Shown here: piece by piece, positions 1-64,000 of the stretch
How the letters are laid out: every line of letters starts with the position of its first letter
Position numbering within the stretch: the first letter of the stretch is position 1
Source: Flavobacterium sp. J372
GTDB lineage: Bacteria > Bacteroidota > Bacteroidia > Flavobacteriales > Flavobacteriaceae
Direction of reading: 5' to 3'
Assembly (NCBI RefSeq): GCF_024699965.1
Contig: NZ_JAJOMZ010000004.1
Coordinates: forward strand, 1,610,001-1,674,000
DNA length: 64,000 nt
Notes under the pieces: model-generated
Databases searched by the model: none
What the model was told of the DNA's origin: nothing
The model's input: only the letters and a program-made list of their open reading frames with translations
Position numbers and translations under genes: made by a program

Positions 1-1976
1 CATCAGATGACACTGACGAAGCAGACCCGAGTTATCTTGTAAATCCATTTGTATCTGTTTATGACAACGGGCGTAGCCAAATGCGAAAAAATTTCAACAT
101 GCTTGGCAGTTTTTCATGGGAGATTATTGATAACCTGAAATTTAAGACTGATTTCGGCCTTGATAATTACAATTACAGAGATAACCGTTTTTTCGGTCGC
201 AGTACTTACTATGTTCGTAATATACCGGCTACAGAAAACCAAAACCTGCCGGCCCTTATAATGGGTGACCGTAAAGATGTAAGGTTTAGGAATGTAAACA
301 CATTAAACTATGACTTCAAAAAAATACTTGGAGAAAATCATGACCTTACCATTCTTGTAGGTGAAGAAAGCATAAACTACAAGAGTACTACAACTACAAG
401 CACCATACACGGCTTTGATGAATTCTATACTTTTGAAAATGCTGTAAATCTTAGTGCAGCAGGTACTCCTTTTTCTGTTGATAATTTTATGTTTCCCGAA
501 GATAAATTATTGTCATTTTTCGGGCGTATAAACTATGACTTTGATGACCGTTACCTGCTTACGGCTACTTACCGTGCTGACGGTTCAAGTAAATTTCTCG
601 GTGATAATCGTTGGGGCTATTTTCCTTCGGCGGCTGTAGCATGGAAAATTTCAAGCGAAGAATTCCTGCAGGGTATATCATGGCTAAACCTTCTTAAGGT
701 AAGGTTCAGCTACGGGCAGGCCGGTAACAACAATATACCAACAGGACAAACTATCCAGACTTTCCAGGCGAGCGCTTCTTCATGGATAAACGGCGTGTCT
801 AATTTTCTGTCAGCATCAAAAATTATGGCAAACCCGAATTTGAAATGGGAGACTACAACTACACGAAACCTGGGGCTTGATTACGAATTTTTCAAAGGCA
901 GGATAAGCGGTTCGGTTGAATTGTATAAAAATACAACAGATGATCTTTTGCTGCGCTTCCCTGTTCCCGGTACCGGTTATGATTTTCAATACCGTAACAT
1001 GGGAGAGATTGAAAATAAAGGTATAGAAGCTAATGTAAATGCAATAATTGCAGACCAGAAAAATTATGGGCTTAGCGTTGCTCTTAACATAGCATCAAAC
1101 AGAAACAGGATTAACTCACTCGGTGTTATGGATAATTTTGATTTTGCCAGTGCCTGGAACTCAACAGTTGGGACAGATTATCGTATAGAAGTAGGTCAGC
1201 CATTGGGGGTAATGTATGGCTACCAAAGCGATGGCAGGTATGAAGTGTCAGACTTTACATTTGCCAATGGCGTGTATACTCTAAGAGAAGGAGTTGCCAA
1301 TAGCACTGCCGTTGTGGGTGATGTTATGCCTGGGACCATGAAACTTAAAGACACTAACGGTGATGGCGTAGTTAATCAGGATGACCGCACAATCATTGGT
1401 AATGCCAATCCAAAATATACAGGTGGTTTTACAATTAATGCCAATGCATACGGGTTTGACCTTTCGGCAGCGTTCAACTTCAGTTATGGCAATGATGTAT
1501 ATAACGCCAGCAAAATTGAATTTAATACATCCCTGCCACCGGGCGGGCAAAGCGGGCAATATAAAAATTTAACTACAGAGATGGCACAGGGCGTAAGATG
1601 GACGAACATTGATCCGTCTACAGGCACACTTGTTACAGATCCTGCACAGCTTAGCGCGCTAAACGCAAACACTACAATGTGGTCTCCGTCAATGGATCGC
1701 TTCGTATTCAGTGACTGGGCTGTTGAAGATGGTTCTTTCTTAAGGCTTAATACACTCACACTTGGGTACTCGCTGCCGGAATCTGTAATTTCAAAACTCG
1801 GCCTTACAAGACTTAGGGTATACGGTACCGCAAACAATGTTTTTGTATGGACGAACTACTCAGGTATGGACCCGGAGGTTTCAACCAGGAGGCAGACACC
1901 GCTTACACCGGCAGTAGATTATTCACCGTATCCGCGCAGCAGGCAATTTGCCTTCGGCCTTAATGTCGGCTTTTAA
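1..1976 (+). CDS. SusC/RagA-family TonB-dependent receptor, C-terminal part
   Basis: The reading frame is open from the first bases of the window, so the start lies upstream. What remains (about 657 residues) is the C-terminal beta-barrel of a SusC-type outer-membrane transporter. Typical barrel features are visible: repeated aromatic-rich strands, the RINYDFDDRYLLTATYRADG segment, the DTNGDGVVNQDDRTIIGN calcium-loop-like segment common in SusC proteins, and a terminal strand ending in GLNVGF. It is followed after 9 bp by a SusD gene, the standard SusC/SusD pairing, so it should import oligosaccharides across the outer membrane. The pectinase genes downstream suggest pectin or rhamnogalacturonan oligomers (inference from context). 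Confidence 0.95.
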   Translation, partial: SDDTDEADPSYLVNPFVSVYDNGRSQMRKNFNMLGSFSWEIIDNLKFKTDFGLDNYNYRDNRFFGRSTYYVRNIPATENQNLPALIMGDRKDVRFRNVNTLNYDFKKILGENHDLTILVGEESINYKSTTTTSTIHGFDEFYTFENAVNLSAAGTPFSVDNFMFPEDKLLSFFGRINYDFDDRYLLTATYRADGSSKFLGDNRWGYFPSAAVAWKISSEEFLQGISWLNLLKVRFSYGQAGNNNIPTGQTIQTFQASASSWINGVSNFLSASKIMANPNLKWETTTTRNLGLDYEFFKGRISGSVELYKNTTDDLLLRFPVPGTGYDFQYRNMGEIENKGIEANVNAIIADQKNYGLSVALNIASNRNRINSLGVMDNFDFASAWNSTVGTDYRIEVGQPLGVMYGYQSDGRYEVSDFTFANGVYTLREGVANSTAVVGDVMPGTMKLKDTNGDGVVNQDDRTIIGNANPKYTGGFTINANAYGFDLSAAFNFSYGNDVYNASKIEFNTSLPPGGQSGQYKNLTTEMAQGVRWTNIDPSTGTLVTDPAQLSALNANTTMWSPSMDRFVFSDWAVEDGSFLRLNTLTLGYSLPESVISKLGLTRLRVYGTANNVFVWTNYSGMDPEVSTRRQTPLTPAVDYSPYPRSRQFAFGLNVGF

Positions 1977-1985
1977 TCAGCAAAA

Positions 1986-3782
1986 ATGGAAACTATGAAA
2001 AATATAAAAGTATTTGCAGGAATAATATTAGCAGGGCTTGTTATGTCCTGCAGCGATTTTACCGATTCGCTGGATGCACCATCAGAATCATCGTTGGATG
2101 AACAAGTTATTTTTTCCACCCCGGGTCTGGCCCAAAAAGCTGTAGACGGTATTAAAATACCTTTTGGGGAAACAAACTCATACCGTGGGCGTTTTCTACC
2201 ATGGTATGGGATGAATACCGATGCAGAATGGTATAATTCGTCTGAATCAGTTAGTGATAAATCTGATTTGGTGGCATATGATGCCAAGCCGAATAATGCC
2301 GAGATGAATACCACAAATAATGCCTGGGCAATGATGTTCTCAGGTATTGAGCGTGCCAATATTTGCATTCGTGGCATCCGCGCATATGGCAACCCCGCGC
2401 CTGATAATGAAATGGGTTATTTGTTAGGCGAGGCGATCACCCTGCGTGCAATTTATTATGCAGATTTGCTTCGCGCCTGGGGTGATGTACCTGAACGTTT
2501 TGAACCCATTGAAGAAGCTACGGTATACCTGCCAAAGTCCAACAGGGATATTATTTACAAACGCCTTATTGCCGACCTTGCAGAGGCAGCAACATTGGTG
2601 CCGTGGCCTAATGAAAGCGCAGCAACAACATCTGTAGAGCGTATAAACAAAGCTTTTGTAAAAGGCCTGCGAGCACGCCTGGCGCTTGTGGCGAGCGGTT
2701 ATCAGCAATATCCTGATGGTGTTAGGAGGAGCAACGACCCCGAACTTTCTGTACAAAACATGTATACAATTGCATTGAACGAGTGCCGTGATATCATACA
2801 AAGCGGAAGCGCACATCTTGAGCCTACATTTGAAGGTTTATGGAGAAAATACAATCAGGAAAATTTAAGTGCCGGAGGTGAGTCGCTATGGGAAATACCT
2901 TTTGGTGAGGGCCGCGGGAGGATGCTGTTTACATTTGCCGTAAATCACGCAAACAGCGACCAGTTTCATGGCAACGGCAGTAACAGGGGCGGTGTAGCAG
3001 GGCCGCTGCCAAACCTGTATTATGATTATGATGTGACTGATTTGCGCCGTGATGTAACGTGTGTACCTTACAGGTGGGGAAATCCGGTAAACGGTATTGC
3101 CAAGCAGCAGCCTGGCGCACTTAACAGATGGTATTTTGGGAAATTCCGTTATGAGTGGATGAACAGGTTTGTAACCTCAACCAATGATGATGGTGTAAAC
3201 AAAATTTACATGCGCTATGCCGAAGTACTGCTTATGGCTGCCGAAGCAGCAAATGAACTTGAAGGCCCGGGTGCTGCAGCACCGTATTTAAAGGAAATAC
3301 GTATGAGGGCTTTCCCTGCAGCGCAACATGCCACAAAGGTGGATGCCTACGTAAACTCATTGGGTAGTAAAACAGCTATGCACCAGGCAATTATGGATGA
3401 GCATAAATTTGAGTTTACAGGTGAAATGGAGCGTAAGCAGGCGCTAATCCGTTGGAATAAGCTTGGCGAAAACCTTGCTGAGGCCAAAGCTAAAATGACA
3501 AGGTTGCAACAACGTACAGGCGAATATAGCGATGTGGCAACTACGATATATTATAAATTTAACCCTGATAATGTGACAATTACCATTTACGGCTTGAATC
3601 ACGGCGAAACCGCTAATCCGGGTGCAGGATGGACTTCTGTAACATGGAGCAACCTATCGGATGCTAAGATTGCAGGGCTTTATAGGCCGGGCGTTAATCC
3701 GGACCAAAGGCAATTTTGGCCTATCTGGCAGGTTTTTCTGGATGCAAGCAACGGAAAATTGTTTAACGACTACGGTTACTAG
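1986..3782 (+). CDS. SusD/RagB-family glycan-binding lipoprotein
   Basis: A 598-residue lipoprotein. The N-terminus has a short basic stretch, a hydrophobic core and a lipobox ending GLVMSC, so it is exported and lipid-anchored, probably at the cell surface. A second in-frame ATG at 1995 is an equally good start. The alpha-helical TPR-type SusD fold is suggested by the segments around AITLRAIYYADLLRAWGDVP and by YMRYAEVLLMAAEAANELEG, which is the family's typical C-terminal helix. It closes the SusC barrel as a binding lid (family knowledge). It is slightly longer than the common 500-560 residues. It begins 9 bp after susC and is followed 12 bp later by the GH105 gene, so all are probably one operon. 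Confidence 0.95.
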   Translation: METMKNIKVFAGIILAGLVMSCSDFTDSLDAPSESSLDEQVIFSTPGLAQKAVDGIKIPFGETNSYRGRFLPWYGMNTDAEWYNSSESVSDKSDLVAYDAKPNNAEMNTTNNAWAMMFSGIERANICIRGIRAYGNPAPDNEMGYLLGEAITLRAIYYADLLRAWGDVPERFEPIEEATVYLPKSNRDIIYKRLIADLAEAATLVPWPNESAATTSVERINKAFVKGLRARLALVASGYQQYPDGVRRSNDPELSVQNMYTIALNECRDIIQSGSAHLEPTFEGLWRKYNQENLSAGGESLWEIPFGEGRGRMLFTFAVNHANSDQFHGNGSNRGGVAGPLPNLYYDYDVTDLRRDVTCVPYRWGNPVNGIAKQQPGALNRWYFGKFRYEWMNRFVTSTNDDGVNKIYMRYAEVLLMAAEAANELEGPGAAAPYLKEIRMRAFPAAQHATKVDAYVNSLGSKTAMHQAIMDEHKFEFTGEMERKQALIRWNKLGENLAEAKAKMTRLQQRTGEYSDVATTIYYKFNPDNVTITIYGLNHGETANPGAGWTSVTWSNLSDAKIAGLYRPGVNPDQRQFWPIWQVFLDASNGKLFNDYGY

Positions 3783-3794
3783 TAACTAATTTCC

Positions 3795-5018
3795 ATGTAC
3801 AAGGCGGTTTATAATAGGGTAATATTTAAGAATTCTTTAACAACCAGGGCTGCACTGATAGCTTTGGTTGTTTTTTGCACGTTTTCATGCAAAGCACAAG
3901 TGCAGGATATATCGACAAATTTAAAATGGTCTGAACGTATGGCGCTCTCAATCATGAAGCGTCATCCTGAAGCGTATCAGATTGATGACAAAACTCAGCC
4001 TAAATGGGATTACGTACATGGGCTTGTACTTACGTCTTTCGAAAAGATTTATGCCAAAACAGGCGATAAGAAATATTATGACTATATAAAAGGCTACGCT
4101 GATGCAACAATAGACAGTGAAGGTAAAATAAAGTCATATAAGTTTGAGAATTACAATATTGACATGGTTGTGGCGGGCAGGCTGTTGTTTAACCTATATG
4201 ATACAACCAAAGATCCCCGCTATTTCACTGTTATCGAAACGCTCCGAAAGCAACTGAAAGAACAGCCGCGTACTGCGAGCCGAGGCTTTTGGCATAAAAA
4301 AGTGTATCCTGACCAAATGTGGCTGGACGGGCTGTATATGGGTGAACCTTTCTATGCAGAATACGTTAAACGTTATGAAAATGGCGACAACTTTAATGAC
4401 ATAGCCCACCAGTTTGAGCTGATACATACCAATGCACGCGATAAAAACACTGGACTACTATATCACGGCTGGGATGAAAGCCGCGAGATGGGATGGGCTA
4501 ATAAAGTGACAGGCACCTCACCCAATTTTTGGTCAAGGTCACTGGGTTGGTATATGATGGCGCTGGTTGATGTGCTTGATTATTTCCCCGAGAACCATCC
4601 GAAACGTAAAGAGCTGGTTAGGTATTTAAATGAAACCGCAAATGCAGTAGCAAAATTCCAGGATAAATCAGGGCTTTGGTACCAGGTTACAGATAAAGGC
4701 GGAAGCCCGGGTAACTACCTGGAGTCATCAGGCTCATCAATGTTTGCCTATGCTATGGCCAAAGGAGCTAACAAAGGCTACCTTAATAAAAAGTACAGGA
4801 AGATTGCCAATAAGGCATTTGATGGCCTTACTTCAAAACTTATAGTTACAGCACCTGATGGCGAGATAACTATTACGCAGGCTTGTGCCGTAGCCGGGCT
4901 GGGCGGAAACCCATACAGGGATGGCTCTTATGAATATTATGTAAACGAGAAGAAAAAAGATAATGACCCAAAGGCTACAGGCCCCTTTATACTTGCCGCC
5001 CTTGAATTGAACCGCTAA
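3795..5018 (+). CDS. GH105 unsaturated rhamnogalacturonyl hydrolase
   Basis: A 407-residue member of the GH88/GH105 (YteR-like) family. These enzymes add water to the unsaturated uronic acid left at the non-reducing end by pectin lyases, releasing it from oligosaccharides. Visible hallmarks are the (alpha/alpha)6-barrel segments KWDYVHGLVLTSFEK and YPDQMWLDGLYMGEPF, each carrying an Asp of the active site, then HGWDESR and FWSRSLGWYMMALVDVL. The N-terminus is hydrophobic and ends in FSCKAQ, so it is either a lipoprotein at that Cys or cut after KAQ. Some families of this enzyme are cytoplasmic; the signal here points to periplasmic or surface action. It lies 12 bp after susD and 83 bp before the PL10 lyase, fitting a lyase-then-hydrolase pectin pathway. 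Confidence 0.92.
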   Translation: MYKAVYNRVIFKNSLTTRAALIALVVFCTFSCKAQVQDISTNLKWSERMALSIMKRHPEAYQIDDKTQPKWDYVHGLVLTSFEKIYAKTGDKKYYDYIKGYADATIDSEGKIKSYKFENYNIDMVVAGRLLFNLYDTTKDPRYFTVIETLRKQLKEQPRTASRGFWHKKVYPDQMWLDGLYMGEPFYAEYVKRYENGDNFNDIAHQFELIHTNARDKNTGLLYHGWDESREMGWANKVTGTSPNFWSRSLGWYMMALVDVLDYFPENHPKRKELVRYLNETANAVAKFQDKSGLWYQVTDKGGSPGNYLESSGSSMFAYAMAKGANKGYLNKKYRKIANKAFDGLTSKLIVTAPDGEITITQACAVAGLGGNPYRDGSYEYYVNEKKKDNDPKATGPFILAALELNR

Positions 5019-5101
5019 TAAAAATGAAGGCACGTGGTTTGCATGTGCGTTATAGAATTATAGATTACAATTACAACTACCGGTAATGCCGGATAATAAA
5101 G

Positions 5102-6187
5102 ATGAGTAAAATGACTTTTGGAAAAAAGCTTTTGTTTGTTTTCTTCATTATGCCTATGCTTGTACTTGCACAGGTGCACGACAAATCATGGAAAAGCATT
5201 GTAGAGAGCAAAGATGAAAAATGGTTTGCAAGCGATGAAGCTGCTGCGATAGCCGAGAATGTATTGCTCTACCAGCGTTATATTGGCGGATGGCCAAAGA
5301 ACATACAAATGCAGGACAAGCTTACCGAAGCTGATAAGAAAAAGCTGAAAGACCTGAAATCGAGCCCTAAGGACTGTACTACCGATAATGGCGCAACAAC
5401 CCAGGAGATGCTTTTCCTGTCTAAAGTATACAAGCAGCGTCCTGAAGAAAAGTATAAAGAGGCTTTCCTTAAAGGCCTTGATTACCTGATGGAAGCGCAA
5501 TATAAAAACGGTGGCTGGCCGCAATATTATCCGCTCAAGAAAGGGTATTACACACACATCACTTACAATGATGACAGTATGGTACGTATAATGTGGGTAT
5601 TAAAAGAAGTAAAAGATAAATCAGGCTTTTACTCTATTACACCTTGTGATAAAACAATTAAAAAGGCAGCTGAAGCTTTTGATAAAGGGGTTGATTGTAT
5701 ATTGAAAACACAGTACAGGCAAAATGGTGTGCTTACGGCATGGTGTGCGCAGCATGATGAGTTTACCCTGCTTCCGGCAAAAGCACGGGCGTATGAGCTG
5801 CCATCGTTAAGCGGAAAAGAATCTTCAAAAATAGCACTGTTGCTTATGTCTATCGAAAATCCTTCGGCTGAAGTAAAAGCGGCAGTAGAGGCAGCAGTTA
5901 CATGGTTTGAAAAAACAAAGATCACCGGTATAAAGATTGAAAGTGTACCGTCTAAAGAAGGCAGCAAGCCTGACAAAGTAGTTGTGCAGGATGCCAATGC
6001 GGAGCCGTTGTGGGCAAGGTTTATGGAACTTGATGATAACACGCCTTTTTTCTGTGACAGAGATGGTGTAAAAAAACCAACTATGGCAGAAATAGGCTAT
6101 GAACGCAGGAGCGGTTACGGATGGTACAGCAATGAGCCTAAAGAAGTTTTAAAGAAATACCCTAAGTGGAAGAACAGCCTGAAATAA
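5102..6187 (+). CDS. pelA: PL10 pectate lyase
   Basis: A 361-residue pectate lyase of polysaccharide lyase family 10, which cleaves de-esterified homogalacturonan by beta-elimination with calcium. The family pattern is clear: YQRYIGGWPKNIQM, TTDNGATTQEMLFL, NGGWPQYYPL, YYTHITYNDDSMVRIM and a terminal CDRDGVKKP...ERRSGYGWYSNEP segment. A signal peptide (residues 1 to about 24, ending MLVLAQ) implies export to the periplasm or beyond. An ATG at 5111 is an alternative start. The stop codon lies inside the stem of a terminator-like hairpin at 6177-6204. Products would feed the GH105 hydrolase encoded just upstream. Confidence 0.94.
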   Translation: MSKMTFGKKLLFVFFIMPMLVLAQVHDKSWKSIVESKDEKWFASDEAAAIAENVLLYQRYIGGWPKNIQMQDKLTEADKKKLKDLKSSPKDCTTDNGATTQEMLFLSKVYKQRPEEKYKEAFLKGLDYLMEAQYKNGGWPQYYPLKKGYYTHITYNDDSMVRIMWVLKEVKDKSGFYSITPCDKTIKKAAEAFDKGVDCILKTQYRQNGVLTAWCAQHDEFTLLPAKARAYELPSLSGKESSKIALLLMSIENPSAEVKAAVEAAVTWFEKTKITGIKIESVPSKEGSKPDKVVVQDANAEPLWARFMELDDNTPFFCDRDGVKKPTMAEIGYERRSGYGWYSNEPKEVLKKYPKWKNSLK

Positions 6188-6204
6188 TTTATTTCGGGCT
6201 TTTT
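6177..6204 (+). terminator. Rho-independent terminator after pelA
   Basis: A 9-bp stem (GCCTGAAAT / ATTTCGGGC, one G-U pair) with a 5-base loop is followed by TTTTT. The pelA stop codon at 6185-6187 falls inside it. It separates the susC-pelA operon from the large pectinesterase gene. Confidence 0.75.
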
Positions 6205-6206
6205 AG

Positions 6207-6220
6207 TGCAATCGATTACA
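6207..6220 (+). promoter_or_regulatory. LacI-type operator, site 1
   Basis: TGCAATCGATTACA fits the LacI-family palindrome pattern (TGNAANCGNTTNCA). It lies 2 bp after the T-run of the pelA terminator and 25 bp before the start codon of the large pectinesterase. Three more copies occur upstream of other pectin genes in this window and none in the other two glycan loci. Confidence 0.7.
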
Positions 6221-6245
6221 ATAATTTTAACTTAATTTACTAATT

Positions 6246-9200
6246 ATGAAGAAAAAATTACAAGTACTCATTTACACACTTGTGTTCTGTGTACCGGTGA
6301 TCCTCTGTGCCCAAAACACAGTTTATAATTTAGGGGATCAATCAACATTTACCAACACAGGTGTGCAATGGGCGCCTGTTACGTCAACAGTAAGCCCGGA
6401 TGGCAAGGTACGTACGCAGGCGGCTACAAGCCCATGGCATAGTGCCGGTTATGGTATTGCTTTTAAACAGGGCAATGTATTAGAGATAGATGTGCTTAGC
6501 GGCAATAATACCATCCGGTTTTATGGCTCAGTACACAGTTCCGGGACGATGAAGGGGGCATTCTCATTAACCGGCGATGAATTGGGAACTAAAGACGTTG
6601 ATATGGATGCCTATAACGGCATGGCAGACCAGACCGGATATTATGAATTTACTTATGTAGGAGGCGCCAGAACGCTATACTTTACCTTTAGCGGCAGTAA
6701 TGCTTACACCCCCGCAATTGCGGTAAACCTTGTTCCTATGACATTTGCCAATACAGATGTGTGGGATTTTGGCGCAACACAGCTCAGTACCAGTTTGTAT
6801 AACAACAAATTGAACGAAGCCGCAATAAATGCATGGTATCCGGGGTCGGTTACACCGGGAACAGCGGGAGTAAACCTGCCTGTAAGCTGGACGGCCGGCG
6901 ATTTATCATGGACCCGGAGCTGCCAGCGACAGGCTGCGTACAACTAACACGGCAATAAGCCGCTTTGATGCTAATATAGCCAGCGTGACTACCCACACCG
7001 GGCGTGTTTATTGCAATGGTGCAGCTGCTGTAACTGCAGGTTTACCAACATCACGCTTTCTTAGCATTAACCTTCAGGAAGATGATGAAGTGAAGGTTAT
7101 TGCAAGAGGAGATACCGACGGCGTACTCAAATTTGCGTATGGAGCCAACCCGGCGGCCCAGACAGATAACGCGGCTATAACATCTGCCAGCGGTGCAGTA
7201 TCAGAACTTAATTTTGTGGCAAAGCAGTCAGGCGTTTATTATTTATTTGACCAATCGTCAAAAGTAAGTTTCTACAGGATTTACAGAAAAGCTGCAACCT
7301 ATGTAAATGTTACAGGTACGGTAGATGTATCACTTGCTGCCGGGATACCTGCAGGCTATTCGCTTGTATTTACCAACGCTGCAGGAAAATCGTGGACAGC
7401 CGCTGTAAATTCAGGTACATACAGTGTGAACATACCTGTAGGATATTCTTATGAACTAAGTTTAGCCAATGCCAGCGGTTATATAATAACTACAGGCGAA
7501 ACTTTAAATACTGCAGGAATCATTACACCGGCAACAACACATAACGTTGTGGTTTTAGGCGTTTCGCTATATACCGTTAGCGGCAATATCACAGGCCTGG
7601 GTACGGCAATTGATAACCTTGCACTTACATATACGCCTGCTGCATCTTCAAATTCCGTTTATGTTCCGGTGCCGGTTGTAAATACTGCTAATGCAACATA
7701 TACAGTTCAGTTAGAGCCCGGTGTAGAATACACTATTACAGCACAAGGGGTTAATGACTATGAAATCCCTGCTAACACAATTACAATCCCTGCTGCAAAT
7801 ACTACTGCGGCCATTGCCTTTACGCCAAAACCGCTTTATGGTGTTACAATAAATACTACGGGGCTTACGGCCACCCAAAGCGCTGATTTGCAACTGACAT
7901 TTACTAACCTGAATGAAACGGGTTATGTTTATAATTTTACTAACCTGAATGCAATATCATTGCGCAACGGCACATATAAAGTTTCATTCAGCGGGCTTGA
8001 CAACTATCCGGTAGAACTGGCACTTACATCTAATTTAGTGGTTAACAATGCTGCAACATCAAAAACACTAACATTTAAGCCTGTAACGGTATGGTCATTC
8101 AATGATCAGGCAATCTCTACCAGCACAACAGCATCTTACAAAGGTATGCTGTTTACAGGCCAGATTACTACAGTACCTGCATCGGGGCATTTGGCAGGCA
8201 AAACAGCAGCTACTATAAAAGTGCCTGTACATGCCGGTGAAAAAGTTACGGTTTTCTATTACTACACGGCCAACTTCTCTATTGAAGGCGGGGCGGAAAT
8301 AACCACTGCTACCAATAGTACCAGTATTGTTGAAAAGGCAGAGTACATTTACACAGGTACAACTGATGGCTATGTAACCATAACTTTCGGAGGGCCGTCA
8401 ACATTAACATCATACCTAACCGAAGTGAGGGTAAACCCTGTTGTTGCTTACACTCCTGTAATTACTGTAGGTATAAATAAAGATTACCAGACCATAAATG
8501 GTGCGCTAGGCGCCGTTGCAAACATGAATAGGGGAGCGGCAGACCGTGTTACTATTATGATTGATCCGGGCAACTATGAAGAAATGCTGGTAATAAACCA
8601 GGCCAATGTAACGCTTAAAAATGCGTCAGCAACACCAAGCACTGCCATACTAAATAAAGGCGTAGATATATCTCCTGACGCAGTTAGGGTAACATCTTAT
8701 TACGGGCATGGCTACAATTATTACAGCATGGGCAGCGACCAGAAGTGGAATGCCGATGTACTGGCGGTTAATACTGCTAACGGCTATACATCATACCAGA
8801 ATACCGGTGCAGGTACTACCAACGGTTCTTACTGGAACGCTACCGTTGTGGTAAGTGCGTCAGGATTTATTGCTGACAATATTATTTTTGAGAATTCTTT
8901 CAACCAATACGTTTCTGCTAAAGAGGCACAGGATGTGGTGCAGATGTGGGCCAACGGAAGCCCCGGCGCAAGGCCAACTGTAGTTGGTGATGTATCTGTG
9001 CAAAACCGTACAATGGTAGAGCGTGCTGCGGCACTGGCTATTGCTAATAATACTGATAAAGTAATACTCAACAAATGCCGCGTTATTGGCCGCCAGGATT
9101 CTTTCTACGGAGGCGCCGGAGCAAGGGTAGCTGTTTATAAAGGCGATTACATGGGCGCAGTAGATTATATTTTTGGGGGGGATGGATGTAGTATTCTACA

Positions 9201-9922
9201 AATCAAACCTTGCCATGAACGTAAGCGACCAAAGCAATGACCAGTCATATATAACCGCTGCACAACAAACTTCCGGCAGGGGTTACCTAATGTATGAATG
9301 TACCGTTACAACAGCTATACCGCAAGTTGAAACTGCTTCAATGTACAGGGCGAAGCCGGGTTATTTCGGGCGCCCGTGGTCTGCAAATACCAGTGAGGTT
9401 GTTTTTTACAACACAACAGTTGAAACATCAGACTATCCGGGTTCAGTTGGTAATTCGCTAATCATGCCTTTGGGCTGGCAAAACTCGCTTGGCGGCATAT
9501 CTGCCGGTATGTATGAATATGGGACTGTTGAGGTTTCGGGTGTAAATAATGGCCCGTCAAGGGCAAGCTGGGCTACGCTGCTCACTACGCCAACACTTAA
9601 TGACGGAACTGCGATATCAACATTTAACTTTACTAAAGGTACAGACGGCTGGGATCCGTTTCCGCAGCTTATAGCTGATGATGCATTGGGTAATGAAAAG
9701 TTTCAGCCTATTGCGGCAGTAAATGTTATTGCTTATAAAAATATCATTAAGGTAAGCAATGTAACTTCATCAACAGATGTATTTGTTTACGGCATCAACG
9801 GTGCTTTAGCGAAATCTGTGAAGATTGATAGCGATACGCAATTTGCTATGCCTTCAGGTATCTGGATTACGGTGATAAAGGCTAATGACGGGCAGAAATC
9901 TGTTAAGCTGATTACATACTAG
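6246..9922 (+). CDS. Large secreted CE8 pectin methylesterase (two frameshifts)
   Basis: One gene of about 1224 residues, split here by two +1 changes: one extra base in or near the CCC at 6913-6915 and one extra G in the G7 run at 9175-9181. Removing one base at each joins all frames. Order: signal peptide (1-22), two WDFG-type beta-rich modules (about 22-160 and 160-350), small prealbumin- or Fn3-like modules (about 350-610), a third WSF module (about 615-735), CE8 beta-helix (about 737-1120) and a T9SS-like sorting tail (about 1155-1224). CE8 residues are visible in AKEAQDVVQMW, GRQDSFYGG, VDYIFGGMDVV and YFGRPW, with both active-site Asp present. It would remove methyl esters from pectin at the cell surface or outside, preparing it for the pectate lyases. 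A LacI-type operator precedes it. Confidence 0.85.
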
Positions 9923-10030
9923 ATATTTTTTAGGGGAATATCTTTTGATGGCTGTTGCATTCTTGTGACAGCCATTTTTGATAATTAAAGAGTTATATTT
10001 TTAATAATCATAAAAAATATGTCTAAATTT

Positions 10031-10060
10031 TTTGTGTAAAGAAAAAAAATGCTACTTTTA
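10031..10060 (+). promoter_or_regulatory. Bacteroidota-type promoter of the WDFG protein gene
   Basis: A TTTG (-33) at 10031-10034 is followed after 18 bp by TACTTTTA (-7; consensus TAnnTTTG) at 10053-10060. The operator at 10061-10074 abuts it, so a bound repressor would cover the transcription start. Confidence 0.5.
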
Positions 10061-10074
10061 TGCAATCGATTACA
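10061..10074 (+). promoter_or_regulatory. LacI-type operator, site 2
   Basis: TGCAATCGATTACA, identical to site 1, directly downstream of the -7 box of the 10108 gene and 33 bp before its start codon. Confidence 0.7.
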
Positions 10075-10107
10075 TTTAAATTTTAATAATACAAATACAC
10101 TTACTTT

Positions 10108-10923
10108 ATGAGAACAAAACTACTTTCACTTTTTGTAACCGCAATACTTGCCACAAGTGTTGCAACTGCCCAAAAAACATGGGACTTCGGCAATGATGCT
10201 GCCAATTGGCCAATAGGTACCGGATACCCTAATAATTCTGTGGTTGATAATATGGGTATGTACGCAAATGAATCTGGTTCTATAACCAATTTCGGAGCTA
10301 TAACTACAAATAGCGCTGCATTTTCTGATGGTTATACCGCTGCACGCCGTTTTCAGCTAAATGGTGCGGGGTATACAAGCAGCACTGGCTTTGTAGCAAC
10401 ACCTGTACAACGTTTCCTGCATTTTGATGTAAGTGGCAATTGTACTGTTAAAGTATGGTTCAGGAGCGGATCAGCTTCAAGTGCACGCACAGTTTATGTT
10501 ACAGATGGGGCTACTGTGCTTGGCTCGGTTACAACAACTACTGATACTGGCGGAGATTACGGGATTATTACTGCAGCCAACAACGGCGGCCCGAAGAAAC
10601 TTTATGTATTTGGCGACCAGGCATGTAATATCTATAAAATTCAGGTTATTGGCGCAACTGTATCCAGTCCTGAACCAATAGTACTGGCTAATGAGCAATT
10701 TACTGCACTAAACGCTATAAAAGTTTTCGGAAGCCAAAAGCAGGTTTCTTTAGCTAATGTTACTGAAGCTACAAAAGTTGATGTGTACAGCCTAAGCGGT
10801 GCTCTTGTAAAATCATTAAGCACTGAGTCTGATACAGCTTTTGAACTTTCAGCTACGGGGCTTTATATTGTAAATCTTACAACTGGACAGGGCCGTAAGT
10901 CTGTAAAAGTAATGGTTCAATAA
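10108..10923 (+). CDS. Secreted WDFG-module protein with T9SS-like sorting tail
   Basis: A 271-residue protein of unknown function. It has a signal peptide (1 to about 21, ending VATAQ), then a beta-rich module starting KTWDFGNDAANWP (about 22-190), and a C-terminal domain of about 75 residues resembling a type A T9SS sorting signal (VDVYSLSGALVKSL ... GLYIVNLTTGQGRKSVKVMV). The WDFG module resembles those in front of the catalytic domain of the neighbouring large pectinesterase. No catalytic motif was recognised. The likeliest role is a surface-attached or released pectin-binding protein, by analogy with the enzyme-attached modules (inference). It has its own promoter and LacI-type operator and ends at a strong terminator. 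Confidence 0.75.
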   Translation: MRTKLLSLFVTAILATSVATAQKTWDFGNDAANWPIGTGYPNNSVVDNMGMYANESGSITNFGAITTNSAAFSDGYTAARRFQLNGAGYTSSTGFVATPVQRFLHFDVSGNCTVKVWFRSGSASSARTVYVTDGATVLGSVTTTTDTGGDYGIITAANNGGPKKLYVFGDQACNIYKIQVIGATVSSPEPIVLANEQFTALNAIKVFGSQKQVSLANVTEATKVDVYSLSGALVKSLSTESDTAFELSATGLYIVNLTTGQGRKSVKVMVQ

Positions 10924-10981
10924 TATTTAGTTTTATTTCAATACAGAGTTTAAGTTGAGTTTGATAAATGTTTTTTTGAAG

Positions 10982-11008
10982 GCAGCGGTTTTACCGCTGC
11001 TTTTTTTT
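10982..11008 (+). terminator. Terminator after the WDFG protein gene
   Basis: Perfect 8-bp stem GCAGCGGT / ACCGCTGC with a 3-base loop, followed by eight T. Confidence 0.85.
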
Positions 11009-11254
11009 ATTATATAAAGGCAGCTGATGGTTCGGTAAATTAATGATGTATTTGAGTTCATACTTTATAGTTTACAACAGCCTCTACATAACATAATTTT
11101 TTATAAAGCTTACATTGGCAATAGATTCTACAGAATAGTATATGCTTAGTTTCTTTATTTTATCCGCTACGGGCTATTTAGATCGACTCATAGAAGTAAA
11201 ATGAGCCGGAGAATAATCTTTCTCTAAAGGAATGTTTTGCTAAAAGTCACTTAT

Positions 11255-11286
11255 AAAAAAGCCTCCCCGCATAATTGCGGGGAGGC
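11255..11286 (-). terminator. Terminator of the PL1 pectate lyase gene
   Basis: Perfect 11-bp stem GCCTCCCCGCA / TGCGGGGAGGC with a TAAT loop. On the minus strand it is followed by six T (11260-11255). It lies 24 bp past the stop codon of the minus-strand lyase gene. Confidence 0.88.
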
Positions 11287-11309
11287 TTCACAAATTACAC
11301 AATCTGAAA

Positions 11310-13787
11310 CTATTTTTTCAAAATCTTTTTATCGGTAACACCAAACTCAGTGTAGACTTTTACGAGATAAGTACCTGCATTCAAATCATTCATATCAAGT
11401 TTTTTATTATTGCCGGTGCTATTTTTTACCATTTGCCCCAATAGGTTGTACACCATAATTTTTTCTATTGTGGCATCTCCTGTATATATGTTTAATTCGT
11501 TTGTGACAGGGTTAGGGTAGAGGCTCACAAATGCTTTAGTTTTATCATCAAGGCTCATTGGCGCATAAGCAGTTTTTATATAGTACAGGTTTGTAGTGCC
11601 GCCTTTTGTAATGGTGTTTTCACCTGCAGGGACTGATGTTATTATCACAACACCTGCTGATGCCGTATAATTGGTTCCGTTAAGTTTTATGGTTCCGTTA
11701 AAAGTAGGATCAAAAACCAGTGTGAGGGTTGATACCGCAGGAGTTGTGTATTTAATTACCGTTGCTGTTTCAATCTTAAGGCGGGCAGTTAAAGTCAGTC
11801 CGTCATAAGTTGTATTGCCCGGAGTAGAATTCATGTTAGCCGACGTGAAAGAATAGAATGTACTGTTGAGTCCTGATGCTGTGAAATTATGAATCTGGTC
11901 ACCGGTAGGCTGCGTGCCTAAGGTTACTATCCCCGTACCGGATACCGGTGTGCCCGTAGCGCCTGTTGTAGTTACCGTAAAGCTTACATCTGCTGTAGGA
12001 GTACCGGATACTGTAACGGTTTTAGCTGTCATGTCTTTAGTGAAATTAATACCAGATGCAGGCAATCCCGTCACATTTACGTCTGTAGCTGTGCCTCCCC
12101 AGGTAAATACCATATTTGCAATAGCATTGCCTGGTGCAACAGTCTGCTCATTGTTGGCAGGTATTGCCAGTGTTTGTGAGCTGCCTGTTGCGCCTTCACC
12201 CTGGATTGATACAAGCCCTGATGTGTATGATGTAAGTAAGGCCATAAGTGGTGCATGCACGGCAGATGAAGTGTCATCAGTTGCATTATTAAATGTATAT
12301 GTTATATCTCCTCCTGATACCCTGCCAGCGTATTGCATAACTTTGTCTTTGGCTACAGCAGGTTCATCGGGCACAAAACTGTTTACATAGAGTGCAGGGT
12401 TAGTATCAAAATTATTATAAGTGTTATTACCAAGTTTAGATTTGATATTGCTGCCTAAGATTTCATTGCGTGTTGTTGCCACATAGGCATCAAATTCAAT
12501 AGGGAAGGTTACAGGATCATATGCTACAAATCGTGTCTGGCCGCTCATTTCATTATTAAAAGCTTTGATTATGCCCCCGGCTTCACCTGAAAATGTCCCG
12601 TTTGCGCCATTAAATACGTCAGTACCCTGCATTGATATCATCATCGGATATTTGCACTTGCGGAAAAAGTTGCCTTCCATAAATACAGACGAACCTTCGG
12701 TTGAGCCTGCACCATACTTTGAGTTTCCGTCAAAATAATTATTATAGACGTGTGCTGAATAAAAACGAACGCGCGGGTGGCGCGAGTCACTATGGTCATA
12801 CCAATTATGGTGGTAGGTTATGTACAGCCCTACAGTTGTATTTTCGTTAAGCCCCAGTAAATTACATTTGCCGCTATCCCAAAAATGGTTATAAGAAAAT
12901 GTTACGTAAGTTGATTTTTTGCAATCCATAGCGCCATCACCCTTTGCCTGGTCGGCATCACCTCCGGGTGCGCCATAAAATAAGTCGCAGTGGTGTACCC
13001 ATACATGGTCATTATCCTGTTGCAGGCCAATATTATCACCTTCATCTGCATCGGTAAGCATAAAGCCCAGGTTGCGTACCTCTATGTTTGTACCTTTCTT
13101 TATACGAAGCCCCCAACCGTTTGCCACCGCATCAGAGCCTACACCTTCAAATGTTATAGACCCGGCAGGGTTATTATTATTTTCAATTACTATATCACCG
13201 TTCAGCATATAGGTCAAATCAGTAATGTTCCCTATAAGCCTTACAATAAGCGGCCTGTTATCGTTTCCTTTTTTAAAACCGTCGAGTATTCTTTGCAGGC
13301 CAATACACGGATTGGTAGTAGCGCCTGTAACATTTAATGAAACTGTATTTTTAGTGTTTTGCGTAATATAAATTATAACAGCATTTGCTTTAACCGTGCC
13401 ATCAAGATTGTATCCTCCCGGTACGTTGCCGCCGTGGTGCGCAAAACCTGTACGGTCATGCGGCAGCACCGTTATACTGCCGGATGTTGCTGCAGGGCCT
13501 TCAACACCACCGCTTACCGGCACTACTTTTACTGTGTAGCTCCCTGCTTTTAATCCAAGGATGTCTGCACGATAATATGTACCGTAACTGCGGATAAGCT
13601 GGTTATCAATAAGCTTATCGGTAAGGCCCTCACCTGTATAATAAACGTTGTAACTGTCAGCGCCAGCAACGGGAGCCCACTTAACATAAAGCGACTCGAG
13701 CCAGCCGGTTTGCTGTGTAAAATTTACCTGCGCCTGTATCTGCATACTTACAAGCAAGAAAATCAAATAGAGTAAAAATCTTTTCAT
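11310..13787 (-). CDS. Secreted PL1 pectate lyase with T9SS sorting domain
   Basis: About 825 residues, starting at the ATG at 13787, which begins a clear signal peptide ([20 protein letters not shown]). The longer frame to 13850 would place the start before the operator and in front of that signal. After an Fn3-like domain (about 22-115) comes a PL1 right-handed beta-helix (about 120-500) with the family segments [27 protein letters not shown] (calcium-binding Asp) and [18 protein letters not shown]. Then come a putative Ig-like domain, a further beta module and a type A T9SS sorting domain ([15 protein letters not shown] ... KKILKK). It cleaves homogalacturonan outside the cell. It is transcribed divergently from the 13976 operon, with LacI-type operators in front of both. 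Confidence 0.92.
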
Positions 13788-13806
13788 GATATATAGGTAA
13801 TAATTA

Positions 13807-13820
13807 TGTAATCGATTGCA
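13807..13820 (-). promoter_or_regulatory. LacI-type operator, site 3
   Basis: On the minus strand this reads TGCAATCGATTACA, directly downstream of a perfect TAAATTTG -7 box and 19 bp before the PL1 start codon. It lies 154 bp from site 4, so looping between the two is possible. Confidence 0.72.
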
Positions 13821-13850
13821 CAAATTTAAATTATATTTTTTATCATTCAA
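13821..13850 (-). promoter_or_regulatory. Bacteroidota-type promoter of the PL1 lyase gene
   Basis: Minus-strand TTG (13850-13848), 19-bp spacer, then TAAATTTG (13828-13821), matching the Bacteroidota consensus in sequence and spacing. Operator site 3 follows with no gap. Confidence 0.68.
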
Positions 13851-13952
13851 TATTTTTTAGAAAAATAATTACATACAACATAATAAATATTGATATAATT
13901 TATGTTTATTATAATTTTTGAAAAGATTTAATACAGATTGGTAATGTTTAAG

Positions 13953-13960
13953 TAAGTTTG
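13953..13960 (+). promoter_or_regulatory. -7 element of the 13976 operon
   Basis: TAAGTTTG matches TAnnTTTG exactly and is immediately followed by operator site 4. No well-spaced -33 TTG is seen. The start codon is only 16-19 bp downstream, so the mRNA leader would be very short. Confidence 0.45.
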
Positions 13961-13974
13961 TGTAATCGATTGCG
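13961..13974 (+). promoter_or_regulatory. LacI-type operator, site 4
   Basis: TGTAATCGATTGCG, the inverse orientation of sites 1-2 with one mismatch at the last base. It ends 1 bp before the ATG at 13976. Confidence 0.68.
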
Positions 13975-13975
13975 T

Positions 13976-14917
13976 ATGATGATTTGCAAACTCTTTTTTA
14001 TAACGATACTTCTTTTACTTTCCTGCATTTGCACTGGGCAAAGTGCTTTAGATACTTCTTACACGATACATAGTACTTATACAAAAGAAATCCGCAAATT
14101 TCCTTTCATCACGATAGCTAAGCGGGAAAAAGATAAGTCGATTACAGTCAATAAAAATGTAGTTTATAAACGAATAGGCAACCGCGCACTTCACTTTGAT
14201 GCATTTTTTAGTAATGGAGGGCCGACTTACCCTGCAGTGATATTAATACACGGAGGTGGATGGAAATCAGGCAGCAAAGAACAAATGAATTTGCTTGCGC
14301 AGGAGATAGCGGCAAGGGGATATTCATGCTTTTGTGTGCAATACCGGCTTTCCGGTGAAGCTGTTTATCCGGCAGCCATCCAGGATGTACAGGCAGCAAT
14401 AAGGTTTATCAAAACCAACGCAGCAATGTTTGGTGCCGACCCTGGCAAAGTAGCAGTTTTAGGCTGTTCATCCGGCGGGCAAATGGCAGCGCTTATCGGT
14501 ACAGCTAATGCCGGGCACAAATCTGGCGACTATAATTATCCCAATCATAATGTTATAGATGCAATCATAAATATGGATGGCATACTCGCCTTTCACCATC
14601 CGGAATCGAAAGAGGGCAAAGTTGCGTCACAGTGGCTTGGCGGAACATATGAGGAAAAGCCTGAGGTGTGGGAGGAAGCATCTGCGCTTACCTATGCCGG
14701 TGATAAAACACCGCCGATATTGTTCATAAACACCGACATGCCGCGCTTTCATGCCGGGCGTGATGATATGATTGCTGTACTTAATAAATATAATATTTAC
14801 AGCGATGTAAAAACCATAAAAAGTTCGCCACATTCGTTTTGGTTCTTTGACCCGTGGTTTGACCAGATAGTGGAGTGGTCGGTACAATTTTTAGATAAAG
14901 TATTAAAAGGTAAATAA
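13976..14917 (+). CDS. Secreted alpha/beta hydrolase (probable esterase)
   Basis: About 313 residues. The ATG at 13976 (or 13979) is preferred because it begins a signal peptide (MMICKLFFITILLLLSCICTGQ); the longer TTG-started frame at 13958 runs through the operator. The fold is an esterase/lipase-type alpha/beta hydrolase with the oxyanion-hole motif HGGGW (about residue 90) and the nucleophile elbow GCSSGGQ. A C-terminal His is in SSPHSFWFF. Family members deacylate sugars, and the setting next to pectinesterase and acetylesterase genes suggests removal of acetyl or feruloyl groups from pectin (inference). Its stop overlaps the next gene's start (TAATG), so the two are translationally coupled. 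Confidence 0.85.
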   Translation: MMICKLFFITILLLLSCICTGQSALDTSYTIHSTYTKEIRKFPFITIAKREKDKSITVNKNVVYKRIGNRALHFDAFFSNGGPTYPAVILIHGGGWKSGSKEQMNLLAQEIAARGYSCFCVQYRLSGEAVYPAAIQDVQAAIRFIKTNAAMFGADPGKVAVLGCSSGGQMAALIGTANAGHKSGDYNYPNHNVIDAIINMDGILAFHHPESKEGKVASQWLGGTYEEKPEVWEEASALTYAGDKTPPILFINTDMPRFHAGRDDMIAVLNKYNIYSDVKTIKSSPHSFWFFDPWFDQIVEWSVQFLDKVLKGK

Positions 14918-15882
14918 TGAAAACATTAAAGATTATTGCAGCACTCCTGCTGGTATCATACAATGGAGTTCACAGCCAGGAAACAAGTAAAAAGAAACAG
15001 GCTAAAACCTATGCTGAAATTTCAGTAAAAGAGGATGGTAAATGGGAAGGGCGCAAATATATAGGCGGCACTTTTAAAAATGTAAACAGCCTAAGGGTTG
15101 CTGATGAGCATACCGATCATTCTTTTGACATACGTTATGAAGGCCCGGGGTGGGAGTCAGACAAAGTGGGCTACAGGCTTTATCTGGACTGGCGAAATGC
15201 TATTGATATTTTCGGGAAAGTAACTGACACAATGGTGCTGCATAAAGTAGGCCTGGACGGTTTTGAGTCTTACCACCACATGAGCCCCTGGGGTATGGAC
15301 ATACTTAAAGCCGGAAAATCGCTTGGTATTGGCGCAATAGGAAGGTATAATGGCACTGAAGTATTACACTTTAACCAGGTTGATTCAACCTTTGCAAGGG
15401 TTGATAACAGCCCGAAATCTTCAGATGTGACAGTACGTTATAAAGGCTGGCAGACGGCAGGGGACAAGATTGATTTTGAATCGAAGCTATCTATAAGCCC
15501 TGGGCAGCGTTACACAAAACATACCATAAAGGCTTCTAAAAAAATTGAAGGTATTTGTACAGGCATTGTAAGCTTTAAAGATATTGCTTTGGTAAAGAAA
15601 GAAAGCACGAATAAGAAATGGGCCTATATTGCAACGTATGGTATGCAGACGCTTAATAATGATAAACTGGGGATGGCCATTTTTTATGAGACAAATACAG
15701 TATCACAGCAGGTAAAAGGCCCGCATGACCACCTGCTTATTTTTAAGCCTGCCACAAAGCCGGTAACATTCTATTTTCTAGGGGCATGGGAAAAAGAAAA
15801 AAATGGTATAACTACCGAAACCGAATTTTATAATTACCTTGACACAAAGCTGGCAGAACTAAACAAAGCCGGCAAAATATAA
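14917..15882 (+). CDS. DUF4861 family secreted protein
   Basis: A 321-residue protein with a signal peptide (1 to about 20, ending NGVHSQ). The sequence resembles the DUF4861 family, which is often found in pectin loci of Bacteroidota (from memory of the family). Visible features are YIGGTFKNVNSLRVADEHTDHSFDIRYEGPGWESDKVGYRLYLDWRNA in two parts, ESYHHMSPWGMDIL, and PHDHLLIFKPATKPVTFYFLGAWE near the end. It appears beta-rich. No biochemical role is assigned here. It could be a lyase, a hydrolase or a binding protein for rhamnogalacturonan. It overlaps the preceding esterase gene by one base and is 8 bp from the next pectinesterase gene. Confidence 0.75.
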   Translation: MKTLKIIAALLLVSYNGVHSQETSKKKQAKTYAEISVKEDGKWEGRKYIGGTFKNVNSLRVADEHTDHSFDIRYEGPGWESDKVGYRLYLDWRNAIDIFGKVTDTMVLHKVGLDGFESYHHMSPWGMDILKAGKSLGIGAIGRYNGTEVLHFNQVDSTFARVDNSPKSSDVTVRYKGWQTAGDKIDFESKLSISPGQRYTKHTIKASKKIEGICTGIVSFKDIALVKKESTNKKWAYIATYGMQTLNNDKLGMAIFYETNTVSQQVKGPHDHLLIFKPATKPVTFYFLGAWEKEKNGITTETEFYNYLDTKLAELNKAGKI

Positions 15883-15890
15883 ATTAACAA

Positions 15891-16892
15891 ATGAAGTTGA
15901 AAGTGACATTGTTTACAATACGGGCTATCATAATGATTGCGTGTGTGTCATTTTCTGCTATTGCACAGGATAAGCCAAAAGCTGATGCGTTTTACAAAAT
16001 TGTTGCACACGATGGCTCAGGAGACTATACAACCATACAGGCAGCTATTGATGATTCTAAATCATTCCCTCCGCAGCGTATAACCATTTTTATAAAAAAC
16101 GGCACATACCATGAAAAGGTAAAAGTGCATGAATGGAACCCGGATATTACCCTGATAGGCGAAAGCCGGGAAGGCACAGTCATTACTTACAATGATTATT
16201 TTGCGAAAGTAAATACAGGCATTAATAGTACGTTTCATACCTACACAATGCTTGTGGAAGGTGATGGGTTTATTGCCAGAGACCTTACGATTGTAAACGC
16301 ATCGGGCGATGCAGGGCAGGCGGTGGCATTGTCTGTCCATGCCAATAACGCAATCGTGGTAAACTGTTCCATTCTCGGCAATCAGGATACGCTCTATGTA
16401 AGCGGTAACGGTTTCAGGATCTATTTTGAAAATTGCCTCATAACAGGTACAACCGATTTTATATTTGGCAGTGCCACAGCCTATTTTAAGAGCTGTACAC
16501 TCCATAGCCTCAAGAACTCTTACATCACGGCGGCATCAACCCCGCAGGGCGAAGCATACGGTTTTGTGTTTGATGATTGCCGGCTTACTGCTGAAAGAGG
16601 AATTGATGCCGTGTACCTGGGCCGCCCCTGGAGGCCTTACGCCAAAACGGTGTTTATAAATTGTATGATGGATGCGCATATCAAACCCGAAGGCTGGTAT
16701 AACTGGAATAAACAAGAGGCTGAACGTACTGCTTTTTATGCAGAATATAATTGTTCAGGTACAGGATATAAACCGTCAGATCGGGTAAAATGGTCGTACC
16801 AACTCACCAAAAGGCAGGCAAAAGCGTATACTGTCGAAAATTGCCTGGGTGTTGCTATGGCTGCCAGAATCAAACAACTACAACTGAAATGA
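15891..16892 (+). CDS. CE8 pectinesterase (pectin methylesterase)
   Basis: A 333-residue single-domain pectin methylesterase with an N-terminal signal peptide (ending about residue 25, FSAIAQ). The CE8 motifs are all present: DGSGDYTTIQAAID at the start of the beta-helix, GNQDTLYVSG (acid Asp), TTDFIFGSATAYF (nucleophile Asp) and YLGRPWRPYA (substrate-binding Arg and Trp). It removes methyl groups from homogalacturonan so that pectate lyases can act. It is far smaller than the T9SS-exported CE8 enzyme at 6246, so the two may work at different places (periplasm versus outside). Its stop overlaps the next gene's start by 4 bases (ATGA). Confidence 0.95.
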   Translation: MKLKVTLFTIRAIIMIACVSFSAIAQDKPKADAFYKIVAHDGSGDYTTIQAAIDDSKSFPPQRITIFIKNGTYHEKVKVHEWNPDITLIGESREGTVITYNDYFAKVNTGINSTFHTYTMLVEGDGFIARDLTIVNASGDAGQAVALSVHANNAIVVNCSILGNQDTLYVSGNGFRIYFENCLITGTTDFIFGSATAYFKSCTLHSLKNSYITAASTPQGEAYGFVFDDCRLTAERGIDAVYLGRPWRPYAKTVFINCMMDAHIKPEGWYNWNKQEAERTAFYAEYNCSGTGYKPSDRVKWSYQLTKRQAKAYTVENCLGVAMAARIKQLQLK

Positions 16893-17624
16893 AAAACTAC
16901 TTCTTAATATTCATAATGTTGGCGAGTGTGACTGCCATAGCGCAAAAAGTTACTATTTACGGGATAGGCGATTCTACCATGGCTGATAAAAAGAATCCGT
17001 CTCAAAACCCTGAGCATGGGTGGCTGCAGGTTTTCCCACAGTTTGTTACGGCAGACGTAAAGGTTGTTAACAAAGCAGTAAATGGGCGCAGCACCAGAAA
17101 CTTTATTGAAGAGGGGAGGTGGGATTCCATCACCAGAGTTCTGAAAAAGGGTGATTATGTGTTTATACAATTCGGGCATAATGACGCGAAGGCTGATGAC
17201 CCTAAGCGTTATACCAACCCCCCACACGGCCTATCGCTATAACCTTATGCGGTTTGTAAATGAAACCCGGCAAAGAGGAGCGGTACCTGTGCTATTTTCA
17301 TCTATTGCACGGCGAAAGTTTAATGAACAGGGCGCATTGGTTAGCTCACATGGCGATTATTCCCTTGAGGTGCGGCTTGTGGCAGCTGAACTTAAAGTTC
17401 TTTTTATCGACCTGGAATATTATACTGAGCTTCTTGAGCAGTCATACGGCCCTGAAAAATCGAAAGAGCTGCACCTGCATTTTGCACCCAAAGAGAACCC
17501 TTATTACCCTGAAGGTAAAAAAGACGATACGCATTTGAGCATTAAGGGCGCAACCGAAATAGCGAAAATTGCTGCCCGTGAACTTAAAAAAACTATTCCT
17601 GCGCTAAGGAAATTTTTGAAGTAA
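16889..17624 (+). CDS. CE12 rhamnogalacturonan acetylesterase (frameshifted)
   Basis: A SGNH/GDSL hydrolase of about 244 residues, interrupted by one extra C in the C6 run at 17218-17223. With five C the frame continues RYTNPHTAYRYNLMRFVN. All SGNH blocks are present: GIGDSTMADKK (Ser), GRSTRNFI (Gly), FGHNDAK (Asn) and DDTHLSIKG (Asp, His). A signal peptide ends near residue 18 (VTAIAQ). The family removes acetyl groups from the galacturonate of rhamnogalacturonan I. It is the last gene of the operon and overlaps the pectinesterase gene by 4 bases, which decides the start over any upstream codon. Confidence 0.88.
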
Positions 17625-17715
17625 GCCTTATTAAATGTTTATAAAAAATCTTACTTTTTTTAATTGGTTATATCTATCGGATATTCTCCGGGAAGTTAGT
17701 TCAGATAGTCAAAAT

Positions 17716-17748
17716 CAAAAAGCCTCCTGTGATGAACAAGAGGCTTTT
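17716..17748. terminator. Bidirectional terminator between convergent operons
   Basis: Stem AAAAGCCTC / GAGGCTTTT (9 bp) with A- and T-rich flanks. It serves the pectin operon (plus) and the GH13 operon (minus), whose stop codons lie on either side. Confidence 0.75.
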
Positions 17749-17766
17749 ATTCACAATTCTACCAAT

Positions 17767-19401
17767 TTATTTTACAACGGAATAAATCACATAGTCATTT
17801 TGCCCGAGCGCGGCTGTACCCATCAGCACCTTAGCGCTATTGGGGAGATTCAGTTTATGCTCCTTTCCGAAATTGACAACCACCGTTACGTCTCTGCCAT
17901 CAAGTGTCCGGGTGTAGGATATCACATTATTTTTAAAGGTAAGTTCTTTGTATATGCCATATTGCAGTACAGGCTCACTGTTGCGCAGCGCGATGAGCTT
18001 TTTGTATTGATGCAGCAATGATGACTTTGCCGGCAACATCTTTTCAGTATTTATGCTTTTATAATTCCCGCTCACCTTGATCCAGGGCTTTCCTGTTGAA
18101 AATCCTGCATATCGGGTGGCATCCCATTGCATAGGGCTGCGCGACTTGTCGCGGTTATGCATGTTTGCTTCTGCAAGCGCCTTTTGTGGAGACAAGCCTT
18201 TCTCAATAGCCAGCTTGTAGTGTGTTTTTCCCTGTATGTCTACAATCTCCTCATAAGATTCAGCAATAATATTTTGCATCCCAATCTCTTCGCCATAATA
18301 AATAAAAGGCACACCTTTAGCCGTGAGCATTAATGCGGCCAAAGCTTCGGCCCGTTTCAGAGAGCCATTAGCCAGCCTGTCAATCATGCGGGGCATATCA
18401 TGGCTGCCAAAGAAAAGGGTAGGGTAGCTGGCCATCTCTTTCTCCATACTTTGCAGTTCATTGTATATTCTCTCTGCTGAAAATTCAGGTATGCTGCCGA
18501 AATTGAAATTAAAGACCACATCTAGCAAGTCTTCACCCTGGTACTGCTTTAGTATATCAATTTTATCACTGCCTATTTCGCCTACAATGAACTTGTCCGG
18601 GTATGCATTTACTGTCGACTTTATCATCCGCATGGCATCTTTCACGCCGGGCTGGTCAATATCATTTTTATGCTGCTGTGCGCCGTCATTTACAGGGTTA
18701 TCAACAGTAATTCCATCTGTCGTGAGAAAGTTGATTACATCGAGCCTGAAGCCGTCTACGCCCATATCAAGCCAAAAGTGCATTATGTTCTTAACTTCAG
18801 CTTTAACCTTTGGATTTTGCCAGTTCAGGTCGGCCATACGCACATCAAATTTGTGGTAATAATATTGGCCGGATTTAGCCTCATATTCCCATGCTGTGCC
18901 GCCAAAGAACGACTCCCAGTTATTGGGCTTATCTTTCCAGATGTAATAATCCCGATAAGGATTGTCTTTAGACTTCTGTGCTTCCTTAAACCATTTGCAT
19001 TCGGTAGAAGTATGGTTCAGCACCATATCCATAATTACTTTTATATCTCTCTTGTGCGCTTCGTTTAAGAAGGTTTTAAAATCGGCCATTGAGCCATATG
19101 TAGGGTCAATGGCGTAGTAATCTGCTACATCGTAGCCATTGTCAACTTTTGGCGATTTTAAAAAGGGGGTAAGCCAGATACCTTTAATACCTAACTTTTG
19201 CAGATAGTCCAGCTTACCCGTAATACCGTTAAAATCTCCGTATCCGTCACCATTGCTGTCAGCATAGCTGGGCATGTATATTTGATAGAATACGGTTTCT
19301 TTCCACCATTTTTTGTCAGGCTGAGTATTTTGAGCCTTCAAAGATATATGAAGCATAAAGCAAATAGCAGAAAGGCAGATTTTAAAGGATTGACTTTTCA
19401 T
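17767..19401 (-). CDS. Secreted GH13 alpha-glucosidase-type enzyme
   Basis: A 544-residue GH13 enzyme with a signal peptide (ending about residue 23, SLKAQ). The (beta/alpha)8 motifs are clear: VFYQIYMPSYADSNGDGYGDFNGI, DMVLNHTS (region I), GFRLDVIN (nucleophile Asp 221), VGEIGS (acid Glu 275) and FFGSHDMPR (Asp 335). The DSNGDGYGDFNGI and QIYMPSF-type start resembles oligo-1,6-glucosidase/alpha-glucosidase subfamilies rather than endo-amylases. Region IV has Ser where most members have Asn before HD. It ends the six-gene minus-strand operon and starts directly after the stop of the unknown 571-residue protein gene. It probably acts on alpha-glucosides in the periplasm; the exact linkage cannot be read from sequence. 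Confidence 0.9.
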   Translation of the reverse strand: MKSQSFKICLSAICFMLHISLKAQNTQPDKKWWKETVFYQIYMPSYADSNGDGYGDFNGITGKLDYLQKLGIKGIWLTPFLKSPKVDNGYDVADYYAIDPTYGSMADFKTFLNEAHKRDIKVIMDMVLNHTSTECKWFKEAQKSKDNPYRDYYIWKDKPNNWESFFGGTAWEYEAKSGQYYYHKFDVRMADLNWQNPKVKAEVKNIMHFWLDMGVDGFRLDVINFLTTDGITVDNPVNDGAQQHKNDIDQPGVKDAMRMIKSTVNAYPDKFIVGEIGSDKIDILKQYQGEDLLDVVFNFNFGSIPEFSAERIYNELQSMEKEMASYPTLFFGSHDMPRMIDRLANGSLKRAEALAALMLTAKGVPFIYYGEEIGMQNIIAESYEEIVDIQGKTHYKLAIEKGLSPQKALAEANMHNRDKSRSPMQWDATRYAGFSTGKPWIKVSGNYKSINTEKMLPAKSSLLHQYKKLIALRNSEPVLQYGIYKELTFKNNVISYTRTLDGRDVTVVVNFGKEHKLNLPNSAKVLMGTAALGQNDYVIYSVVK

Positions 19402-21117
19402 TTATTTTCCTTGTGCGTTGTAATCAACCACCACACCGTTTACAGTCATTTTTGAGCCCTTATAGCTTACTTTACCTTTTGCAGGCACCATCACTACAAC
19501 GGCTGAATGTTTACCCCCGATGTTGATTTTAGTATTGCCCGAAACGTTCCTGGCAATGTATTTACCGGAAACTGTGTCATAAAGGTCTATCTTCTTTTTC
19601 CCAACATTAATGCTGATGGCCTTGCCATCATTATGCGGGTTATAGTACAGGAAAGTAGGATAAGCCTTATCACGGAAGAAATCTGTCGCCAGCAGGTCAA
19701 GCTGCAAGATGCCTTCAATATCAGTCGTTTTGATGATACTGCCAAAAATGCCCACATGCCCACTGCCGTATACGCTTAGCTGCGACTCAGGCGGGTTTTT
19801 GCCGGGTACCCACAACGGGCCATCACCTTGGGCTACAGGGGCTTTCACATGTTTGTAAGTATCCATGTTGGACCGCTCTATGATACCCTCGTAGGCAATT
19901 ACGCCTTTAGATACCTCATTGGCAATCTGCGGGATAGTTTCGTGCTCGTCAGGCATATGCTGCGGATAAAAGAACTTTGAAGCATTGGCGGCATTCAGCA
20001 TCCATTTGCCTATGGCGTTGGCATAACTCTGATCATAACGTACCATAGGTACCAGAGGCCAGGCAGCATCATACGTATTCATCAAAAAGCCGTAGCCCCC
20101 GTGGTCAACCGTGCTTCCTACAGTGCCCGAAATGTCAAAACCATTCCAGTTGCCCACCAGTACGCCCCAGCCTTCGCGGCATATTGCTGTACCGTCAAAA
20201 CTCCAGCGCAGCATTTTTGCCGTATCATATTTCTTACCCTGCTCTGCACTTATCCTCGCAGCGAGGTATGCGCCGAAAGGCATCAGCAGTTCATACGTAG
20301 GGTTTTGGGAATTTGCCTCAAGAGCCGATAATGCTGATAGTGCCCCTTGAAGATACTTTTCATCCCCAAATTTCTTGTATGCCGAATATAGCACCCATGC
20401 ATGGCCTGCTGCCGCATCGGGCTGTATGCAAATGTTGTTTTTCATTGGCGTCATCTTCCCGTAATCAAAGTACGAGTAGTCGTAATTGCCTTTCAGTATT
20501 TTATCAGCCTCGTAAAATTTATTGGCGATTGTCCTGGCCAGGCTATCAAGTCCGGGCTCGTTTGGGTATTTGTCATAAATCGCATAGAATAAAAGGTTGG
20601 GGTACACATCATACCACCAGTCGCGCCCGTAGCCACCACCCAGCAAAGCCACTTCAGGTGCGGTGTTGTTCATCATGATGTTCCAGCCGGTATCTTTATT
20701 AAAGTAGTTTTTCAGCATAGCTACATAGTTGCGGCCATCCTGTTTTGTTTTATCAACACCTACAAGTGTGGCACCAAGAGTTGCACCCATGGTTGCCAGC
20801 GCTTCATGAAACATGCCTTTATTGGCAGTTCCCTGCCTGACGTCACCCATTGCGGTATAGATACCTACAACATCCTGCGGGAAGTTTTTTTGTGATTTGT
20901 CAACCCACACCAATGGCCAGTTTTTGCCTTTCGAGTTAAAATTATACACGGTGGCATCAAAATCTTTAGCCAGTTGGTTGTAATTTATTATACCAAACGG
21001 TTTTGGCAGGTCGGGCATTTGATTTACACGCTCAACCGGCTGTTGTTTAACCTGTGCACTTGCATGAAGGGATATAAGCAAAAAAAGCAGTGCACAGGAC
21101 CTAAAATATTTTTTCAT
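19402..21117 (-). CDS. Unrecognised secreted protein, possible alpha-barrel glycosidase
   Basis: A 571-residue protein with a signal peptide (1-21, ending LHASAQ). I do not recognise the family with confidence. About residues 30-440 look like helix pairs rich in Trp, Tyr and Gly, typical of an (alpha/alpha)6 barrel: GGGYGRDWWYDVYPNLLFYAIYD, AAGHAWVLYSAYKKFGD and STVDHGGYGFLMNTYDAAWP carry conserved-looking acids and aromatics. The last 110 residues look like a small beta-sandwich (KKKIDLYDTVSGKYIARNV). This is the outline of several glycoside hydrolase families. It sits between an MFS transporter and a GH13 enzyme in a SusC/SusD/GH130 operon, so an extracytoplasmic carbohydrate-active enzyme is likely (inference). 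A binding protein cannot be excluded. Confidence 0.6.
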   Translation of the reverse strand: MKKYFRSCALLFLLISLHASAQVKQQPVERVNQMPDLPKPFGIINYNQLAKDFDATVYNFNSKGKNWPLVWVDKSQKNFPQDVVGIYTAMGDVRQGTANKGMFHEALATMGATLGATLVGVDKTKQDGRNYVAMLKNYFNKDTGWNIMMNNTAPEVALLGGGYGRDWWYDVYPNLLFYAIYDKYPNEPGLDSLARTIANKFYEADKILKGNYDYSYFDYGKMTPMKNNICIQPDAAAGHAWVLYSAYKKFGDEKYLQGALSALSALEANSQNPTYELLMPFGAYLAARISAEQGKKYDTAKMLRWSFDGTAICREGWGVLVGNWNGFDISGTVGSTVDHGGYGFLMNTYDAAWPLVPMVRYDQSYANAIGKWMLNAANASKFFYPQHMPDEHETIPQIANEVSKGVIAYEGIIERSNMDTYKHVKAPVAQGDGPLWVPGKNPPESQLSVYGSGHVGIFGSIIKTTDIEGILQLDLLATDFFRDKAYPTFLYYNPHNDGKAISINVGKKKIDLYDTVSGKYIARNVSGNTKINIGGKHSAVVVMVPAKGKVSYKGSKMTVNGVVVDYNAQGK

Positions 21118-21133
21118 AATGAAATGTTAATTC

Positions 21134-22426
21134 TTAAACGATGTTGGCCGCGGTTTCTTCTAAAACTTTGGTGTCTTCAATGTCTTCTTTTTCCGGAAAG
21201 ATGTTATTGCCTTCTGCAATAATTTTTTTACTGATGGAAATAGAGCAAAGCTGCAAAAGTGCAATTATGCCTATTGCGTATCGTAGTGCAAAATCTTCTG
21301 ACACGGCAAAGTACAACACTAAAAAAGTTCCTGCCCCAAGCAATCTCCCGGCGTAAAGTCCTGATTCATGGTTAAGTATGTATGCAAACTCTCCACGTTT
21401 TTCTATTCTTGAAACGATATCTATAACCCGTAGCTGGATAGGAAAGTAGGCAAGGTCCATCAATGGTTTTGCAATAAGCAGCAGCAACAGGAATACAATT
21501 ACGCTGGTCTGGTCAAACCATAACCCGTTGAGGCAGGCGCCTATAGCAAAAAGGATAAGGCCGGCAGAGAAGGTCTTAACACGATCTGATGGTTTGGAAA
21601 ACCTGCCTATGAAATAAATAATGATTGCTGCCAGTATTGCACCAATTGACTGTGCATTGCCAAGTGCTCCTTCTTCACCTAAAAGCTTAAATATCAGCAT
21701 TGCAGGGGCTGTAACTAGAAATCCCTGCGCCAGGCCTTTGAACATTGCCAGCGAGAGTAATTTGTACCATAGCGGGTGAAATTTAAAAAAAATATACTTT
21801 TTCTGTACCGGATTTTTAAAATCTCCCCTAAAGCAAACCACTGATGCTAAGAATGTTATAATAAACACAACACCTGTAATGATGAGATAGGCATTGTGTT
21901 TATCTGTCTCTCCGTTTTTTGATTGAATGAACCAGCCGATAGCAGCCGGGACAATGATTGCGATGATTGTATATATAAATGTTTCAAGCCCGTAGTAATA
22001 GTTGCGGTTATCATCATTCGTCACTGCTACAGCGAGATAGTCACGATTAGACCAGTATAGCCCAAATGATAGCCCCATAATTATACCCGCCACACCGATA
22101 CCGAACATATCAAGGGTTTTCAGCGACATCATGATGATCATGGAGACACCGCTAAGCATCATGCCAATTGAATATAATGTTTTTATATTCATGTGTTTAA
22201 GCAGAAAACCGTTTACCAGAAATGTTATTGGAATACCTGAATAAATAGTAAGCTGGTACAACACTACCTTACTGGTATCATTAGAATTACGCATAATATA
22301 TGCTGCGACAAATATATCTATGACGGGTAAAACAAGTGCATATACTAAGTTAGTAAGCACCAGTATTTTAAAATTGTGCGACTGACTTTTAAAATGATTA
22401 ACTTCAGTCCGTAATTTATTCAGCAT
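21134..22426 (-). CDS. MFS transporter
   Basis: A 430-residue inner-membrane protein with about 12 hydrophobic segments, starting ILVLTNLVYALVLPVIDIFVAAYI, and a charged C-terminal tail. It resembles major facilitator superfamily carriers; a specific subfamily is not identified. It overlaps the GH130 gene by one base (TGATG on the minus strand) and lies 16 bp before the 571-residue protein gene. The coupling with a cytoplasmic GH130 enzyme suggests that it brings the disaccharide or oligosaccharide substrate into the cell. Confidence 0.85.
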   Translation of the reverse strand: MLNKLRTEVNHFKSQSHNFKILVLTNLVYALVLPVIDIFVAAYIMRNSNDTSKVVLYQLTIYSGIPITFLVNGFLLKHMNIKTLYSIGMMLSGVSMIIMMSLKTLDMFGIGVAGIIMGLSFGLYWSNRDYLAVAVTNDDNRNYYYGLETFIYTIIAIIVPAAIGWFIQSKNGETDKHNAYLIITGVVFIITFLASVVCFRGDFKNPVQKKYIFFKFHPLWYKLLSLAMFKGLAQGFLVTAPAMLIFKLLGEEGALGNAQSIGAILAAIIIYFIGRFSKPSDRVKTFSAGLILFAIGACLNGLWFDQTSVIVFLLLLLIAKPLMDLAYFPIQLRVIDIVSRIEKRGEFAYILNHESGLYAGRLLGAGTFLVLYFAVSEDFALRYAIGIIALLQLCSISISKKIIAEGNNIFPEKEDIEDTKVLEETAANIV

Positions 22427-23463
22427 CAGTTATATTTTAAAAGTGAAAGTATTTCCTTGATAGAGAATTTCGCACCGCATACAAACTCGTCAGCCGCGCC
22501 ATAATACATAGTTATTGTATCACCATCAGGCTCAACAATATGCCCATTGGTAAATACTACATTACCGAAGAACCCGCTCAACTCGTACTCTGCTGACGGA
22601 ATCATTATCGGCTCTTCTGTTCTAGCCAATACCTTATACGGATCTTCCAGATCAAGCAGCAGTGCACCGAGACAGTACATATGGTTATCATTGGCGCCAT
22701 GGTAAATTTCCAGCCAGCCCTTTTCTGTTTTTACAGGTGCTGCGCCGGCGCCAATCCGCTTACTGTCCCACAGGCCTTTGCGTGTAGTGGCAATGCATTT
22801 ATGGTTACCCCAGTGTACACCATCCGGCGACGAAGCTATCCAAATGTAATTACCGCCAATATCTACACTGCTTGGCCGGTGCAAGGCATAGAAAAGCCCA
22901 TTTATCTTTTCTTCAAAAATGGCGCAGTCTTTATTATGAGCAGGGAAGATAAGGCCTTTGTTTTCAAAAGTTTTCCAGTCTTTTGTAGTGCGCAGGCCAA
23001 CTGCCACACCTAAATCAGATACCGAAGTAAATGTAAGGTAGTAAGTATCATTGATTTTAGCCACGCGGCAGTCTTCAATGCCGAACGTTTCGTGACGGCC
23101 TTCACCCACTAGTGTACCGTAACCTTCAGGCTCGTAGAAGTTTTTACCATCATCACTACACAAAAGGCGCAGGTGAGAAAGTGTTGTCAGGTAATCACTC
23201 CCTTTATAATTAATAACCCTTGCATCATCTGCAATAAGTTCCGGATCTGTTTTTTCAATTTCAATTATATTTATGTTTCCGGTTTCAGTAAGTACCGGAA
23301 AGGAAATAGTTGTATCATGCTGTTCCGGCCGTTCGGCTACCCTCACAATAATCCAGGTTTTGTCCTGAAACTCAAACACGCCGGGGTTTAAAAGGCAGGT
23401 AATCGTTAAGCCATCCCTGCTTGGTGTAAGGTCTGCAGGAGATAATAGGGGGATTTTGCGCAA
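22426..23463 (-). CDS. GH130 mannoside phosphorylase or mannosidase
   Basis: A 345-residue five-bladed beta-propeller enzyme of family GH130, with no signal peptide, so cytoplasmic. The family motif HETFGIEDCRVAKI carries the catalytic Asp (131), and LLNPGVFEF, LHRPSSVDIGGNYIWIASSPDG and YHGANDNHMYCLGALLLD are typical. GH130 covers phosphorylases of beta-mannosides (for example mannosyl-glucose or beta-1,2-mannobiose) and a few hydrolases. The His-Arg pair in LHRP could bind phosphate, favouring a phosphorylase, but this is not decisive. The gene is coupled to the MFS gene, fitting import followed by phosphorolysis. A strong hairpin separates it from susD. Confidence 0.88.
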   Translation of the reverse strand: MRKIPLLSPADLTPSRDGLTITCLLNPGVFEFQDKTWIIVRVAERPEQHDTTISFPVLTETGNINIIEIEKTDPELIADDARVINYKGSDYLTTLSHLRLLCSDDGKNFYEPEGYGTLVGEGRHETFGIEDCRVAKINDTYYLTFTSVSDLGVAVGLRTTKDWKTFENKGLIFPAHNKDCAIFEEKINGLFYALHRPSSVDIGGNYIWIASSPDGVHWGNHKCIATTRKGLWDSKRIGAGAAPVKTEKGWLEIYHGANDNHMYCLGALLLDLEDPYKVLARTEEPIMIPSAEYELSGFFGNVVFTNGHIVEPDGDTITMYYGAADEFVCGAKFSIKEILSLLKYN

Positions 23464-23516
23464 AGCGTTTTGCGATGTCTTTCATTCGTAATTTATTGTA
23501 GGTTTTATTTGAATTA

Positions 23517-23544
23517 CCCGGGCCCCGCCTTAGCATGGCCCGGG
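23517..23544 (-). promoter_or_regulatory. Intercistronic hairpin between susD and GH130 gene
   Basis: Perfect GC-only stem CCCGGGCC / GGCCCGGG with a 12-base loop in the 103-bp gap. No T-run follows on the minus strand, so it looks like an RNA-stabilising or partial attenuating hairpin rather than a terminator. Confidence 0.55.
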
Positions 23545-23566
23545 ACTAACCCAAACTAACTGTAAT

Positions 23567-25039
23567 TTAATAATCGTTTTGCGTAAGCGTACCCGCAGAA
23601 GCATCAATTTCTGATTGTGGAATAGGGTAGAGCATATGCTTAGGCTGGAAGTTTTTACCGTGTGCCTGGAGAACCTGCTGCGCAATGCCCCATCGCTTCA
23701 GGTCAAGCAAACGTTGGTTTTCAAACCCGAGCTCAACCCTCCGTTCATGTATAAGCCATGCTTTTACCTGTGCAGGGTCATTGCTAGCAGGCCTGTCCGG
23801 TAGCGTACCTGCAGGTGGTATATTACCATTTGCATCAACACCATTACGCGCCCTTTGCCTTATCTGGTTAATTATTGCAATGGCACCTGCCTGGTCTCCC
23901 TGCTCGTGGAGCGCTTCAGCCTTCCAAAGCAATACATCAGCATAACGGATGTATATTTTATTATTTGGCGCTTCATCATCGCCAAGGTTAGCGCCATTAA
24001 GGCTTCCCAGCATTTTATTTATCCATTTATTAGGAACATTAACACTGTAGAGTAATCTTGGGTCATTTGGCTCGAACTCGTCAATAAAACTTTGAGTTGG
24101 TGCAAAGAAGCCCCATCCTAGCGGTGCCATCATACCGTTTCCTCTTTTAGGAACCGCATTTCGCTGATGATCAAAAGCAAACACTACTTCATTATCGGTA
24201 AACTCAGTCGTGAAGCTGTCAAAGTAGTTGGCGTTAAGACTATAACCCAAGGCAGCTACCTGGTCAACCAACGGGCCTACGGCAGCCCAGTTTTCAGTAT
24301 ATAATTCCGATTTAGCTAATAGTGCAATAGCAGCCGCTTTAGATACCCTCCATTTTTCACTGTCAGATGAGTATTTGCTGTTTGGCAATAAGTTGATAGC
24401 TGTAGTTAAATCTTCCTTAACTTGATCCCAGATTATAGCTTTGTCAACACGTACAGCTACATCAAATGCCTCTTGATAACTCTCTACCGGGCGAACAATT
24501 AATGGCACATCACCAAAATTTGTAACCAACGAGAAATATAAGTATGACCTGAGAAATAGAGCCTCGGCCAATATTTGTTCTTTGCGGTCTGTAGAAATAC
24601 CTGTAACAGCCTCAATATTATCTTTTGTTAGATGCGAAATGGCTACATTCAGCCTTTTAATGCCTTCATAATTATATACCCACAAACCATTAGGGCCCGC
24701 ATTGCTTGCTGTAAAGGTGAAATTATCTATCTGGTCCATCCATGGCTGGTCACCGTCCGGATTCCACTTCTTTTGCATATCATCTGATGCTATGTCCTGG
24801 AGAATATAATCATTTTGGAATACGAGTCCGTTAGTCCAGTCCCAGTTGCCCAAAAGGTTGATGCTGTTTGATAGCATATCATAAGAAGAGCGTACAGAAT
24901 TTTCTAAAATCGTTATAGTAGGAGTATTATCTGCCTGCTCTTTCGGAATTGCACCTACCGGTGGTTTATCAAGTTCATCCTGGCAACCAACTACGGTAAT
25001 TATACCCAATAGAAGGCTAATTTTTATAAAATTTTTCAT
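23567..25039 (-). CDS. SusD/RagB-family glycan-binding lipoprotein
   Basis: A 490-residue lipoprotein with a signal and lipobox ending TVVGC. SusD features are EQILAEALFLRSYLYFSLVTNFGDVPLI (SusD-type helix), KIYIRYADVLLWKAEALHEQGD and the C-terminal LYPIPQSEID. It begins 11 bp after the susC stop. It should bind the same glycan as the adjacent SusC at the cell surface. Shorter than the pectin-locus SusD (598). Confidence 0.95.
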   Translation of the reverse strand: MKNFIKISLLLGIITVVGCQDELDKPPVGAIPKEQADNTPTITILENSVRSSYDMLSNSINLLGNWDWTNGLVFQNDYILQDIASDDMQKKWNPDGDQPWMDQIDNFTFTASNAGPNGLWVYNYEGIKRLNVAISHLTKDNIEAVTGISTDRKEQILAEALFLRSYLYFSLVTNFGDVPLIVRPVESYQEAFDVAVRVDKAIIWDQVKEDLTTAINLLPNSKYSSDSEKWRVSKAAAIALLAKSELYTENWAAVGPLVDQVAALGYSLNANYFDSFTTEFTDNEVVFAFDHQRNAVPKRGNGMMAPLGWGFFAPTQSFIDEFEPNDPRLLYSVNVPNKWINKMLGSLNGANLGDDEAPNNKIYIRYADVLLWKAEALHEQGDQAGAIAIINQIRQRARNGVDANGNIPPAGTLPDRPASNDPAQVKAWLIHERRVELGFENQRLLDLKRWGIAQQVLQAHGKNFQPKHMLYPIPQSEIDASAGTLTQNDY

Positions 25040-25050
25040 AATCCTTTTTT

Positions 25051-28000
25051 TTAGAGTTTTATTTTAGCACCAAACATTATTGCTGCTGTCTGTGGATAAG
25101 TCCCTTGGTCGACACGATTTGTAGATTCGGGGTCAAGTCCAGTATAATCCGTCCAAGTAAGCAGATTCTGCCCTGACGCATATATACGCAGGTAGTCGAT
25201 ATATGGTAGTGATTTATTGAAAGTATAACCAATTTCGATATTTTTAAGCCTTAAGTAAGAAGCATCTTCCACAAAAACACTATAATATCTCGCTCCTCTT
25301 GCAGTATCTTCAAATGTAAGCCTTGGCATAGTATTACTTGTGCCTTCACCTGACCAACTACCGAGTACTGCCGTTGTAGAATTGAATCGGCGTCCGTCAT
25401 AATCCAGAATTTGTTTTTGGTCATTATACCTATCAACATCTTCAACGCCCTGAAACAGAAACGAAATGTCAAAGTTTTTGTATGATGCATTGAATGCAAG
25501 CCCATATGTTATTTTAGGAACAGGGTTACCAATGTAAGTACGGTCATCATCATTTATTTCTCCATCGCCATTGATATCTTTAAATCTGATATCTCCGGGG
25601 ACAGCACCATTTGCATTCGAATACAGGTGAGCGTCAATCTCTGCTTGATTTTGATAAATACCATCAAATTGCTGGCCAAAGAAAGCATTTAACGGCTGCC
25701 CGGTGATGCTCCTTGTACGCCCGCCATCATCCTCTATGAGAGGCACGTTTCCGTGCAGTTTAGTCACTTCATTATCAAGTGTAGCCAGATTAGCATTCAC
25801 ACCATACTTAAATTCGTTATCATTATTCTGAAAATTAAGCCCGAATTCAAATCCTTTATTCACAACAGATCCTGCATTTACATATGTTTCCTCAATAACC
25901 CCGACAGACAATCTTGGCAAACGTATTGATAGTAATATATCTTCAGTCTCTTTTCGGAAGTAATCTGCACTAAAATTCAGTTTGTTATCAAAGAACCCAA
26001 AGTCAAGACCTACATTGGTTTGCGTTGTTGTTTCCCATTTGAGGTCAGGATTCCCATACCTTATTACCTGCGTGCCCAAAGGAGTGTTTGTTTGCACAAA
26101 AGTTAGATAAGCTCCATCAGGAATTTCCTGATTTCCGGATTGCCCCCAGCTAGCTCTAAGCTTAAGGTTTGATAACCATGTTACGTTTTCCATAAACTTC
26201 TCATTCGTAGCAATCCAGTTGGCGCCGAATGACGGGAAATACCCCCATTTATTGTTAGGCCCAAATCTTGATGATGCATCTGCCCTAACGGTTGCAGTTA
26301 CGTTGTATCTGCTATCAAATCCATAATTGACAGAGCCAAAGAAGGAAAGTAAAGTCCAACTTTTGTCATCACTGCCATTTGATGGTGGCGTGTATAGCTC
26401 GCCATCCGTACGATTACCACCATAGCCTAAATATCTAAAGGCATCAGAGTCATTGTCAAAACCTGACCTTGCACCAACAATTTCCGAAAATCTATTTTTT
26501 ATGAATTCGTGACCTACAAGTAAATTTACATCATGAACGTCTCCCAGCGTCTTTATATAGTTAACTGTATTTGACCATGTAAAAGTTACATCCTGCGCGC
26601 GGCTTTCAGACAAGCTGTTAGGACGGTTATTGCGGCCTAATCCTAAGCCAAACAATGGGTCGTCAGGGTTGCTGATATTATCATCACCATAATTTTCGTA
26701 GAAAGCTTTATTGTGGAAAAACCTCACATCCATACCCAGATTTGTACGTACTTTTAAAGCTTTATTAAGAAATGTGCCTTCAAGGAAAGTATTACCAAAT
26801 GCCTGGAAAGTTTCCCTTACATCATCAGTAAAATGTACGATGGCGAGAGGGTTTGATGAGAATTCGTACCTTGTAAGGTATCCTACATCTCGTACGGGAC
26901 CTGTATAAAAAGGTAGGTCTGTATAGGGGTTACGAACACTGTAAGTAGGGTCACTCGGGTCTTTATATACTCCTAATACGGGTGGACGGATAAGGGCATG
27001 TCTAATAACGCCAGGCGCATCCCCACTTGATGAAATCCTGTCTTGGCTTTGGAATGTGATTTGCATATTAACACCGGCAGTAAACATTTCATTAAGCTTA
27101 CTGTTTACGTTGGTACGGAAGTTTACGCGTTTGTATTGGTCATTATCCTCCGTAACCACGCCGTTCATGCCATAGTATCCACCAGATATAAGATAGCTTG
27201 TCTTATCATTTGCTCCACTTGCAGTAATTTGTACATTTCTTGATATACCTTGTGTAAATAGTTCATCAAGCCAATCGGTATCGGCAAGGTTGAGGGTCGT
27301 CCTGTCAGAAGTATATAAGTTTGGCGTTGTATAAGTGTTATTCCATGATTGTTCCATTACGTTCATATACTGTTCAGCATTTAGCATATCCGGGAGGTTT
27401 TGCACATAATGTATACCTGTAAAGAAGTCAACATCAAAGCTTGACTTGCCCTTAGCACCAAGTTTAGTGGTGATAATAACTACACCACCGGCAGCTCTTG
27501 AACCATATATGGCTGTAGCAGAAGCATCTTTTAAAACTGTCATAGACTCTACGTCTGCCTGGTTAAGAAACGTAATATCACGTGTTGGAGTGCCATCTAC
27601 TACATACAATACTCTGTTGTCTCCTATAGTGCCTTCGCCGCGGATGCGTATTACGCTGCCATCTCCGGGCGCACCTGTATTTGCAGCTACAAATACACCT
27701 GCTACCTGCCCTTGAAGTGCCTGTGCAACATCAGGTATCCTTGTTTTTTCAAGGTTATTGAGGTTCACCTGAGAAACGGCTCCGGTAATAGAACGTTTGC
27801 TTTGGCCTACATAACCTGTTACAACAACTTCACTTAGCTGTTGCGAATCTTCCTGAAGTATAACATTTATTTCTGTCCTGCCGTTTACGGCTACTTCCTG
27901 CGATGTAAAACCCATAAAACTGTAAACTAATACAGCATTGGTGTCAACATTGTCAATTGTATATCTTCCGTCTAAATCTGTAACTATACTAGTAGTTGTT

Positions 28001-28134
28001 CCTTTTACCATTACTGTGGCCTGTGGCAGCGGCCCCGTAGCGTCAGAAACGGTTCCGGTTACAGTTTGGGCATAAAGTGTGCTTCCGGACATAAATGTCA
28101 GTATAAGAAGCAGGCATTTAATTAATCTGTTCAT
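25051..28134 (-). CDS. SusC/RagA-family TonB-dependent receptor
   Basis: A complete 1027-residue SusC protein. Order: signal peptide (1-22), CarboxypepD_reg-like beta-sandwich (about 23-105, VTGTVSDATGPLPQATVMVKG), TonB-box region (LSEVVVTGYV), plug domain (about 115-230, with the LYVVDGTPTRDI and DASATAIYGSRAAGGVVIITT motifs) and a 22-strand-type barrel ending MFGAKIKL. It imports oligosaccharides with the SusD partner. It is the first gene of the six-gene minus-strand operon, and its 5' region carries paired AGTGTACACT sites, the likely target of the hybrid regulator encoded upstream. Confidence 0.96.
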   Translation of the reverse strand: MNRLIKCLLLILTFMSGSTLYAQTVTGTVSDATGPLPQATVMVKGTTTSIVTDLDGRYTIDNVDTNAVLVYSFMGFTSQEVAVNGRTEINVILQEDSQQLSEVVVTGYVGQSKRSITGAVSQVNLNNLEKTRIPDVAQALQGQVAGVFVAANTGAPGDGSVIRIRGEGTIGDNRVLYVVDGTPTRDITFLNQADVESMTVLKDASATAIYGSRAAGGVVIITTKLGAKGKSSFDVDFFTGIHYVQNLPDMLNAEQYMNVMEQSWNNTYTTPNLYTSDRTTLNLADTDWLDELFTQGISRNVQITASGANDKTSYLISGGYYGMNGVVTEDNDQYKRVNFRTNVNSKLNEMFTAGVNMQITFQSQDRISSSGDAPGVIRHALIRPPVLGVYKDPSDPTYSVRNPYTDLPFYTGPVRDVGYLTRYEFSSNPLAIVHFTDDVRETFQAFGNTFLEGTFLNKALKVRTNLGMDVRFFHNKAFYENYGDDNISNPDDPLFGLGLGRNNRPNSLSESRAQDVTFTWSNTVNYIKTLGDVHDVNLLVGHEFIKNRFSEIVGARSGFDNDSDAFRYLGYGGNRTDGELYTPPSNGSDDKSWTLLSFFGSVNYGFDSRYNVTATVRADASSRFGPNNKWGYFPSFGANWIATNEKFMENVTWLSNLKLRASWGQSGNQEIPDGAYLTFVQTNTPLGTQVIRYGNPDLKWETTTQTNVGLDFGFFDNKLNFSADYFRKETEDILLSIRLPRLSVGVIEETYVNAGSVVNKGFEFGLNFQNNDNEFKYGVNANLATLDNEVTKLHGNVPLIEDDGGRTRSITGQPLNAFFGQQFDGIYQNQAEIDAHLYSNANGAVPGDIRFKDINGDGEINDDDRTYIGNPVPKITYGLAFNASYKNFDISFLFQGVEDVDRYNDQKQILDYDGRRFNSTTAVLGSWSGEGTSNTMPRLTFEDTARGARYYSVFVEDASYLRLKNIEIGYTFNKSLPYIDYLRIYASGQNLLTWTDYTGLDPESTNRVDQGTYPQTAAIMFGAKIKL

Positions 28135-28256
28135 GGTTGCTAGGCAGTTTTGTTAAGGGTTAGTAAAATTTTTCTCATTTTGATAATTTAATGTTTTGAT
28201 GGTTGTTAATTGTTGTTACGAAAACGTTATAAATTTATAAACACTGCATAAAAAGG

Positions 28257-28287
28257 AGTGTACACTATTTATCCAAAAGTGTACACT
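28257..28287 (-). promoter_or_regulatory. Paired AGTGTACACT sites upstream of susC
   Basis: Two identical 10-bp palindromes AGTGTACACT at 28257-28266 and 28278-28287, exactly 21 bp apart (two helical turns). They lie 123-153 bp upstream of susC and just after the regulator gene. The spacing suits the two DNA contacts of an AraC-type domain. I saw no clear TAnnTTTG between them and susC. Confidence 0.6.
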
Positions 28288-28315
28288 GTTTTATAACTTG
28301 CTTAAAATTAATGTT

Positions 28316-31300
28316 TTAAATTTTGCTTGACTTACCTCTGTAATTAAGCTGGTAATTTTTAGGAGTAGTGTTATATACCTTTTTAAACTCTCTGTAAAAG
28401 TATGAGCGGTTATTAAATCCTGACTTATAGCATACCTCAGATACGGTCAATTTATTTTTACGTAATAATTCTGCAGCGTGTTTAAGACGGATAGTACGTA
28501 TAAGATCTCCCGGGGATATTGAGAAGGACTCTTTAATTTTACGATAGAATTGTGAAGAACTTAAACCCAGCTCTTTCTCTAAATACGCTGAATCCAGATT
28601 CTCATTTTCTATATTGCTACGAACTAAATCAATTACTGATTTTATAAAAGCCTTTTGATCATTGTTAACGGGAATAGCCGAAAGATTGTCAAGAAGAGTA
28701 TCCTGTGTAAAATGTTTCAATACCAGCTCTTTTTGTTCCAGTAGCTTTTGTATCCTCACTAGTAAGTGCTTAGGATAAAAAGGTTTCGGAATGTAAGAAT
28801 CGGCACCGCTCTCAATACCCTCTATTCTGTGTATTACCGAATTTTTAGCAGTAAGCATTATAAATGGTATATGGCAGGTATTAATATCTGTCTTTACTTT
28901 TTTACACAGCTCTACGCCATCCATTACCGGCATCATTACATCGCTTACAATAATATCCGGTAAATCTGAATTTATAATTTCTAATGCTTCAGCGCCATTA
29001 TAGCTACTGATAATGGTGTATTTCTCTGACAGAAGGTCTTTCAGGTAGGCATGTATCTCACTCTCGTCTTCAACAATCAATATTTTTTGCTTATCATTTT
29101 CAAGGGCATTAAGTGCCGAAATCTTATCCGGATCAGGGTCAGCTTTATCAGTTTTTTCCTCTAAAATGTTTTTAAGGTGCTGGGAAATAACTACAGGCGT
29201 AATTTCGGTATCAATTTCTTTTTCGCTAAAAGCAGCTTTTTCACAAGGGATGAGTACAGTAAATACTGTTTCTACATTAGCCACACTGCTAACCAGTATT
29301 TCGCCCCTAAGCACTGTTACCAGCCTTTTTACATATGCCAGGCCAATCCCGGCCCTGAACATTTCGGTATCAGACTGCACCTCGCTGTCAGATAAAAAGA
29401 AACGGTCAAATAGCGAGTCCTGCTTTTCCTTTGAGATGCCCACACCTGTGTTCCTTATAGTAATGTTCAATGTTTTGAAGTCCTTCTCTTCAATGCTGCA
29501 TCTCATCTGTATCTCACCATTGGCCGGAGTATACTTGAATGCATTAGACATAAGGTTGAAAATTATTTTCTCTAGCTTGTCTTTATCATACCATCCTTGC
29601 AGTGCGGGTGGTATATCAAGATTATAGTTTATGTTTTTATCCAAAACCCAGTCGTCAAACAATTCGGCAATTTGCTCCAGCAGGTTTACAAGGTCAAAAT
29701 GCCTTACCGTATTTTCGAGGTAATCATACTCTGCTTTTCTGAATTCCAGTAATTGTTGTGTAAGGAAAAGAAGCCTTGATGCATTTCTCTGAATCATGTT
29801 TATGAATTTAAGGTTCTTCCCCTCAAGGGCAACAGTTTCAGAGAGTTTTTGTGCCGGACCTACAATGAGTGTCAATGGTGTTAAAAACTCATGTGCTATG
29901 TTTGTAAAAAAGCTTAGCCTGTTTTCATGCAGTTCCTCCTCTTTTTTCCTTATCATGATGTTTTGCCGGAGTGACTGTTGTTTTAAATTATAGCTTCGTA
30001 TGAATAATAAGAATACCAATGCCAGGGCTAAATACATTACCAGCGCAAGGTTAGACTGCCACCATACAGGTTTTACGGTAATGTTAAGAGCGTGAACAGG
30101 TTTGCTCCATATCCCTTCACTGTTACTCCATTTGAGCCATAACGAATATTTCCCTTTGGGTACATTGGTAAATGAGATAACCTGGCGATTGCCTATATTG
30201 TTCCAGTCTTTATCAAAACCCTCCAGTTGATAGGCATATTGACACTTTTCAGGATTTGTATAAGTGAGCGCTTTCAGGTGTATATTGAAAAAGTTTTGAT
30301 TATGTTTTAATGTAAGAGATGGGTATGTTGAAGAGTTATGCGAGATTACGAGTCCCTGGTAGTAAGGCACCGATTGGTTTTGTCCGCTAATTTCATCAAT
30401 GAGCAGGCTTGGCACTTCAGCAGAGGCATATATATTTTCAGGTAAGAAGTGGTTAAAACCCTTTATTCCGCCCATAAATATACGGCCTGTTTCAGGATCA
30501 CTGTAATAGGCACCATCAGCAAATTCATTGTTTTGCAGGCCTTCGTATCTTGTATAGTTAGAGAATCTTTGGTGTGCAATCTCAAGATTAGATAACCCGT
30601 AATTGGTGCTAATCCACAAGTTAGCGTCTTTTACAGGTACAATGCCATGAATCGTGTTATTGGGTAACCCTTCTTTGTCTGTAAAGCTTTTAAATGTTGC
30701 TTTGCCATCATTGTTTATATTCTTAAGCAGGTTAAGCCCGTAGCTGGTGCCTATCCACAGCCTGTTTTTAGAATCAGTAACAAGACACAATATGTCATTA
30801 CTGGAAAGGCTTTGGGAATTGCCAGTAATATTTTTATATACATTAAAGATGCCTGTAGTTTTATTAAAAAGATTTAGCCCGCCAAGCCTTGTACCTATCC
30901 ATAGCTCCTTATCATTTTTAGGAATTATTGAATAAATAATGTTGCTGCTAATAGAGTTACTGCCATTTCCTCCGGCAGTATATTTTGAAAAATCTGTCAG
31001 CTTTATATTCCCGTTCTCCTTTATTATTTTTAAGGATATCATTCCGTAGCCGTTGGTACCTACCCAAAGTATATCATTATTATCCCGGTAAATAGAGTAA
31101 ACAGACTTGAAATAACCGCATTTTTCTGCACCATCAACATCTTTCCAGCTTATAAGATTATCACTTTCTGAATCATAAATCGTTAATCCTTCTCCATCGG
31201 TACCTATAAATACCAAGTTATCTTTACCTTTTTGCAGGGCATATATCGAATTATTAATTCTGCTATTGTTTTCATTGAAATGTGTATATAAAAGCTTTCT

Positions 31301-32490
31301 GTCAGGATAAAGGTAGAAATCAACCGGAAGCCTGAATAAGCCACTGCCTTTGGTACCCAACCAGAAACCCGAGGAATCTTTTAGAAATGATCTTACAATT
31401 CCGCTATGGAGTTCCGGAATCTGTGTTCTTGATATCAGATTGAATGATTTCTTTTGCGGAAATATCTTTATTAATCCGTCGCCATCAGTTCCTGCCCATA
31501 ATATATTTTCATTAGGGTGTAATAGTAGTGAAGTTATATTATGGCCTTCAAGATGTTTAAGCCATGGTGTTGATACTTTATCACCATTGCTGTTTATTAT
31601 GGCATATCCTGATTTACCCAATACTACCAAACCTTCTGGCACATCACCAATAATGGTTGAAACAGATGCTGTAGCCTCATGTACGTTATTCTTATAGGCT
31701 GATTGTAAAAAAGTTTTGCCAGAAGTCCCAATAATAAATATTTTATCATCGCCAATTTTACTGAAAGCACGCACGTCATCCCGCAGCTTTTGCACATCTG
31801 ATATGACTTTGTTGCCCTCACCAGCCATTTTTATCGCTACAGAATATAATGTATTATCATTATATAAAATCAATAGTTTTCCTGAATCCAAAAATTCAAG
31901 TTTTTGCACTGATTTATTAGGGAGCTTTTGTGAACTGAAACGGCTGAACTTACCGTTAGCGAAATAACCTATTCCCCAATCCTGTACCGCACAATAAACA
32001 TTTTTTTTTGTGTCGAAGGCCATGTTAAACTGTGATTCTGTAACAGGAGGCTTATTCTCTGAATTAAAGTAAAAGCGCCTGAACTTATTGGCTTGTTTAT
32101 TATAGCAATTAATGCCATGCATAGTCAATATCCAGATTTGGCCAGCGTTGTCCTCGCCAATTTTAAGTATAACCTGATTGCTAAGCGAATTTTCATCAGG
32201 CTCTGGCCTGAATTTTTAAATTCAGTTCCATCAAAACGGTTAAGTCCATCCCATGTACCTATCCAGATAAGATTTTGCGAATCCTGAAAGATGCAGTTTA
32301 CAGAACTGTTTGAAAGGCCTGTCGCGTTATCTAACTGTTCTATCGAATATTTTGCATCAGTAACGGGCGGTATTATATTTTGTGTAGAAGTCAGAGTATT
32401 ATGATACTCAGCAGACAGATTTTCAGGCTTGCCGGTACAGCAGATTAACACTAAAGTTAAAAAAGCCGTGAGTAAAATCTTTGTTTTCAA
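28316..32490 (-). CDS. Hybrid two-component system sensor/regulator (one frameshift)
   Basis: About 1391 residues after repair. One base appears missing in the T5 run at 32213-32217 (A5 on the coding strand); adding it joins GTEFKK to FRPEPDENSL and so to the rest. Order: signal or lipobox region (ending LICCTG), periplasmic two-propeller sensor with reg_prop repeats (LIWIGTWDGLNRF, LWIGTRLGGLNLF, LWIGTSYGLNLL), Y_Y_Y domain, one membrane helix (VMYLALALVFLLFI), histidine kinase (IAHEFLTPL, His near 867; ATPase boxes NLMSNAFKYTP and GIGLAYVKRL), receiver (SDVMMP, Asp near 1184) and AraC-type DNA-binding domain. Such proteins sense periplasmic oligosaccharides and switch on the adjacent sus genes. 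The AGTGTACACT pair just downstream is a likely target. Confidence 0.93.
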
Positions 32491-32610
32491 TTCAATATCA
32501 TGTATTGAATAAATATATAATAAATTTTAAAAGTTAAGAAGTTAATTTGAAATACAATTTTGCACCTGAAACTTTTCATTTTAGAAAGTTCTGCTGAATT
32601 TCAACTAAAA

Positions 32611-32645
32611 TAAAAAGCCTGCAAATATCTAAAATTTGCAGGCTT
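32611..32645 (-). terminator. Terminator downstream of tmRNA
   Basis: 12-bp stem AAGCCTGCAAAT / ATTTGCAGGCTT followed on the minus strand by a T-run (32616-32612), 64 bp past the tmRNA 3' end. Confidence 0.75.
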
Positions 32646-32708
32646 CACAGGTTTTTCAAGACGTTTTGTATGTTTTATAAACTTTAAAAAGTTTATTTTT
32701 TTACATCT

Positions 32709-33105
32709 TGGTGGAGCCGCCGAGAATCGAACTCGGGTCCAAACAGGTAATCAAAGAGCTTTCTACATGCTTAGTTTCCGCTTGGTTTTTCGATGTTGTG
32801 CAAGGCCGGAGACTGCCACACAACACTTAGCTCCTTAAGTCTCGAAGCCTCCGCGGAGCGAAGAAACTTCCAGGTCTATTTTTACGGTTCTCCTAATCGA
32901 AACGCCACAGACCAGGGCTTTTCAGGAGAATCCCGCCTCCCTGCCTTGCAGGGACGAGGCTTTTCTTACTATAATTCAGAATTAAGCAGCAAGAGCGTAG
33001 TTATTTTCGCCGTTTAAAAGTTTTGGGCAATGATATACGGGAACAGCCCAATTTCCCGGCATGCTTACTGTTCAATCAGGCCTGCTGTCAAAACCAGTCG
33101 ACCCC
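32709..33105 (-). ncRNA. ssrA: Transfer-messenger RNA (tmRNA)
   Basis: About 397 nt. The 5' end reads GGGGTCGACTGGTTTTGACA and the 3' end has the tRNA-like T-arm (GGGTCCAAA/TTCGATTC type) ending GGCTCCACCA, with CCA encoded. The two ends pair as an acceptor stem. The tag frame at 33011-32982 gives GENNYALAA followed by TAA, so the peptide added to stalled proteins is A-GENNYALAA, close to other Bacteroidota tags. tmRNA with SmpB frees stalled ribosomes and marks the products for proteolysis. The apparent ORF in the opposite direction is not a gene. Confidence 0.95.
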
Positions 33106-33184
33106 ATTAAAATTGCTATTATACTGTATGCAAATACAATACCAAAAAGCGATTACAAAAGTACACATTTTTATGTAATAATAA

Positions 33185-33215
33185 TTGCCCTCCCGTTTGG
33201 TTTATCTTATATTTG
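33185..33215 (+). promoter_or_regulatory. Promoter of the dehydrogenase gene
   Basis: TTG (33185-33187), 20-bp spacer and TATATTTG (33208-33215), a full match to TAnnTTTG. The predicted leader is about 85 nt. Confidence 0.55.
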
Positions 33216-33305
33216 GCATCGAATTTTACTTCAAAATTAAAATTTTGTAACAAATTGACTGGGTAAATGTGATAAACAGTCAGTGCATAACAACGCAGAT
33301 TACTA

Positions 33306-34517
33306 ATGAAATTCGGCATCATAAAAGAAAGAAAATCCCCACCTGACAAACGTGTAGTTTTTACTCCTGCAGAGCTGACGGAATTAAATAATAAATATCC
33401 TGAGGCCCGGGTTAAGGTAGAGTCTTCAGATATCAGGATATTTACCGATGCCGAATATGAAGCGAAGGGAATTGAAGTAAACGGGGATATGACAGATTGT
33501 GATGTGCTGCTTGGTGTAAAAGAGGTGCCTGTTGATGCCCTTATTCCGGATAGGAAATATTTCTTTTTCTCTCATACCATAAAAAAACAGCCTCATAACC
33601 AAAAGTTGCTGCAGGCTATACTTGATAAAAATATTGACCTATTTGACCACGAGACCATTGTTGATGAAAATTATAAAAGGCTTATAGGATTTGGCCGTTA
33701 TGCCGGCAATGTGGGCACATATAATGGTTTTAGAGCCTTCGGCTTAAAGTTTGAATTGTACAATTTGCCAAAAGCAGAATCTTTACAGGATAAAGAGGCA
33801 CTTATTGCCAGGCTTAGGAGGTTAATACTGCCGCCGGTAAAGATTGTTCTTACAGGCCGTGGTAAGGTTGGGATGGGAGCCAAAGAAATACTTGATGCAA
33901 TGAAAATCAAGGAAGTTTCTATAGAAAACTACCTTACTAAAAATTACAGTGAGCCGGTATATGTTCAGATAGATGTGCTTGATTATAACAGGCGCAAAGA
34001 CGGCCAGGTGCTTACCAATAATGATTTTTATACACATCCATTTGAGTATGTAAGCAATTTTGAGCGCTTCACAAAGGTTTCAGACATATTTATCGCAGGA
34101 CATTTTTACGGAAATAATGCTCCGGCAATACTTACCCGTGAAATGCTGACCGCCCATGATAACAAAATAAAAGTTGTAGCTGATATTTCCTGCGATGTTG
34201 ATGGCCCGGTAGCATCAACGCTCAGAGCATCTACAATTGCCGAACCTTTTTACGGCTATCATCCATTTGAAAATAAAGAGGTAGATATTCATCATCCTGC
34301 AGCTATAGTGGTTATGGCTGTAGATAACCTGCCTTGTGAACTTCCCCGAGACGCAAGCCAGGGATTTGGTGAAATGTTTATGGAACATGTTATTCCTGCT
34401 TTTTTTAATGGCGATAAAGATGGTATTCTTGAGCGTGCCCAAATTACCCGCAGCGGCAGGCTTATGCCTAGGTTTCAGTATCTGGAAGGCTATGTCAAAC
34501 AAAAAGCTATCCTGTAA
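33306..34517 (+). CDS. Saccharopine/alanine dehydrogenase-like NAD(P) oxidoreductase
   Basis: A 403-residue cytoplasmic protein of the alanine dehydrogenase/PNT and lysine-forming saccharopine dehydrogenase superfamily. The N-terminal domain opens MKFGIIKERKSPPDKRVVFTP, where Lys and Arg line the substrate pocket in relatives. FSHTIKKQPHNQKLLQAIL and the nucleotide-binding region VKIVLTGRGKVGMGAKEIL (Gly-rich, about 180-198) follow, then VADISCDVDGPVAST near the C-terminus. The family makes or breaks amino-acid C-N bonds with NAD(P). The exact substrate cannot be fixed from sequence. It is a single gene with its own promoter, not obviously linked to the glycan loci on either side. Confidence 0.85.
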   Translation: MKFGIIKERKSPPDKRVVFTPAELTELNNKYPEARVKVESSDIRIFTDAEYEAKGIEVNGDMTDCDVLLGVKEVPVDALIPDRKYFFFSHTIKKQPHNQKLLQAILDKNIDLFDHETIVDENYKRLIGFGRYAGNVGTYNGFRAFGLKFELYNLPKAESLQDKEALIARLRRLILPPVKIVLTGRGKVGMGAKEILDAMKIKEVSIENYLTKNYSEPVYVQIDVLDYNRRKDGQVLTNNDFYTHPFEYVSNFERFTKVSDIFIAGHFYGNNAPAILTREMLTAHDNKIKVVADISCDVDGPVASTLRASTIAEPFYGYHPFENKEVDIHHPAAIVVMAVDNLPCELPRDASQGFGEMFMEHVIPAFFNGDKDGILERAQITRSGRLMPRFQYLEGYVKQKAIL

Positions 34518-34547
34518 AGAATAGAACTGCATATTGATACAATTTCC

Positions 34548-34555
34548 TATTTTTG
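34548..34555 (+). promoter_or_regulatory. -7 element of the LuxR-type regulator gene
   Basis: TATTTTTG matches TAnnTTTG and lies 16 bp before the start codon. No properly spaced -33 is apparent. Confidence 0.35.
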
Positions 34556-34571
34556 AAGGAAATTACATTTC

Positions 34572-37313
34572 ATGGCTTTGAGGGCTATTGCCTTATTTAT
34601 CGCACTAATAATAATTCCGGCATGTTATGCACAGGAATTACTTCCATTTACCGAAAATTTTACCAAGAGTGAATATCATGGCGATAACCAGGTATGGAAT
34701 GTTGTGCAGGGTAATGACAATGCCATGTACTTTGCCAATAACCATTACTTTCTGCGCTATAATGGTGTAAAATGGGAGAAATATGCATTGCCAAACAAAA
34801 CAATTATCCGTTCGGTTTTTGTAGATGAGGATAAAGTTTATTGCGGCTCATATAAAGAGTTTGGTTATTGGAAACGTAAAAACGGGAAGATGGAATACAC
34901 ATCTCTTTCCAAAGGGAAAAATCTTTTTTGGGCAATGCCGATAATGAAGAGATTTGGAAAGTGTTTCGTCATGGTAATATACTTTATTTTCAGTCGTTTA
35001 ATGAGCTTTATTATGTTAATGGCACAAAAACAGGTAAGATAAAGTTTCCATCACAAATTTCATATTGTTACGTTGTTGATGGAGATATCTATGTTGCATC
35101 AGTACGTAATGGCATTTATAAATTTGACGGTAAGAATTTTATACACATATCAAATTGGCCTGAACTTAAAGATAATGTAGTTCACGGAGTTGAAAAGTAC
35201 GGGGCAGAGACATATATTTTTACTAAATATTCAGGAGTATATCTAGTAAATGGTGAAAAGCTCGTACCATGGCAACACCCCTTAAATTCCAGATTTAAAA
35301 ATGAAGTTATAGTTACTGCAAGATTTGCGGGCAACACAATGGTTGTAGGTACAGGTTTGCAGGGAGTTTATCTTGTGGATATAAAATCCGGTGCTTTTAA
35401 GAATATAAACCGTAGCAACAGCCTTAAAAACAATGCTGTACTTTCAATAGCAATAGATCGGGAAAAAGACCTTTGGCTTGGCCTTGATAATGGCGTTGCT
35501 CATATAGAGCTAAACTCGCCGGTTTCTATATTTACGGATAACATTGGAATATTAGGTTCGGTATATTCATTATCTGAAACAGCAGGGGGGATATTTATTT
35601 GTAACTAATCACGGCATATTTTCATATAACGGGAAGTTGTCGGCAATACCGCATACACAGGGCCAGGTTTGGGATATATATGAACATAACGGAAATTTTA
35701 TAATAGGGCATAATGATGGCACATTTGTGTATGATGGGCTAACTGTTAAGAGAGTTAATCCTGTTAATGGTGGCTGGAAATTTCTTAAAAGTAATTATGA
35801 AGGAGTTTATTTTCAGGCAAATTATTCAGGTATAGCAGTTTATAAAGATATAAATGATTTAGGCAAATGGACTATTCTTGACAGTATTACAAAACCCATA
35901 CGTAATATAGCCCAAAATAAACCTGGTGAGCTGTGGGCGGCTGATAATTACCGCAGTTTATACAGGATAAAATATGATAGCAACTTTAAAGTAAAACGTG
36001 TTGAAAATATTTCGGCACTAAATAAGATTGAAAGTGATTATGGTGTAAAACTCTTTAATTACCGTAATGAGATTCTGTTTCTTATAAACAATAAATGGTA
36101 TCATTACAATAATGTAAGTGATAAGCTAGAAGAAAATGCTGTATTCAACAAAGCTTTCAGTAATATTTCAGATATAATTCCGATTGATGAAGCTAATTTT
36201 ATGGTTATCCGAAACGGATTGTTATATAGTATACTCCAGAAAAATAATGATTTTATATGGAAGCTCGTTCCGGAGAAGTATTATCATGGAAGGCTTATCA
36301 TGGAAAATACGAGGGTGTATAAATCCGGGAAATCATTACTTATAAACCTGGATGATGGTTTTATGGAATTAAATCCTGATACAGAAAAAGCTACACCTTC
36401 AAATATAGAGATTGAAGCTTATTTTAAGGGGAAAAAGATAATAGAAGATACCAAAATAGCCTATAATAATTCACTTGAAATAAATGTAATATCTGGCTAC
36501 TATGGTTATAATAAGCCTGATTTATATTACAGGCTTAATGATTCCGGGAAGCTTTTGCCAATACAAAATGGATTAATTATACTCAATAATCTTTCGGGTG
36601 GTCAGCAGGATTTTGAGGTATATCATTTTAACGGTACAAATTACATTCTTCTCAAAAGTTTTGCTTTCACTGTGGCACTGCCATGGTATTTTTCATGGTA
36701 TATGATTTTGGCTTACGTACTTATAATAGCGGGTAGCTTTTTCTTATATTACCGCTGGAATAAAGTTCGCTATCTTGAAAAATTACGCTTGAATGAGGAA
36801 GAGCTTAAGCACAGGAGGCAAATTCTTGAACTTGAGCTTGAAGCTGAAAGCAAATTGCGGCAGGAGCAATATGAAAAGCATATGCTGGAAATGGAAGTTC
36901 AGAATAAAGCATCTGAAGTAGCAGGAAAATCATTATCTATAGCAAAGCACAGTGAAATGATTGAGAGTATACAGGCAGCGCTGGAAAATGAGAATGAAGC
37001 GGCTACACTTAAATCAAAAATTAAAAAGATAATAAAGACAAATTCCATCAGCAAAAACGAATGGCAAAGTTTTGAAAAGAATCTTGTTAAAAGCCACGAA
37101 GAATTTGTTGAAAGGCTTTCAAAAAAATATCCTTCACTTACACCTAAAGATATTAAGCTAAGCATTTACCTAAAAATGAATTTATCATCAAAAGAGATAG
37201 CTCCGTTAATGAATATTTCATTTAGAGGTGTTGAACTACATCGATACAGGCTGCGTAAAAAATTAGCCTTGCCACAAGAAGTCAGCCTTTCGCGGTTTAT
37301 GACATCTTTATAA
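34572..37313 (+). CDS. SusR-like membrane regulator with LuxR-type HTH (two frameshifts)
   Basis: About 913 residues after repair. One base is missing at the T6 run 34924-34929, and one extra G is in the G6 run 35585-35590 (five G restore ETAGGYLFVTNHG). Order: signal peptide (ending CYAQ), periplasmic beta-propeller sensor (about 20-600), Y_Y_Y-type domain (about 610-695), one membrane helix (WYMILAYVLIIAGSFFLYY, about 708-727), cytoplasmic coiled coil (about 735-800, rich in Glu, Leu and Lys) and a C-terminal LuxR-type helix-turn-helix (LTPKDIKLSIYLKMNLSSKEIA ... GVELHRYRLRKKL in two parts). It lacks kinase and receiver domains, so the signal passes through the membrane directly, as in SusR. 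It precedes and probably controls the SusC/SusD operon at 37558. Confidence 0.88.
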
Positions 37314-37472
37314 ATTTATTCAATTTACTGCGACTACTTCATTATTCTGAAGCATCTATTATCTATTTAGAACTCATCACTACTACATCACTATGTTATA
37401 TTTTGATGTATTTGCTATGTGATTATTGTTTTGATTTACAGGTATTTAAAGGTTTTTTTTGAAAAATTGATG

Positions 37473-37480
37473 TAGCTTTG
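37473..37480 (+). promoter_or_regulatory. -7 element upstream of susC of locus 3
   Basis: TAGCTTTG matches TAnnTTTG, 77 bp before the susC start. A -33 at the usual distance is not clear, which would fit a promoter needing an activator. Confidence 0.4.
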
Positions 37481-37557
37481 GTATGGGTTTAGTTCTTCAT
37501 CTATAACGTTTTAGTTGATATATTTGGTTTAAAGTTAAACAAACAATAAAACCAAGA

Positions 37558-40380
37558 ATGAGGAAACCTTTACTCAACATTAGCTTATTATTAGTCGCAA
37601 TGTCAGGTTTTGCACAAATACCGCCAACACCTACGCCTCCAATGACACGACAAGACTCAATTTTTGCTGACTCAATCGCAATGACAAATGAGCTTGAGCA
37701 GGTAGTTGTCATAGGGTACGGTACACGCCGTGCCGGTGCCATAACAGGCTCTGTATCTCAGGTAAAAGCAGCTGATATTGTACGCACGCCTGCACAATCA
37801 GCCATACAGGCTATACAAGGAAAAGCAGCAGGTGTAAATATTGTTACAAATGACGAACCCGGCGCCAGCCCTACAATAAGGGTGAGGGGATTGGGAACAA
37901 TAACCGGAGCCAGAGATCCGCTTTATGTTATTGATGGAATTGAAACTTCTACAGCAGCAGGTATTAACCCAAGTGATATTGCAACAATAGATGTATTGAA
38001 AGATGCATCTTCGCTCGCAATATATGGACAGAAAGGCTCAAATGGTGTGGTTATTATCACAACTAAAAAGGGTAGAAAAGGCCAGATGAAGGTGTCTTAT
38101 GATGCATTTTATGGCCAAAAAACAATACAGCGTAAAGTTGAAATGGCTGATTCTTACAGGTTTGCATATTATAATAACTCAGCTTTAGGCTCAACAAGCT
38201 ATTACAGCTTTGAGCAGCCTTATAACACAGACTGGCTCGATGAAATAACGCAAACAGGTGAAGTAATAAGCCATACGGTGGCGCTTTCCGGAGGAGGAGA
38301 TACGGGAACATATTACTTTTCAGCATCTAACTACAGGGAAAAAGGTATTTTAGAAGGTACAGATTTTCAGCGTACCAACATTTTACTGAAAAATGATCTT
38401 TTCCTGATAAATGATAGGTTGAAGGTAACACCGTTTGTTAACCTTTCTTTAACAAAAGGTGTTGGTAAACCACTTAGCGCATTCACAAATGCATATATGC
38501 AGTCGCCAATTGTACCGGTTCGTTTCCCTGATGGAACGTGGGGCGCGCCAATCAGGAATACAGCGGGTATTGCAGATCCTGCCGGAGCCGACAGGTTTAA
38601 TAACGTTGCAAACCCGGTGGCACAGCTTTATTATGCAAATGGTGAATACAAAAATACCAAACTGATAGGCTCAATTAATGCAGAGCTGAAAGTTTTAGAC
38701 TATTTAAAGCTTACTTCAAATTTCGGCGCGACCTCAGATTGGTTCAGGTCATATAATTTCACGCCAAACCGTGAGATATGGATTTCACAAAACCCGGGAG
38801 CGCCTCTCAGCAATTATCGTGACCCGTACATCAATACGCTATCACAGGAAAGGTCATCAAGCTATCGCTTCAACTGGGATAACTTCCTTACTTTCAATAA
38901 AGATTTTAACGAGCACACGGTAACAGCAACTGCAGGCTATTCTTGGACATCAATAGGATATTATGAGGTTTTAAGAGGTACACGAAATGATGTACCTGTA
39001 CAAAGCAATTACTGGAATCTTGATTTTGCAACATTTACAGGAACGCCTAATGCACCTGTTAACCCCGGAAATGTTGTAAGCGGCTCTGAAGCTACTCCAA
39101 CAACTTCGCTATCTGCATTTGGCCGTTTAGAGTATGATTACAAAGACAAATACTTACTATCAGCATCATACAGGCGAGAAGGCATTAGCTCTTTCCAGCA
39201 GGGCAGGCGCTGGGATGGTTTCCCATCGGTTTCTGCAGGATGGGTTATTTCAAATGAAGATTTCATGAATGATGTAAGTTTCGTGAACAGCCTTAAGATA
39301 CGCGGCGGTTATGGCGAGGTGGGCAACGGTTATGGCTCCAGGCCTCTTAACCAGCTGCAATTCAGGCCTAACGCCAACTATCCTTTTGGTAACAGCCCTA
39401 CAATAAATCCGGGTTCTTATGTACCATTCCAGGTTGACCCTAACCTTACCTGGGAAGTTATGAAGGAAATTGACCTTGGTATTGATTTTACAGTGCTTGA
39501 CAGCAGGCTTTCGGGTACGTTTGATGTATACAGCCGTACGCAGGACAGGTTGATTCTTCCGGTAAGGGTACCTTCAGTAGTGTCTCCCGAAAATGTGTAC
39601 TTAAATGCCGGTGAGGTTAGTAATAAAGGTTTCGAATTATCATTACGCTGGAGCGATAACATTGGTGAAGACTTCAGGTACTGGATTGGTGGTAACTTCT
39701 CATATAACAAAAACGAACTTAAGTCGGTTGATAATGCCTTCTTTGGGCAATACCAGGGTGGTTCGCTTAACAATGGCGAATTAACCAAGCAGGTATTGGT
39801 TGGCGAGGCGCTTGGCAGTTTCTATGTTTATGACTATTCATTTGGCAATGACGGCTATTTTGTTTACAGTGCTGAACGTAAGGTTGCAGGCTCATACCTG
39901 CCAACGCATACCTATGGCGCAAACATAGGCTTTGAGTGGAAACGCTTTGATTTTGCTGCTGACATTTATGGCGTGGGCGGCAATAAAATTTACAATGGTA
40001 AAAAAGCGCTGCGCATGGGAGGTGAGAACGTTGAAAGCGCAATACTTGACGATTTCTGGACGCCTTCAACCCCGAATGCTGAAAACCCGAGGCCATTTAA
40101 TGACAGGCCGCGTCCGTCAACTTACTACATAGAAGATGGTGCGTTCCTAAGGATAAACAACATTACTCTGGGATACACACTGCCTGAGATGCTTGATGGG
40201 CTTGATAAAATTCGCGTATATGCTACAGCAGTAAACCCATTCCTGTTCACTAAATATTCGGGTTACTCGCCTGAGCTTTCCGGGAACAGCAACGGAGACC
40301 CGCTGGGGACAGCAGGTATTGAGCTGGATGCTTACCCAACAAACAAAACTTTTGTAATTGGCCTTAACGTAGGGTTTTAA
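37558..40380 (+). CDS. SusC/RagA-family TonB-dependent receptor, short N-terminus
   Basis: A 940-residue SusC protein: signal peptide (1-20), a short Pro-rich linker (IPPTPTPPMTRQDS), the TonB-box-like ELEQVVVIGYGTRR, plug (about 55-170, with DPLYVIDGIETS and YGQKGSNGVVIITTKKG) and barrel ending TFVIGLNVGF. The CarboxypepD_reg-like domain of about 80 residues that precedes the plug in most SusC proteins, including the one at 25051, is missing. The frame is intact, so this is a true short form. It pairs with the SusD gene 16 bp downstream and should import the glycan processed by the GH144 and GH3 enzymes. Confidence 0.95.
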   Translation: MRKPLLNISLLLVAMSGFAQIPPTPTPPMTRQDSIFADSIAMTNELEQVVVIGYGTRRAGAITGSVSQVKAADIVRTPAQSAIQAIQGKAAGVNIVTNDEPGASPTIRVRGLGTITGARDPLYVIDGIETSTAAGINPSDIATIDVLKDASSLAIYGQKGSNGVVIITTKKGRKGQMKVSYDAFYGQKTIQRKVEMADSYRFAYYNNSALGSTSYYSFEQPYNTDWLDEITQTGEVISHTVALSGGGDTGTYYFSASNYREKGILEGTDFQRTNILLKNDLFLINDRLKVTPFVNLSLTKGVGKPLSAFTNAYMQSPIVPVRFPDGTWGAPIRNTAGIADPAGADRFNNVANPVAQLYYANGEYKNTKLIGSINAELKVLDYLKLTSNFGATSDWFRSYNFTPNREIWISQNPGAPLSNYRDPYINTLSQERSSSYRFNWDNFLTFNKDFNEHTVTATAGYSWTSIGYYEVLRGTRNDVPVQSNYWNLDFATFTGTPNAPVNPGNVVSGSEATPTTSLSAFGRLEYDYKDKYLLSASYRREGISSFQQGRRWDGFPSVSAGWVISNEDFMNDVSFVNSLKIRGGYGEVGNGYGSRPLNQLQFRPNANYPFGNSPTINPGSYVPFQVDPNLTWEVMKEIDLGIDFTVLDSRLSGTFDVYSRTQDRLILPVRVPSVVSPENVYLNAGEVSNKGFELSLRWSDNIGEDFRYWIGGNFSYNKNELKSVDNAFFGQYQGGSLNNGELTKQVLVGEALGSFYVYDYSFGNDGYFVYSAERKVAGSYLPTHTYGANIGFEWKRFDFAADIYGVGGNKIYNGKKALRMGGENVESAILDDFWTPSTPNAENPRPFNDRPRPSTYYIEDGAFLRINNITLGYTLPEMLDGLDKIRVYATAVNPFLFTKYSGYSPELSGNSNGDPLGTAGIELDAYPTNKTFVIGLNVGF

Positions 40381-40396
40381 AAAATTGAAAAAGAAT

Positions 40397-41860
40397 ATGA
40401 TTATGAACAAGAATATAAAATATAAATGTATTGCAGGCCTCATGGCAGCTGCACTTCTAGCCGGCTGTAATGATGAGCTTGATGTAGAGCAACGTGACGG
40501 TCAAACGGTTAATGATTACCTTAGTAATCCTGCAAATGCTACCAACCTTGTTAATGGCGTTTACAGCAAGCTTCTCGACTTTAATATGTATTCGTTTTCG
40601 TGGATTGGTATTACAAGCATAACAAGTGATGATGCAGACAAAGGATCATCGGCCGGCGACACGGGTACTGACAAACACAAAATGGATGCCCTTACATTTT
40701 CATCAAGTGATTTATCCTTCAATGAAATTTGGACGGGAAGGTATGAAGGCATATACAGGGCCAACAATGCTATTTTTTATCTTGACCAGCTTCAGATAGA
40801 TGCTGCACTTAAAAACAGGTTGGTAGCTGAGGCTAAATTTTTAAGGGCGTTGTGGTATTTTGACCTGGTACGTTGCTTTGGTGGTGTGCCGGTAGTTACG
40901 GGTAATATTGACCTTAATGATACCGAGACTATCAATGAAATAGTATTTACTAAAAAAACCAAAGCTGAAGTATATGCCCAAATAGAGACGGACCTTATGG
41001 AGGCTATACCTGCACTACCGCTTAAATCACAATACAGCGCTGCAGATATGGGCCGGGCTACTAAAGGTGCTGCACAGGCGCTTTTGGCTAAAGCATATCT
41101 GTATCAGGAAAAATGGCAGCAGTCATTTGACATGGCCAATGAAGTAATCAATTCGGGACAGTACGGGCTTTTGCCAAATTACGCACATGTTTGGCGTGAA
41201 GTTGGGGAAAACGGAGCCGAATCAATTTTTGAAGTGCAGGCAACGGCCAATCTTGGCCTTGTAGATTATACAAACGTACAGGGCCCACGGGGTACACCCG
41301 ATTTGGGCTGGGGTTTTAATACACCGTCAGAATCGCTTGTAAATTCATATCTGCCTGGAGATGTGCGTAAAGATGCTACTATTTTATTTTCAGGTAGCGT
41401 ACTTTGGGATGGTTTTGTAACGCCTGCTACATGGACAAATCCGCGATACAATTATAAAGCCTACCAAAGCCAGATAAGTGAAACCTGGATTGGTAAAGGT
41501 GTAACAGGCAAAAACCTGAGGATATTAAAATACAGCGATATATTGCTTATACGTGCTGAAGCTGCATTCCGTCTTGGAAATCTTTCCGAAGCGAAAAACA
41601 GGCTCGATGAACTTCGTTTGAGGACAGGACTCGGGCCGGTAACTGCTCCCGTAACATTACAAACCATAATTAACGAAAGGCGCTGGGAAATGGCAATGGA
41701 ACACGAAAGGTGGTTTGACCTGGTGCGTACGGGTACAGCACCTGCAGCAATGGCAGCAAACGGTAAAACATTTATAGTAGGCACACATGAAGTGTTCCCT
41801 ATACCGGCACCGCAGGTAACTGCAAGCGGCGGAAGGCTGATTCAAAACAATGGATACTAA
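40397..41860 (+). CDS. SusD/RagB-family glycan-binding lipoprotein
   Basis: About 487 residues. The ATG at 40397 (or 40403) is preferred over the upstream TTG at 40385. The lipobox ends LLAGC (signal MNKNIKYKCIAGLMAAALLAG). SusD features: LVAEAKFLRALWYFDLVRCFGGVPVV, ILKYSDILLIRAEAAFRLGNL, RRWEMAMEHERWFDLVRTG and VFPIPAPQV near the end. It partners with the SusC gene directly upstream and is followed 30 bp later by the LamG lipoprotein. Confidence 0.95.
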   Translation: MIMNKNIKYKCIAGLMAAALLAGCNDELDVEQRDGQTVNDYLSNPANATNLVNGVYSKLLDFNMYSFSWIGITSITSDDADKGSSAGDTGTDKHKMDALTFSSSDLSFNEIWTGRYEGIYRANNAIFYLDQLQIDAALKNRLVAEAKFLRALWYFDLVRCFGGVPVVTGNIDLNDTETINEIVFTKKTKAEVYAQIETDLMEAIPALPLKSQYSAADMGRATKGAAQALLAKAYLYQEKWQQSFDMANEVINSGQYGLLPNYAHVWREVGENGAESIFEVQATANLGLVDYTNVQGPRGTPDLGWGFNTPSESLVNSYLPGDVRKDATILFSGSVLWDGFVTPATWTNPRYNYKAYQSQISETWIGKGVTGKNLRILKYSDILLIRAEAAFRLGNLSEAKNRLDELRLRTGLGPVTAPVTLQTIINERRWEMAMEHERWFDLVRTGTAPAAMAANGKTFIVGTHEVFPIPAPQVTASGGRLIQNNGY

Positions 41861-41890
41861 TACTAACTTAATTTTAATTATTTATTTACT

Positions 41891-42791
41891 ATGAAAACAA
41901 TCAAAATTTATGCTTTTGCACTGATGGCAGCATCAGGTGCAATGTTAACAAGCTGTGGTGACGACGATTCAGGCAGCCCATCACTGCCTCCTATCGGTGG
42001 GTACAATAATTCTAATGAGATTGCTACATCTGATCTTGTAGCACACTGGCCGCTTGATGGTAATGGTAACGAAAGGATTACTGGTACTGCACCTAATGGC
42101 AGCGCAGGCGTTACTTGGGTTAATGGTACTAAAGGACAAGCTGCTAAACTTACTGCAGGTTATCTCGCATACCCTGAAATGGCTGCTCTAAATTCATTGC
42201 CAAGTATCACAATTTCGTTGTGGGCAAAAGCGTCAAATACGGGGTCCTACTGACGGATATCCTACAATGTTCTTCCAGATGAGCAAACCGGGTGACTGGG
42301 CAGGCAATATTAACTTTATGGCAGAAACAGGATGGTATGATGCAGCTAAAGATACGCTTGTAGTAAAAGGATATGTCAAAATCAAAAATGCTGATGGCGG
42401 TGAAAATAACCAGGATGTAAGAAACTCTCCAAAACCGTCAGCTGAAGATCTTGCCAACGGACACGTAGGTAATGCCAACAGAAATGCAGGTAAACTTACG
42501 CACTATGTGCTTACTTGGGATGCTACAAATGCAATGTTCAAAGTTTATGCTAACGGACAAAAGATATCTAATCCGGCATGGGAATCACGTAATGGTGGAA
42601 ACGCACTTCCTCTTAACTTCTTTACTCCTACAAGGCCTATTATTGGAACTTTCCTTTCTGTTGTAAGCGGCACTGCTGAAACATGGCAAAGGTCAATGAC
42701 TGGTGAGATTGATGAAGTTCGCGTTTATAAAAAAGCACTTAGCCAGGCTGACATAGGTTTCTTATACGAGCTTGAAAAAGCAGGAAGATAA
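41891..42791 (+). CDS. LamG-domain surface lipoprotein (one frameshift)
   Basis: About 299 residues after repair. One extra G in the G4 run at 42241-42244 breaks the frame; with three G it reads NTGPTDGYPTMFFQMSKPGDW. The lipobox ends MLTSCG, then a Ser/Asp-rich linker and one concanavalin A-like/LamG domain (about 50-299: LVAHWPLDGNGNE, ITISLWAKA, HYVLTWDATNAMFKVYANGQ, GEIDEVRVYKKALSQADI). These are typical laminin-G_3 strands, used for sugar binding. Its position after susD corresponds to that of SusE/SusF-type surface glycan-binding proteins, which is the likely role. No catalytic motif is seen. Confidence 0.82.
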
Positions 42792-42814
42792 TTTTGCTTC
42801 ATTTTAATTTTAGG

Positions 42815-42840
42815 TTCCCGGCAGCAATGCCGGGAATTTA
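42815..42840 (+). terminator. Hairpin between LamG and GH144 genes
   Basis: 9-bp stem TTCCCGGCA / TGCCGGGAA with a GCAA tetraloop, followed by only a short T-rich stretch (TTTAATT). Probably a partial terminator or mRNA-stabilising hairpin within the operon. Confidence 0.55.
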
Positions 42841-42946
42841 ATTCTCAAAAAACATCGTTACCTCAATAACACAGTAAGCCCCCAAATACTGTAAAGCATC
42901 TATAAGCATCTATAATAAAAGCATAAAGCATCAATCAAAAAGCATA

Positions 42947-44332
42947 ATGAAAATATTTCCGTTATTAGCCCTCGTTTCATTTTTTATATCGTGTTCATCA
43001 TGCGATAAAAATGATGATGGCAGCAACACTACAACACCACCTGTTGACCCTCCCGTTGGCGAAATCTTCACAGAAGCCCAGCTGATGGATAAGGTTCAGA
43101 AAGACGCATTTAAATACTTTTGGGATTACGCCGAGCCAAACTCTAAACTGGCCCGTGAAAGATACCATGTTGATGACCCCGGTAATGATGCGCAGATAGT
43201 AACTACAGGCGGCTCGGGCTTCGGGCTTATGACCCTGCTTGTAGGTATTGAAAGAAATTTTGTAACACGCGAGGCTGCCGTTGCACGCCTGCAGACAGCC
43301 CTGACCTTCCTTGAAAATGCCGATCGTTTTCATGGCGCATGGCCTCACTGGATGAATGGCAATACCGGTCGCGTTATACCATTTGGCGCTCCTGACGATG
43401 GAGGAGACCTGGTAGAAACATCATTCCTATGCCAGGCGCTCATCTGCGTACGCGAATACTTTAAAGATGGAACTGCCGAAGAACAGGCACTTGCTGCCAA
43501 AGCCGACCTGCTTTGGAAAGGCGTAGAATGGAGCTGGTATACCAAAGGCGAAAATGCATTGTACTGGCATTGGTCGCCGAATGTTGGGTGGCAGTTAAAC
43601 TTCAAGCTTGAAGGCTATAACGAGTGCCTTATAACGTATGTAATGGCGGCATCTTCGCCAACGTATCCTGTGGGTAAAGATGCTTATGACCAGGCATGGG
43701 CGCGCAATGGCGCTATCAGGAGTAACGCAACAAGCTGGGGACTTCCGGTAATCCTTAAATATAACGGTACTAATGGTGTAGGCCCAATGTTTTGGTCGCA
43801 CTATTCGTATCTTGGCCTCGACCCAATGACCCTTAAGGACCAATATGCCGATTATCAGGCACTGGTAGTAAATCATGCGAAAATACAGCACGCTTACTGT
43901 GTGGCAAACCCAATCGGCTGGACAGGCTACAGCGATAAAGTTTGGGGGCTTACGGCAAGCTACACCCGCAATAGTGATGGTTCGGTTGGCTACAGTGCTC
44001 ACGCACCGAATAATGACAGGGGTGTCATAACACCTACGGCTGCGTTGTCATCTTACCCGTATACCCCGGCAGAGTCTTTAAAGCACCTCCGCTTTTTATA
44101 TGAAGATGCTGCCTGGAAAGATAAGCTTATAGGCCATGCAGGCCCTTATGATGCCTTTAGTATCCATCATAGCTGGTTTACAAAGCGTTATTTGGCTATA
44201 GACCAGGGTACCATAGCCCCGATGATAGAAAATCACCGTACAGGGCTTTTATGGGAGCTTTTTATGAATGCTCCCGAAGTGAAGCAGGGGTTGCAGACAC
44301 TTGGGTTTGAATCAACTAAACACGGAATTTAA
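42947..44332 (+). CDS. GH144-type beta-1,2-glucanase (glycoamylase-domain protein)
   Basis: A 461-residue lipoprotein (lipobox region FFISCSSC) with a glycoamylase-type (alpha/alpha)6 barrel of the PF10091 group. Visible segments are LMDKVQKDAFKYFWDYAEP, GGSGFGLMTLLVGIERNF, DGGDLVETSFLCQAL, LEGYNECLITYVMAASSP and GYSAHAPNNDRGVITPTAAL. Characterised Bacteroidota members of this type are endo-beta-1,2-glucanases (GH144), releasing sophoro-oligosaccharides; the name glucoamylase often given to them is misleading. The GH3 enzyme two genes downstream would finish the degradation. The stop overlaps the next ATG (TAATG). The specific linkage is inferred from family and context. Confidence 0.85.
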   Translation: MKIFPLLALVSFFISCSSCDKNDDGSNTTTPPVDPPVGEIFTEAQLMDKVQKDAFKYFWDYAEPNSKLARERYHVDDPGNDAQIVTTGGSGFGLMTLLVGIERNFVTREAAVARLQTALTFLENADRFHGAWPHWMNGNTGRVIPFGAPDDGGDLVETSFLCQALICVREYFKDGTAEEQALAAKADLLWKGVEWSWYTKGENALYWHWSPNVGWQLNFKLEGYNECLITYVMAASSPTYPVGKDAYDQAWARNGAIRSNATSWGLPVILKYNGTNGVGPMFWSHYSYLGLDPMTLKDQYADYQALVVNHAKIQHAYCVANPIGWTGYSDKVWGLTASYTRNSDGSVGYSAHAPNNDRGVITPTAALSSYPYTPAESLKHLRFLYEDAAWKDKLIGHAGPYDAFSIHHSWFTKRYLAIDQGTIAPMIENHRTGLLWELFMNAPEVKQGLQTLGFESTKHGI

Positions 44333-45027
44333 TGTTACGGATTCTATTCATAGTAATATTTGTTTCTGTACCGTCTTTTGCCCAAAAGGTGAAAGACGGT
44401 TCTTTCAAAACCGAAATTGTGCAGAAAAAGCAGCTTAATTACCTGCTGAACATTCCTGCAGATACCAAAGCAAAGAAGCCATTGATAGTGTTTTTGCATG
44501 GCTCGGGCGAAAAAGGAAGCGATTTAGAGAAAGTAAAGGTTCACGGGCCTTTTAAGTATTTGAAGACAAACAGTATAGATGCTTATGTGCTTGCTCCGCA
44601 ATGCCCTGAAGGTGAATACTGGGACAGCGAAACGCTTTACAGGCTGGTACAAAAAGTAGTAAAGGAAAATAGCGTTGACCAAAACCGTATTTACCTTACA
44701 GGCCTTAGCATGGGTGGCTGGGGCGCCTGGAACCTGGCTTTTGCCCACCCCGAAATGTTTGCTGCTCTGGTGCCGATTTGCGGATTTGTAGACAGGGTGC
44801 CAATGCTGGAAAATTGCAAGATTAAGGATATACCCACGCGTATTTTCCACGGGCTGCTTGATGATGTAGTTGATGTAAGCTACTCAACAACAATATATAA
44901 AAAGCTGAAGCCGTGCAGCAAAGACATAAGCCTGACAATTTTTGATGATGCCAACCATGACAGCTGGACGCGCGTGTATGATAACAGCGCTATATATGAC
45001 TGGATGCTTCAACAGAAAAAACAATAA
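44332..45027 (+). CDS. Secreted alpha/beta hydrolase (carboxylesterase-type)
   Basis: A 231-residue exported hydrolase: signal peptide (ending PSFAQ), oxyanion region FLHGSGEKGSD, nucleophile elbow GLSMGGWGAW, Asp in GLLDDVVDV and His in DDANHDSW. This is the full Ser-Asp-His triad in the order of the phospholipase/carboxylesterase and prolyl-oligopeptidase-like groups. It is coupled to the GH144 gene by a one-base overlap and lies 30 bp before the GH3 gene. It may remove acyl decorations (for example succinyl or acetyl) from the glucan so that glucosidases can act; this is inference. Confidence 0.85.
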   Translation: MLRILFIVIFVSVPSFAQKVKDGSFKTEIVQKKQLNYLLNIPADTKAKKPLIVFLHGSGEKGSDLEKVKVHGPFKYLKTNSIDAYVLAPQCPEGEYWDSETLYRLVQKVVKENSVDQNRIYLTGLSMGGWGAWNLAFAHPEMFAALVPICGFVDRVPMLENCKIKDIPTRIFHGLLDDVVDVSYSTTIYKKLKPCSKDISLTIFDDANHDSWTRVYDNSAIYDWMLQQKKQ

Positions 45028-45057
45028 AACAATACGATACAGAATTATTGATATACA

Positions 45058-47292
45058 ATGAGATATAACAAAACCTTACTATTACTGCTTGCCTGTTCAA
45101 TGTCGCTTTTCGCGCAAAAGGCAAAAGATAATACAAAGCGCGATCAGTTTATTTCAGGACTGATGGCAAAGATGACCATTGACGAGAAAATAGCGCAAAC
45201 CGTACAATATACCGCCGATGGTACCGTGACAGGCCCAAAAACAGGCATAAACTACATAGATGAAATTAAACGCGGGAATGTAGGTTCAATCCTTAATGCT
45301 ACCGGAGTGAAATATACCCGCGAACTACAGAAACTCAACCTGGACAATTCAAGGCTGAAGATTCCGCTCATTTTTGGGCATGACGTAATTCATGGTTTCC
45401 GTACAATATTCCCGATAACGTTGGGCGAAGCCGCAAGCTGGGACTTATCTGCAGTTGAGCTTTCGGCACGTGTAGCAGCCCGTGAAGCAGCAGCAGCAGG
45501 CGTACACTGGACGTTTGCCCCGATGGTAGATATAAGCCGTGACCCGCGTTGGGGCCGTGTAAGCGAAGGCTCGGGTGAAGATACTTACCTCGGTTCAAAG
45601 ATGGCGTTTGCGCGTGTCAGGGGCTTCCAGGGACATGATTTAATGTCGACTGATGTGATACTTGCATGTACCAAGCACTTTGCGGCATATGGAGCAGCAG
45701 AGGCAGGGCGTGACTATAACACTGTTGATATGAGTGAGCGTGTACTGCGTGAAACATACCTGCCGCCATTTAAAGCCACAGTTGATGCGGGAGTGGGCTC
45801 GTTCATGACATCATTTAATGAAATTGCAGGTGTTCCTGCAACAGCAAGCAAGTTCCTTTTGCGCGATATCCTGAAGAAGGAATGGGGTTTTAAAGGCTTC
45901 GTTGTAACGGATTATACTGCTATAAATGAGCTTATTCCCCATGGGGTGGCGCGTGATTCGGCTCATGCAGGTGAGCTTGCAATGGTTGCCGGCGTTGATA
46001 TGGAAATGGTGGGTGGCATCTACATGAAGAACCTGAAGAAACTTTTGGCCGAAAAGCGTGTTACGGAAGCCCAGATTAATGATGCATGCCGCCGTGTGCT
46101 TGAAGCGAAATATGACCTTGGGCTATTTACCGACCCATACCGCCAAAGCAGCGAACAGCGTGAAAAAGCGGAACTTACAAAGAAAGAAAACCTTGATGCA
46201 GCACTTATGGTTGCTAACAAATCAATGGTGTTGCTGAAGAATAGCAATAATGTGCTGCCGCTTCGCAAAGAACAAAAGGTAGCGTTTGTGGGCCCTTTAG
46301 TGAGCGATGAGCACAATATAATAGGCTCATGGGCTGCAACTGGCGACAGGAGCGGATTTGCTGTAAGCGTGCAGGAAGGTGTAAATAAGATAGTTACAGA
46401 TAAAAATAAGGTCACTTTCGATAAAGGTGTCGAGATTGTTGACAGCCGTCGGGATATGATGCAGGCCGCGCTAAACAATGCCCGCAAAGCCGATGTGATC
46501 GTGGCTGTGATGGGTGAGTTTGAGAATATGACGGGGGAGGCCGCAAGCCGTACAAACATTGACCTTCCGGGGATACAGAAAGAGTTTTTGGCAGAACTTA
46601 AAAAGCTTGGAAAGCCTGTGGTTCTGGTACTTATGAACGGGCGTCCGCTTACACTAACATGGGAAAATGACAACATGGATGCCATCCTCGAAGCGTGGTA
46701 TCCCGGTACAATGGGCGGTGATGCCATCGCGCAAACCTTATACGGAATCAACAACCCGTCGGGTAAGCTGCCAATGACTTTCCCGAGAAACATTGGGCAA
46801 ATCCCGCTTTACTACAACCACAAAAATACGGGCAGGCCTTATTTGGGTCCGTCTGATCCGGAACAAAAATACAAGTCAAGATACATCGATGTGGATAACA
46901 GCCCCCTTTATCCCTTCGGCTATGGCCTGAGTTACAGCACGTTCAGCTATTCAAACCTGAAATTATCTTCAGCTAAAATGCAAATGAACGGCAAATTGAA
47001 AGTAAGTGTAGATGTTACAAACACGGGTAATTACGATGGTGAAGAAGTTATTCAGTTGTATGTAAGGGATGTAGTTGGGTCAGTAACACGCCCTGTAAAA
47101 GAGTTGAAAGGCTTTAAAAAGCTTCTAATCAAAAAAGGCCAGAAGCAAACTGTTGATTTTGAGCTTACAACGGAAGACTTGAAGTTCTATAATATTGATA
47201 TGAAATTTGTAGCTGAGCCGGGCGATTTTGAAGTTTTTGTTGGCGGAAGCTCTGATGCAATACTGAAAGATAAATTTGAGTTAGTCAAGTAG
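45058..47292 (+). CDS. bglX: GH3 beta-glucosidase
   Basis: A 744-residue GH3 enzyme with a signal peptide (about 1-20, ending LFAQ), hence periplasmic. Order: (beta/alpha)8 barrel with IFGHDVIHGFRT, DPRWGRVSEGSGEDTYL, KHFAAYG and GFVVTDYTAI (nucleophile Asp near 285), then the alpha/beta sandwich domain (VAVMGEFENMTGEAASR, with the acid Glu region) and a C-terminal fibronectin III-like domain (about 650-744, YPFGYGLSYSTF onward). The layout matches BglX-type enzymes. Next to a GH144 glucanase it probably removes glucose from beta-1,2-linked oligosaccharides (inference). A terminator follows. Confidence 0.93.
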   Translation: MRYNKTLLLLLACSMSLFAQKAKDNTKRDQFISGLMAKMTIDEKIAQTVQYTADGTVTGPKTGINYIDEIKRGNVGSILNATGVKYTRELQKLNLDNSRLKIPLIFGHDVIHGFRTIFPITLGEAASWDLSAVELSARVAAREAAAAGVHWTFAPMVDISRDPRWGRVSEGSGEDTYLGSKMAFARVRGFQGHDLMSTDVILACTKHFAAYGAAEAGRDYNTVDMSERVLRETYLPPFKATVDAGVGSFMTSFNEIAGVPATASKFLLRDILKKEWGFKGFVVTDYTAINELIPHGVARDSAHAGELAMVAGVDMEMVGGIYMKNLKKLLAEKRVTEAQINDACRRVLEAKYDLGLFTDPYRQSSEQREKAELTKKENLDAALMVANKSMVLLKNSNNVLPLRKEQKVAFVGPLVSDEHNIIGSWAATGDRSGFAVSVQEGVNKIVTDKNKVTFDKGVEIVDSRRDMMQAALNNARKADVIVAVMGEFENMTGEAASRTNIDLPGIQKEFLAELKKLGKPVVLVLMNGRPLTLTWENDNMDAILEAWYPGTMGGDAIAQTLYGINNPSGKLPMTFPRNIGQIPLYYNHKNTGRPYLGPSDPEQKYKSRYIDVDNSPLYPFGYGLSYSTFSYSNLKLSSAKMQMNGKLKVSVDVTNTGNYDGEEVIQLYVRDVVGSVTRPVKELKGFKKLLIKKGQKQTVDFELTTEDLKFYNIDMKFVAEPGDFEVFVGGSSDAILKDKFELVK

Positions 47293-47311
47293 TTTAATTT
47301 TGTTTTGATCT

Positions 47312-47347
47312 TAAGAGGCTGCCATTTATGGTGGCCTCTTATATTTT
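47312..47347 (+). terminator. Terminator after the GH3 gene
   Basis: Stem TAAGAGGC / GCCTCTTA with an inner CCAT/ATGG pairing, followed by TATTTT. It marks the end of the susC-bglX unit. Confidence 0.75.
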
Positions 47348-47520
47348 AACGAGTAAAGCAGTTAACACTTCTCTAACAAGGGCTGATATTCCTTAAAGCC
47401 TTATTACTTATAGGCTTTCAACGGCATTTAATTATTATAGGCTGAAAACCATTTTAAACAAAATTCAGTACAAACCTTTCATAATCTGAAATTGTTGAAC
47501 TAAATGTTGCAGAACGCCTT

Positions 47521-47528
47521 TATTTTTG
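47521..47528 (+). promoter_or_regulatory. -7 element upstream of the GH97 gene
   Basis: TATTTTTG fits TAnnTTTG, 57 bp before the GH97 start. With the terminator at 47312 it suggests a separate transcription unit. The -33 element is not well placed. Confidence 0.35.
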
Positions 47529-47585
47529 CGGGATTAGCGATTGCAAATATTTCGGCATTGAGTATATTTATGAAATTTTTAAGAA

Positions 47586-49676
47586 ATGAGATTATCCCTG
47601 TCTTCCATCCTGCTTTTTTGCTTTTGCATCGCATCGGCACAAAAAGTTTCTTCGCCTTCTAATAAAATTTCGGCTGAATTTAAATTAGCAGGAAACGGCA
47701 CACCAACCTATTCTGTAACATTCAAAAATAAACCTGTCATTAATGCGAGTAATCTCGGATTTACATTAAAAGACTTGCCGGCGTTTGACAATGGTTTTAC
47801 AATTACCGGTACATCAAACAAAACCGTAAATGAGTCATGGAGGCCTGTGCTTGGTGAGGTGTCCGTTATCAGGAATAACTATAACGAGTTAACAATAAAT
47901 CTTCAGCAGAACCAAACGGGCAGGCTTCTCAATATCATCTTCCGCGTGTTTGATGAAGGCGTGGCATTCCGTTACGAATTCCCGAAACAGCCGAACCTGA
48001 ACTATTTCATCGTTTCTGAGGAAAAAACCCAATTTAATCTTACGGGCGACCATAAAGCTTTTTGGATTCCGGCAGATTTTGACAGCCAGGAATATGTTTA
48101 TAGCGAAACGAATTTATCTCAGGCCGACAATGACAAACTGAACCTGAACAACGGGATTTCTACAAAATCAATTCCGCAAAGATTTGCTGTGCAGTCGCCA
48201 CTGATGATGAAAAGCAAAGACGGCCTGTACATCAACATTTTTGAGGCGGCAACCATAAATTACCCGGTGATGCACCTTAAGCTTGACCCTGCGAAATTTA
48301 CGCTTACATCTCTTTTAGCGCCAAATGCTGTAGGCGATTTAGCTTACCTCCAGGCACCTGCACATACTCCTTGGAGAACTGTTATGGTAAGCGATGACGC
48401 GCGTGACATCGTAGCGCAAAAGATGGTGCTGAACCTGAATGAGCCATCAAAAATTGATGATACGTCATGGATTAAGCCAATGAAATACGTGGGTATTTGG
48501 TGGGAAATGCATGTGAGCAAATCTACCTGGGACTACAGCGGTACACAGGAGGCTTCGCAAAGCAAGTTCAGCGGGCGCAAACCTCATGGCGCGACTACCG
48601 AAAATACTATGCGCTATATCGACTTTGCTAAAAAGCACGGCTTCGACGGTGTTTTGGTGGAAGGCTGGAACACCGGCTGGGAAGACTGGTTCGGCAACTG
48701 GAAAGAAGAGGTATTTGACTTTACGTCACCGTATCCTGATTTCGACATAAAAGCGATTAGCAATTACGCCAAAAAGCAGGGAGTAAAGATGATAATGCAC
48801 CACGAGACATCAGGCTCGGTTGCTAACTATGAGCGCCGCATGGATCGTGCATATAAAGTTATGCAGCAATTTGGCTACCCGGCTGTAAAAACCGGCTATG
48901 TAGGTCGTATCATTCCGCGCGGGGAGTTCCATGACGGGCAGGCAATGGTAAACCATTTTAACTATGTGCCGCAACGCGCTGCAGAATATAAGATAATGGT
49001 GAACTCGCATGAGTCATCGCGCCCGACAGGCGTGCACCGCACATGGCCAAATTACATCGCGGCGGAAGCGGCACGAGGCAACGAGTTTAACGGATGGAGC
49101 AGCGGTAACCCGCCGGCACATGAAACCATACTGCCATTCACACGGCTTCTGGGCGGGCCTATGGACTACACGCCGGGTATCTTCGAAATAAAAATGAATA
49201 TCTATGACCCTGCCAAGACCGAGCAGGTACATACAACTCTGGCTAAGCAGCTGGCGCTATATGTAACGCTGTACAGCCCGTTGCAAATGGCGGCCGACCT
49301 GCCTGAAAATTATGAGAAATATCCCGATGCCTTCCAGTTTATAAAAGATGTGGCAGCTGACTGGGATGATACCAAGGTGCTTGAAGCCGAGCCGGGCGAT
49401 TACCTGACGATTGCCCGTAAAGAAAAAGGTAAAGAAAACTGGTTTCTGGGCGCAATTACAGATGAAAACGTGCGGCAGGCAACGGTATCGCTTGACTTCC
49501 TAACACCGGGCAAAAAATACAAGGCCGTAATTTACCAGGACGGTAAGAATGCGCATTGGGAAAAGAACCCAAAAAGCTACGAGATAAAAACACAGACAGT
49601 TACATCAAAGTCAAAACTCAAGCTTAACCTGGCCGCGGGCGGTGGTACAGCCATAAGCTTTATGCCGGTAAACTAA
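47586..49676 (+). CDS. GH97 alpha-glucosidase (SusB-like, inverting type)
   Basis: A 696-residue GH97 enzyme with a signal peptide (ending CIASAQ). Order: N-terminal beta-super-sandwich (about 20-285), (beta/alpha)8 barrel (about 286-590) and a C-terminal beta-domain. Glu 407 (MHHETSGS), Glu 476 (NSHESSRPTG), Glu 494 and Glu 500 (AAEAARGNEF) have the same spacing as Glu 439, 508, 526 and 532 of SusB, the set used by inverting alpha-glucosidases; retaining GH97 members use a different nucleophile. It should release glucose from alpha-glucosides in the periplasm. It overlaps the next gene by one base (TAATG). Confidence 0.93.
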   Translation: MRLSLSSILLFCFCIASAQKVSSPSNKISAEFKLAGNGTPTYSVTFKNKPVINASNLGFTLKDLPAFDNGFTITGTSNKTVNESWRPVLGEVSVIRNNYNELTINLQQNQTGRLLNIIFRVFDEGVAFRYEFPKQPNLNYFIVSEEKTQFNLTGDHKAFWIPADFDSQEYVYSETNLSQADNDKLNLNNGISTKSIPQRFAVQSPLMMKSKDGLYINIFEAATINYPVMHLKLDPAKFTLTSLLAPNAVGDLAYLQAPAHTPWRTVMVSDDARDIVAQKMVLNLNEPSKIDDTSWIKPMKYVGIWWEMHVSKSTWDYSGTQEASQSKFSGRKPHGATTENTMRYIDFAKKHGFDGVLVEGWNTGWEDWFGNWKEEVFDFTSPYPDFDIKAISNYAKKQGVKMIMHHETSGSVANYERRMDRAYKVMQQFGYPAVKTGYVGRIIPRGEFHDGQAMVNHFNYVPQRAAEYKIMVNSHESSRPTGVHRTWPNYIAAEAARGNEFNGWSSGNPPAHETILPFTRLLGGPMDYTPGIFEIKMNIYDPAKTEQVHTTLAKQLALYVTLYSPLQMAADLPENYEKYPDAFQFIKDVAADWDDTKVLEAEPGDYLTIARKEKGKENWFLGAITDENVRQATVSLDFLTPGKKYKAVIYQDGKNAHWEKNPKSYEIKTQTVTSKSKLKLNLAAGGGTAISFMPVN

Positions 49677-51436
49677 TGGAGAGACTGTTTGCAATTATAC
49701 TATTTGTTTTGTCTGCGCAATACGCTATTGCACAGCAGCAAACCTATTGCAACCCCATTAATATTGATTACGGGTATTGCCCTATACCCGCTTTTGTGCA
49801 GAATGGCAAGCACAGGGCTACTGCCGATCCGGTAATTACCTTCTTCAAAAACAAATACTATTTGTTTTCAACCAACCAGTGGGGGTATTGGCACAGCGGT
49901 AACATGCTTGACTGGACATTCGTTCCGCGCAAGTTCCTTCGTCCCGAGCATAAAGTATATGATGAGCTTTGTGCGCCGTCATTATCGTTTGTAAATGATA
50001 CGCTGTTGGTTGTAGGGTCAACACACGGTAAGGATTTTCCGATATGGATGAGTACCAAACCTGAAGGCGACAACTGGAAAGAGCTGGTGCATAAGTTTGA
50101 AGCCGGTGCCTGGGACCCGCAGATATTCTGGGATAAAGAAAAAGATGAAGTGTACTTGTATTATGGTTCGAGCAACATGTACCCATTGTATGGCGTGAAG
50201 CTGAACCGGAAGACTTTTCAGCCGGAAGGTGAAGTTATTCCGGTTCTGGCGCTGAATGACGATGAACACGGTTGGGAACGTTTTGGGGAACACAACGATA
50301 ACACCTTTTTGCAGCCTTTTACCGAAGGCGCATTTATGACGAAGCACAACGGTAAATACTACCTGCAATATGGCGCACCGGGTACCGAGTTCAGCGGGTA
50401 TGCCGATGGCGTATACGTGGGCGACAATCCGCTGGGGCCGTTTACTTACCAGCCGCATAATCCTTTCTCGTATAAGCCCGGAGGCTTCGCAAGAGGGGCA
50501 GGGCATGGTGCAACTTACCAGGATGCTAACAATGCATACTGGCATGTATCTACAGTAGTGCTTTCGGTAAAAAATAATTTTGAGAGAAGGCTGGGTATAT
50601 GGCCCGCGGGCTTTGATGCTGACGGGATCATGTACAGCAACACAGCGTATGGTGATTACCCAACGTATCTTCCTTTGGCTAAAAAGGAACACACCGGTTT
50701 AAATTCTTTCAGAGGCTGGATGCTGCTGAACTATAACAAGCCAATACAGGTTTCAAGTACATTAGGCGGATTCAATGCTAATTATGCCAATGATGAAGAT
50801 ATAAAGACGTATTGGTCAGCAAAGACGGCCAACAAAGGTGAATATATTATTACAGATTTAGGCGAAATAAGCACTGTAAACGCCGTGCAGATAAACTATG
50901 CCGACCAGGATGTAGATATCATGGGAAAGCCCGACACCACAACAGGGCACAAGTACATCCTCTACACATCAAACGATGGGAAGAAATGGAATGTGCTTGT
51001 TGATAAAAGCAAAAGCACAAAAGATGTCCCGCACGAATATATTGAACTGCAAAAAGCTGCACAGGCGCGATACATAAAACTTGAGAATATTGCAATGCCG
51101 ACCGGTAAATTCGCTATTAGCGGGCTGCGTGTGTTTGGCTTGGGTAAAGGGCCTAATCCCGGTATGGTGAAGAACTTTGTCCCACTCCGTGCCGAACCTA
51201 AAAAGAAAGGCGAGCGCCGCAGTGTATGGTTCAAATGGCAGCAGGAGCCCAATGCTGATGGGTATGTAATTTACTTCGGGAAGTCGCCTGATAAGATGTA
51301 CGGTTCCATTATGGTATACGGAAAGAATGAATATTACTTTAACGGTCTCGACAGGAGCGATGCATATTACTTCCAGATAGAAGCATTCAATAACAACGGT
51401 ATAGGGCCAAAAACAGAAATCAAAAAATCAGAATAA
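49676..51436 (+). CDS. Secreted GH43-like enzyme with F5/8 type C domain
   Basis: A 586-residue exported protein (signal peptide ending YAIAQQ). Residues about 25-330 form a five-bladed propeller of GH43 type: ATADPVITFFKNKYYLFST (base Asp), AGAWDPQIFWDKEKDEVYLYYG (Asp) and QPFTEGAFMTKHNGKYYLQYG (acid Glu), the three acids in the order expected of the family. A F5/8 type C (discoidin-like) carbohydrate-binding domain follows (about 355-485, DEDIKTYWSAKTANKGEYIITDLG) and then an Fn3-like domain (about 495-586). GH43 enzymes usually act on arabinosides, xylosides or galactosides. The role beside an alpha-glucosidase is unclear. It starts on the last base of the GH97 stop codon and is 21 bp from the MFS gene. 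Confidence 0.85.
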   Translation: MERLFAIILFVLSAQYAIAQQQTYCNPINIDYGYCPIPAFVQNGKHRATADPVITFFKNKYYLFSTNQWGYWHSGNMLDWTFVPRKFLRPEHKVYDELCAPSLSFVNDTLLVVGSTHGKDFPIWMSTKPEGDNWKELVHKFEAGAWDPQIFWDKEKDEVYLYYGSSNMYPLYGVKLNRKTFQPEGEVIPVLALNDDEHGWERFGEHNDNTFLQPFTEGAFMTKHNGKYYLQYGAPGTEFSGYADGVYVGDNPLGPFTYQPHNPFSYKPGGFARGAGHGATYQDANNAYWHVSTVVLSVKNNFERRLGIWPAGFDADGIMYSNTAYGDYPTYLPLAKKEHTGLNSFRGWMLLNYNKPIQVSSTLGGFNANYANDEDIKTYWSAKTANKGEYIITDLGEISTVNAVQINYADQDVDIMGKPDTTTGHKYILYTSNDGKKWNVLVDKSKSTKDVPHEYIELQKAAQARYIKLENIAMPTGKFAISGLRVFGLGKGPNPGMVKNFVPLRAEPKKKGERRSVWFKWQQEPNADGYVIYFGKSPDKMYGSIMVYGKNEYYFNGLDRSDAYYFQIEAFNNNGIGPKTEIKKSE

Positions 51437-51457
51437 CTAAATAACCAAATTCAAACT

Positions 51458-52887
51458 ATGAGTATAGAGCAGATTAAAACACGCTGGGGCCAGTTTATCC
51501 CCCTCGTAACCGTATTTTTCTTCTGGGGGTTTGTTGCCGCGAGTAACGACATCCTTATCCCTGTTTTCAAAAAAGCATTTGATTTAACGCAGGGGCAAAG
51601 CCAGCTCGTTTCGGTAGCGTTCTATATTGCTTATACCGTAGGTTCGTTATTATATATAGGTGCCTCACTTCTTGGAGGGAAAGACCTGGTGAGCAAGCTC
51701 GGTTATAAGAATTCATTGGCGTTGGGCCTTATCATTTCTGCGTTGGGCACGCTATTGTTCTATCCTGCGGCAAACACCGGTTCTTTCACGCTTATGCTTT
51801 CCGGATTGTTTATTGTGGGGCTAGGCTTCTCATTACAACAAACGGTTGCCAACCCACTGGCTATAGCACTTGGCCCTGTTAGTACAGGTTCGCAAAGGCT
51901 TACACTTGCAGGCGGTATCAATAACTTTGGTACGACTATAGGCCCGCTTATCGTTAGTTATGCAATATTCGGCCCTGCGGCTGAAACTACAGAAGCAAGC
52001 ATTGAGAGCGTAAAGATTCCTTACCTTGTGCTTGGCGCCGCGTTTGTGCTTGTAGCGATTTTACTGAAGATGTCATCATTGCCAAACCATCCGCCGTTGG
52101 AGGAGAATGTAGTGGAAGATACTGCAACAGGTAAATCAGCGCTGCAATACCCACAGCTTGTAATGGGCATGATAGCTATCTTTCTTTATGTAGGTGTAGA
52201 AGTTTCAACGGCAAGCAACCTGCCGGCATATCTGGAAAATGACCTTGGCTTTGCCACAAGCGCCGTAGCACCCTATATATCATTATACTGGGCCAGCCTT
52301 ATGATTGGCCGTTGGGGCGGGGCGGTAGAGGCCTTTACCAACAGCAGGAGCTCTCAGATGATATTTAAGTTTGTTGCCCCGTACCTTGCTTTTGGAGTTT
52401 TCCTTTTGGTGAATTATCTGGGCAATCATGACCTTGCACCGTTCTACGTGTATGCGGCTATAATTTTAATACTGATTGGGGCCGATATTGCCAGTAAAGG
52501 CAACCCGGCAAATATGCTCTTAATATTCTCTGTATTGGGTATTACTGCTTTGGCAATAGGCATGGCTACTGATGGTATGGTGAGCGTTTATGCTATAACG
52601 AGTGTTGGCCTTTTCTGTAGTACGCTGTGGCCTTGTATCTTTACCTTGGCGGTAAGCGGACTTGGAAAAAAACTTCCCAAGGCAGTAATTTCCTTATCAT
52701 GATGATTATGGGGGGCGGCATTGTAAGCCTTGTGCAGGGCCTTGTTGCAGATGCTACATCAATCAAGGCAAGCTATGTTGTAGGCGTTGTTTGTTTTGCC
52801 TATCTGGCGTTCTATGCCTGGAGGGTTAAGGGTATACTCATAAACCAGGGAATCAATTTTGACAAAAAAGTGGGTGGCGGACATTAA
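51458..52887 (+). CDS. FucP/GluP-type MFS sugar transporter (one frameshift)
   Basis: About 476 residues after repair. One A is missing from the A7 run at 52666-52672; with eight A the frame reads LGKKTSQGSNFLIMMIMGGG. About 12 membrane segments are visible, starting FIPLVTVFFFWGFVAASNDIL, which is the start pattern of fucose/glucose/galactose:proton symporters in Bacteroidota. The motif GFSLQQTVANPLAIALGP is typical of this group. It would bring monosaccharides released by the GH97/GH43/GH3 enzymes into the cytoplasm. Last gene of this unit; a terminator follows at 52906. Confidence 0.88.
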
Positions 52888-52905
52888 TGCTGTCTTCATA
52901 AAATT

Positions 52906-52935
52906 AAAACCGGTGTAAACAACGCCGGTTTTTTT
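52906..52935 (+). terminator. Terminator after the MFS gene
   Basis: Stem AAACCGGTG / CGCCGGTTT (one G-T pair) with a 7-base loop, ending in a T-run. Confidence 0.78.
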
Positions 52936-52971
52936 ATGGATTTTTGTACCTTAGTTTTAAAATTATAACCA

Positions 52972-53409
52972 ATGAGAAGAATACAAATAGTAACTATGGC
53001 ACTGGCTTCAGCAGCTATTATGTCATGTAACGAAAAGAAAACCGAAACAACCCCAGAAACAGCCACTACAACTGCTATTGAAAGCACTACTGAAAAACAC
53101 ATTGATACCGCGAGTGCAGCGGTAGCCACGGGCCACCCTAATGCAGCTCCTGAAACCGTAGCACAGGATGCTCCTGTTGTTGCAAAAGTGCGTGGTACAG
53201 TAACAGCCGTACAAAATGGTAAAGATGGGTATACTGCTACAATTAAAGATGATTCAGGGAAGCTATACTACGCTACAATAAGTAAAGTAAATATGGATCC
53301 TGCGGTATACAGGACATCTGAAGTTGGTGACAGGATTGTTGTAAAAGGTCAATCATGGAAATCGGGTGATGAACTGCACATCAAGGTTGAGATAATGGAT
53401 AAAGAATAA
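52972..53409 (+). CDS. Small hypothetical lipoprotein
   Basis: A 145-residue lipoprotein (lipobox ending IMSC, signal MRRIQIVTMALASAA). A low-complexity Thr/Ala/Glu linker (about 20-70) leads to a beta-rich domain (about 70-145: KVRGTVTAVQNGKDGYTATIKD, VGDRIVVKGQSWKSGDELHIKV) that looks like an OB-type small barrel. No known family was recognised. It is a single gene between two terminators. Confidence 0.75.
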   Translation: MRRIQIVTMALASAAIMSCNEKKTETTPETATTTAIESTTEKHIDTASAAVATGHPNAAPETVAQDAPVVAKVRGTVTAVQNGKDGYTATIKDDSGKLYYATISKVNMDPAVYRTSEVGDRIVVKGQSWKSGDELHIKVEIMDKE

Positions 53410-53437
53410 AAAAGGCTGTCAATTGACAGCCTTTTTT
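53408..53437. terminator. Bidirectional terminator
   Basis: Perfect 15-bp palindrome arms (AAAAAAGGCTGTCAA and its complement). It serves both the small lipoprotein gene and the yebC gene, which converge on it. Confidence 0.85.
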
Positions 53438-53452
53438 ATTATAGAGCGACAA

Positions 53453-54163
53453 CTATTCCTGCATTGTATGGTATACGTTCATCACATCGTCATCTTCCTC
53501 AATTTTCTCAAGAAGCTTTTCCACATCAGCAACCTGCTCAGGTGTTAGTTCTTTCGTTACCTGCGGAATCCTTTCAAAACCTGAAGATAATATCTCAATG
53601 TTACGATTTTCAAGTTCTTTCTGTATAGCGCCAAAGCTTTCAAACGGTGCGTACATCACAATCCCGTCTTCATCTTTAAATATTTCTTCCACACCAAAGT
53701 CAATCATTTCAAGCTCCAGTTCTTCAACATCCTGACCATCACTTGGAATGCGGAAATTACAGGTATGGTCAAACATAAATTCAACTGAGCCCTGCGTACT
53801 AAGTGTTCCGTTACACTTATTGAAATAACTGCGAATGTTTGCTACCGTACGGTTATTATTATCGGTTGCTGTTTCAATAAGTATAGCGATACCGTGTGGC
53901 GCATAGCCTTCAAAAAGTACTTCTTTAAAGTTGGCGGTTTCTTTGTCTGAAGCTTTCTTTATAGCCCTCTCAACATTGTCTTTAGGCATGTTGGCAGCTT
54001 TCGCGTTCTGCATTACAGCGCGCAGCCTTGAGTTGCTCTCCGGGTTCGGGCCGCCTTCTTTTACAGCCATCACTATATCTTTGCCAATTCTTGTAAACGT
54101 CTTGGCCATGGCCGACCAACGTTTCATTTTTCTGGCTTTCCTAAATTCAAACGCTCTTCCCAT
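53453..54163 (-). CDS. yebC: YebC/PmpR-family protein
   Basis: A 236-residue cytoplasmic protein with the family start MGRAFEFRKARKMKRW, then MAKTFTRIGKDIVMAVKEGG, MPKDNVERAIKKAS and YAPHGIAILIETATDNNNRT, and an acidic C-terminus. YebC proteins were named as transcriptional regulators, and some members act on translation of difficult proline motifs. It has a well-formed promoter just upstream and is transcribed alone. Confidence 0.95.
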   Translation of the reverse strand: MGRAFEFRKARKMKRWSAMAKTFTRIGKDIVMAVKEGGPNPESNSRLRAVMQNAKAANMPKDNVERAIKKASDKETANFKEVLFEGYAPHGIAILIETATDNNNRTVANIRSYFNKCNGTLSTQGSVEFMFDHTCNFRIPSDGQDVEELELEMIDFGVEEIFKDEDGIVMYAPFESFGAIQKELENRNIEILSSGFERIPQVTKELTPEQVADVEKLLEKIEEDDDVMNVYHTMQE

Positions 54164-54182
54164 AATAGATTTATTTGCAGCA

Positions 54183-54212
54183 CAAAAATAAACTTATTCG
54201 TTGTTTCTGCAA
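54183..54212 (-). promoter_or_regulatory. Promoter of yebC
   Basis: Minus-strand TTG (54212-54210), 19-bp spacer, TATTTTTG (54190-54183). Sequence and spacing fit the Bacteroidota consensus; the leader would be only about 13 nt. Confidence 0.55.
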
Positions 54213-54226
54213 AAAAGTTGTAAGGT

Positions 54227-56263
54227 TTAGTTATTACCCATATTGTACAAATCTGAGGCGATATTGAGCGCTTCTTTTATATACGGGTTTGTCTTAATAG
54301 CTTTGATTTTTTCGGCATTGCTGTTTGCGGCAAAATTATCCTTACCTCCAGATGCGTTTGCATAGGTAACATTAACGGCAATGTCTCGGTCTTTCTCTGT
54401 AGCTGCGGTGATGTCTTTCCAGATGCTGTCCATAGAGTGCACATCGTCAAATACAGTATCAAATGTAAGCGGCAATGCAGGTTTATCGCTATTGTAAAGT
54501 TTATCAACTTTACTATTAATAGAATTTATCATTAAAAAGTCGGTGTTTGCCGCTATCCTGTTTTTGCTTAGGCCGGCAGCCTGGCTTATAGGCTCTTTTG
54601 GCAATCTTTTAAAGGTAACATCCAGTGATATACTATCATTGGCCAGCGCCATTGGCATTGAGCTTTCACGTGGCATCAGCTTCTCAAAAAATGACGGCAT
54701 CTCTACATCAGGCACAATGCCTGTATATTGGCTGCTTCGGCCTGTAACGCGGTAAAACTTGTCGATAGTAAGCTTTACAAAATCTTCTTTACTGCCTTTA
54801 AGCTGAAGTATAGTCTGCATGCTGGCCTTGCCAAGCGTAGTGCTGCCTGCAATTACGGCACGGTTATAATCCTGCATTACACCCGCAAAAAACTCACTTG
54901 CCGAAGCCGATTGCCCATTAACCAGCACAACCATCGGGCCGAGGTAAAGTGTGCCGCGGTCGTCATCATTTATCACCACATAATCCTGCTGTTTATCGCT
55001 TATCACTGCCACGGGGCCATAGTCTATAAACATACCGGCCATACGGATTACTTCTTCCATGCTGCCACCGCCGTTAAACTGCAGGTCTATAATCAGCCCT
55101 TTGATTTTTGACTTCTTGAGCAGTTTAAGCTCACGCGCCACATCATCGGCAGAGCCCCGCCCGAATGCGTTGTCTACAGCGGTGTAGAAACTTGGTATTT
55201 TAATGTAGCCAATGTTTTGCTCACCACCTAAAATGTAGCTGTACACCTTGTGATCTTCGGCGTTCATTTTCATTTTTCGCAAGGCAACAGTATACACATT
55301 CCCGTCTTTTTTACGGAAGGTCATTGCTACATCTTTGTAAGTATCAGATAGTACTATACTTGTTATGGCTTCAAGAGATGAGCAGCTTACCGTGTACTCT
55401 TTTCCGCCGGTTGCAAGCTTCAGCAGCTGGTCTCCCTTATCTACTTTACCGCTGTTGTAAGCGGGCCCACCGGGTACAATATCCTCTACTATAATATTAT
55501 CTTTTTCATCCTGGCTTACATATAATCCGAGCGAATAATTTTCGCTTGAAATACTCGACATGAATGACGATTTCTCATTGTAGTTGAAATAAGTAGAGTG
55601 CGGGTCGAAATATGAGCTGAAAGTTGAGAAGAATTTATTGTAAATGCTGTTATCAAACCCCTCATTAGGATTTAGCAGGCTGTTAACACGGCAAAGGAAT
55701 GCTTCAGAGACTTTCTTTTTAGATTCTGCAACCAGTTTATCAAAGTGTGTTTTAAGAGAATCCCGGTCACGGCTTTGCATGGCAATTTCTTCCAGCACAT
55801 CATACACCATTTTCTTGCGAATGAAGCGCTTAATCTTCTGCGGGTCGGTATGGTACGGAAATGTTTTGCGGGAATAGAAAATCGTGTCCTGCGTGTTCAG
55901 CTCCAGCTTACCTGAAATAAGCTCTTCAGTGAAGGCTTTATTCCGTTCCAGAGCTTTTTTGTATGCAGAGATAAAATCAGTAAAAAAGCCGCAGTTTCCC
56001 TGGGTTATATAATCGTCTATCTTATATTTGTGAACAGCGAGAGCATCATACTCATTTTTTAAGAATAGGGTATGGTTATCATCAAGCTGCTCCATAACCG
56101 AGTTGAATACAAATGCCGAAAGGCTGTCATTTACCGGTTTTGGCTTATAGTGCTTTTCCTGGAGCAGCGTGTTGATCTTGCCAAATACATCGCACGCCCT
56201 GTCATGGTTTTGTGCGGCCACCGTTATGGTAAGCAAACAGGCCAGTGCGATATATTTTTTCAT
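54227..56263 (-). CDS. S41 tail-specific (C-terminal processing) protease
   Basis: A 678-residue exported protease (signal peptide ending ITVAAQ). Order: N-terminal Tsp-type helical domain (about 25-230), PDZ (about 235-320, with YSLGLYVSQDEKDNIIVEDIVPGGPAYNSG in two parts), S41 catalytic core (about 340-530: LIDLQFNGGGSMEEVIR, then Ser in NGQSASASEFFAG and Lys in TLGKASMQT, the Ser-Lys dyad) and a C-terminal tail domain. It resembles Prc/Tsp, cutting periplasmic proteins from their C-terminus. It starts 5 bp after the gcvT stop, so the two are probably co-transcribed. Confidence 0.93.
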   Translation of the reverse strand: MKKYIALACLLTITVAAQNHDRACDVFGKINTLLQEKHYKPKPVNDSLSAFVFNSVMEQLDDNHTLFLKNEYDALAVHKYKIDDYITQGNCGFFTDFISAYKKALERNKAFTEELISGKLELNTQDTIFYSRKTFPYHTDPQKIKRFIRKKMVYDVLEEIAMQSRDRDSLKTHFDKLVAESKKKVSEAFLCRVNSLLNPNEGFDNSIYNKFFSTFSSYFDPHSTYFNYNEKSSFMSSISSENYSLGLYVSQDEKDNIIVEDIVPGGPAYNSGKVDKGDQLLKLATGGKEYTVSCSSLEAITSIVLSDTYKDVAMTFRKKDGNVYTVALRKMKMNAEDHKVYSYILGGEQNIGYIKIPSFYTAVDNAFGRGSADDVARELKLLKKSKIKGLIIDLQFNGGGSMEEVIRMAGMFIDYGPVAVISDKQQDYVVINDDDRGTLYLGPMVVLVNGQSASASEFFAGVMQDYNRAVIAGSTTLGKASMQTILQLKGSKEDFVKLTIDKFYRVTGRSSQYTGIVPDVEMPSFFEKLMPRESSMPMALANDSISLDVTFKRLPKEPISQAAGLSKNRIAANTDFLMINSINSKVDKLYNSDKPALPLTFDTVFDDVHSMDSIWKDITAATEKDRDIAVNVTYANASGGKDNFAANSNAEKIKAIKTNPYIKEALNIASDLYNMGNN

Positions 56264-56268
56264 AGCTT

Positions 56269-57355
56269 CTATTTTTTATAGAAAGGCAGCTTCACCACTT
56301 TTGCAGGGATATCTTTATTCCTGATGCGGATAAAGATGTCACTATCAGGCGCGGCAAATGCTACAGGCACATAGCCCAGGCCAATACCCTTATTGAGCGA
56401 TGGCGACATAGTACCTGATGTTACAAAGCCTATAACATTACCTTCTGTATTTGTTATTTCATAGTCATGGCGCGGTATCCCCCCTGTCTGTAAGCTCAAA
56501 GCCTACCAGTTTACGGGTAACGCCGTTTTCTTTTTGTTGTTTCAGCGCCTCGCTGTTGGTAAAATCTTTGGTGAATTTCGTAATCCAGCCAAGACCAGCC
56601 TCAAGCGGCGACGTGGTATCATTAATGTCATTGCCATACAGGCAGAATCCCATTTCAAGCCTTAGCGTATCGCGGGCTGCAAGGCCAATTGGTTTAATAC
56701 CGTATGGTGCACCTGCTTCAAACACTTTATCCCATATTTGCTGAATTTCGCTGTTCTTAGCATAAATTTCAAAACCGCCACTGCCTGTGTAGCCCGTAGC
56801 CGAAATGATAACATGCTCGATTCCCGCAAAATCGGCAACCTCAAAATGGTAATATTTTATGGCCGCAAGGTCTATAGATGTAAGCGGCTGCATGGCCTCC
56901 ATAGCCATTGGGCCCTGTATTGCAAGTAACGAGTAATCTTCTGAAATGTTTCGCATTACAGCCCCAACATCATTTTTAGATGATATCCAGTTCCAGTCTT
57001 TTTCTATATTCGAAGCATTTACCACCAAAAGGTATTGCTCGTCTTTAAGCATATAAATTATAAGGTCATCTACAATTCCGCCGTTATCATTAGGCATACA
57101 GCTGTATTGCGCTTTACCAACTGTAAGAACCGATGCATCATTGGTAGTAACCTTTTGTATCAGCGCCAGTGCATTCGGGCCTTCTATCAAAAACTCACCC
57201 ATGTGTGATACGTCAAACACGCCAACGCCTTTGCGGACTGTCTCGTGTTCTATATTCACGCCTTCATATTGTACAGGCATATTATAGCCCGCAAACGGCA
57301 CCATTTTAGCCCCAAGAGCCTCGTGCACATGCGTTAACGCAGTATTTTTCATCAA
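56269..57355 (-). CDS. gcvT: Glycine cleavage system T protein, aminomethyltransferase (one frameshift)
   Basis: About 361 residues after repair, the normal length. One extra base lies in the C6 run at 56479-56484; with five, the frame continues [12 protein letters not shown]. The product is the tetrahydrofolate-dependent T protein of the glycine cleavage complex, which takes the aminomethyl group from the lipoyl H protein. Motifs: [17 protein letters not shown] at the start, FDVSHMGEF (folate-site Asp region), [12 protein letters not shown] and [21 protein letters not shown]. Single-base difference in a core metabolic gene is a strong sign of sequence error rather than decay. Confidence 0.92.
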
Positions 57356-57715
57356 AAAAGTTTGTTATTGGTTTGCTGTTGCTAAATTATCGAAAAAAGT
57401 GTAGTCAAGGAGAGGTTTTATGTAAGAATTAAGAAAGTCAGTCAAAAGTCGAAAGCCACAAAGTCAAAAGCCACAAGTAAAAAGCCAGCTTCACTCTTAT
57501 CGCTAACCTGCAAGGTTTTCAAAACCTATTAAGTTTACTATGAAAACTTTGCGGCTTAGCGCCTTTGCGAGACTTTGTGATTCTCTGTGTAGCTTTGTGG
57601 AATAATTAGTGCCATTAGTGAAATTCGTGGCAAGTGAACACACCCCTAACCCCAGCTTCACTCAAACGCGAAACCCGCAACTTTATAACTTTCAACATTT
57701 AAACTTTTAACTGAA
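57356..57715. repeat. Intergenic repeat-like region
   Basis: This 360-bp gap has no gene. It contains short direct repeats (CAAAAGCCACAA-like units at about 57440-57480), the palindrome AGGTTTTCAAAACCT (57513-57527), a GCGCCTTTGCGAGACTTTGTG phrase and an ACCCCTAACCCC stretch. Phrases of these kinds are common in intergenic DNA of Flavobacterium genomes (from memory), so this looks like decayed dispersed repeats. Confidence 0.5.
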
Positions 57716-58378
57716 TTAGTCATGGCATTCCATCAGTAATAAATCGCCGTAGGTATGCCTGATAGTTACAATGCCGTCTGCTTCAGCCTCGTTACTGCTT
57801 CCGGTGCGGTAGCCTATTGTGAGAGATTCGTTGTCGAGCGGATACTTCAGGTTTTGCGTTGTGATACCACTTACCGTACCGACTGGAATTAATGATATCA
57901 CAGAACCTGCGGTGTACCACTTTTCAAACTTCCGCGGAAGCAGGAATACCTTACTGTAGTCATCGAGTATAACTATCTTGAGCCTATCGCGGTAGCGAGC
58001 AATATTGGTCAGGTTGGTAATGGTATGGTCTGCCCGGCGGCCTGTTGCCCATATTACATTAGCAGCGGGTATTTTCCTTTCAATTAAGTAATCAAAAGCT
58101 TTCTCAAGGTCTGTTTTATCCTGGTCAGGCGTATGTACAATTTCCAGCGGATACTGCTTGTTACGGTAGTGTTCAGCATCAAAGCCTCGGTCAAAATCAC
58201 CCAACAGAACATCGGCCTTGATACTCAGTTCCAATACACGTTCAATGGCGCTGTCAAGCACCACAACAAGCGGAGACCATTCCAGCAGCTGCCCCATAAG
58301 TTCACTACTGCAGGCAGCGCCGTTTGCAATAATAAGCGCAGGTTCCTGGTCGTCACGTACTATGTGGTGGGATGACAT
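57716..58378 (-). CDS. Thiamine pyrophosphokinase
   Basis: A 220-residue cytoplasmic enzyme that makes thiamine diphosphate from thiamine and ATP. Family motifs: ALIIANGAACS, KADVLLGDFDRGF (metal-binding Asp pair), HTPDQDKTDLEKAFDYL and WATGRRADHTITNLTNI. The first 15 codons (MSSHHIVRDDQEPA) are repeated at the start of the neighbouring gene at 59612. The start codon lies 1 nt past the stop of that gene, so the two are probably translated in coupling. Confidence 0.93.
   Translation of the reverse strand: MSSHHIVRDDQEPALIIANGAACSSELMGQLLEWSPLVVVLDSAIERVLELSIKADVLLGDFDRGFDAEHYRNKQYPLEIVHTPDQDKTDLEKAFDYLIERKIPAANVIWATGRRADHTITNLTNIARYRDRLKIVILDDYSKVFLLPRKFEKWYTAGSVISLIPVGTVSGITTQNLKYPLDNESLTIGYRTGSSNEAEADGIVTIRHTYGDLLLMECHD
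58332..58378 (-). repeat. Duplicated kinase 5' end, copy 1
   Basis: The first 47 nt or so of the thiamine pyrophosphokinase gene match 59566-59612 except for three third-codon-position changes (Ile, Val and Arg codons), all synonymous. Similarity ends after GAACCTGC. Confidence 0.85.
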
Positions 58379-58379
58379 T

Positions 58380-59612
58380 TTAGCGTTTTTGTTGTTTAAT
58401 TATCTTGTTATCAACATCAAGAAAAATATCAGTAAAAGTGATAGTTTCATTCTCTTCTCCTTTATTCTCGATAGTTTCGCTGGTAATTATAAGGTTTGAC
58501 CGGTTGAAAACACCATTGGGTGCAATTCTCACTCCCTTTTGATTGTAATATCCCGTTTTTTGTTCGTTGAGCAGGTTTTGAGCCCTATTTTTCCAACTTG
58601 TCATAAAAAACAAACCACCTTTTACTTGCTCAATATAGTCTTTACCCATTGGCAAAATTATGTCGCCTTTATAATTTACCAGTCCGTATTCCCGCTTATC
58701 ATTATAAATGATTAATACTCCGAAGTGGTCAAACTCTTCCTCAATGTAATATCTTTCGGGGAATTTTTTTATTTTTCGGAAACGTTTATTAATAACGGTC
58801 ATTTTTCCGTTTTTGCGATTATAGGCAAAAGCATATTTTTTATAAAATGCTGAAATAGGGCGATACCCTTTTACAACTTCGTTATTTGAAATGTACCCGC
58901 TTTCGCCGCTTTTATCCCTGTATATATAAATTGAATCTTCTGTATCCAGATCATCTACATCTAGGAATTGCTCAGGAACCGGGCGCATGCTTTTGTCCAG
59001 CCCGAAGTAATAAAATCCTTTATTAATATTCCTGACAAGAATATTAGTGTCCCAAATTCGTACAATGCTGTCACGGGTTGTGAAAAATTCCCGATTATCT
59101 TTAATGACTACGAATATACGACTACCATTATCCTGCCTCGAAAGTACAGTTCCTCCCTCTACAAAAAATTGCTCATCATAAATAAAATCTGTAATCGGTA
59201 TACAACCATCAAACGCAGCATACTTGCCGTTTTTTGTAATGATTCGTGCGTTATGTTTAGGTGTATCAAGCTCACCAAGAGCCTGCATAACCTGGATAAC
59301 ATTAAAAATCTTTGTATCTATGCATTTTATAACATCACCCGATGACTGCCGCGTGCAAACAATAATATCGCAGTTCTGAACCTTTATTTCAGCCGCATTA
59401 AAATATTCGTTGTATAAGATACCTTTTTGATTGCTAAAAGTATTTCCCTTTGGTGTGTGTACTAGATAAATATCATTAACCAACTCCTGTAATCTTGTAA
59501 TCTGTGCTGAAGTAATTTGCGGCAAAGCCATTATGGAGATAATAACTATCGACCTAATTAGTTTTAGCCGTGCAGGTTCCTGGTCGTCGCGAACAATGTG
59601 GTGGGATGACAT
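58380..59612 (-). CDS. WG-repeat-like exported protein carrying a kinase-derived N-terminus
   Basis: A 410-residue protein of unknown role. Residues 1-14 are the same as the start of the thiamine pyrophosphokinase encoded next. From about 16 a signal-peptide-like stretch follows (LKLIRSIVIISIMALPQITSAQ), then a beta-rich body with weak WG-type repeats (KNGKYAAFDGCIPITDF, NDKREYGLVNYKGDIILPMG, TGYYNQKGVRIAPNG). No ATG, GTG or TTG lies between codon 1 and the Met inside the signal, so the gene appears to have lost its own start and borrowed that of the kinase gene. An alternative is a start at that internal Met with a shortened signal. Its stop is 1 nt before the kinase ATG. Confidence 0.75.
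   Translation of the reverse strand: MSSHHIVRDDQEPARLKLIRSIVIISIMALPQITSAQITRLQELVNDIYLVHTPKGNTFSNQKGILYNEYFNAAEIKVQNCDIIVCTRQSSGDVIKCIDTKIFNVIQVMQALGELDTPKHNARIITKNGKYAAFDGCIPITDFIYDEQFFVEGGTVLSRQDNGSRIFVVIKDNREFFTTRDSIVRIWDTNILVRNINKGFYYFGLDKSMRPVPEQFLDVDDLDTEDSIYIYRDKSGESGYISNNEVVKGYRPISAFYKKYAFAYNRKNGKMTVINKRFRKIKKFPERYYIEEEFDHFGVLIIYNDKREYGLVNYKGDIILPMGKDYIEQVKGGLFFMTSWKNRAQNLLNEQKTGYYNQKGVRIAPNGVFNRSNLIITSETIENKGEENETITFTDIFLDVDNKIIKQQKR
59566..59612 (-). repeat. Duplicated kinase 5' end, copy 2
   Basis: Second copy of the kinase 5' end, fused in frame to the WG-repeat-like gene. Three synonymous differences from copy 1. Confidence 0.85.
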
Positions 59613-59681
59613 TTTGGTTTAGTTGAAAGTTAGAAAGTTGTAAAGTTAGAAAGATAGCTGCAAGCTACAAGAGTCTTCAAT

Positions 59682-59709
59682 AAAAAAGCCACCTTTTCAG
59701 GCAGCTTTT
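59682..59709 (-). terminator. Terminator after the DUF4249 gene
   Basis: On the minus strand, stem AAAAGCTGCC / GGTGGCTTTT with one mismatched pair and a short loop, then a T-run. It closes the TonB receptor-DUF4249 operon. Confidence 0.65.
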
Positions 59710-59738
59710 GTTTTCAATCCGAAGTTCCCCCTTTGGGG

Positions 59739-60563
59739 TTAGGGGGCTATAGTATACGTCAAATCACTTACTTCACCAAGCCTGAAATATCCCAGGGCAT
59801 AATTATCTTCATTGGTCTGGTTCACCATGTTGCTGCGCAGTGTAGTTGGCGGCGACTGGAACGGCCCTGAGCCTGCACCGCCTTCAGCCATCGAAATAAG
59901 TATTTGCATGTAATTGTAGTAGCGCTGTGAGATGCCGTAGAGCCTCATCCGCAATTGCTGACCCGGCGCAAGGTCTTCATCACTGAAAATACCAAACATC
60001 TGGTTGCCCTGGAAAAATTTGTCTTCAATTACGTCATAATCCGGGTAGGGCAGCCCTGCCCAGTCAAACCTGTACATATACCAGTTATCGGTTGCGCCGT
60101 TGTCAGGGTAAAAAAAGCGCACTTCCACATCTTCGTTAAGGAAACCGCCCTCATTATCCTGTACAATTTCTTCAATATCAGGGGTTGGGTACAGCATTTC
60201 CGTAGCGCGGTAGGTCTGCCCCTCAGATATTACAGTAAGCGTATAGTTTTCGCCAATAACAGGTATAAAATTTGTGCAGTTGTAGTTGCCGGTGCCCGGT
60301 TGCTCTATAAAATCGAAAACGGTTCCGGCGCTGTTTGTTATATATACGGTAGCGCCAGACACTACCGGTATTTGGGGATTGTAATAACCTGTAGTTGTTG
60401 TTAGCCTGATTGTCTGTTCATTACCTGTTGTGCCTTTCACCCAGTTTATAGAAGCATCAATAACCAGGCGGGGCGCAGCTGTTTCCAGGTCAACTTCAAC
60501 TACTTCCTCGCAGGAAGCGGTTAAAAATAATATCGGGAATAATAACAAGAATATCTTTTTCAT
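59739..60563 (-). CDS. DUF4249 lipoprotein
   Basis: A 274-residue lipoprotein (lipobox ending LTASC, signal MKKIFLLLFPILFL). It resembles DUF4249, found in Bacteroidota directly after a TonB-dependent receptor gene and probably acting as its surface partner (family context). Visible: VEVDLETAAPRLVIDASINW near the start, a beta-rich middle, and NPQIPVVSGATVYI. It starts 4 bp after the receptor stop. The stop codon lies in a CCCCCTAACCCC-type phrase also seen in nearby intergenic DNA, so the last residues may derive from it. Confidence 0.85.
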   Translation of the reverse strand: MKKIFLLLFPILFLTASCEEVVEVDLETAAPRLVIDASINWVKGTTGNEQTIRLTTTTGYYNPQIPVVSGATVYITNSAGTVFDFIEQPGTGNYNCTNFIPVIGENYTLTVISEGQTYRATEMLYPTPDIEEIVQDNEGGFLNEDVEVRFFYPDNGATDNWYMYRFDWAGLPYPDYDVIEDKFFQGNQMFGIFSDEDLAPGQQLRMRLYGISQRYYNYMQILISMAEGGAGSGPFQSPPTTLRSNMVNQTNEDNYALGYFRLGEVSDLTYTIAP

Positions 60564-60567
60564 AGCA

Positions 60568-62946
60568 TTAAAATCTGAAGTTATACGTTACACTCGGGAT
60601 GATTCCGAAAATCGACAGCCTCTTGGCCTCATTTGCGCCTGTATCTTCGTTTTGTGTGAATGTAAAAGACGCCGCATTCTGGCGGTTGTAAAGGTTATAG
60701 ATGCTAAACACCCATTCACCCTGCCAGCCTGTTTTCTTTTCGGGTTTTGGCGTGTACGTTGCTGAAACATCAAGGTGGTGGTAGGCCGGGAGCCTGTCTT
60801 CATTACGCGGACCGAAATTTGGGATGTTCAGGTCACCGTAACGATAATACCCGTTAGGGAAGGTTGCTGTCAACCCTGACTGTAATGCGAATATCGCCCC
60901 AAATGACCATTTATCGGTGTACTGGTATGTGCTTGTTATTGAGAGATTATGTGTTTTGTCATAACCCGCTCTGTACCAGTCACCATTATTTATACCTGTT
61001 TCTCCCGGTGCCCTGCCTGGTGTCTGCTGCTCAGTGCGTGACAGCGTATAAGCTACCCAGCCGCTTAGCTTTCCTGTATTTTTACGTACAAGTACTTCAA
61101 GCCCGTATGACCTTGCTTTTCCGGGCAATACCACCTGCTCAATAGCCTCATTGGCAATAAGGTCGGCACCGTCAATATAATCCAGCTTATCTTTTATTTT
61201 TTTATAAAATACTTCGGTCTCAAGCGTGTACGCATCATCTTTAAAGTTCCTGAAATATCCGGCCGCAAACTGGTCAAGCTTCTGCGGTTTCAGGAAGTTA
61301 TCACTCGGGGCCCAAACATCAAGCGGGGTAGGCGATGAGGTGTTGGTAATAAGGTGGAGGTACTGCACCATGCGGTTGTACCCGAACTTAATAGACTGGT
61401 TTTCGTCAAGCGTGAATGACACTGCTGCCCTGGGCTCCAGGTTATTCAAATCGGCAATGGTCTCACCTCTGCCGTAATGGCGCGTACCTGTTGGCGTTGC
61501 TTTTTCGTATATTTTTAATTCGTTGTTGAAAGCGACCGCATTGTTATTGGCATATGTGTTCAGGTTTTGTGAACCCAGCCTGTAAAACATACTGTAACGC
61601 AGGCCGTAACTTACTGTAAGGTAATCTGTAAGCGTTTGTTCAGCATCTAAGTACAGTGCAGGTTCCACAGCATATTTATGTTCAAGCTCATCACGGTTTA
61701 CGGCTGAATTTTCACCGCTAGGGGTGATTGTACCAGGATTGAAATCGTAATATATAGCATTAAGGCCGTAGTTAAGTTTCAGGTTTTCAGTAAGGTAGTG
61801 CTTAAAGTCGTACTTAAAATTGAAATTCTTAATCCCGCTGTCCCAGGTAAAGCCAATAAAATCAAGCTCTAAGCCGTAATAATAGTCACTGTAAATCATT
61901 GACATATTGCTAAATAGCCTGTCATTAAATAAATGATTCCAACGCAGGTTCAGCACGGCATTGCCATAGATATTGTTGAAGCTTTCATTGATGTTGAACA
62001 GGTCGCGCCCAAAGTAACCGGAGAGGTAGAGCTTGTTTTTATCATCAAGCGTATAACTTAATTTGGTGTTCAGGTCATAAAAGTAGGCAGAGTTTTCATT
62101 ATCGCTCAGCTTTAAAAACAGGTGCGCGTATGACGCACGGCCACCAATAAGGAAGGAGGACTTCTCTTTTACGATAGGTCCTTCGGCTAGCAAACGGCTG
62201 GAAATTAGCCCAATACCTCCGGTCATGTGAAACTCATTGCTGTTACCTTCTTTCTGGTAAATATCAAGTACAGATGATAATCTTCCGCCGAAACGCGCCG
62301 GGATACCGCCTTTGTAAAGCTTCATGTCTTTTATAGCATCAGAGTTGAAAACCGAGAAAAACCCAAACAGGTGCGACGAGTTAAAGATCATGGCTTCATC
62401 GAGCAAAATAAGGTTTTGGTCGGCTGAGCCCCCGCGTACGTTGAAGCCCGAAGCTCCTTCGCCGGCATTGGTAACACCGGGCAGGGTGAGAATAGACTTC
62501 AATACGTCTACTTCGCCCAAAACCACCGGCATCTTCTTGATTTCCTGAACGGTAAGTTTAGCAACACTCATTTCGGGGCGCCGGATTTCAGCACGCTGGC
62601 GATTACTTTCAACCACAACTTCTTCAAGCATTTGCGATTCGGGCTGCATGCTAAAATCCCTACGGATGTTGCGGTCAAGCACTACCGTCTCTTCAATATT
62701 GCCGAAGCCTATACTGCTGATTTGTAAGGTGTAAGTGCCTTCAGGAAGTGAGATGGAGTAGAAGCCGTACTCATTAACCGTAAATGCCTTTTGAAGTTCT
62801 TTAATGTAAACTGTTGAGCCAATGAGTGTTTCATTGCTCGAAGCGTCACGCAGTGTGCCGCTGATCGTGAATTTTTGCTGTGCATAGCCCACAGAAAAAA
62901 TTAGTAACAGGAACAAGATGAACCTGCTTTTTCTTTTTGATAGCAT
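60568..62946 (-). CDS. TonB-dependent receptor
   Basis: A 792-residue outer-membrane receptor: signal peptide (ending VGYAQQ), CarboxypepD_reg-like domain (about 25-105, ISGTLRDASSNETLIGSTVYI), plug (about 120-235, VLKSILTLPGVTNAGEGASGFNVRGG in two parts, ILLDEAMIFNSSHLFGFFSVFN) and a barrel ending GIIPSVTYNFRF. The plug pattern is of the group paired with DUF4249 proteins, not SusC. The ligand is unknown. The gene heads a two-gene operon. Confidence 0.93.
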   Translation of the reverse strand: MLSKRKSRFILFLLLIFSVGYAQQKFTISGTLRDASSNETLIGSTVYIKELQKAFTVNEYGFYSISLPEGTYTLQISSIGFGNIEETVVLDRNIRRDFSMQPESQMLEEVVVESNRQRAEIRRPEMSVAKLTVQEIKKMPVVLGEVDVLKSILTLPGVTNAGEGASGFNVRGGSADQNLILLDEAMIFNSSHLFGFFSVFNSDAIKDMKLYKGGIPARFGGRLSSVLDIYQKEGNSNEFHMTGGIGLISSRLLAEGPIVKEKSSFLIGGRASYAHLFLKLSDNENSAYFYDLNTKLSYTLDDKNKLYLSGYFGRDLFNINESFNNIYGNAVLNLRWNHLFNDRLFSNMSMIYSDYYYGLELDFIGFTWDSGIKNFNFKYDFKHYLTENLKLNYGLNAIYYDFNPGTITPSGENSAVNRDELEHKYAVEPALYLDAEQTLTDYLTVSYGLRYSMFYRLGSQNLNTYANNNAVAFNNELKIYEKATPTGTRHYGRGETIADLNNLEPRAAVSFTLDENQSIKFGYNRMVQYLHLITNTSSPTPLDVWAPSDNFLKPQKLDQFAAGYFRNFKDDAYTLETEVFYKKIKDKLDYIDGADLIANEAIEQVVLPGKARSYGLEVLVRKNTGKLSGWVAYTLSRTEQQTPGRAPGETGINNGDWYRAGYDKTHNLSITSTYQYTDKWSFGAIFALQSGLTATFPNGYYRYGDLNIPNFGPRNEDRLPAYHHLDVSATYTPKPEKKTGWQGEWVFSIYNLYNRQNAASFTFTQNEDTGANEAKRLSIFGIIPSVTYNFRF

Positions 62947-63027
62947 TGATTGATTTATTGGTTTGAATTGGTAAACGTTTAAGAGTAATTAAAATTGTTT
63001 GTTAACACAGATTTAACAAAGGGATTT

Positions 63028-63582
63028 TTACAATTTAGGCAGAAAATAAAAATCTAGCGATATATTCTTATTCTCTTTCATCTTCTCAAACTGAATTTTG
63101 TCCATAGGCCCAAATATTGAATCGGTATGTTTATCGATGATATAATAATTTGACTCTAAATGAAACATTTTTTGATAATAAGAAGATTCCTGAAAAAGGC
63201 TATCGGCTATCGAACTAATTTTTTCAACGCTGGCACACCTCAAATTTAAATTATCCATAGCTATCGCCTTATCGCCAACTGTTATTTTTGAAAGATACCT
63301 CCACATCTTTAAATCATCTTTAATATTTTGTTTTACCAATGCCTTGTTAGGGCGTTGCAGCACAATTATATAGTCTGAAGAAGATTCGCAGTCAATCACA
63401 TCTGCATATATCAGGACTTTATTATAAGTATTCTGCTGTGTAGACTTATAAATGATTGAGCCGTAAGGGTAGCCTATGTCAATAGCTTCGTAGTCAGGCA
63501 GGTAGTAATAGTCACCTCCCAAATCACCTTCGTGGCAGCTAATCATGATAAATAATATAAGTATGGCGATGCTAAATTTCAT
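63028..63582 (-). CDS. Hypothetical lipoprotein
   Basis: About 184 residues from the ATG at 63582, which begins a lipoprotein signal (MKFSIAILILFIMISC). The longer frame to 63618 runs through the terminator of the next gene and is rejected. The mature part has DYYYLPDYEAIDIGYPYGSIIY and is otherwise of mixed charge with no recognised domain. Sits between the TonB receptor and the isocitrate dehydrogenase gene. Confidence 0.7.
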   Translation of the reverse strand: MKFSIAILILFIMISCHEGDLGGDYYYLPDYEAIDIGYPYGSIIYKSTQQNTYNKVLIYADVIDCESSSDYIIVLQRPNKALVKQNIKDDLKMWRYLSKITVGDKAIAMDNLNLRCASVEKISSIADSLFQESSYYQKMFHLESNYYIIDKHTDSIFGPMDKIQFEKMKENKNISLDFYFLPKL

Positions 63583-63585
63583 ACC

Positions 63586-63615
63586 AAAAAAAAAAGCCGC
63601 CCCATCAGGACGGCT
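63586..63615 (-). terminator. Terminator of the isocitrate dehydrogenase gene
   Basis: On the minus strand, stem AGCCGTCC / GGGCGGCT (one G-T pair) followed by ten T. It lies 11 bp past the stop. Confidence 0.8.
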
Positions 63616-63625
63616 CAAGTTATAA

Positions 63626-64000
<375 letters not shown>

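What the first reader, a model, noticed from the sequence alone, without database searches (positions are those of the whole stretch)
17767..32490. SusC/SusD locus pairing a cytoplasmic GH130 enzyme with a secreted GH13 and an unrecognised 571-residue protein
The operon order is SusC, SusD, GH130, MFS, unknown protein, GH13, with a hybrid sensor upstream. GH130 enzymes act on beta-mannosides; GH13 acts on alpha-glucosides. A glycan containing both, or a route from an alpha-glucoside to a mannoside phosphorylase, is not one I can name. The unknown protein has a signal peptide, the look of an (alpha/alpha)6 barrel and a C-terminal beta-sandwich, and could be a new glycoside hydrolase family that opens this substrate.
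Basis: partly seen in the sequence, partly recalled or inferred. Interest (0 to 1): 0.72.

Follow-up and report, generated by a model that had tools for sequence, protein, structure and literature searches.

The report
Beta-1,2-mannoside locus with unnamed glycosidase
A Flavobacterium-like genome carries a gene set, found in the same order in many relatives, that likely feeds on sugar chains containing beta-1,2-linked mannose; it includes a protein, likely secreted, of a large unnamed family predicted to be a new kind of sugar-cutting enzyme.

Summary
It is not a chance neighbourhood: among 80 loci fetched through U571 alone, 78 hold GH130 and 76 keep GH130>MFS>U571 in order. GH13 is an optional add-on (38 of 80).

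The puzzling pairing mostly dissolves. The GH130 keeps the lysine tied to beta-1,2-mannosides and the basic residues lost in GH130 hydrolases, so it is a predicted beta-1,2-mannoside phosphorylase. In two relatives from one genus, U571 sits beside GH130s that pass NCBI's cut-off for beta-1,2-mannosidase. Distant U571s lie beside other GH130s, some with ABC importers, GH2 or GH94-like genes.

U571 matches no Pfam or NCBIfam family above cut-off and no PDB sequence. A confident AlphaFold model (pLDDT 91.9) is an (alpha/alpha)6 barrel plus beta-sandwich, nearest by fold to GH76 alpha-mannanases; profile comparison shows no homology to GH76 or GH88. Four carboxylates (E105, E276, E410, D432) are invariant wherever aligned. 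Some relatives carry LamG, CBM9 or type IX secretion domains.

Best reading: a new glycoside hydrolase family supplying beta-1,2-mannosyl units. The cleaved bond is unproven.

The parts
28316..32490 (-). Hybrid two-component sensor (propeller, Y_Y_Y, HisKA, HATPase, receiver, AraC-type HTH), split by a frameshift near 32125-32128
   Evidence: Two ORFs; Pfam domains in each. Searched as two pieces; not joined.
25051..28134 (-). SusC/RagA TonB-linked outer-membrane transporter
   Evidence: TIGR04056 852 bits, cut-off 368
23567..25039 (-). SusD-like outer-membrane lipoprotein
   Evidence: PF07980 101.7 bits, PF14322 76.4 bits; lipobox-like VVGC read from the sequence
22426..23463 (-). GH130, predicted cytoplasmic beta-1,2-mannoside phosphorylase
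   Evidence: PF04041 168.2 bits; nearest solved structures Uhgb_MS mannoside synthase, then Lin0857 and two beta-1,2-mannoside phosphorylases; K178, R196, R236, H255 in 77 of 77 locus GH130s, K245 K in 75 and R in 2; K178 aligned by hhalign with the conserved Lys of hydrolase-type GH130s
21134..22426 (-). MFS transporter, predicted inner-membrane oligosaccharide importer
   Evidence: PF07690 49.4 bits; present in 76 of 80 loci between GH130 and U571
19402..21117 (-). U571: predicted secreted (alpha/alpha)6 glycosidase of an unnamed family
17767..19401 (-). GH13 with signal peptide (read by eye), oligo-1,6-glucosidase-like; accessory
   Evidence: PF00128 451 bits; nearest solved structure oligo-1,6-glucosidase 1uok; motifs carrying D221, E275, D335 in 39 of 39

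Best explanation
This is a SusC/SusD sugar-import locus that likely serves glycans containing beta-1,2-linked mannose, in which the unnamed 571-residue protein (U571) is predicted to be a secreted glycoside hydrolase of a new family that would cut the imported chains into short mannosides for a GH130 predicted to be a cytoplasmic phosphorylase. Shown here: the gene order, its conservation, the tie of U571 to two classes of GH130, the lack of a match to any known family in the libraries searched, and the predicted fold. Inferred: SusC/SusD bring oligosaccharides into the periplasm; U571 (signal peptide, no sorting tail) cuts an internal mannosidic bond there, probably by a pair of carboxylates among E105, E276, E410 and D432; in Flavobacterium the GH13 first removes alpha-glucosyl caps; the MFS protein carries beta-1,2-mannobiose-size products across the inner membrane; GH130 and phosphate turn them into mannose-1-phosphate. 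In the variant of two relatives, a secreted beta-1,2-mannosidase and a ROK sugar kinase would do the last step by hydrolysis and phosphorylation instead.
Confidence: 0.5

Rival explanations
1. U571 cuts the alpha-mannosidic or other backbone that bears beta-1,2-mannose caps (as in Candida mannan), and is thus a GH76-like alpha-mannanase rather than a beta-1,2-mannanase.
Against: Profile comparison with GH76 gives probability 1.4%. The adjacent Asp pair mutated in GH76 structures (D136/D137 and D163, D164 in entry titles) is R165-D166 here, and D166 is Ser/Thr in the two newest branches. No GH76 match in the own genome; no GH92 or GH76 domain was found in the locus proteins scanned.
Confidence: 0.2
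2. U571 is an epimerase or isomerase on mannosides, as cellobiose 2-epimerase partners GH130 in beta-1,4-mannan use.
Against: U571 carries a signal peptide (by eye), and long versions carry extracellular sorting domains. No histidine is conserved at 97% or more across 184 sequences, and H454 is Trp in 92 of 93 rows of one branch; AGE enzymes need catalytic histidines (recalled).
Confidence: 0.12
3. The locus targets an alpha-glucosylated heteroglycan in which GH13 does the main cutting; GH130 only salvages a rare mannoside and U571 is a binding or polysaccharide-lyase-type protein.
Against: GH13 is missing from 42 of 80 loci while U571 and, but for one, GH130 stay, and no GH13 was found among the L106 proteins scanned.
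Confidence: 0.1
4. The GH130 is a biosynthetic or stress-related mannoside synthase and the import locus was assembled around it for another sugar.
For: Closest solved relative is called a mannoside synthase. Lone copies of the close GH130 lie beside superoxide dismutase, peroxidase or catalase genes.
Against: Does not explain why distant GH130s, including those at beta-1,2-mannosidase equivalog level, accompany U571.
Confidence: 0.08

Closest known systems
BT3780 and the yeast-mannan locus MAN-PUL2 of Bacteroides thetaiotaomicron (PMC4599007, passages)
   Same: Polysaccharide utilisation locus with a GH130 acting on beta-1,2-mannosides; the specificity lysine is shared; two U571 relatives carry equivalog-level members of this enzyme.
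   Different: The window's GH130 has no signal peptide by eye and keeps the basic residues, so is predicted to be a phosphorylase. No GH92 or GH76 found in the window's locus. U571 is not mentioned in the passages read.
Teth514_1788/1789 and Lin0857 beta-1,2-mannoside phosphorylases (PMC4264767, passages; PMC8950772, table passages)
   Same: Characterised beta-1,2-mannoside phosphorylases; in the alignments printed (Lin0857 and 9fj8, a 1,2-beta-oligomannan phosphorylase) the NKD lysine and the aligned basic residues agree.
   Different: The Teth514 genes lie in an ABC-transporter cluster with GH5 and GT4 genes, read by the authors as GDP-mannose supply.
Uhgb_MS mixed-linkage mannoside synthase (PDB 9eqq, 9erg, 9erh)
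   Same: Best PDB sequence match of the window's GH130, 504 bits, full length.
   Different: From an unknown human gut bacterium by its PDB title; its gene context is not known to me.
GH76 alpha-1,6-mannanases
   Same: (alpha/alpha)6 barrel, top structural match of U571.
   Different: No sequence or profile homology; the adjacent Asp pair is not kept.

Membership tests
GH130 beta-1,2-mannoside phosphorylase (window GH130) | GH130 domain above Pfam cut-off | tested here: met
   PF04041 168.2 bits, cut-off 26
GH130 beta-1,2-mannoside phosphorylase (window GH130) | Lysine that sets beta-1,2 specificity (K199 in BT3780) | tested here: met
   K178 is K in 77 of 77 locus GH130s and is aligned by hhalign (83 against 8 sequences) with the K of SKSG. 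BT3780 itself was not aligned; the match to K199 rests on spacing: D-K 57 in 4 of 8, K-x 28 in 7 of 8, x-E 41 in 6 of 8 hydrolase-type rows. The plain MAFFT alignment placed a gap there and put other residues, not this K, in the column.
GH130 beta-1,2-mannoside phosphorylase (window GH130) | Basic residues that hold phosphate | tested here: met
   R196, R236, H255 in 77 of 77, K245 K/R in 77 of 77; in the 5 hydrolase-type rows these are a gap, Leu, Asn and Leu/Ile/Trp. Which three bind phosphate was not mapped.
GH130 beta-1,2-mannoside phosphorylase (window GH130) | NCBIfam equivalog cut-off | tested here: not met
   NF050092 391.6 of 550; NF052550 194.9 of 450
GH130 beta-1,2-mannoside phosphorylase (window GH130) | Phosphorolysis of beta-1,2-mannobiose | not testable with these tools
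   needs purified enzyme
BT3780-type beta-1,2-mannosidase (relatives L106, L237) | NCBIfam NF058598 equivalog cut-off 550 bits | tested here: met
   641.8 (L106), 666.8 and 642.3 (L237); the window's GH130 scores 67.8 and is not a member
GH76 (U571) | Match to PF03663 or profile homology | tested here: not met
   No PF03663 hit at E 0.1; hhalign probability 1.4% against 5 GH76 sequences
GH76 (U571) | Two adjacent catalytic Asp | tested here: not met
   R165-D166 in 28 of 28 short-type rows; the long type has D165-D166 in 33 of 36; D166 is Ser/Thr in 119 of 120 rows of the other two branches, a gap in one. Based on sequence position, not on superposed coordinates.
GH76 (U571) | (alpha/alpha)6 barrel fold | tested here: met
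GH88/GH105 (U571) | Match to PF07470 or profile homology | tested here: not met
   No hit; hhalign probability 8.9% against 14 sequences
AGE-type epimerase (U571) | Conserved catalytic histidines (recalled) | tested here: not met
   No His at 97% conservation in 184 rows; H454 is W in 92 of 93 rows of one branch
D-glucuronyl C5-epimerase PF06662 (U571) | Score above curated cut-off | tested here: not met
   15.9 of 23.3 bits over 33 residues
GH13 (window 19401-17767) | Alpha-amylase domain with catalytic triad | tested here: met
   PF00128 451 bits; motifs with D221, E275, D335 in 39 of 39
Starch locus (Sus) | SusD equivalog NF033071 | tested here: not met
   45.3 of 725 bits
Beta-1,4-mannan locus | GH5, GH26 or GH113 mannanase in the locus | tested here: not met
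   None among the eight locus ORFs scanned

The most novel reading that the evidence does not exclude
U571 founds a new glycoside hydrolase family of thousands of proteins across Bacteroidota, Ignavibacteria-type bacteria and beyond that depolymerises beta-1,2-mannan, the missing extracytoplasmic step ahead of GH130 beta-1,2-mannoside phosphorylases and mannosidases; its spread would imply a common, little-noticed environmental beta-1,2-mannan, in Flavobacterium an alpha-glucosylated one.
Probability: 0.38. Interest if true: 0.78.

Novelty: new variant of a known kind. Interest (0 to 1): 0.55.

Why it matters
The environmental polymer that feeds GH130 beta-1,2-mannoside phosphorylases is poorly known: in the passages read, BT3780-type enzymes are tied to Candida mannan (PMC4599007), no source was identified for the Thermoanaerobacter enzymes (PMC4264767), and Leishmania mannogen is a beta-1,2-mannan (abstract in a listing, PMC3290622). 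A conserved import locus with an unnamed, likely secreted partner gives a concrete enzyme and organisms with which to find the substrate. The partner family is large (3934, 2537 and 1556 proteins at E 0.001 in three searches that scored about 8000 candidates each; overlaps not removed) and matches no Pfam or NCBIfam model above cut-off in the members scanned (domains outside the U571 region apart).

Tried and rejected
Sequence searches of U571 against Pfam, NCBIfam and PDB gave nothing above cut-off for the U571 region. A first AlphaFold job on 30 close rows was poor (pLDDT 74.8) and was superseded by one on 64 rows. Foldseek's GH127 top hits were set aside because TM-scores were 0.24-0.38 with rmsd of about 15. 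A wrong open reading frame was taken for the hydrolase-type GH130s and corrected; the MAFFT alignment there did not bring the specificity lysines together, which a profile alignment and residue spacings settled. D166, first taken as a catalytic candidate from 64 rows, was dropped when 120 more rows showed Ser/Thr there. GH76 was rejected as a family for U571. The absence of any other fold family from the list is not evidence against it.

Literature: eight searches were answered. I found no paper on this locus or on U571 in those listings; passages only were read of PMC8626586, PMC8950772, PMC4599007, PMC4264767 and PMC4572689. CAZy could not be searched, so 'new family' means absent from Pfam, NCBIfam and PDB sequences here.

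Homologues of c12 (an unnamed 818-residue partner) and c19 were sought in the own genome: c12 none, c19 only a weak partial match.

Full report
Observation. The only correction is that the sensor gene is split by a frameshift near 32125-32128. The own genome (3.53 Mb held, 95% complete) has one U571 and two GH130 genes.

Is it more than a chance neighbourhood? Loci were collected by U571 alone. A scan of genome contigs found 343 stretches encoding a relative; the best 80 were kept. By tblastn with the window's proteins, 80 of 80 hold U571, 78 GH130, 76 MFS, 75 SusD, 76 SusC and 38 GH13. GH130, MFS and U571 keep order and strand in 76 of 80; all five core genes are present in 72 of 80. The two loci without GH130 are L054 (a 5.4-kb contig on which U571 starts at base 3) and L063, where U571 follows what look by eye like GH16 and peroxidase genes. 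These 80 are related (63-78% identity; Flavobacterium, Ferruginibacter, Chitinophaga, Pedobacter and others by record title), so they are not 80 independent events.

Independent branches. A search of 395 genomes of the phylum found 21 with a match, two of them short and weak (G021, G212). Beside the 571-type there is a long type (about 1050 aa; 36-40% identity to the window) with PKD, LamG and type IX sorting domains (source names such as Melioribacteraceae, Ignavibacteriales, Balneolaceae). Of the 18 loci that I fetched around these matches, 15 show a GH130 by tblastn and one more (L106) a divergent GH130; L107 and L115 show none in the stretch held. Two of the 18 (L117, L118) are the same loci as L080 and L043 among the 80. 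L104, a long-type locus, carries a GH2 gene (PF22666 197 bits; mannosidase Ig domains below cut-off), a GH94-like gene and a MalK-type ABC gene; relatives of these lie in several others by BLAST cluster. In L108 and L109, SusC, SusD, long U571, a multi-LamG protein and GH130 (56% identity) are followed by an ABC solute-binding gene and, in L108, a permease gene. So the inner-membrane importer changes (MFS or ABC) while U571 and GH130 stay. This is the pattern expected if an oligosaccharide made by U571 is carried intact to a cytoplasmic GH130 (inference).

The branch that fixes the linkage. In L106 (its U571 is identical to a Mucilaginibacter rigui protein) the locus is GH130, SusC, SusD, ROK kinase, MFS, U571. 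That GH130 has a signal peptide by eye and scores 641.8 bits against NCBIfam NF058598, beta-1,2-mannosidase, cut-off 550. A second genome of the genus (L237) has two such GH130s (666.8 and 642.3 bits) around U571 and c12, with ROK and MFS genes matched by BLAST to those of L106. Only 2 of 100 genomes searched in that genus had this U571. A beta-1,2-mannosidase plus sugar kinase in place of a cytoplasmic phosphorylase is a different route to the same end (inference).

GH130 of the window. Its best PDB matches are Uhgb_MS (504 bits), Lin0857 (290.7), a 1,2-beta-oligomannan phosphorylase (175.3) and a beta-1,2-mannobiose phosphorylase (169). PMC4599007 (passages) states that a lysine, K199 in BT3780, sets beta-1,2 specificity and that three basic residues mark phosphorylases. 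In an alignment of 77 locus GH130s with 5 hydrolase-type and 14 further GH130s, the window's K178 is K in 77 of 77 and 14 of 14; R196, R236 and H255 are invariant in the 77 and K245 is K in 75 and R in 2; in the 5 hydrolase-type rows R196, R236, H255 and K245 are a gap, Leu, Asn and Leu/Ile/Trp. That alignment did not put K178 against the hydrolases' SKSG lysine. A profile alignment did (hhalign, 83 against 8 sequences, probability 99.95), and the SKSG lysine has the spacing of BT3780 D142-K199 (57) in 4 of 8 rows, K199-E227 (28) in 7 of 8 and E227-E268 (41) in 6 of 8. Against this, the protein misses both NCBI phosphorylase cut-offs.

GH13. Closest to oligo-1,6-glucosidases (1uok, 404 bits); the triad motifs are intact in 39 of 39. 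The Val after the nucleophile (GFRxDVIN, 39 of 39) is a recalled mark of alpha-1,6 specificity. Because GH13 is absent from 42 of 80 loci, alpha-glucose is at most a decoration of the substrate where GH13 is present.

What tells against. The close GH130 (56% or more) occurs in 23 of 395 genomes, of which 10 also have U571 (in G379 the two are at different places). I fetched 17 neighbourhoods of GH130 copies away from U571 (12 of the 13 genomes with GH130 and no U571, second copies in G316 and G379, and three genomes with 38-44% identity). None of the 17 shows a U571; L163, L164, L167 and L170 hold other SusC-like genes. Several lie beside superoxide dismutase, peroxidase or catalase genes. So this GH130 has a life outside the locus.

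Verdict. The bond that U571 cuts, and whether it is a hydrolase at all, are untested.

Noticed in passing
L012:5121-7592, L039:266-2740, L237:4830-7337: c12, an 818-residue protein (signal peptide by eye) with no Pfam or NCBIfam match in the copies scanned, sits in 12 of 81 U571 loci and beside U571 in L237 (61.8-72.7% identity in the eight rows shown): a second unnamed candidate enzyme of this pathway.
   Followed up: partly
L038:6121-7449, L104:4104-5381: c19, an unnamed 440-residue protein, recurs beside U571 and GH130 in 3 of 81 near loci and in several long-type loci; in L104:1-1743 a related region lies in one ORF with a glycosyltransferase group 1 domain.
   Followed up: partly
L160, L161, L162, L169, L175, L176 (superoxide dismutase); L163, L167 (peroxidase); L168 (catalase): Lone copies of the close GH130 lie near oxidative-stress genes; in six Flavobacterium-type loci they are beside the c7-c11 genes, which flank the full U571 locus in other species. 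Pfam was run on L160, L163 and L168 only; the rest by BLAST cluster.
   Followed up: partly
window 1-17624: A pectin-use island: pectate lyase with CBM77, pectinesterase domains in two ORFs, DUF4861, an esterase-like gene and a GH88/GH105 match at 3927-5015.
   Followed up: no
window 37558-51436: A second SusC/SusD-type locus (SusC by eye) with PF10091 (as in beta-1,2-glucanases, recalled), GH3, GH97 and GH43: a possible beta-1,2-glucan neighbour to the beta-1,2-mannoside locus.
   Followed up: no
window 32709-33105: tmRNA gene on the minus strand, tag GENNYALAA, just upstream of the sensor gene.
   Followed up: no
window 17151-17242, 32125-32128, 34572-35637: Several genes look split into overlapping or abutting frames, which could be assembly errors or real frameshifts.
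   Followed up: no
L130:8912-10486 (own genome C4): A second, longer GH130 (524 aa) lies beside an MFS gene elsewhere in the genome.
   Followed up: no
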